A stretch of DNA of 31,129 bases, taken from the NCBI GenBank assembly GCA_003990745.1, contig RBNI01000449.1, positions 1-31,129 on the forward strand, written 5' to 3'. Positions 1 to 31,129 of this stretch are shown one piece after another. How positions within the stretch are numbered: position 1 is the stretch's first letter; every line of letters begins with the position of its first letter. Under the pieces are notes generated by a model that was not told where the DNA came from, did no database searches, and saw only the letters and a program-made list of their open reading frames with translations. The position numbers and the translations under genes were made by a program. Source of the stretch: Jimgerdemannia flammicorona. Its lineage: Eukaryota > Mucoromycota > Endogonomycetes > Endogonales > Endogonaceae.

Positions 1-1
1 G

Positions 2-646
2 AAGATCGAGGCTATTGCAGCCTACCCAAGACCCAGAACAACCACAGAAGTCCATACCTTCCTTAGACTGGCCAGCTACTACAGAAGATTCATCAAAGGA
101 TACTCCAACATTGCAGCACCTATCTACAAGCTACTGAAGAAGGAGACCAAATTCGAATGGACCAAGGAGTGCCAAGAAACCTTCAATGAACTCAAGACCA
201 GGTTGACCCAAGTACCCATCCTCAGAAGACCAGACTGGAATCTAGAATTCATCCTACAGACAGATGCAAGTACTATAGGACTTGGAGCAGTCCTAGCTCA
301 GAAGAAAGATGGACATGAATATATTATCTCCTATACAAGCCAAGGTACCCGCGGAGCAGAACAGAACTACGAGTCATACAAGCTTGAATGCTTAGCAGTA
401 GTCTGGGTAGTAGACAAGTTCCACTACTACCTAGCTGGAAAACACTTCACTATTCAAACAGACCATTCTGCTCTTGCCTGGCTATTCCACACTCTAAACC
501 CCAAAGGAATATATGCCAGATGGATTTACAGGCTGCAAGAGTATGACTATACTGTCAAGCACCACTCAGGAAAGACCAACACCAATGCCGATGCACTCTC
601 AAGGACACTCCAAAACACCTCCATCAAGACTATTCAACATGAATAA
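2..646 (+). CDS. pol: Family-1 copy A: pol fragment, end of reverse transcriptase plus RNase H
   Basis: The frame is open from the window edge to TAA at 644-646 and is the 3' part of a Ty3/Gypsy pol. The first ~65 residues are the RT thumb/connection, with a FLxLASYYRRFIKGYS motif (R where Gypsy elements have G, fitting GGA to AGA). RNase H follows: QTDAST gives the first acidic residue, YESYKLECLAVV the glutamate, and IQTDHSALAWL the next aspartate. RNase H removes the RNA strand during cDNA synthesis. The segment ends in NADALSR, the usual end of Gypsy RNase H. It is better preserved than the homologous segment of copy B (14890-15543). The integrase follows in the +1 frame, overlapping the stop by eight bases. 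The catalytic half of RT lies outside the window. Confidence 0.93.
   Translation, partial: KIEAIAAYPRPRTTTEVHTFLRLASYYRRFIKGYSNIAAPIYKLLKKETKFEWTKECQETFNELKTRLTQVPILRRPDWNLEFILQTDASTIGLGAVLAQKKDGHEYIISYTSQGTRGAEQNYESYKLECLAVVWVVDKFHYYLAGKHFTIQTDHSALAWLFHTLNPKGIYARWIYRLQEYDYTVKHHSGKTNTNADALSRTLQNTSIKTIQHE
639..646 (+). promoter_or_regulatory. Stop/start overlap ATGAATAA between RNase H and integrase
   Basis: The RNase H frame ends in GAA TAA while ATG AAT AAG opens the integrase frame one base over. The same eight bases occur at 15536-15543 in copy B. This suggests either coupled termination-reinitiation or a +1 frameshift to express integrase. The arrangement is seen directly; the mechanism is inferred. 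Confidence 0.6.
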
Positions 647-1886
647 GGAGCTATACTATGGATTAATTAGCTACCTTGGACAGCGGAAGATGCCCAACCA
701 CCTCGAACCCTGGACAATCACCATCATCAACTGGACTTGGAAACAGTTTGAATTAGACAACACTATACTCAGAAAAGGAGGAAAGCTAGTAATACCTGAA
801 CACAAGAAGTATCAAGTAATAAAGGAAGTACACGAGCAAGGACACTTAAGAGGAACCAATACATACGACAAGGCAAGAAGAACCATGTGGTGGCCCAAGA
901 TGGAAGAAGACCTGCACCAATTTGTTAAAGGGTGTAATAAGTGCCAAAAACAGAAACAAGATCAGCAAGACCAGGCACCCAGGTCATCAAGAATTGAGCC
1001 TATCCCCTTCCACCACATCGCAATGGATATCACTAGACCACTACCAGTAACACTATCAGGAAACTGCTATATTATAGTTATTGTAGACCTCTTTACCAAA
1101 TGGATAGAGGCAGGAGCATTACAAGAAGCCAATGCCCTCTTTATAGCCGACTTCCTGCACCGAGAAATCATCTGCCGCTACAAGACACCAAAGCAAATCA
1201 CAACAGACTACAGAACAGAATTTGTCAATAGATTCCATGAGATAATGTATCAGAAATACAAGATTCAGCACATCAAGACCACTGTGTACCACCCTCAAGG
1301 AAATGGACAGACAGAAAGAACCAACAAGACCCTCAAGAACATCCTAGCGAAGATCTCAGAGACATACGAGAATTGGGATAACTATCTCCCAACTGCCCTC
1401 TCTATCCTACAAGACATACAGTCACAGAGTACACATTTTACCCCAAGAGAGCTGCTCTTTGGAGAAGAAGATTCTGATAGAACCTCAGCCACAAATCTAG
1501 ACCTAACTTGGAGATGGGTTGATGCAGAAATCCGGAAACTACACCAAATCAGGAAGAAGGCTGAAGATTACATCATCAAGTCACAAGCACTGATAAGGAA
1601 GAATGTGGAAAAGAATCACAAGGCCCTAGAACCCATCCGAATTGGAGAAAAGGTTCTACTGTATCGAAATATGGTAGAAGCCTCATGGTCGCGAAAACTG
1701 GAGCCCAAATGAGAAGGACCCTTCTATGTGCAAGATATCAAGAGAACTACCTTCTGGCTTAGAAAAATCTCAGGGACTATACTGCCTACTATGGTACACA
1801 GGAACAGACTCAAGAAGTACTACAAACCTATACAAGAGAAGCAAAACGTGATGACCGCCCATGAGGTTCTAGTCCACAAATCATAA
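639..1886 (+). pseudogene. int: Family-1 copy A: integrase, near-intact, one internal stop
   Basis: Integrase inserts the cDNA copy into the genome. The N-terminal HHCC zinc site is visible (HEQGHLRG, then GCNKCQK), followed by the DDE core: MDIT, the second aspartate in TTDYRTEF, and the glutamate in NGQTERTNK. Copy B has TTDHGTEF at the second site, so Y and R here look like C-to-T and G-to-A changes. A TGA at 1710-1712 interrupts LEPK*EGPFYV; copy B keeps TGG there. The C-terminal GPFYV...TMVHRNRLKKYY region is the usual Gypsy integrase tail. I see no chromodomain. The frame can be followed upstream of 639, but the ATG at 639 overlaps the RNase H stop and is the natural start (about 415 residues). 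Confidence 0.9.
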
Positions 1887-2189
1887 CAGTATGTCCTGTG
1901 ACCTGCAGGCTATCTGTCTGGACCATTCTCTAAGAGATATGGCACTGGCAACTACTCATCTGTGAGACTTTCATAGTCAGAGGAGTTTGAACCATCAACT
2001 AATTAGTCAAGATCAGAATCAGGCCCTTGCTCTATATGAAGGGAGCAACCCTTCACCATTATACCAAAATACAAAGGGAAGACACCAGCCCATAAATACC
2101 ACATTTCAACCCCTTGCCAGAGGTTATGGGATCAGCAAATTTTTCAGGACTGGACCAATGAATAATGATGCTCAGGAAGATCCTTATTC
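1887..2189 (+). other. Family-1 copy A: region between integrase and polypurine tract
   Basis: About 300 bp lie between the integrase stop and the 3' LTR. Read in the integrase frame it looks protein-like, but TAA and TGA stops are shared by copies A and B (also 23638-23940). It is therefore either a true untranslated spacer or an integrase tail lost in both copies. An apparent frame at 1987-2295 crosses the LTR border and is not a gene. Confidence 0.5.
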
Positions 2190-2199
2190 AGGAGGAAGA
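2190..2199 (+). other. Polypurine tract, family-1 copy A
   Basis: AGGAGGAAGA sits immediately before the LTR start TGTAATGG and is the expected primer site for plus-strand DNA synthesis. Copy B has AGGAGGAAAA at 23941-23950. Confidence 0.85.
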
Positions 2200-2441
2200 T
2201 GTAATGGTGACCCCAGAATGATGACATCAGCACAGGAGACAGCCTTTCCTTGCAAGCCACCAGGTTGGAGCATGAGAAGATTATACAGCATATGAGATGA
2301 GCAATAATGACCAACTGTGAGTCATTGTGACTATAGCACAAGTATCCTGAAGAATATAAAAGAAGGATCAAGGAACCGCAGTAGCAGCAACCAACAAGAA
2401 CCACCAATCCCAAAATAGCTCAAAGACTTACCATAAACGAA

Positions 2442-3296
2442 ATGCCTGCTGTCCACCAAACCTCAAGGTCAAGGAGCCACCAAGGTACCTCAGTTGAAGA
2501 AAGGATGTTCCAAGACATCAGAAGAGCCATGAGGACCCACTCAAGAAGGACTCCTAGTGTCTATCTGGGCACTGCAGACCCTTATCACTTCATTCTCTAC
2601 TGCTGTGAAATGGAAACAAGGATCACCATTGCTACCAAATGCCTCCAAATATGGCAGGAGTATGAAATAGGAAACCTCCTCTGCCGGAAGTTCCCACAGG
2701 CCAGCACCCAAGAGCTACAAGATACCACTCCCATGGACATACGCGAAATGAGGACGGCTAAGAAGATCCATCAGATCTTTAGGCATGCACTATGGTCAAT
2801 CCCCAACTTGGAGTATGTTAGAGTCTCAGACTTCAGAGACCTGTCATCCCACCATATCAATGTACTAGAAGCCAGGGTGGCTACAGAAGCCCAGTCCACT
2901 ATCACCCTCAACAGCAAAGAAGTAGAAGACTTCTGGCACCCCATCCTCCAGGACAACCCAGACCAATTCCTGCAAGGATTGATCTCAGTATTCCAAGGCC
3001 CAAGCATCTGGGTCAGATCTCCCCAAGACCCCACATTTGTTTCTTATTTTGTGGAAGAGAACCTCATAGACTGGAGAGCTCCAGACCTTGTTCCCAATTT
3101 TCCCACCATAGCCGAACATGATGACGTCATCAGCGATGATGTCATCCCATGCAACTTCGACATACGCAAGATGCGCGACATACTTGAAGTACGTGAAATG
3201 AGTGACCAGCATGACAAATTCGCAGATCTCATCTCCTTCAGTGATGATGATGATAATGATGATGAAGCCCCCATGGCCCTGAACTTTCTGCTCTAA
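2442..3296 (+). CDS. LTR-encoded protein of unknown function, family 1 copy A (intact, 284 aa)
   Basis: This uninterrupted frame lies wholly inside the U3 region of the LTR, so each full element carries it twice. I do not recognise the family. The ATG is kept in the two other family-1 LTRs (10021, 24193). The N-terminus is basic and Ser/Arg/Gln-rich (residues 1-35); 40-210 is mixed helical-looking sequence with several aromatic and charged segments (EYEIGNLL at 73-80, IDWRAP at ~209-214); the C-terminus from ~225 is strongly acidic, with a run of aspartates at 268-274. I see no signal peptide, membrane segment or zinc motif, so it does not look like an envelope protein. The family-2 LTR protein (28900-29811, minus) aligns with it: IR...RxTP near the start, YxIGxLL, then a matching KxHQxF...IP...RV stretch. 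Its position, after pol on the genomic RNA and inside U3, recalls retroviral LTR accessory genes, but no function can be assigned. Confidence 0.75.
   Translation: MPAVHQTSRSRSHQGTSVEERMFQDIRRAMRTHSRRTPSVYLGTADPYHFILYCCEMETRITIATKCLQIWQEYEIGNLLCRKFPQASTQELQDTTPMDIREMRTAKKIHQIFRHALWSIPNLEYVRVSDFRDLSSHHINVLEARVATEAQSTITLNSKEVEDFWHPILQDNPDQFLQGLISVFQGPSIWVRSPQDPTFVSYFVEENLIDWRAPDLVPNFPTIAEHDDVISDDVIPCNFDIRKMRDILEVREMSDQHDKFADLISFSDDDDNDDEAPMALNFLL
3122..3129 (+). promoter_or_regulatory. CRE/ATF-type palindrome TGACGTCA in U3
   Basis: A perfect TGACGTCA lies inside the 3' end of the LTR frame, followed ~10 bp later by a related TGATGTCATC. The matching site in copy B's 5' LTR (10695-10702) reads TGACATCA, losing the CpG. 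It could be a bZIP factor site upstream of the TATA box, or simply codons for acidic residues; both are possible. Confidence 0.35.
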
Positions 3297-3310
3297 GTTC
3301 TTTGTTATAT

Positions 3311-3430
3311 TGGATAATGCCAGCACTGGTATTCTCATGTAACACCAGATAATGCCAGTACTAGTATTCTGAGGTGATGCGAAATTGTTCCAGCACCAGT
3401 ATTTTTGATGTGATACCAAATAATACCAGC
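3311..3430 (+). repeat. Diverged ~35-bp tandem repeats in U3, copy A
   Basis: About three units built around CCAG(C/T)AC...GTATTCT...TGATG(T) lie between the LTR gene and the TATA box. They are the diverged counterpart of the clean 35-bp array of copy B (10896-11035). Their position fits an enhancer or a spacer. Confidence 0.6.
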
Positions 3431-3505
3431 TCTGAAACTTAGTAGTTTTAGTTATTGGAATTTATATTTAGCTTTATATCTTAGCAACCATTGAATTATA
3501 TTTTG

Positions 3506-3538
3506 TATAAATACCCCTCTTATTTCCTCTGAAATAAA
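3506..3538 (+). promoter_or_regulatory. TATA box and AATAAA signal of family-1 LTR (copy A)
   Basis: TATAAATAC at 3506-3514 is followed by AATAAA at 3533-3538. The same pair occurs at 11178-11210 and 25349-25381. The signal is so near the TATA box that it probably lies before or at the transcription start, so it would be active only at the 3' LTR. Confidence 0.65.
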
Positions 3539-3744
3539 GTCAGTTCTACTCAGTGTAATATACACACTTCCTTACAAGCAATCTAAGAGATAACAAGATA
3601 GTTAAAGATAAGAAGTTTGAGGACTATAAGACCTTGGGAAGGCACTCCAATAAGAACTTGCTTATAACAACTTGAGTTAGTCTAAGAGATACACCTTGAA
3701 GAGAATCTGGTATATTTGAAGGACTCAGCGACCACTATGTGACA

Positions 3745-3855
3745 ATATATTAAGTCTCTAGTAATATCTACTATTCTAAAAAAGAAATGAGATGATTATA
3801 AAGTTAGTAATAAAAATTAATCTTAGATAAGAGATAATCAGATATCTATAGTAGA
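3745..3855. other. AT-rich flank between copy A and foldback element
   Basis: Very AT-rich sequence without readable frames. It includes the left copy of the foldback element's target duplication (3848-3855). Confidence 0.5.
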
Positions 3856-4217
3856 TAGTACTTCCAACAAATTGAATCAAAGGTCTAATTTGATTTGATT
3901 CAAATCAAATCAAAGATTCAATTTGATTTGAGATTTGATTTGAACCCTATTTTTGAAATATAATTACTTGACGAAAACATGTCCAAATTTAATATTCTTT
4001 AGCTTGTTAGATTCCCATATATAAGAGGAATCTAACAAGCTAAAGATCATTAATTTTGGACATGTTTTTGTTGAGTTATTAAATTTTGAAAAATAGGATT
4101 TGAATTGGACCCTCAATTCAATTTGATTCAAACTTGAAAAAATCCTAATTTGATTTGATTCAAATGATCCCCCAATTTGATTCAATTTTAATTGATTCAA
4201 TTCATTTGAGAGTACTA
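3856..4217. mobile_element. Foldback/MITE-like element 1 with target duplication
   Basis: The ends are TAGTACT...AGTACTA and the whole ~362 bp is a long imperfect palindrome. Its arms consist of AATTTGATTTGATTCAAAT-type runs, and the centre lies around the pair GCTTGTTAGATTCC / GGAATCTAACAAGC. It is flanked by ATAGTAGA on both sides (3848-3855 and 4218-4225; one more matching base makes 9 bp if the first T is excluded). An 8-bp duplication would fit hAT and 9 bp Mutator-type transposases. It has no coding capacity; the frames inside are artefacts. A relative lies at 26296-26686. Confidence 0.82.
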
Positions 4218-4225
4218 ATAGTAGA

Positions 4226-5600
4226 TGATTTAAAAATTAACTTACAGATCAGAGCCAATTTAGCAACTATCTACTACTATTAGTAATATCTCAAAAATAT
4301 AAATTTAGATTTCTGTAGACAGATTATATAATAGTTTGTTATATGTATAACAATAAGCTACTAGAGAATCTCAAAATACTTCTTAATAAGATAGAGTAGT
4401 TATAAAGTCAAGTCTGAGCCCAAATAATTAAAGCTCAAGAAGTAAAAGAAATACTATAATTAAAAGTAAAAGAATCAAGAGATCAAGATTAGAGATCAAG
4501 TTCTAATTTGGAAAAATATAATTAAAACTAATTTTATTACTAAACTAGAATTTAAATAGAAAGAATCTTATCTTATATACAATATCAGAAGAATAAGTAT
4601 TTATATAAAAAATATAGATAGATATATTTTGAAGACTTCAGTATATATTAATTATCTCAAAATATATCTACTATTTATATAATAATCCAAAAGATTGATT
4701 AACATCTTCAGACTCTTGTCCTCAGTTCCTTACAAGCCCTATCAGATCTCCTATCTTAGTTATATAAAATTAAGAGATACTGTCTCTAGTAGATCTAAAT
4801 ATATATATATATCAGAAGAATATTATCTTAGTATAATAGCTACTGCAGATTTACTAGCTATAGAATCTTTTAGACTCAAAATAAGCCTATATTATAAATA
4901 TTATCAATCTGTTACAAAATTATGCTACTGCTGTAAATAGACTCTATATAATCTATAAACAAAATATTACAATACTAATATAAGCTCAGTTATTTATAAA
5001 TAATATATAAAAGATAAATCTGGCTATCTATCAGAGTATTATCAGTTATATTAAAATTCTATTTTCTGAGAAAGAAGAATAAAGTAACTCTAATATATAT
5101 ATATAGAAAAAGATAATAATATAGATATAGATATAAAAGATACTTATAGATATTAGAATAATGACTAAAGAATAGTTTAAGATAGACTATCTTTAGTAAA
5201 GACTAATATAATAAGCAAATATATACTATAGTATAGCTAAATTATATTATAATGTACTAGCTCAATAGAGATAAATTATAAGATTGGGAATTGATATAGT
5301 TTGGCTTGAGCCTTCAGTTACTTTATTAAAAAGTAACAAAATATTCTAAGATTTCTAGTATCCTTATTGATATTTAATAGCATAATAGTTAAATCTAGAT
5401 ATAGTAGTCAATTTGTATATTGATTTTCTTAAAATAGTTCTTAGATATAGTAGTAATTTTATATAATGATTTCTGTATAGTGTGAGAGATTCTTTATATA
5501 TATGTTTTCTATGTAATAATCTCTATATAATATGATAATCTTAGTAATCTGACATAATATAGTAAATTAGCAGTATTTTATATTAGGCAGCAAGTTGGTA
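4226..5600. other. Unresolved AT-rich, heavily decayed region
   Basis: About 1.4 kb with almost no CpG and many stops on both strands. A short plus-strand open stretch at 4695-4940 ends in a cysteine pair (CYCCK), but I cannot assign it. By position the right part may be the lost protease/RT half of the minus-strand family-4 element whose dUTPase and gag lie at 5985-8237, but I could not find the catalytic motifs. Confidence 0.5.
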
Positions 5601-5604
5601 AATA

Positions 5605-5835
5605 ACTTGGTTTTGATGCAGATTCTTCTGATTTAGTGGGTTTCTTGGAAATAACTTCAGATAACAGATAACTTAATAACTTAGATAATACAGATTTTTC
5701 TTAAATTAGCAGACTTTTTAAATAATTTGAATAGTAGATAACTTGATAATTTTAGATAATACAGATTCTTTTTGAATTAGTAGGTTTCTTGAAAATAATT
5801 TAAATAACTTCAACTAGCAGATTCTTAAGCAAAGT
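5605..5835 (-). repeat. ~72-bp tandem repeats, probably coding, in family-4 element
   Basis: Three to four diverged units of about 72 bp (GCAGATTCTTCTGATTTAGT... on the plus strand). Read on the minus strand they look like repeats of about 24 residues, rich in Lys, Ser and Leu, in the polyprotein just downstream of the dUTPase. A multiple of three fits coding repeats. Confidence 0.5.
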
Positions 5836-5984
5836 TATATCAAAGACTGGCTTCATTTGTGCAAATGTAAGTTTACTGCGAAGTTATATCAAATAGACTA
5901 ACTTTATAATAAGATTTCTATAGCAGACTTCTTGAAAATAATGACTTTTCCTTAAGTAGTACTTGGTTTTTTCTTTGGTCTTAT

Positions 5985-6345
5985 CAGGGTACTTTTCTGT
6001 TGATCTAAAGGCTTTTTTTCCTCTATCAGAGAGTGATAGTTCATTTATTTCTTTCACTTTGAGATCATTGCATAATAGCTTGGGCAATTCATTTTCTACA
6101 TGTGATTTCAACAACCTTTTGTCTAGTATTATATAGTAGGACCTTAATCTCACCTTTGAATCTTTAGTCTACAACTCCTCTAGCTATATAGAGTCTTTCT
6201 TCTTTGGCCAGACTACTCCTTTCTGCAAAATAGATATAGGTTTCTTTAGGGACTTCCATTCTGACATCTGTGCAAATAGTTGCTTGCTTGCCTGATTCAA
6301 TAAGTTACTTCTATACTAGAGTAGAGATTATAGCCAGTATTGGAT
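5985..6345 (-). pseudogene. Family-4 dUTPase domain (decayed)
   Basis: The minus strand shows all five dUTPase motifs in order despite stops and a frameshift: TGYNLYSS (motif 1, D changed to N, ~6318-6341), ERSSLAK (motif 2), ARGVVDxRFKGE (motif 3), RKxIAQAIM (motif 4) and RGKKAFRST (motif 5, near 6000-6025). dUTPase converts dUTP to dUMP and keeps uracil out of new cDNA. The domain follows the gag zinc knuckle (6488-6529), so the order is gag-dUTPase as in family 2. Stops at the motif-3 and motif-4 positions can be explained by C-to-T or G-to-A changes. This makes a third dUTPase-carrying family in the window. It is not functional here. Confidence 0.78.
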
Positions 6346-6349
6346 TTAC

Positions 6350-8237
6350 ATACTTTATCTGAGATCTTTGTAGTAATATAGAATCTTTTGACCTTAATTT
6401 TCTTAGAGATTTCTTTTGAGTCATCTCCTATTATAATAATAGTATGTGAGAAGAATAGTTCTTTGTGGGTGTTGGTTTTCTTATCAGAGTATTTGAAGAC
6501 ATGTATTCTCTCTTCTTACAGTAGAAACATACTCTTTTCTTTATGAGTTCTTCTATTTTCTTATTAGACAGTTTCTTAAATCCTCTTTGTAGTCTTAAGA
6601 ACTTATTCTAAGATTTGTACTTCTTTTCAAATTGTCATCATTTATCTCCTTTATTATTGATTCTGTTATCTCTTGGTCTTTAGGCTGCAAGAATAGTATA
6701 TGCTCAGATGACAGCTTATCTTAAGCACTATTGCTCATATAGACAATCATAGAGTTGTCTTTATTTATATATTTTTTCTGATAATTATCCAGAGATAGCA
6801 TCAAAGAAATAAGTAGTTTTAGATTCTGTTTATAGTCTGCTCTCATCAGCTATATTCTGTCCTTATGATATTCAGAAGAGTTCTAGTCTTATAGTAAATA
6901 CTTCAAGATCTTCTTTTTCAACATTATAGAATTATAGGTTCTTGAGCTTGGTTCTGACTTCAGCAATATGGGTAGAGCTACAGAACTACTGAATAATTAG
7001 CTCTTTTAATTCTATGATAGCTGGGTGAGCTTTATAATTAAAGTGATCATTATCTCTATTACTTATAATAACTTCAATATAAGTTTCTCAGATAAGAGAG
7101 TATACTGGTAGATTATGCTACTACTGAGCTGCTGTACCTATAAAGTGTATAGTGATCTTTTCTACTTATGAGTCTGCAGTTATATAGAAATCTTCAATCT
7201 CATAGTATATATTATTGTTAAGGATACTGTCTTGACTCTGATTATCATTCTATCCATTGAAATAGTAATTGATATCAACTTGTCTACTTTACCTTCAAAT
7301 AGGGTGAGGTAAAGTCCTTTTGTAGACTTATTTGTTTCAATGCTGAAATAAAGAGCTTGAGTGAGAATAGCTACTTAATTAGCTAATACTACTATCTTAT
7401 TATTTGCTAATATCATTCTGCTGTCTCTATTGTCTATTTGGTAAGATAGTTAGATCTCATCTTCTTCTTCTATTGTTATAGTATATCAATTATAGTCTGG
7501 ACTTGATTCTTTTATAATATTGCTGAGGTAAGTGAGTCTGTAGGCTAGTAGTTTTGACAGAGTAACTGTTTGGTCTACTGTGATCTTTGATAGACTTGAT
7601 ATTCTTAGTGATGGTTCTGTAATAGTACTGGGGCCACCAATGTATGGTTCAGGGTTTTTTCAATTATCTTCCTAGATCTGAATAATATAGTGAGGATTTT
7701 ACTAGATCTGATAGCTTATGGTTTTTATTACTAAATTATTTTTACTTATATATAGAATTTCAATAATAGAAGTAGGATTTCTTTTAATAGGTGTAGTATC
7801 CCTTATAGTTCAAGAAAGTCTTGGCTTTATAGTAGCAATTATTTGGAAGTTTTTTTCAGAAAGTATTTGGTTGCAGTCTCAATGGATTCTCAGATATATT
7901 TCTTATAAAAGTGGCTACTAACTAGTTTGTTGAAATCCTCCTTAAGTTCAGAAGTATAGGGGACTTCTTTGTTGAGTATAAGGAAAGTATTGAATACTTC
8001 TTGGATAGTTTCATTGTTGAGTTTATCAAACTTCTCTTGGCTGGTGTGAGTTTTGGTTCACTTAGTGATAATTCTGTTGACTTTGTTGGCTTATATCTGA
8101 GGAGTATTCAAGGTGAAGATTTATCTTCATTATTACTGATAATATTAGTAATATTGACTAGTTCTGATTATTTATAGTAGATTCTTTTGAAGGAATATTG
8201 CTCATAGATAGAGAGTAACCATCTGCTACTACTAAAT
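6350..8237 (-). pseudogene. gag: Family-4 gag (decayed), with CCHC zinc knuckle
   Basis: From the LTR edge at 8238 the minus strand carries a stop-riddled gag. A nucleocapsid knuckle CFYCKKxxxM...N survives at 6488-6529, with the histidine and last cysteine mutated. Upstream, a stretch reading AEVRTKLKNL.FYNVEKEDLEVF matches the family-2 gag segment ESQVKLHNLKFDVHGKEEF (19466-19525), so both belong to one gag superfamily. The first bases after the LTR resemble the family-2 primer-binding region. Apparent plus-strand frames here, such as 7718-7921, are chance. Confidence 0.65.
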
Positions 8238-8703
8238 TGTAATAAAACTATATACTGATAAAATTAATATATTGCAATAATTAATAGTAACTATCAGCTC
8301 TAAGTTCTGAGTTCTTGAGGAAGTACTGAGTTTCAGTTGTATAATATGGCAGAGTCTAAGTATCACTTTTGGTTCTGATACTAGTAGGAATGACTGTGCT
8401 TGTATTTTAAGTTGATCAGACTCAGAATTATTAACAAATCAGATCTGAGAGATTTGTGATAAGAATACTGCTTTATTCTTATATTTAGAGAAAGTAGAGC
8501 TAAGATTACAATATACTCAATATAGAGAGTATTTATACATATTTTGAGATTATGACTAAATATAGTATACTGGATATATTTATATATAGTTATACTACTT
8601 TGGATAACTATAACTACTAGTTGAAAATTTTGTAGAAATTTCTGTAGAAATTTCTATAGGAATTTCTATAGGAAATTCCAGAGACTTATAATGATTTGTT
8701 ACA
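8238..8703 (-). repeat. Family-4 LTR, minus orientation (466 bp)
   Basis: Read on the minus strand it begins TGTAACAAATC, ends ATTACA, and contains TATAAATACTC and AATAAAGC in the right order. The plus-strand relative at 26181-26990 matches along its whole length. It contains a short array of 12-bp units (GAAATTTCTATA-like) near 8630-8690. Unlike the LTRs of families 1 and 2 it has no reading frame. Gag follows it, so it is the 5' LTR of the minus-strand element. Confidence 0.75.
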
Positions 8704-9778
8704 TAGTACAGCCTGACTATATTATCATATAAATATTATCAATATGCATAAAAGTATATATGCTAGTATCAATAAATAGTCACTATTTCTTCTCTCTACT
8801 CTTTCTAAGTATTTTATATATAGCAATTAGCAATATTACTACTAGCTTATTTGAAGAAGTCAAAAAGAAGTATATTAAGGATATTAATATATAAGAAATT
8901 GCTAAACAAATCCTTGAAAAAAAAAAAAGCAATATTATAAAAAAGTTATATAAGAATATTTCTATTCAAAATAGATATATATATCAATAATATAAGGATT
9001 TGGATTCCTAATACTTCTATCTGCCTATAAATTCTATAAGAATTATATGACATATCTATAGCTAGTTATATAGAATTTGACAAGATATGTATACTAACAT
9101 ATTGTCTGAGATTCCTATAGACTCAAGATGATAGCTAACATTAAGAACTATATTATATTCTATGATGTTTGCTAAAGATATAAGTCTAGCAATCAATCTT
9201 TAGTGAAATACTATAGTTACTACCAATTCTCACCCAAAATTAAAACTATATCAAAATAAACTTTATTATCTAACTGTTAAAAATAAAGAAGAAAAGAGAT
9301 ATAATTATTATCTTTATTGATTGCCTCAGTAAGCAGACTGATTTTGTTATAACAATCACTACTGCAATAGCTCTAGAAACAGTATAATTATTTATTAATA
9401 ATGTATTCTATCTTTATAGATTACTATCAGTAATTATCTCTAATAGAGATATAAAATTCACAAGTAACTTCTGGTAAATATTTTTCAAAGAACTAGAGAC
9501 ATAACTCAAGATATCTACTACCTATTACTTACAGACAGATGACTAAACAGAATGAACTAATTTAACTCTAAAACAGATACTTAGTATCTATTATAGCTAT
9601 AGTAGAATAATTAAGATAAAAAACTAACTTTAGCTAAATTTATATATAATAATAGTATAAGTATAAGTATATATCTAAGAAAAAGTAAATAACTTTTTGC
9701 TAAATATAAAGAAGCAGTAATCTGATACAGATATATATCTGATATAATAAAAACTCTAACAGAATTTCCAAAAGACAG
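8704..9778 (+). pseudogene. int: Family-4 integrase remnant (plus strand)
   Basis: A badly decayed integrase is readable in pieces from about 8990 to 9700. IDCLSKQTDFV precedes the core, then VIISNRDIKFTSNFW carries the second aspartate and TDDxTExTNLTLKQIL the glutamate; copy D has VSDRDPKFTSHFW and TDGQTERMNRTLKQML. It is truncated on the left by the minus-strand LTR and interrupted on the right by copy B at 9779. The same element resumes at 25589. The first 280 bp (8704-8990) hold nothing I can assign. Confidence 0.7.
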
Positions 9779-10020
9779 TATAATGGTGACCTCAGAATGA
9801 TGACATCAGTACAGGAGACAGCCTTTTCTTACAAGTCACCAGATCGAAGCACAAGGAGATCATATGGTATACAAGATGAGCAATGATGACCAACTATGAG
9901 TCATTGTGACCACAGTATGGGTATCTTGAGGAATATAAAAGAAGGATTAAGGAACCATAATAGTAGCAACCAATAAGACCCATCAATCTCAAAATAGCTC
10001 AAAGACTTACCATAAATGAA

Positions 10021-10881
10021 ATGTCTGCTGCCCATCAAACCTCAAGGTCAAGAAACCACCAAGATATCTCAGTTGAAGAAAGGATGTTCCAAGACATCAG
10101 AAGAGCCATGAGGACCTGCACAAGAAGGACTCCTAGTATTAACCTGGGTACTGTAAAATCTTATCACTATATTCTCTACTGCTGTAAAATAGAAACAAGG
10201 ATCACCATTGCTACCAAATGCCTCCAAATATAGCAGGAGTACAAGATAGGAAACCTCCTCTGCCAAGAGTTCCCACAGGCCAGCACTCAAGAGCTACAAG
10301 ATACCACTCTCATAGATATATGTAAAACAAGAACAGCTAAGAAGATCCATCAGATCTTCAGGCATATACTATGGTTGATCCCCAACTTGAAGTATGTTAG
10401 AGTCTCAGACTTCAGAGACCTATCAGCCCACCATATCAATGCACTAGAAGTCAGGGTGGCTACAGAAGCCCAGTCTACTATCACCCTCAATAGTAATGAA
10501 GTAGAAGACTTCTGGCATCCTATCCTCTAGGACAACTCAGACCAATTCCTATAAGGATTGATCTCAGTATTCCAAGGCCTAAGCATCCAGGTTAGACCTC
10601 CCCAAGACCCCACATTTGTCTCCTATTTTGTGGAAGAAAACCTCATAGACTGGAGAGCCCCAGACCTCCTTGTTTCCACCACCACTAAATGTGATGACAT
10701 CATCAGCAATGACATCATCCTGCACAACATACATAAGATATATGACATATATGAGATATGTGACATATATGAAACACATGACCTACATGACAATGACAAA
10801 TTCACAGACCTCATCTCCTTTGAAGACATCCTGACCTCTGATGAGGATAAAGCCTCTATAGTCTTGAACATTCTGCTCTAA
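10021..10881 (+). pseudogene. LTR-encoded protein, family 1, copy B 5' LTR (broken)
   Basis: Counterpart of the intact frame at 2442-3296, 287 codons including the stop, in one frame from the same ATG to the same ...ILL stop region. It is broken by at least three stops that C-to-T or G-to-A changes explain: TAG at 10231 (TGG in copy A), TAG in the CTCTAGGAC segment near 10528 and TAA near 10552. The acidic C-terminus is kept but altered, with ISFEDILTSDEDK replacing the aspartate run. That the length is kept without frameshift suggests it was coding until RIP-like damage. Confidence 0.8.
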
Positions 10882-10895
10882 AGTCCTTTGGTGAC

Positions 10896-11035
10896 ACTGA
10901 ATTATTCCAGTACCAGCATTCTGATGTAATACTGAATTATTCCAGTACCAGCATTCTGATATAATACTGAATTATTCCAGCACTGGCATTCTGATGTGAT
11001 ACTGAATTATTTCAGTACTATTTTTCTATATTACT
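10896..11035 (+). repeat. 35-bp tandem repeat array, four units, in U3
   Basis: Units beginning ACTGAATTATTCCAG start at 10896, 10931, 10966 and 11001, exactly 35 bp apart. The 3' LTR has the same array at 25067, 25102, 25137 and 25172. It lies between the LTR gene and the TATA box. Confidence 0.88.
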
Positions 11036-11177
11036 AAAATTATACCAGCATTCTGAACCTGTACAACCATCAGTGTCAACCCTGGAACTTAGCAGTTTTT
11101 CCTGTTCTGGAATTTTATTTTAGTTATTGGAATTTATATTTAGCTTTATATCTTAGCAACTATTGAATTATATTTTG

Positions 11178-11210
11178 TATAAATACCCCTCTTATTTTCT
11201 CTGAAATAAA
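11178..11210 (+). promoter_or_regulatory. TATA box and AATAAA, copy B 5' LTR
   Basis: TATAAATAC (11178-11186) and AATAAA (11205-11210). This LTR would drive the element's full transcript; the start would fall shortly after the AATAAA. Confidence 0.65.
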
Positions 11211-11393
11211 GTCAGTCTACTTAGTGCAATATATACACTTCCTTACAAGTAATCTAAGAGATAACAAGATAGTTTAAAGATAAGAAGTTTGAGGACTATA
11301 AGAACTTGCTTATAACAAACTTGAGTTAGTCTAAGAGATACATCTTGAAGAGAATCTGGTATATTTGAAGGACTCAGTAACTACTATGTGACA

Positions 11394-11420
11394 ACTTGGT
11401 ATCCATTAGCTGGTGATTCA
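11394..11420 (+). other. Primer-binding region, family 1
   Basis: ACTTGGTATCCATTAGCTGG follows the LTR end. The TGG start two to four bases in fits a tRNA 3'-CCA primer, but I cannot name the tRNA from this window. Confidence 0.5.
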
Positions 11421-11519
11421 AGATGAATTCCTCACTTTCAAGCTGAAAAACAAACAACCACCACAACAACTACTCTGACTATAAGAGTCACCTCTGCAAG
11501 AATTCAAGATAAGATAGAA

Positions 11520-12662
11520 ATGTATCCCCCCACATTCTATAGATATACTACTGAAGAGTCAATCCTGATCTTCATTGAAGACTTTGAACAATTTACCACT
11601 ATACAAGCTCTTGGTGTGGATGCACAATTGGCCCTTCTACCAGTCAGCCTCAGAGGACCTACCAGAGACAAGTTTAATATAGCCACTATTACTGATAATG
11701 GTGCAGCCAAACTTGCCAATATGAAGGCCTTCCTCAGAACAATATACTATACTGAAGAGATCAAGAAAGCTCTCAAAGATCAACTCAATACTATCTGCCA
11801 GAGACTCAGTGAAGATCCCAACTCATTCTATATCCAAATCTGCCACCAGATTATCTTGGCTGGCTATGATGATGCCCTTAAGGAACAAATAGTGGATTCA
11901 ATCTTCCTCAAAGGAGTTTATCCTGAAATTGCCCTAGCAATCCAGTTTACCCTAACTATACTGACCCTTGATCAGAAAGTAGTCTTTACACAGAGATATT
12001 GGACTGCCAGACACCCTGCTAAATACTTAATGGAGAAAATAACTGGCATCAAGATGGAGCTATCAAAGTCAACTAGTATCATACCCACTACAGTTGTAAA
12101 CAGATAACCAACTCCACCTACCCCCAAGGCAGCCAAAGCTAACCCAGTGGAGGAACTCACCAAGCAGTTTGCTGAAATGACTGCACACCTTAGTGATGTT
12201 GTTAGAGAAGTCCAAAGTGCCAACAGGAGACCAGTGCAGAGATTTGCAGTTACTATAGAAGAATACAATATCACATGCTTCAGATGTGAAGAAGAAGGCC
12301 ACTATGTAAAGAATTGTATGACTGAAACAAGATATAAAGCCCAACCAAGCAATGCTAGCAGAACCAGAGAACAAACCAATGCAGTAGTCATCAAGGAGAT
12401 TGGTGATACTGATGATGAAGAATACTACAAAGAGCTCAAATTCTACCCTGCTACTGAAGGTACCAGAACCCAGTCCAAGCCCTATGACAAGAAGAGCAAC
12501 AGCAAGCCAGTTGGAAGACCAAAGAAGACTCCAGCTATCACTATTCAAAGCAAGACTCAACCTGAGGAGATTGATCAAGACATGGAGTTAGATGAAGCTG
12601 CCCACCAAATTATTGAAGGCACTACTCTAGTCTCAAGAGAAAGCAAAAGCAAGAAGGAATAG
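11520..12662 (+). pseudogene. gag: Family-1 gag (copy B), with CCHC zinc knuckle
   Basis: Gag forms the virus-like particle and binds the RNA. The frame from ATG 11520 runs to TAG at 12660, interrupted by TAA at 12105-12107; both are one transition from CAA/CAG and the same frame continues. The N-terminal half (FYRYTTEESILIFIEDFEQF, then SLRGPTRDKF) looks like the Gypsy capsid region. The nucleocapsid knuckle CFRCEEEGHYVKNC near 12279-12320 is a perfect CX2CX4HX4C. A basic and acidic tail follows. The frame is open upstream to 11427, but the first Met is at 11520. It reads directly into protease and dUTPase, so the product was probably one Gag-PR-dUTPase polyprotein. Confidence 0.88.
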
Positions 12663-13319
12663 AAGCTACACAAGACCAAGATCTACCAGTATGATATCTA
12701 CAAGGACCTCAAGAAACAGAAGATCAATACTACTTTTGGACAGCTAGCCAAAGTCCCTGTCTTCAGACAGCAGTTGAGAGTAGGACTTGTAACTACTGCC
12801 AAGAATCAAGAGTACAAGATTGTAGAAGCTCACAATGTATAGGAAGAATTAGAAGACTCAGGTGAAGAATCCAAAGATCAGTGCAAGACATCAGCCTATA
12901 CCCCATATCAGATCAAAGATTGTATCTTTGATGCTATCATTGATACTGATGCTAAAGGATGCCTCATGAGTAAGAAGGCAATTGACTGCCTAGGCTGGGA
13001 CATTGAAGAGTCCACCAAGATAGTCTATGTCACAGTAGATGGTATACGAGCTACCCCCCTTGGCAAAATCTGAGAAGTCCCCATCAAGATAGGAGGAGCT
13101 ATCATCTCAGTAGATGTGATTGTTATAAGTACCACTAACTATGATATCCTCATTAGCAACCAATGGCTTTACAAGGCCAAGGCCATCATTGATCTCAATG
13201 CTCAGAAGATGCAGATCAACTATAGAAGAAGAAAGATATGAGTCTCTATCAATATCCACAAAGGAGTCCTACCAGACATAGAGAAAGGAGATGAAGAGGA
13301 TATAGAAGTCTTTATATAC
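12663..13319 (+). pseudogene. pro: Family-1 aspartic protease (copy B)
   Basis: In the same frame as gag, past TAG 12660. The active-site loop reads IIDTDAKGCLM (near 12940), where the expected DTGA has G changed to D by GGT to GAT. TNYDILISNQWL and AIIDLNAQKMQI match the flap-distal strand pattern (YDILxGxxWL) of retroviral-type proteases. Stops at about 12838, 13070 and 13240 are again transition-type. The enzyme would cut the Gag-PR-dUTPase polyprotein. It is dead here, both by stops and by loss of the active-site glycine. Confidence 0.82.
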
Positions 13320-14107
13320 TTGGTGAATAAGAACAAGAACAAGACACCCAAGCTCACAGATGAGCAGTGGTACAACAAGATCATTGATGGCTATACCCCT
13401 CAAGAAAGATGCCCCCATAGTACTAGGATATACTACTCTGAACACCTGAATGACTGCTGGTCCTATATCAGTGAAGTCAGGAAAATCTGCCAACAGAAAC
13501 ATGAGCAAGAAGCTGCTGAAGCAAAAAGGAAAGCTGAAGAAGATGATCAGCCCCCTGAGCTTCAAGCTGACAGTGATGATGAGGAGGAACAAGAATTAGA
13601 CATCACCCTCAAGGTCAAGAAGTTTCACCCTAAAGCTAAGATCCCAGAATACAAGACTGAAGGAGTCATAAGAATGAACCTTGCCAGCATTCAAGATGCT
13701 ACCCTTGAACCACAGACCACTACCCTACTTGGCACTGGAATTAGAGTCAAGCTACCAGAGAACCATGCTGGAATTATCAAGACCAGGAGCAGTCTGGCCA
13801 AAAGTGAAATCTCAGTTGAAGGAGGAGTAATTGACCCTGATTATACTGGTAAAATCTTCCTCATAGTCAGGAATCACAACCCCACCACCCCATTCAAAGT
13901 CAAGAAGTATGACAGAATTGACTAGATACTGATCCATGAAATCAAGAAGCCCAAGATCACTGAAGCCATCAAACTCATCAAGACCAAGAGAGGAGAACAA
14001 GGCTTTGGATCTACTGGAAGAGGAGCCTATGCCACCACCAATATTACCAAACTTGAGTACAAGAAAGACAGGGACCAGAACAAGTACACATACATATACC
14101 ATTAGAG
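13320..14107 (+). pseudogene. Family-1 linker and dUTPase domain (copy B)
   Basis: This continues the gag-protease frame. First comes a linker with YTPQERCPH...NDCWSYISE (13389-13476) and a charged coiled-coil-like stretch (EQEAAEAKRKAEED). Then the dUTPase: motif 1 IRMNLAS (probably a mutated GMDLAS; GAC to AAC), TGIRVKLPENHAGI, motif 2 KTRSSLAK, motif 3 GGVIDPDYTGK (13821-13853), motif 4 YDRID*IL with TAG for Gln, and motif 5 RGEQGFGSTG (13989-14018). Retroviral dUTPases are known from betaretroviruses and non-primate lentiviruses; here the domain sits between protease and RT. The frame closes about 85 bases past motif 5 and RT begins in the +1 frame, so the two frames overlap. Confidence 0.88.
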
Positions 14108-15543
14108 AAAACTTTCCCCTAGAAGAACAACTTCTTAAGATCCTATACCAGAATAAAGAAGTACTTGCTACAGACTTCAGAGATATCCACAATTAAGAAC
14201 CCAAGTACTACCATGAAGTTGACACTAGTGATACCAAGCCCATCTACCAGAAGGCCAGATCCATACCACCTGCCTACAGAGAATGACTGTGAGCAGAACT
14301 CAAGAAAATGGAAGAAGCTGGAATTATTAAGCAAGCTATCAGTCTCTGGGCTTCACTTATTGTCCTTGCTCCAAAGAAAGGAGGCAAGTCTGGAGAGTTT
14401 GCACCAAGACTCTGCATTAACTATAGAAAGCTCAATACCATCATTAAGAAGGATAGACAGTCCTTGCCAAATATTCAAGAAATCCTTACCACTCTTGGAA
14501 GCAAAGCCAAATACTATACTACCTTGGATCTATTCTCAGACTTTCATCAGATTGGTCTCACTCAAGATGCCAGTGAGAAATCAGCCTTCATCACACCTAA
14601 TGCCACCTATATCTATCTGCAAATGCCATTTGAAATATGCAATGCCCCAGCAAGTTTCCAGTGAATGATGAACAGAGTCTTTAGTAATGAGATTGGAAAA
14701 TGGCTCTTTGTCTATGTTGACAATATGATCATCTTCAGCAATACTGTACAGAAACATATCAACTATATATACCTAGCCCTCAAGAAGCTCAAGGAGTATG
14801 ACCTCTACATCAAGCCTAAGAAATGTAAGTTTGTGGCTCAAGAAATTGCCTACCTAGGACACCTCATCAACCAGATCAGAATCCACACAGACTGCATGAA
14901 GATTGAGGCTATTGTAGCCTACCCAAGACCCAGAACAACTACAGAAGTCCATACCTTCCTTGGACTGGCCAGTTACTACAGAAGATTTATCAAAGGATAC
15001 TCCAATATTGCAGTACCTATCTACAAGCTACTGAAGAAGGAAACCAAATTCAAATGGACCAAGAAATGCCAAGAAACCTTCAATGAACTCAAGGCCAGGT
15101 TGATCCAAACACCTATCCTCAGAAGACCAGATTGGAACCTAAAATTCATCCTGCAGACAGATGTAAGTACTATAGAACTTGGAGCAGTCCTAGCTCAGAA
15201 GAAAGATGGATATAAATATATCATCTCCTATGCAAGCCAAGGTACCCACAGAGCAGAACAGAACTATGAGTCATGCAAGCTCAAATACTTAGCAGTAGTT
15301 TAGGCAGTAGACAAGTTCTACTACTATCTAGCTGGAAAATACTTCACCATTCAAACAGACCATTCCACTCTTGCCTGGCTATTCCACACTCTGAACCCCA
15401 AAGAAATATATGTTAGATAGATCTATAGGCTGCAAGAGTATGACTGTACTGTTAAGCACTACTCAGAAAGAACTAATACCAATACTGATACACTCCCAAG
15501 GACACCCCGAAATACCCCCATCAAGACTATTCAATATGAATAA
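13936..15543 (+). pseudogene. pol: Family-1 reverse transcriptase and RNase H (copy B)
   Basis: The frame is +1 relative to gag-PR-dUTPase and overlaps it from 13936. RT blocks: KKMEEAGIIKQAISLWASL, RLCINYRKLN, YYTTLDLFSDFHQIGL, FITPNATYIYLQMPF, then YVDN at 14713-14724 where active enzymes have YVDD (GAT/GAC to AAT). RNase H follows from ~15090 with QTDVST, YESCKLKYLAVV (E to K) and QTDHST. Stops at 14196, 14662-14664 and about 15301, among others, are transition-type. The frame ends at TAA 15541-15543, overlapping the integrase ATG as in copy A. It would make the cDNA; it cannot here. Confidence 0.9.
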
Positions 15544-16094
15544 GGAGTTATACTATAGATTAATCAGCTATCTTAGGCAGCAGAAGATGCTCAACCACCT
15601 TGAACCCTGGACAATCACTATCATCAACTGGACTTGGAAACAGTTTAAACTAGACAACACTATACTTAGAAAAGGAGGAAAGCTAGTAATATCCAAATAT
15701 AAGAAGTATTAAGTAATGAAGGAAGTATATGAGCAAGGACACCTAGGAGGAACCAACATATATGACAAGGCAAGAAGAATCATGTGGTGGCCCAAAATGG
15801 AAGAAGACCTGTGCCAATTTGTCAAAGAGTGTGACAAGTACCAAAAACGAAAATAAGATCAGTAAGACCAGGTACCTGGGTTACCAAGAATTGAGCCTAT
15901 CTCCTTCCACCACATCACAATAGATATCATTGGGCCACTATCAGTAATACTATCAGGAAACTACTATATTATAGTTATTATAGACCTCTTTACCAAATAG
16001 ATAGAAGCAGGAGTATTATAAAAAGCCAATGCTCTCTCTATAGCTGACTTCTTGCATTAAGAAATCATCTGCTACTACAAGACACCAAAGCAAA
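15536..16094 (+). pseudogene. int: Family-1 integrase, 5' segment (copy B), cut by copy C
   Basis: It starts at the ATG overlapping the RNase H stop. HxxxH is kept (YEQGHLGG) but the CxxC pair is damaged (ECDKYQK). The reading stops at KTPKQ, where copy C is inserted; copy A continues with ITTDYRTEF. Several transition stops are present (e.g. about 15713 and 15855). The rest is at 22949-23637. Confidence 0.88.
16090..16094 (+). repeat. Target-site duplication GCAAA, left of copy C
   Basis: GCAAA here and at 22944-22948 flank copy C exactly, and the host integrase sequence joins cleanly across them. A 5-bp duplication is usual for Ty3/Gypsy integrases. Confidence 0.92.
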
Positions 16095-17599
16095 TATAAG
16101 CATACAACCTCCAAGCCACCAAAATCACATGGCATCCTCAGAACTAATTTGGAAACTACATGCGAGACTACAAAACAAGTTACTGAAGAGATCATCTGGT
16201 TATACAAAATATGCCAGTAAGTATAAGAACCCACCACCAAGATACAAGAATACTAGAAGAAGTACTACAACCATAAGACTGACTCTGAACTGCTATAACT
16301 AGTTTGATATACTGTACTATTATAAAAGGAAACTGAAAAGTACCAAACTCAAATCAAGACAAGAAGAACCCTATCTCATCTATCAAAAGGTTCACGAACT
16401 GCACTTATCAACTCAAGACCAAGATATACTGTGACTATACAAGACCTCATTACTTAGCAGAAGCAAAATACATTTGAACAACTCTATTTACTCTATCTGT
16501 GTCACCTCCTTTGGAGAGTGACAGATGCTTCATCTGAACTCAAGAAAGCTGACATTGTCGAAACCAATCTCATGCCATCCACATGACAGATATTATTACT
16601 AGAAATTGCCTCAGATTACAGAAAATATCATTTCCAAGAGGTTCGAACCCCCAGCCATGATATTAGGAGCCCTCACCCTAGATGAGAATGGCCAGTCCTC
16701 ATAAATGCATCAGCAGACCAAAAAAAAAGAGAACCAAGACCTGTTATCCTTATACAACCACCACCACCAAGGACAGCCTTAATCTTGCAAGAGATAGAAG
16801 TGACGATACCTTGAAACTGATGATATCAGAAGTCAGAAAACTGCTCAGACTTTGCCAGTAATGATGTCATCAATAGTGATATCATCAAAGACTAACCAGA
16901 CAGTACCTAAACCTATAAATAGCTTAGCAGTCATAGTATAGTTAGATTAGCCTTATATGACATGACTGTGAACTGACTCAGTAGTCAGATGATCTCTTGA
17001 CATATCAGATCACACTTGTACTATATGACTGCATTCCGACTCAATAAGGCACTTAGTGCTATATCTATATCTAGCATAGTCCAGATAGTCCCTCACTAGT
17101 ATAAATACCCCCTCCCCCAGACCTCAGAATCTCAGACTTGAACAGATCTGAACAATCTGAACACAACTCCTGAACACTTTCCCACAATATCTCTTCACAT
17201 AACTACTCCTAGTATAGTAATATCATAAATAGCAAATAAACCTATTTAATAACCCACAAACCACTCTTAAGTAAATCCGCTCCCTGTTAGGTCCCACTCC
17301 TAACCTGTCATGAAATTTCCTAATTGGGTATTATCTGCAGCAATATGCCAATTCAACTAAGCTGGTCTTAGTTTCTTGAACTTCCTGAAATATGGAAAAT
17401 CCTGAATATCCAGAACTAGTCCGAAAAAGAACTTTGGTTGAGATGTCAATCCAATCTTGAAATCAATAAGCATAGAGGACATACTCTATATGAAATTGAT
17501 CTTGACCATAAGAAAACAGTCTTCCAGAATATCCAGAACTTCTAGAAAACCCTTTCAGAACTATGTAATGATTACCCTAAAAAAAACAACCCTCCTACA
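16095..17599 (+). repeat. Family-2 5' LTR of copy C (1505 bp)
   Basis: It begins TATAAG (TGTAAG with G to A) and ends CCTACA; the intact end pair seen in copy D is TGTAAG...CTTACA. The TATA box TATAAATAC is at 17100-17108 and AATAAA at 17235-17240. Compared with copy D (2063 bp) it lacks about 560 bp from U3, and the LTR gene survives only in scraps. Short frames such as 17457-17687 are not genes. Confidence 0.9.
17100..17240 (+). promoter_or_regulatory. TATA box and AATAAA of family-2 LTR, copy C 5'
   Basis: TATAAATACCCCCTCCCCC is shared with copy D. The AATAAA lies 130 bp downstream, so in this family the signal is probably inside R. Confidence 0.6.
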
Positions 17600-17625
17600 A
17601 CTTAGTAGCAGTGGTTTACAATCCA
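17600..17625 (+). other. Primer-binding region, family 2
   Basis: ACTTAGTAGCAGTGG follows the LTR end. If TAGTAGC derives from TGGTAGC by G to A, it would resemble the initiator tRNA-Met type of site known from yeast elements. The family-4 element has ATTTAGTAGTAGCAGATGG at the same place. Confidence 0.4.
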
Positions 17626-18534
17626 ATTCCACTTCAAGACACTTTCTCACCCTACTACAAACCCCTTTGCAAATTCCTACAAGTTAGTATAAAGCCCAAC
17701 CTCTGAACTAGAATTTATTCTGAACTATCTGACAATCTGGAGAGAATTGAACCTGACGTATAAGGATAATTTGACCTCCACACCTGCAACAAGTGGGACA
17801 AACTTCATTCAAAGAAAGAAGTATTCCAATTAAACTAGCAAATAGGTGAAACTCTATTCACTGAACTCCTTGCACTATACCCAGTAAGTCAAGATGAAGA
17901 AGGTCTTATTGAAGCCTTCTTTACTCTTCTCAATAAGAGTTTTGTCAGCTCTACAAATCCGAGTGACCTAGGACAACCAGCAGCAGTCTTTTTAGCCTTA
18001 GTTCCTCATAAAGCCCAAGCCTCTATAGCCAAGTGGCTTAACTCTACCAACTTTCACCATATCAGGACCAAGACTGCTTTATACTACCAATTCCAGAACA
18101 GCAAGGCCTGCCATATTCTTAAAGAAGAAGCAAGAGAAACCCTTCACCAACTACCTGACCCTGAACCAGAAGCAGGCCCTGCTACAGCCCTACCTGAATC
18201 TGGAACCAACACTGAACCAGAACTTGACTTTGAATTAAGTCCATCTGAAATCAGATATACAACTAATTCTGTCTACTTTGACACCAAGCAAACCCAATTA
18301 CATGGGGATCAAACCAAAGAAGAGGAGGAGTATCTCAGTGAATTCGATCCCAGATATACCACTGAAGGAGATATACCTCTATCAGGACAAAATACACCAA
18401 TACAGCAATAGACAGCTATCTATCAAGCCCTTACTCCAGACCCATAACTATTACTCCAGCAACTTATACAGACCCAAAGAACTCCATCACACTCTGCATC
18501 AGTACCTCAAGTAGTACCAGTAACACTACTACCA

Positions 18535-18550
18535 GCAGTCTAACTACCTC
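18535..18550 (+). repeat. 16-bp target duplication, left
   Basis: GCAGTCTAACTACCTC occurs here and at 18982-18997, flanking the poly-T-initiated insert. Long duplications of this size are typical of LINE-type target-primed insertion. Confidence 0.92.
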
Positions 18551-18981
18551 TTTTTTTTTTTTTTTTAATGGACTCATAGTCCTACAGAATTTTATTAGAA
18601 GGAAACCTAGACTATATAGGCCAAAACTCTCCCCCACCACCCACCAAACAATATCCCCCCATTAACCTAGGCTACTAAATTGTCCAGCAGTCCCACTGCT
18701 CCAACTATGCCTATCAAACACCAGCTACGTCAATCCCCATGACATAGACTAGACTTGTCTGCTCACCAGGGCTGGATCATTGTTTACATGTGAGAGCACA
18801 CCTATGCATCAGATCTAGCAGCACTGGGACTGAATAAAGAATAGCCCCCCGAATCCCAAAAGAAAGCCTGAGGTAAAGAAAAACCCCCCAACCAACCAAC
18901 AGAGAGCAAAGTGGATTCAAAGCGAGTGAGTAAAGGACTTACACACAGCACCTTCCTCAAAGGACTTACATATGGGCTAGG
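18551..18981 (-). mobile_element. Retroposed polyadenylated transcript or SINE (431 bp, minus strand)
   Basis: The plus strand begins with 16 T, so the inserted RNA ran on the minus strand and ended in poly(A). AATAAA lies about 30 bases upstream of the tail (CTAATAAAATTCTG, minus strand), as in a polymerase II mRNA. It is flanked by a perfect 16-bp duplication. Base composition is far more balanced than the surroundings and the duplications are undamaged, so the insertion is young. I see no long reading frame and no clear tRNA-like promoter boxes, so it is more likely a processed 3' UTR or non-coding transcript than a SINE. It contains a repeated TGTAAGTCCTTT near its 5' end. Confidence 0.85.
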
Positions 18982-18997
18982 GCAGTCTAACTACCTC
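18982..18997 (+). repeat. 16-bp target duplication, right
   Basis: Second copy of GCAGTCTAACTACCTC; the gag sequence resumes here. Confidence 0.92.
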
Positions 18998-20060
18998 CAG
19001 TAAACAACATGGCAAACCAACAGATTCTAGACCTCACAGCCCAGGTAGCAATAATGGCAGCAACCATTACTGCCTTAGCTGAATAGACCTGACCTATCAA
19101 AAATCTGAGCCTACTACCTTTAATGGTATAGCACAAGAAGTCCAAAGCTTTATTAGTGTAGTGGACACCAACTTTGAAGCCAATCAATGGACCAATGAGC
19201 GAGTTGCTGACCATGTTCTGATAAACAATCAAGACCACACTCTGGAACAACTCTTTGCTACCACCACAGCCTATGTCTGCTAAGTTGTTATATTCTTCTG
19301 AGGACCTGCCAAAGAATGGTGGCAAACCCTTCTTGAAAAACCCCTCACATGAGACACCTAACCTGCAGTAGTTGCTCAGAATGCAGCAAACAATACCCCA
19401 GGATATGGAGCCCATCCTGCAGCCCCTGGACTCAAACAACTCATGATTGCTCAATATTGCAGTGAAACCATGATTGCTGAATCTCAAGTAAAACTCCACA
19501 ATCTCAAATTCGATGTACATGGTAAAGAAGAATTCAAAACCTTCTGTACAAAACTCAAGTCACTCCTGAACACTGTTGGCCTAGGATACATCGCCAATGA
19601 CAAAGCACGAAATGGTACAAGAGCAGACCATTTATTCAATGCCCTGCCTGAATGGCTTACTAAAAAAATCCAAGAACAAGGCCGCCCAGTTGGTTGTGAT
19701 CACCAACAATGGTGCCTGGCAAGAATCAAGACTATGGTTAAGCAAATCTTAACAGCTGGACCAATTCTGCCCCAAAGACAATTCAACAACAAGGAAAAGA
19801 CTTGGACCAAGAAAGAAGAACCCAAGCATGAAGCACCCCAAGCTCCCTCCACATCCACCTCTTGGATACCCAGAAATCATGAACCTACCCAGCCAAGTAC
19901 CTTCAAGAAACTCACCAAAGGAGAAAGAAATGAACTTTGAAGAAGCAGAGTATGCTTCTATTGTTGAAAGACAGGACACATAGCCAGTGTCTGCCCCAAC
20001 CAAAAACCATGAACAGCAACATGAGTAACTGTTACTACTCTGCACCACCTCAATAACCTG

Positions 20061-20490
20061 ATCACCAGAACACTAGACTTTGTCAAGTTAAGACAAACTG
20101 CCAAGGCCCCAACTAAAGGAAGTCAAAAAGCAGCTGGATATGATCTGTATGCAGCCAAAGAAGCTACAGTTTCCAACCAAGAAGTCAAGCAAGTCTACAT
20201 AGGAATCAGCATCCAAATCCCTGAAGGACATATTGGAAGAATATGCTGTCATAGCAGCCTAGCACTGAAAGGACTCTCAGTAGAAGGAGGAGTCATTGAC
20301 GAAGATTACACAGGCAAAATTATTGTCCTTATCCGAAACCACAGTTGGACACCCTTCAAGATCCCTATAGGTTTCTGTATTGTCTAGATACTATTCAAAA
20401 AAATTGAGTCAACTCTGACAGTCAAGGAAGTCCCTGAACTACTACCTACCATCTGAGGATCCAAAGGATTTGGCTCATCAAACAAGGCCC
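20061..20490 (+). pseudogene. Family-2 dUTPase domain (copy C)
   Basis: In frame with the gag zinc knuckle. Motif 1 AAGYDLYAA is canonical (20130-20156); then YIGISIQIPEGHIGRI; motif 2 CHSSLALKG (Arg expected before SS); motif 3 GGVIDEDYTGK is canonical; motif 4 is damaged (IGFCIV*I); motif 5 GSKGFGSSN (~20456-20485). The enzyme hydrolyses dUTP during reverse transcription. Position is gag-dUTPase-linker-protease, the reverse of family 1. Motif 1 is better kept here than in the family-1 copy. Transition stops in motif 4 and before motif 5 make it a pseudogene. Confidence 0.9.
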
Positions 20491-20514
20491 CAGTTCAACC
20501 TACCATGAACAAAG

Positions 20515-20675
20515 AAGAATAATTTTACAAGAAAATCGAAGACAGATATATACCAAGTAGCCAATGCCCTCATGGTATTGAAATGTACTCTTTATGAATG
20601 ATTGATGATTGCTTCTCTTGTGTCAATGAACTGGCTCAAAGAAGAACCAACAGAAGGAAAGCTCCTACAACCGAA
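20515..20675 (+). pseudogene. Family-2 linker with CPH...DC signature
   Basis: YIPSSQCPHGIEMYSL*MIDDCFSCVNEL resembles the family-1 linker YTPQERCPHSTRIYYSEHLNDCW (13389-13460). Shared are Y-x-P, CPH, an aromatic spacing residue, and DC followed by an aromatic. Here it follows dUTPase and precedes protease; in family 1 it follows protease and precedes dUTPase. The function is unknown. Confidence 0.6.
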
Positions 20676-20679
20676 ATCA

Positions 20680-21060
20680 CCACCATTGGATCAGACAAAC
20701 TGCTTACACTCAAAGCTTTTATCAACTGAGTACCTGTCAAAATTATGATAGACAGTGGTGTCTCAGGCAACTTCATTAATGAAGAGACAGCCAACAGACT
20801 CAAGGTCTTCACATCTGCAGTACAACAAACTCAAACAGTTGCCATAGCTGATGGAACCTCACATGTCATTAACAAGGAAGTCCACAACCTACCCTTCCAA
20901 ATTAGTGACTACTGAGTACATGTTACTCTCCAAATTGTACCACTTCCTGACAATGAGATCATTCTTAGAACCCCATGGTTGAAACAAGAGAACCCCATGA
21001 TCAATTGGATAAACCATTCTCTGACCATCAAGAAAGGATGCCACAACTTCAAACTGTAAG
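20680..21060 (+). pseudogene. pro: Family-2 aspartic protease (copy C)
   Basis: Same frame as gag and dUTPase. The active-site strand MIDSGVSGNFI has D-S-G at 20751-20759 (the usual DSGASGNFI with A to V). VAIADGTSHVI and EIILRTPWLKQENPMINW match Gypsy proteases, where the last motif is usually xxILGxPWLxxxNPxIDW; G to R is transition-type. TGA stops at about 20728 and 20914. It would mature the Gag-Pol polyprotein. Confidence 0.87.
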
Positions 21061-21110
21061 GTGAAAAGGACGCACTCAGTTCCAGTGACCCTGGACCAAA
21101 GATCACTCAT

Positions 21111-21420
21111 ATCAACAAGCTACAACTCAAGAAATTAGCCAAGAAATACCCTCTCTTTGCTATCTCCATTTGTCTATCCAAAGGAGAACCCAAGAATTCT
21201 GAAGAAGACTTTTCCAAAGTTAACAGCTATGTTAGACCCTTACTTCAGAAAGTCCAAGATATATTTCTGAACTGAACCACAGAACCATCTGTACCTGCCA
21301 TTATCAATGACCAAGAAAAGTACGAAGTTGAACAAATCCTCAACAAATACAGCCACAAGAACCATCTAAATGGTACAACAACACCAGAACATATTAAAAG
21401 GCCCCGATAAGGACATCAAA
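21111..21420 (+). pseudogene. Family-2 RT leader joined to chromodomain scrap by a large deletion
   Basis: INKLQLKKLAKKYPLFAI begins the segment before RT. At about 21250-21270 the sequence jumps to FLN*TTEPSVPAIINDQEKYEVEQILNK, which in copy D lies just upstream of and within the chromodomain (LFPNRTTEPP...EEYKVEQILNK). So RT, RNase H and integrase are gone in one deletion of several kb, possibly through a shared TATTtC-GAAC microhomology. The rest of the chromodomain is also missing after HKNH. The segment runs into the polypurine tract. Confidence 0.8.
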
Positions 21421-21424
21421 AGCT

Positions 21425-21438
21425 AAGAAGAAGAGAGT
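21425..21438 (+). other. Polypurine tract, family-2 copy C
   Basis: AAGAAGAAGAGAGT immediately precedes TGTAAG of the 3' LTR; copy D has AAGAAGGGGAGAGT. Confidence 0.85.
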
Positions 21439-22943
21439 TGTAAGTGCACAACCTCCAAGCCACCAAAATCGCATGGCATCCTCAGAACTAATTTGGAAAC
21501 CACATGCGAGACTATAAAACAAGTTACTGAAGAGATCATCTGGTTATATGAAATACACCAGCAAGCATAAGAACCCACCGCCAAGATACAAGAATACTAG
21601 AAGAAGTACTATAACCATAAGACTGACTCTGAACCACTATAACTAGTTTGGTGTATTGTACTATTACAAAAGGAAACTGAAAAGTACCAAACTCAAATCA
21701 AGACAAGAAGAACCCTATCTCATCTACCAAAAGGTTCATGAACTGTACTTATCAACTCAAGATCAAGATATACTGCAACTATACAAGATCTCATTACTTA
21801 GCAGAAGCAAAACACATTTAAACAACTCTGTTCACTCTATCTGTATCACCTCCATTGGAGAGTGACAGATGCTTCATCTGAACTCAAGAAAGCCAACATC
21901 ATCGAAACCAATCTCAAGCCATTCACGTGACAGATATTACTACTAGAAATTGCCTCGGATTATAGAAAATATCATTTCCAAGAGGTTTGAACCCCCAGCT
22001 ACAACATTGGGAGCCCTCACCCTAGACGAGAATGGCCAGTCCTCGCAAATGTACCAACAGATCAAAGAAAAAGAGAACCAAGACCTGTTATCCTTGTACA
22101 ACCACCACCACCAAGGACAGCCTTAATCTTGCAAGAGATAGAAGTGATGATACCTTAAAACTGATGATGTCAGAAGTCAGAAAACTGCTCAGACTTTGCC
22201 AGTGATGATGTCATTAATAGTAATGTCATCAAAGACTAACCAGACAGTACCTAAACCTATAAATAGCTTAGCAGTCATAGTATAGTTAGATTAGCCTTGT
22301 ATGACATGACTGTAAACTAACTCAGCAGTCAGACAATCTCTTGATATATCAGATCACACTTATACTATATAACTGCATTCCAACTCAGCAAGGCACTTAG
22401 TGCTACATCCATATCTAGCATAGTCCAGATAGCCCCTCACTAGTATAAATACCCCCTCTCCCAGATCTCAGAATCTCAGACTTGAACAGACCTGAACAAT
22501 CCAAACACAACTCCTGAGCACTTTCCCACAATATCCCTTTATATAACTACTTCTAGTATAGCAATATCATAAATAGCAAATAAATCTATTTAATAACCCA
22601 CAAACCACTCTTAAGTAAATCTGCTCCCTGTTAGGTCCCACTCCTAACCCTGTCATGAAATTTCCTAATTGGGTATTGTCTGCAGCGATACACCAATTCA
22701 ACTAAGCTGGTCTTAGTTTCTTAAACTTTCTGAAATATGGAAAATCCTGAACATTCAGAACTAGTCCGAAAAAGAACTTTGGTTGAGATGTCAATCTGAT
22801 CTTGAAATCAATAAGTATAGAGGACATACTCCATACAAAATTGATCTTGACCATAAGAAAACAGTCTTCCAGAATATCCAGAACTTCCAGAAAACCCTTT
22901 TAGAACTATGTAATGGTTACCCTAAAAAAACAACTCTCTTACA
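21439..22943 (+). repeat. Family-2 3' LTR of copy C (1505 bp)
   Basis: Starts TGTAAGTG, ends CTCTTACA, giving the inverted end pair TGTAAG/CTTACA. TATAAATAC is at 22444-22452 and AATAAA at 22579-22584. A segment at 21656-21865 reads DQDILQLYKISLLSRSKTHL, matching DTDITQMSQHQKLIARKHQE of the copy D LTR protein; further homologous pieces continue in another frame, so a broken LTR gene is present here too. Confidence 0.9.
21656..21960 (+). pseudogene. Remnant of family-2 LTR-encoded protein (copy C 3' LTR)
   Basis: The first 70 codons align with residues ~70-155 of the copy D LTR protein (28900-29811 minus). After a TGA the match resumes in another frame (RVTDASSELKKANIIETNLK against QIDDMIQELNHKYLEYIETT). 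The 5' LTR has the equivalent at about 16310-16620. Frameshift, stops and a U3 deletion make it non-functional. Confidence 0.55.
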
Positions 22944-22948
22944 GCAAA
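22944..22948 (+). repeat. Target-site duplication GCAAA, right of copy C
   Basis: Pairs with 16090-16094; the family-1 integrase continues at 22949. Confidence 0.92.
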
Positions 22949-23637
22949 TCACAACAGACCATGGCACAGAATTTGTCAATGGATTCCATAAGATAATATA
23001 TCAGAAATATAAGATTCAGCACATCAAGACTACCACATACCACCCTCAAGGAAATAGACAGATAGAGAGAACCAACAAGACTCTCAAGAACATCCTGGTG
23101 AAGATCTCAGAGATATATGAGAATTGGAATAACTACCTCCCAACTGCCCTCTCTGTACTATGAGATATATAGTCACAGAGTACACACTTTACCTCAAGAG
23201 AACTGCTCTTTGGAGAAGAAGATTCTGATAGAATCTCAGCCATAAATCTAGACCTAACTTAGAGATAGGTCAATGCAGAAATCCAGAGACTATACCAAAT
23301 CAGGAAGAAGGCTGAAGATTACATCATCAAGTCACAAGTACTGATAAGGAAAAATGTAAAAAAGAATCACAAGACCCTAGAACTCATCCAAATCAGAGAA
23401 AAAGTCCTACTATATCAAAATATAGTAGAAGCCTCATAGTCATGAAAACTGGAGCCCAAATGGGAAGGATCCTTCTATGTGCAAGATATCAAGAGAACTA
23501 CCTTCTGGCTTAGAAAAATCTCAGGAACCATACTACTTACCATAGTACATAGAAACAGACTCAAGAAGTACCATGAACCTATACAAGAGAAGCAAAACAT
23601 GATGACTGCCTATGAGGTTCTAGTCTGCAAATCATAA
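22949..23637 (+). pseudogene. int: Family-1 integrase, 3' segment (copy B)
   Basis: Resumes with ITTDHGTEFVNGF (second catalytic aspartate) and NRQIERTNKTLKNIL (glutamate; the usual GQTER is changed). An apparent frame from 22783 is an accidental fusion of the copy C LTR end to this segment. Stops at about 23161, 23170 and 23259 are transition-type. LEPKWEGSFYV keeps the Trp that copy A lost. The end TAA at 23635-23637 matches copy A. Confidence 0.88.
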
Positions 23638-23940
23638 CAGCATGTCCCATGACCAGCAGGCTATCTGTCTGGACCATTCTCTAAGGAATATAGCACTAGC
23701 AACTACTTATCTATGAGACTTTCAAAGCCAGAGAAGTTTGAATCATCAACTGATTGATCAAGATCAGAATCAGGCCCTTGCTCTATATGAATGGAGTGAC
23801 TCTTCACCATCATGCCAAAATACAAAGAGAAGACACCAGTCCATAAATACCACTTTTCGACCCCTTGTCAGAGGTTATGGGATCAGCAAATTTTTCAGGA
23901 CTGGGCCAATGAATAAGGACATTCAAGAAGATCCTTATTC
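23638..23940 (+). other. Family-1 copy B: spacer between integrase and polypurine tract
   Basis: Homologous to 1887-2189, with the same leading stops. The polypurine tract AGGAGGAAAA follows at 23941-23950. The frame at 23738-24058 crosses the LTR border and is not a gene. Confidence 0.6.
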
Positions 23941-24192
23941 AGGAGGAAAATGTAACAGTGACTCCAGAATAATGACATTAACACAGAAGACAGTCTTTCC
24001 TTGCAAGCCACTAGATCAAAGCACAAGGAGATCATATGGCATACAAGATGAGCAATAATGATCAACTGTGAGTCATTATAACTATAGTATGGGTATCTTG
24101 AGGAATATAAAAGAAGGATCAAGGAACCACAGTAGCAGTAACCAACAAGACCCACTAATCCCAAAATAGCTCAAAAACTTATTATAAATGAA

Positions 24193-25052
24193 ATGTCTGC
24201 TGCCCACCAAACCTCAAGGTCAAGGAACCACCAAAGTATCTCAGTAGAAGAAAGGATGTTCCAAGACATTAGAAGAGCCATGAGGACCCACACAAGAAGG
24301 ACTTTTAGTATCAACTTGAATACTATAGAATCTTATCACTATATTCTCTACCACCATAAAATAGAAATAAGGATCACCATTGCTACTGAATACCTCCAAA
24401 TATAGTAGGAGTATGAGATAGAAATCTCCTCTGCTAGGAGTTCCTACAGGCCAGCACTCAAGAGCTATAAGATGCTACTCTCATAGATATATACAAAATA
24501 AGGACAGTTAAGAAGATCTATCAGATCTTCAGACATGTACCATGGTTGATCCCCAACTTGGAGTATATTAGAGTCTCAGACTTCAGAGACCTATCAGCCT
24601 ACTATATCAATACACTAGAAGCCAGAGTGGCTACAGAAGCCCAGTCTACTATTACCCTCAATAGTGATGAAGTAGAAGACTTCTGGCATCTCATCCTCCA
24701 GGACAACCCAGACCAATTCCTGTAAAGATTGATCTCAGTATTCCAAGGTCCAAGCATCTAGGTTAGACCTCCCCAAGACCCCACATTTGTCCCCTATTTT
24801 GTAGAAGAGAACCTTATAGACTGGAGAGCCCCAGATCTCCTTGTTCTCACTGCTACTGAATGCGATGATATCATTGATGATGACATCATCTCATGTAATA
24901 TATGTGAGATGTACAATATATGCAAGACATATGATATATATGAAACACATGACCTATGTAATGATGATAAATTTGTAGACCTCATCTCCTTTAAAGACAT
25001 CCTGATCTCTGATGAAGATGAAGTTCTTATGGTCTTGAACATTCTGCTCTAA
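24193..25052 (+). pseudogene. LTR-encoded protein, family 1, copy B 3' LTR (broken)
   Basis: Same start (ATGTCTGCTGCCCACC) and end (ATTCTGCTCTAA) as the other two family-1 copies. It carries several transition stops (e.g. TAG near 24403) and a one-base deletion around 24420, where the 5' LTR has ATAGGAAACC and this one ATAGAAATC, so the frame is shifted. On a genomic transcript this copy, not the 5' one, would be the one present. Confidence 0.8.
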
Positions 25053-25066
25053 AGTCCTTTAGTGAT

Positions 25067-25206
25067 ACTAAATTATTCCAGCACTGGTATTTTGATGTGA
25101 CACTGAATTATTCCAGTACCAGCATTCTGATGTAACACTGAATTATTCCAGCATCAGCATTCTGATGTGACACTGAATTATTCCAGCACTATTTTTCTAT
25201 ACCATT
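25067..25206 (+). repeat. 35-bp tandem repeat array, four units, in 3' U3
   Basis: Unit starts at 25067, 25102, 25137 and 25172; same copy number and phase as the 5' LTR. Confidence 0.88.
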
Positions 25207-25588
25207 GAAATTATACTAGTATCCTGAACCTGTACAACCATCAGTGCCAACCCTGGAACTTAGCAGTTTTTTCTGTCCTGGCATTTTATTTTAGTTATTG
25301 GAATTTATATTTAGCTTTATATCTTAGCAACCATTGAATTATATTTTGTATAAATACCTCTCTTATTTCCTCTGAAATAAAGTCAGTCTACTCAGTACAA
25401 TATATACACTTTCTTACAAGCAATCTAATAGATAACAAGACAGTTTAAAGATAAGAAGTTTGAGGACTATAAGACCTTGGGAAGGTACTTCAATAAGAAC
25501 TTGCTTATAACAAACTTGAGTTAGTTTAAGAGATATATCTTGAAGAGAATCTGGTATATTTGAAGAACTCAGCGACCACTATGTGATA

Positions 25589-26167
25589 ACAGTTATATCT
25601 CTGAATATCTCTGATAAAGAGAAGTATAATAATCCAAATAATTCTATATAGATAACTTATTATAATATGAGTACCTAGCAAAGACACTAAGAATAAACTA
25701 AGAACAAAATCACTACTGCCATCCTTATAACTATTAAATACTAATAAAATTCTACTAAACCACTCTCTATCAATATATAAAGCTCTAAAGACTTAGTTTC
25801 AAATAAAGCCCAATATTATCTTAGAAGAATCCAATATTTCCAGACCTTATACTACTAATAAGAATTAAAAGAGTACTATAAGATTAGATGTCTCATTTAT
25901 CAATAAGCTACTCTCAGTAGTACTAAGTAATAAGTTCACCTTTCCATTAATAACTATATTTATATTGTTACCAAAAGACTTTATATATATTCTTTTCTGC
26001 ACCTGATTCCAAGTCCTTAACTATCTTTATAGAGTTTTTCCTGAGAATATTACTAATTTGAATAATAAATAATAGAGTAATATTATCTTTTAAGTAGTTT
26101 AGTATACTGCTCTTCAGTTTGATAAGTATTTAGAGTTTAGTGCCAAATTCAATAAATAGGTTTAGAC
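25589..26167 (+). pseudogene. Family-4 3' internal region (plus strand), after copy B
   Basis: Continuation of the element interrupted at 9778. It should hold the integrase C-terminus, but the sequence is too decayed to read; only scraps such as FDKYLEFSAKFNK near the end look protein-like. The assignment rests on the upstream integrase and on the polypurine tract and LTR that follow. Confidence 0.5.
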
Positions 26168-26180
26168 AAGAAGAGAAGGA
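26168..26180 (+). other. Polypurine tract, family 4
   Basis: AAGAAGAGAAGGA directly before the LTR start TGTAATAAAT. Confidence 0.7.
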
Positions 26181-26990
26181 TGTAATAAATAATTATATAT
26201 CTCTAAGCTACTGAAATTTTCAACTAGTAGTTATAGATACTAAATATAGTACAACTATATATAAATATATTTAGTATACTATATTTATTTATAGTTAGTA
26301 CTCTCAATGAATCAAATCAAATTAAATTTGATCCAAATTTGATTCAATTCAATCAAATCAAAGATCTAATTCAATTTGAGGTCCAATTCAAATCTTATTT
26401 TTTGAAATGTAATAACTTGATGAATATATATTCAAATTCAATAATATTTAGCTTATTAGATTCCTCTTATATAGGGAAATCTAACAAGCTAAAGATTATT
26501 GAATTTGGATATATATTTGTCAAGTAATTATATTTCAAAAAATAGAGTTTGAATTGAACCCTTAATTTGATTTGAATTCAATTTAATTTGAACTTGATTC
26601 AAATTGAAAAATTCCCAATTTGATTTGATTCAAATGACCCTCAATATAATTTGATTCAAATTGATTCAATTCATTTGAAAGTACTAAATATTCTCTATAC
26701 TGAATATGTTATAATCTCAGCTCTACTTTCTCTAAATATAAAAATAAAGTAGTATTCTTATTACAGAACTCTCAGATCTGACTTATTAATAATTCTAAGC
26801 CTGATCAACTTAGAATATAAGTATAGTACTTTCACTAATACAAGAACCTGAAAGTGATACTTAAACTACCTTACTACAAAAGACAATTAGAACTTAGTAC
26901 TTTCTTATAAATACTCAGAACTTAGAGCTGATAGTTATCTTGATTATCTATAATATATATATTAATTCTATTAGTATATAGTTTTATTAC
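26181..26990 (+). repeat. Family-4 3' LTR (plus), broken by a foldback element
   Basis: Start TGTAATAAATAATTATATATCTC matches the minus-strand LTR start at 8703, and the 3' half (26687-26990) matches 8510-8238 read in reverse. Without the 391-bp insert it is about 419 bp. The insert falls just before the TATA box. The last base of the LTR is lost where element E abuts. Confidence 0.75.
26296..26686. mobile_element. Foldback/MITE-like element 2
   Basis: Ends TAGTACTCTC...GAAAGTACTA; same structure and centre (TTAGCTTATTAGATTCC / GGAAATCTAACAAGC) as element 1. It lies inside the family-4 LTR. No target duplication can be recognised, probably because of mutation. Confidence 0.78.
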
Positions 26991-27394
26991 TGTAATAGTT
27001 CTAGTTTCTAAATAAGGAAGCAACTAGTTCTGATAGTTCTAAGTAACTCAATGAGATACTTAAGGGTTCAAGTATTCTCAAAGGATTTCTAGGAGAAAAT
27101 ATTCTGAGACTTTATTCATGAGAACAAAGGGGATATTTATACAAGATCTGAAAGAAGGATCCAGAAGGATCTGAGAAATCAAAGGAAAATGCCAAGAGGA
27201 AAGTTCTCAGCAAGGATGACAAATGATGACAAATAAAGTTCTACAAGTTTCCAGGACATTCAGTGACTAGCTAAATAAGTACTAGAGGATGCTTGGTGCT
27301 AAGAAAGGATTTCTAAGCATTTGGAAAGTACTGGAAGATTATAGAATATTGAAGAAAGACAAAAAAAAGAAATAAACTATGCTAAAATATTACA
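26991..27394 (-). repeat. Family-3 (element E) LTR, minus strand (404 bp)
   Basis: Read on the minus strand it runs TGTAATATTTTAGC...AACTATTACA. It has a TATA box (plus-strand 27132-27141) and AATAAA (27111-27116), again about 20 bp apart. The element's chromodomain lies upstream, so this is its 3' LTR. It has no reading frame. The adjoining ATTAC (26986-26990) is the candidate target duplication; the other side is outside the window. Confidence 0.75.
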
Positions 27395-27407
27395 TCTCTC
27401 CCTCCTT
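27395..27407 (-). other. Polypurine tract, element E
   Basis: AAGGAGGGAGAGA on the minus strand, directly before TGTAAT of the LTR. Confidence 0.8.
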
Positions 27408-27722
27408 AAGAATCAACATCCTCATTGAATTCTCAAAGTTACACATAATAAACAATAAGACTAAAAGAAACTTCAAATTAAATGTATCAACTCATTGGCA
27501 AGAATTGGCCATCCTTGTATAAGGCAAGGGCCAAAGTATCATCTTGATTGGATGAGAACTGGTTCAAACCTTATTGGTTGCAGGATTTATAGAGGTTTCC
27601 TATATCTCTTGTTTCTAATACTGTATCCCTTAGAGAGCCCTGATGCATAATGTGCCTAATTAGCACAGTAGGTCATTTACTATCCAAGAGGAGAACCTCA
27701 CGGGCAGTCAATGAGTTCCTTT
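27408..27722 (-). other. Element E spacer between pol and LTR
   Basis: About 315 bp with no readable gene; 3' untranslated part of the element. Confidence 0.6.
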
Positions 27723-27931
27723 TTACTCAAACTCTTGGATGAGGTCTTGGGAGTTCTTGAGATTGACAGCAGGTTCCCAGATAGTATCATATTCAGAATA
27801 ACCCATCCACTTGACTAGGTATTCTGTGCGATGGTATCAGACTCATTTGTCTAAGATTTTCTTAACTTCATACTCGATGTGGTCTTCAACTACAACTGGT
27901 GCTGATGGTGTCAGAATTTGGCCAGGGTATG
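27723..27931 (-). pseudogene. Element E: pol C-terminus with chromodomain
   Basis: Minus-strand frame ending at TAA 27725-27723. The chromodomain reads IEYEVKKILDK, then two TGA codons (probably from CGA or TGG), YLVKWMGYSEYDTIWEP and NSQDLIQEFE. Chromodomains at the end of integrase steer chromovirus insertion to marked chromatin. The rest of pol was displaced by copy D, which begins at 27932. Confidence 0.85.
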
Positions 27932-28410
27932 TGTAAGAGGGTTGCTTTTTAGGGTAACCATTACGTAGTTCTGGAAGGGTTTTCTGGAAGTTCTGGATAT
28001 TCTAGAAGACCGTTTTCTTATGGTCAAGATCAATTTCGTATGGAGTACGTCCTCTATGCTTATTGATTTCAAGATCGGGTTGATGTCTCAACCAAAGTCC
28101 TTTCAATGGACTAGTTCTGGATGTTCAGGATTTTCCGTATTTCAGGAAGTTCAAGAAACTAAGACCAGCTTAGTTGAATTGGTGTATCGCTGCAGACAAT
28201 ACCCAATTGGGAAATTTCATGACGGGGTTAGGAGTAGGACCTAACAGGGAGCGGATTTACTTAAGAGTGGTTTGTGGGTTATTAAATAGGTTTATTCGCT
28301 ATTCATGATATTGCTATACTAGGAGTAGTTGTGTGAAGGGGTATTGTGGAAGTGTTCGAGTCTTGTGTTCGGATTGTTCAGGTCTGAGATTCTGAGGTCT
28401 GGGGGAGGGG

Positions 28411-28419
28411 GTATTTATA
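28411..28419 (-). promoter_or_regulatory. TATA box, family-2 copy D LTR
   Basis: TATAAATAC followed by CCCCTCCCCC on the minus strand, as in copy C. It lies downstream of the LTR gene, so the element's own promoter would not transcribe the 5' copy of that gene. Confidence 0.65.
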
Positions 28420-28608
28420 CTAGTGAGGGGCTATCTGGACTATGCTAAATATGGATGTAGCACTAAGTGCCTTGCTGAGTCGGAATACAGTCATGTAGTA
28501 CAGGAGTGATCTAACATGTCAAGAGATCGTCTGACTGCTGAGTCAGTTCACAGTCATGTCGTACAAGGCTAATCTAATTATACTTATGACTGCTAAGCTA
28601 TTTATGGT

Positions 28609-29811
28609 TTAGGCACTGTCTGGATAGTCTTCGATGACATCACCATCGATTGCTTCATCTCTGATGAAGTAGTCATCTAGGAAGAGTGGTTCACGGATTA
28701 CTTCTCCTTGTTCGCTGAGGTAGTAATACATTGGGACTTCATCTCTGTCTCACAGGATAGTATCATCTATCTCGTATGCTGGATAAGGTGTTGGTGGGTG
28801 AAGGAGGGGTGTGCTGTCTTCGCTTTCATCAGATTTGCTGTCTGCGTACCTTCTATAGGTTACAGCACTATGAGTCGCAGGGTTGTAGTAAGCTGGCGGC
28901 TATGGTTCATGTCGCTCGTACTCAGGTGGTGGAGTTGTTGGTTCGATCTCGAGGGTTGTCTGAAGGTATAGGTTGTATTCTCCAGTCTCTTTGTTGTAGT
29001 TGAAGTAATCGGGAGTGAATGCAGGTTGGTATTCGTACCAGTGATCATTGTCCCAATAAGTCTCGTATGCTGTTATGAACTGTTGTAAGTTCATCGGCAG
29101 AGTTGGTGGTGTGATCAGAGTTGGAAGAGATCCTTGGCTTGAGGTCATATCGGCATCAGAAGGATCATTGTCTTCTGCTTTATCCTTGTCGAAGTTAATT
29201 ATATCATAGATGTCCTTCATGGCGTATCCAACTTGGGGCATTTGCAGGATGTGGTCATCGGGGTGCAGGAAGGTTCTGTCTGTGGTTTCAATATACTCAA
29301 GGTACTTGTGGTTGAGTTCTTGTATCATGTCGTCAATTTGGCCATAGGACAGAGTAGCAACCATTTCACTGGTAGTAACTCGGAGGCAGGGAATAAAGGT
29401 GCTGTACTCATAGAAGAGCTCTTGGTGTTTGCGGGCAATGAGCTTCTGGTGTTGAGACATCTGGGTAATGTCTGTATCATGGTGGTGTTCAATCATGTCT
29501 TCCAGGAGGTGGCCGATCTGGTAGTAGCTTGAGATTTGTCCAATCCGGTGGGCCTTGTTAAGCATGTTCAGGGCATTCCATCGGGCTTCCACGAAGTAGA
29601 GAGGTGCTTGGCTGTAGATATTCATAAGGGGCAGAGGGGGTGTAGCTCGGTTGACAATGGCATTCCAAATGTCAGCACGGATGCGGTTGTAGATCTCGGT
29701 AGTCATGTTTGTGTGTTTGGAAGTTGTGGTTGTTATTTGTTTTGGTTCTCTGTTTCGATGCGTCTTGGGGATGGGTATATATGCATTTGTTCTGGATTGG
29801 TAAGATTCCAT
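28609..29811 (-). pseudogene. LTR-encoded protein of unknown function, family 2 copy D (303 aa open, ~400 aa with two stops)
   Basis: The frame from ATG 29811 is open for 303 codons to TAG at 28902-28900. The same frame then continues for 96 codons, with one TGA, to TAA at 28611-28609. Both inner stops are one transition from CAG and CGA or TGG, so the ancestral product was probably about 400 residues. A second in-frame Met at residue 36 (MTTEIYNRIR, 29706) aligns better with the start of the family-1 homologous region. The match to the family-1 LTR protein (2442-3296) covers IRADIW...NRATP, YYQIGHLL (96-103) against EYEIGNLL, and a KHQELF...IPCLRV stretch. The tail past the stop (MYYYLSEQGEVIREPLFL) resembles SYFVEENLIDWRAPDL. 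It has an acidic Pro-rich C-terminus and no signal peptide, membrane span or known fold that I recognise. Confidence 0.72.
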
Positions 29812-29994
29812 TTGTGTGAATCTTGTGTTCTGTGACTTGGTATTGACTCAGCTTTGTGTGCTGTGACTTCTGTTTGACTCAGCTTCGTGATCTTGCAGGT
29901 GATTTCCAGATTTGTTCGAAGATCGTGTGTGATTTCAGTGGCTTGTTCAGAGGATGATGTGTGGTTTCTGTGGCTTGGAGGTTGTGTGCTTACA

Positions 29995-30008
29995 ACTCTC
30001 CCCTTCTT
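29995..30008 (-). other. Polypurine tract, copy D
   Basis: AAGAAGGGGAGAGT on the minus strand, directly before the LTR. Confidence 0.87.
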
Positions 30009-30145
30009 AGCTTTCAACGTCCTCGTCGGGGCCTTCTAATTTTGTTCTGTCTTGCTGAGTTCTTGATTAGGTTCGTGATAATTATAGTGTTTGAGGGAGT
30101 AGTATATGTATGTTGTGTACTGATAGGTGTTGGGGTATTCGGATT

Positions 30146-31129
30146 TCAGTTGTTCAAGGAATCATATTCTTGAACTAAGTCGGTAGCATTCTGGAGATTG
30201 GTCTTGGGTTCCCATATTGCATCATGGATTGAATATCCTTTCCATTTAATGAGGTACTCCGGGTGGTTCTTGTGGCCACGTTTGTTGAGGATTTGTTCAA
30301 CTTTGTATTCTTCCTGGTCATTAATAATGACAGGTGCAGGTGGTTCTGTAGTTCGGTTCGGGAATAGTTCATCATCATTGTCATTGTATCACTTGAGACG
30401 TTAGACATTGAAGACTGGGTGAATCTTAATAGTGTCTGGTAGCGCCAATTTGTAGGAGGTTGGAGAGACTTGTGAAATAACTTCAAATGGTCCGATGAAC
30501 TTGCTGTTCAGCTTTGTAGATAGTCTATGCTTGAGGTTGTCAACTCGGTATCCTTGGATGTCTAGTAGAACTTTTTCTCCAATATTGAAGGTTTCTTCTC
30601 GGCAATGTTGGTTAACATACTGTGACTGTTGTTCTTGAGCTCGTGATAAGTTCTCAATTGCGATCTGGCTTAGATTATGCATTCGGAGTAAGAATTCTTC
30701 AACAGCTTCAACTGTAGAGGGTTCTTCAGTGGTTTGGATGAGTGTCAGAGGAGTGTTTGGGTTTTGTCCAGTGTTGGCGAAGAATGGGGTCATTCCAAGA
30801 GAGGCTTGCTTGCTGTTGTTATAGGCAAACTCAACTGCAGTGAGGTATTCATGCCAATCATCTTATCTGTAGGAAACATAGTTTCTTAGCATTTGTTTCA
30901 GAGTTCGGTTCATTCTTTCAGTTTGGCCATCAGTTTCAGGGTAAAAGGCTGTAGATAGTGCAAGTTTTGTTCCAAGGTGCGCATGGAGGGCTTTCCAAAA
31001 ATGGCTGGTGAATTTCGGATCTCGGTCACTAACAATGATCTTAGGGAGACCATGATAGCGGAAGATATTGTCAAACAAGAGTGTAGCTATGTCTGGTGCT
31101 GTTGCAGTGGTGGTGGTTGGTACAAAGTG
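30146..31129 (-). pseudogene. pol: Family-2 copy D: integrase C-terminal half and chromodomain
   Basis: One minus-strand frame runs from the window edge to TGA 30148-30146. The integrase core shows the second aspartate in IIVSDRDPKFTSHFW and the glutamate in ETDGQTERMNRTLKQ, followed by EFAYNNSKQASLGMTPFF. The C-terminal GPF(E)VI...YKLALPDTIKIHPVFNV motif follows, then a chromodomain: EEYKVEQILNKRGHKNHPEY, LIKWKGY, AIWEP and DLVQEYD. Three or more transition stops interrupt it (30865-30863, 30403-30401 and 30391-30389). The copy C chromodomain scrap matches it. The N-terminal integrase and RT lie outside the window. The element is a chromovirus-type Gypsy. Confidence 0.92.

Follow-up and report, generated by a model that had tools for sequence, protein, structure and literature searches.

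A predicted protein gene lying wholly within the U3 region of Gypsy LTRs in the fungus Jimgerdemannia flammicorona

Accessory and regulatory genes at the 3' end of retroviral genomes that reach into, or act on, the long terminal repeat (LTR) include nef, tax and HBZ of HTLV, and tas/bel of foamy viruses, which differ from the case described here in being retroviral and in lying only partly in the LTR or antisense to it. Among retrotransposons, the copy-number control protein p22 of Ty1 is an element-encoded, trans-acting and dose-dependent product, made from the internal gag gene and not from the LTR; control of this kind would agree with a protein to whose production each LTR contributes. The closest described system is MMTV, whose U3 ORF encodes both Sag and Naf, the latter a negative regulator of transcription that shares part of the coding sequence, and whose U3 contains a promoter P2 besides P1, with P2 driving Sag in B cells (PMC9412291). 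In fungi, the element crapaud of Podospora has LTRs of 339-443 bp and a U3 that diversifies in the part before the TATA box; its published diagram shows two ORFs, gag and pol, and none in the LTR (PMC10787394). Fungal LTR elements bearing a dUTPase include one of Tuber melanosporum (reference 15 of that source, Tmt1); elements of this type share an internal dUTPase with the element B/C described below, and an LTR gene is not mentioned in the section of that source that deals with them (PMC2864245). In titles and abstract beginnings of the open-access literature, a scope that leaves most subscription papers outside, we found no fungal LTR described as containing an ORF, and phrase matches for an LTR-internal ORF in that literature led to MMTV only. 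MMTV already provides an example of a U3 accessory gene; what appears to be new is the protein family, its host lineage and its spread over several Gypsy families.

The window analyzed here is a stretch of 31,129 nucleotides from Jimgerdemannia flammicorona (contig RBNI01000449.1, assembly GCA_003990745.1), to which all coordinates refer. It contains three plus-strand copies of an LTR that we term family 1. Copy A (2200-3744) is a 3' LTR with TG..CA ends common to genome copies, directly preceded by the polypurine tract CAGGAGGAAGA (2189-2199, plus strand), and the same or nearly the same tract stands upstream of other 3' LTR copies. Copies B (9779-11393) and C (23951-25588) are the 5' and 3' LTRs of one element, element B/C, which has a primer-binding region at 11394-11413 (plus strand) and is flanked by the target site duplication (TSD) ACAG (9775-9778 and 25589-25592). 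Among 29 further genome copies, all starts were TGTAA or TATAA, and the 23 ends that could be read (the other six are cut) were ..TGACA or differed from it by one base. CAGGAGGAAGA or a near variant directly upstream marks the 3' LTRs of the family, while ACTTGGTGCCCATTGGCTGG or a near variant directly downstream marks the 5' LTRs; one copy, L030, has sequences of both types. Comparison of flanks by eye gave 4-bp TSDs for the element in the window (ACAG), for the pairs C84 (CTAT) and C4392 (ATAT), and for the solo LTRs L026 (CTAC) and L018 (ATAT). These TG..CA ends, short TSDs, polypurine tract and primer-binding site are those of a Ty3/Gypsy element. The borders that a sequence-only reading of the window had drawn from polypurine tracts, TG..CA-type ends and the primer-binding region were therefore confirmed in genome copies, with the 4-bp TSDs as additional support.

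In copy A, an intact ORF of 284 aa (2442-3296, plus strand) has 242 nt of LTR before it and 448 nt after it. It is located wholly inside 2200-3744 and upstream of TATAAATA (3506), so the frame does lie within the true LTR borders. A complete ORF inside U3, upstream of what we take to be the genomic promoter, is the arrangement of an MMTV-type U3 gene, and the analogy to MMTV sag drawn in the sequence-only reading is apt. The same reading had stated that each of the three LTRs contains the same ~285-codon frame, intact in copy A; a homologous stretch is present in all three and open in A, but B and C carry internal stops, so the statement is true of the homologous stretch and not of an open frame. 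As expected if LTR pairs hold the frame, the homologous stretch was found in both LTRs of four pairs, namely B/C, C84, C4392 and C3776, of which the last is cut at its 3' end and gave no TSD. We set aside another candidate pair, C3800, in which the first LTR breaks off at LTR position 1137, and also the copy L086, whose LTR match begins only at position 1089. In first-order Markov simulations with the dinucleotide make-up of 2200-3500 (1301 bp, six frames), the longest stop-free run was 218 codons, and none of 2000 simulated sequences reached 284.

The genome (134.8 Mb, 7754 contigs) has 22 matches to the Fungal_trans domain, which mark it as fungal. A search of it with the family-1 protein gave 137 scored copies among 4411 first-look candidates. 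The best 30 copies were taken for this family, and likewise for a second family (family 2, see below); internal stops were absent from 14 of the best 30 family-1 copies, A included. Twenty further family-1 copies were chosen by hand, many for lacking stops, and another six were added. Because such protein-picked sets favour open frames, we also took 20 LTRs by similarity of the non-coding 3' part (the U5-picked set) as a check free of this preference; these were drawn from 41 matches, had adequate contig upstream and were absent from the earlier sets, with at least three others that had room left out. The ORF is spanned by 19 of these 20 copies and is fully open from the usual start in only four of the 19. 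Together, the sequence data confirm a predicted protein gene wholly within the U3 of a Gypsy LTR, present in LTR pairs as well as in solo LTRs.

The net length of the ORF differs from that of copy A in all 19 U5-picked copies, and in 17 of them the difference is a multiple of three, the exceptions being L083 (a large deletion) and L093 (out of frame by one). In the core (LTR positions 243-880), length is changed in only two of the 19 copies, in neither case by a triplet; in the linker (881-1036), it is changed in all 19, by triplets in 18, with many different lengths; and in the TGA-repeat stretch (1037-1072), it is changed in nine, always by triplets. In the 3' flank, by comparison, all 19 copies differ from A, four of them by triplets, one 1-bp difference from A being common to all; when this is discounted, nine copies are changed, one by a triplet, and most of the changes are units of a 35-bp repeat. 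The difference in triplets between flank and ORF has a Fisher p of 1e-4, which is nominal since the copies are related. The protein-picked copies, a set that favours open frames, have 18 distinct indels within the ORF, 15 of them triplets, versus 1 triplet among 30 in the flanks. Part of the triplet indels arises in a 3-bp TGA repeat and nearby 9-bp repeats in the C-terminal third of the ORF, and such repeats shift by their own units without selection, which weakens this evidence. In family 2 (30 sequences aligned), the ORF has three indels, each a 1-bp loss in a single copy and none a triplet, and several indels of the 3' flank, likewise not triplets, are common to more than one copy; family 2 shows neither a shared frameshift nor a triplet rule.

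Substitution tests gave mixed support for selection on the U3 ORF. Among 36 frames of at least 262 codons, sites segregating in at least two copies comprise 126 of 517 zero-fold and 39 of 74 four-fold sites (nominal p 1e-6), and over the 400 most diverged pairs the zero-fold/four-fold ratio is 0.50 for transitions and 0.59 for transversions. The ratio is 0.68 for A versus B and 0.67 for A versus C, compared with 0.52 for the integrase of the same pair; a pol row in the frame of 203, with a ratio of 0.86 and 33 stop codons, was set aside because it is out of frame over the integrase. C-to-T decay does not produce transversions, and for these no clear zero-fold deficit is seen: L101 differs from A at 19 of 535 zero-fold and 1 of 92 four-fold sites, L104 at 12 of 513 and 1 of 88, and transversions seen in at least two copies (9 of 517 zero-fold and 2 of 74 four-fold sites) are too few to tell. 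Tree-based N/S over codons 1-200 is 0.36-0.67 in non-hypermutable and 0.8-3.6 in hypermutable contexts; for transversions, inner branches have 2.6 (13 N, 1 S) and terminal branches 0.9. Relative to synonymous changes, CpA changes that create a stop are rarer on inner than on terminal branches (0.11 versus 0.44). In the dN/dS comparison proposed in the sequence-only reading, the ratios of about 0.5-0.7 are not clearly low, the integrase having 0.52.

The two LTRs of the pair C84 differ by 115 transitions and 1 transversion. Differences made up almost entirely of transitions point to C-to-T hypermutation or methylation decay, and LTR divergence therefore cannot simply date these insertions; with many copies dead and decaying by transitions, the substitution tests are blurred. 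Between the LTRs at 9779-11393 and 23951-25588, we counted 194 transitions to 3 transversions.

The window also holds, on the minus strand, an LTR of family 2 (27932-29994; 2063 bp, TGTAAG..TTACA), preceded by the polypurine tract AAGAAGGGGAGAG; 5-bp TSDs were read by eye at three copies of this family (L034, L039 and L045). Its U3 ORF (28900-29811, minus strand) codes for 303 aa here, ended by a TAG, and for up to 400 aa in some other copies, and the genome search with the family-2 protein gave 130 scored copies among 4020 candidates. Next to this insertion, at 27932-27700 in minus reading, a chromodomain-like stretch of another element was seen by eye. Direct comparison of the family-1 and family-2 proteins is marginal, with 37 of 1000 shuffles equally good. 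P0007, a relative of the family-1 protein, matches family 2 with a z of 6.6 over the whole and 8.2 over the core (0 of 1000 shuffles), and this link suggests at the sequence level that the two U3 proteins are related. P0007-like genome copies (family 3) are old and full of stops; five of them, fetched among the copies with full-length matches, share a block of ~1.45 kb with a TATA motif (TATA1), the ORF, a second TATA motif (TATA2) and AATAAA in that order. Beyond family 1, the U3 gene is accordingly found in family 2, whose LTR borders are fixed, at the same LTR position and, judging by layout, in family 3. With integrases that share only 26% identity over 182 residues in families 1 and 2, the trait looks old, unless it was exchanged.

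Outside this genome, the family-1 protein matched five, then seven, proteins encoded on short contigs of public origin (jgi, ena), several of them partial, with identities of 46-87% in the aligned part; these contigs are probably metagenomic, and none of the homologs on them has a Pfam domain or a telling name. The family-1 ORF had no Pfam match at E<=1 and its profile no PDB match at E<=5, weak Pfam and PDB rows for the U3 protein were set aside as chance-level, and no named relative was found in Pfam, PDB or a database of 5.8 billion proteins. The Pfam and PDB searches revealed no homology to the MMTV Sag family. Five comparisons of the U3 ORF with gag likewise gave no relation.

In the family-1 LTR, TATA1 (TATAAAAG, 2355-2362, plus strand), a putative promoter of the U3 gene, is present in 67 of 70 family-1 copies and stands 87 nt upstream of the ATG, with no intervening ATG by eye. 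TATA2 (TATAAATA, 3506-3513, plus strand), the putative promoter of the genomic RNA, was found in 48 of 48 copies, with the same motif in family 2 (TATAAATACCCC, 28412-28419, minus strand) and in all five family-3 copies, and the putative poly(A) signal AATAAA (3533-3538, plus strand) in 46 of 46. Between the ORF and TATA2 lie 3.3 copies of a 35-bp tandem repeat with CCAGCAC(C/T)(A/G)G motifs (3314-3430, plus strand), possibly an enhancer or a target of the U3 protein. When the LTR upstream of the ORF is compared between families 1 and 3, no 24-mer is better conserved than the TATA1 segment (an average of 18 of 24 positions, against a median of 13.4), which is present in all five family-3 copies; TATA and AATAAA motifs are nearly free of C and G and would decay slowly, so their conservation is inflated. 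Family 2 has the TATA2/AATAAA pair and no TATA1 before its ORF. The simplest reading of these motifs is a two-promoter LTR, in which TATA1 would serve a short U3 mRNA and TATA2 the genomic RNA. Of the three expression routes that the sequence-only reading had offered (the 3' LTR part of the genomic RNA, a spliced RNA or a separate promoter near the LTR start), the separate promoter is best supported, by TATA1 in families 1 and 3, though not by family 2.

Such a two-promoter LTR would resemble that of MMTV, which has its ORF in U3 and a second U3 promoter (PMC9412291), TATA1 being the putative counterpart of the latter in families 1 and 3. MMTV also has a dUTPase (PMC9412291), as does the family-1 element. 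The present case differs in being a fungal Gypsy element with the gene in two or three families and a predicted product, and a superantigen role would make no sense in a fungus.

Element B/C has the Ty3/Gypsy order of domains, all on the plus strand. Its gag is assigned by position to the reading frame 11520-12107, itself without a Pfam match, and the next frame (12147-12662) contains a CCHC knuckle; a dUTPase domain (13320-13925; PF00692, E 9.9e-17) lies between gag and the reverse transcriptase (RT), and RT and RNase H (14665-15303) are followed by the integrase (IN), the stretch from RT to the first part of IN (14665-16094) being interrupted by an insertion. The insertion, the N element (16095-22943, plus strand; TSD GCAAA), is a derivative of family 2 in which 50 bp from the start and ~727 bp from the end of the LTR remain. 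Of the U3 ORF it has at most an 18-residue remnant (E 0.11), and neither RT nor IN was detected in it with family-1 queries and the family-2 integrase end. Its U3 nevertheless gave 40 scored full matches among 1353 candidates, two of them in the window. Multiplication of an element without U3 ORF and pol suggests that the ORF is dispensable in cis. A frame of the N element (19443-19940) looks gag-like by eye and has no Pfam gag match. Elsewhere in the window, AT-rich fold-back repeats at 26308-26632 and 3950-4092 are related to each other in both direct and inverted orientation.

The family-1 protein has a basic N-terminus, a middle part predicted to be helical, and an acidic C-terminal third with the conserved hydrophobic motifs ..DLISF..DDDDEAP..LNFLL. 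Profile and structure prediction, proposed in the sequence-only reading, yielded no domain or solved relative of the 284-residue product, and the AlphaFold2 model is poor (pLDDT 42.5) and gives no usable fold. In 35 of 36 family-1 frames (the exception being L071), the most acidic-hydrophobic 40-aa tile falls in the C-terminal third, where tiles have a net charge of -8 to -18 and 5-14 W/F/Y/L residues. The best tiles of 16 family-2 frames have a net charge of -7 to -11 and 11-15 W/F/Y/L; their place varies between the middle of the protein and the region close to its end. Among five control proteins, an integrase tile reaches -8 and the others range from -5 to +1, so acidic tiles are not unique to the U3 proteins. 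An acidic stretch rich in bulky hydrophobic residues, as in acidic transactivators, is present but not specific. From the acidic C-terminal third and the multiplied derivative without the ORF, we infer that the U3 protein may be a trans-acting regulator of the element, which is the least certain of our conclusions.

Taking these data together, we think it probable, with considerable reserve, that the LTR constitutes a small gene, made up of the TATA1 promoter, the U3 ORF and AATAAA, that encodes a trans-acting regulator of the element. The ORF, ~280 aa in family 1 or 400 aa in family 2, occupies the U3 between the LTR start and the putative genomic TATA box, and in family 1 its frame has survived many changes of length. 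TATA1, 87 nt before the ATG, would drive a short mRNA carrying this ORF alone and terminating at the AATAAA within the LTR. With promoter, ORF and poly(A) signal all inside the LTR, 5', 3' and solo LTRs could all express the ORF. Its protein would act in trans on the element, most likely on LTR transcription, with the number of LTRs setting the dose.

Expression could also take other routes. The U3 of the 3' LTR comes after the integrase in the genomic RNA, and the ORF might be expressed from there as the last cistron, through splicing like retroviral env or nef, with TATA1 unused; family 2, which is without TATA1 and has an LTR start resembling a CA-rich leader, would suit such a route. However, in the LTR upstream of the ORF, families 1 and 3 agree best at TATA1, no ATG separates it from the ORF start, and a last cistron would yield nothing from solo LTRs, yet the solo LTR L026 keeps an open frame; we regard this route as unlikely, while giving it some weight. 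The good conservation of TATA1 would equally fit a genomic RNA that starts there, which would make the ORF, inside a giant R region, the first cistron at the capped 5' end. This is improbable, as TATA2 closely followed by AATAAA is common to families 1, 2 and 3 whereas family 2 has no TATA1, and the N element multiplied although its LTR is reduced to the initial 50 bp and the final ~727 bp of that of family 2.

As to function, the protein might counter host defence (methylation, hypermutation or RNA silencing) instead of regulating its own transcription. The variable linker, with its many in-frame length changes, agrees with this, and so do copies heavily hit by transitions, as in C84 (115:1), a load that implies strong defence pressure; no direct sign of it was found, however, with no domain or solved relative recognized and no usable fold, and we give such a role a minor share of probability. 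That the frame is a functionless passenger, whether it is open by chance or because it descends from a host gene that was captured, would be compatible with the mixed substitution tests, the many broken copies and the triplet changes that fall partly within 3-bp and 9-bp repeats. The failure of all 2000 simulated sequences to reach 284 codons, the net triplet length changes in 17 of 19 U5-picked copies and the homologous frames at the same LTR position in diverged families make this very improbable.

Returning to the LTR as a regulator gene, we suggest tentatively, as a possibility that we would not yet expect to hold in full, that a fungal Gypsy lineage has, independently of MMTV, made each LTR a self-contained regulator gene, in which solo LTRs are live, a hundred or more dispersed copies set the dose, and derivatives lacking pol and the ORF live off the product. 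LTRs are normally treated as regulatory and neutral sequence, used to date insertions and masked before gene finding. If some of them are protein genes, their divergence would not be neutral and solo LTRs would not be inert. If true, an MMTV-like U3 gene would have arisen in a fungal Gypsy lineage, which would offer a tractable case for the self-regulation of an element through a product whose dose tracks LTR copy number.
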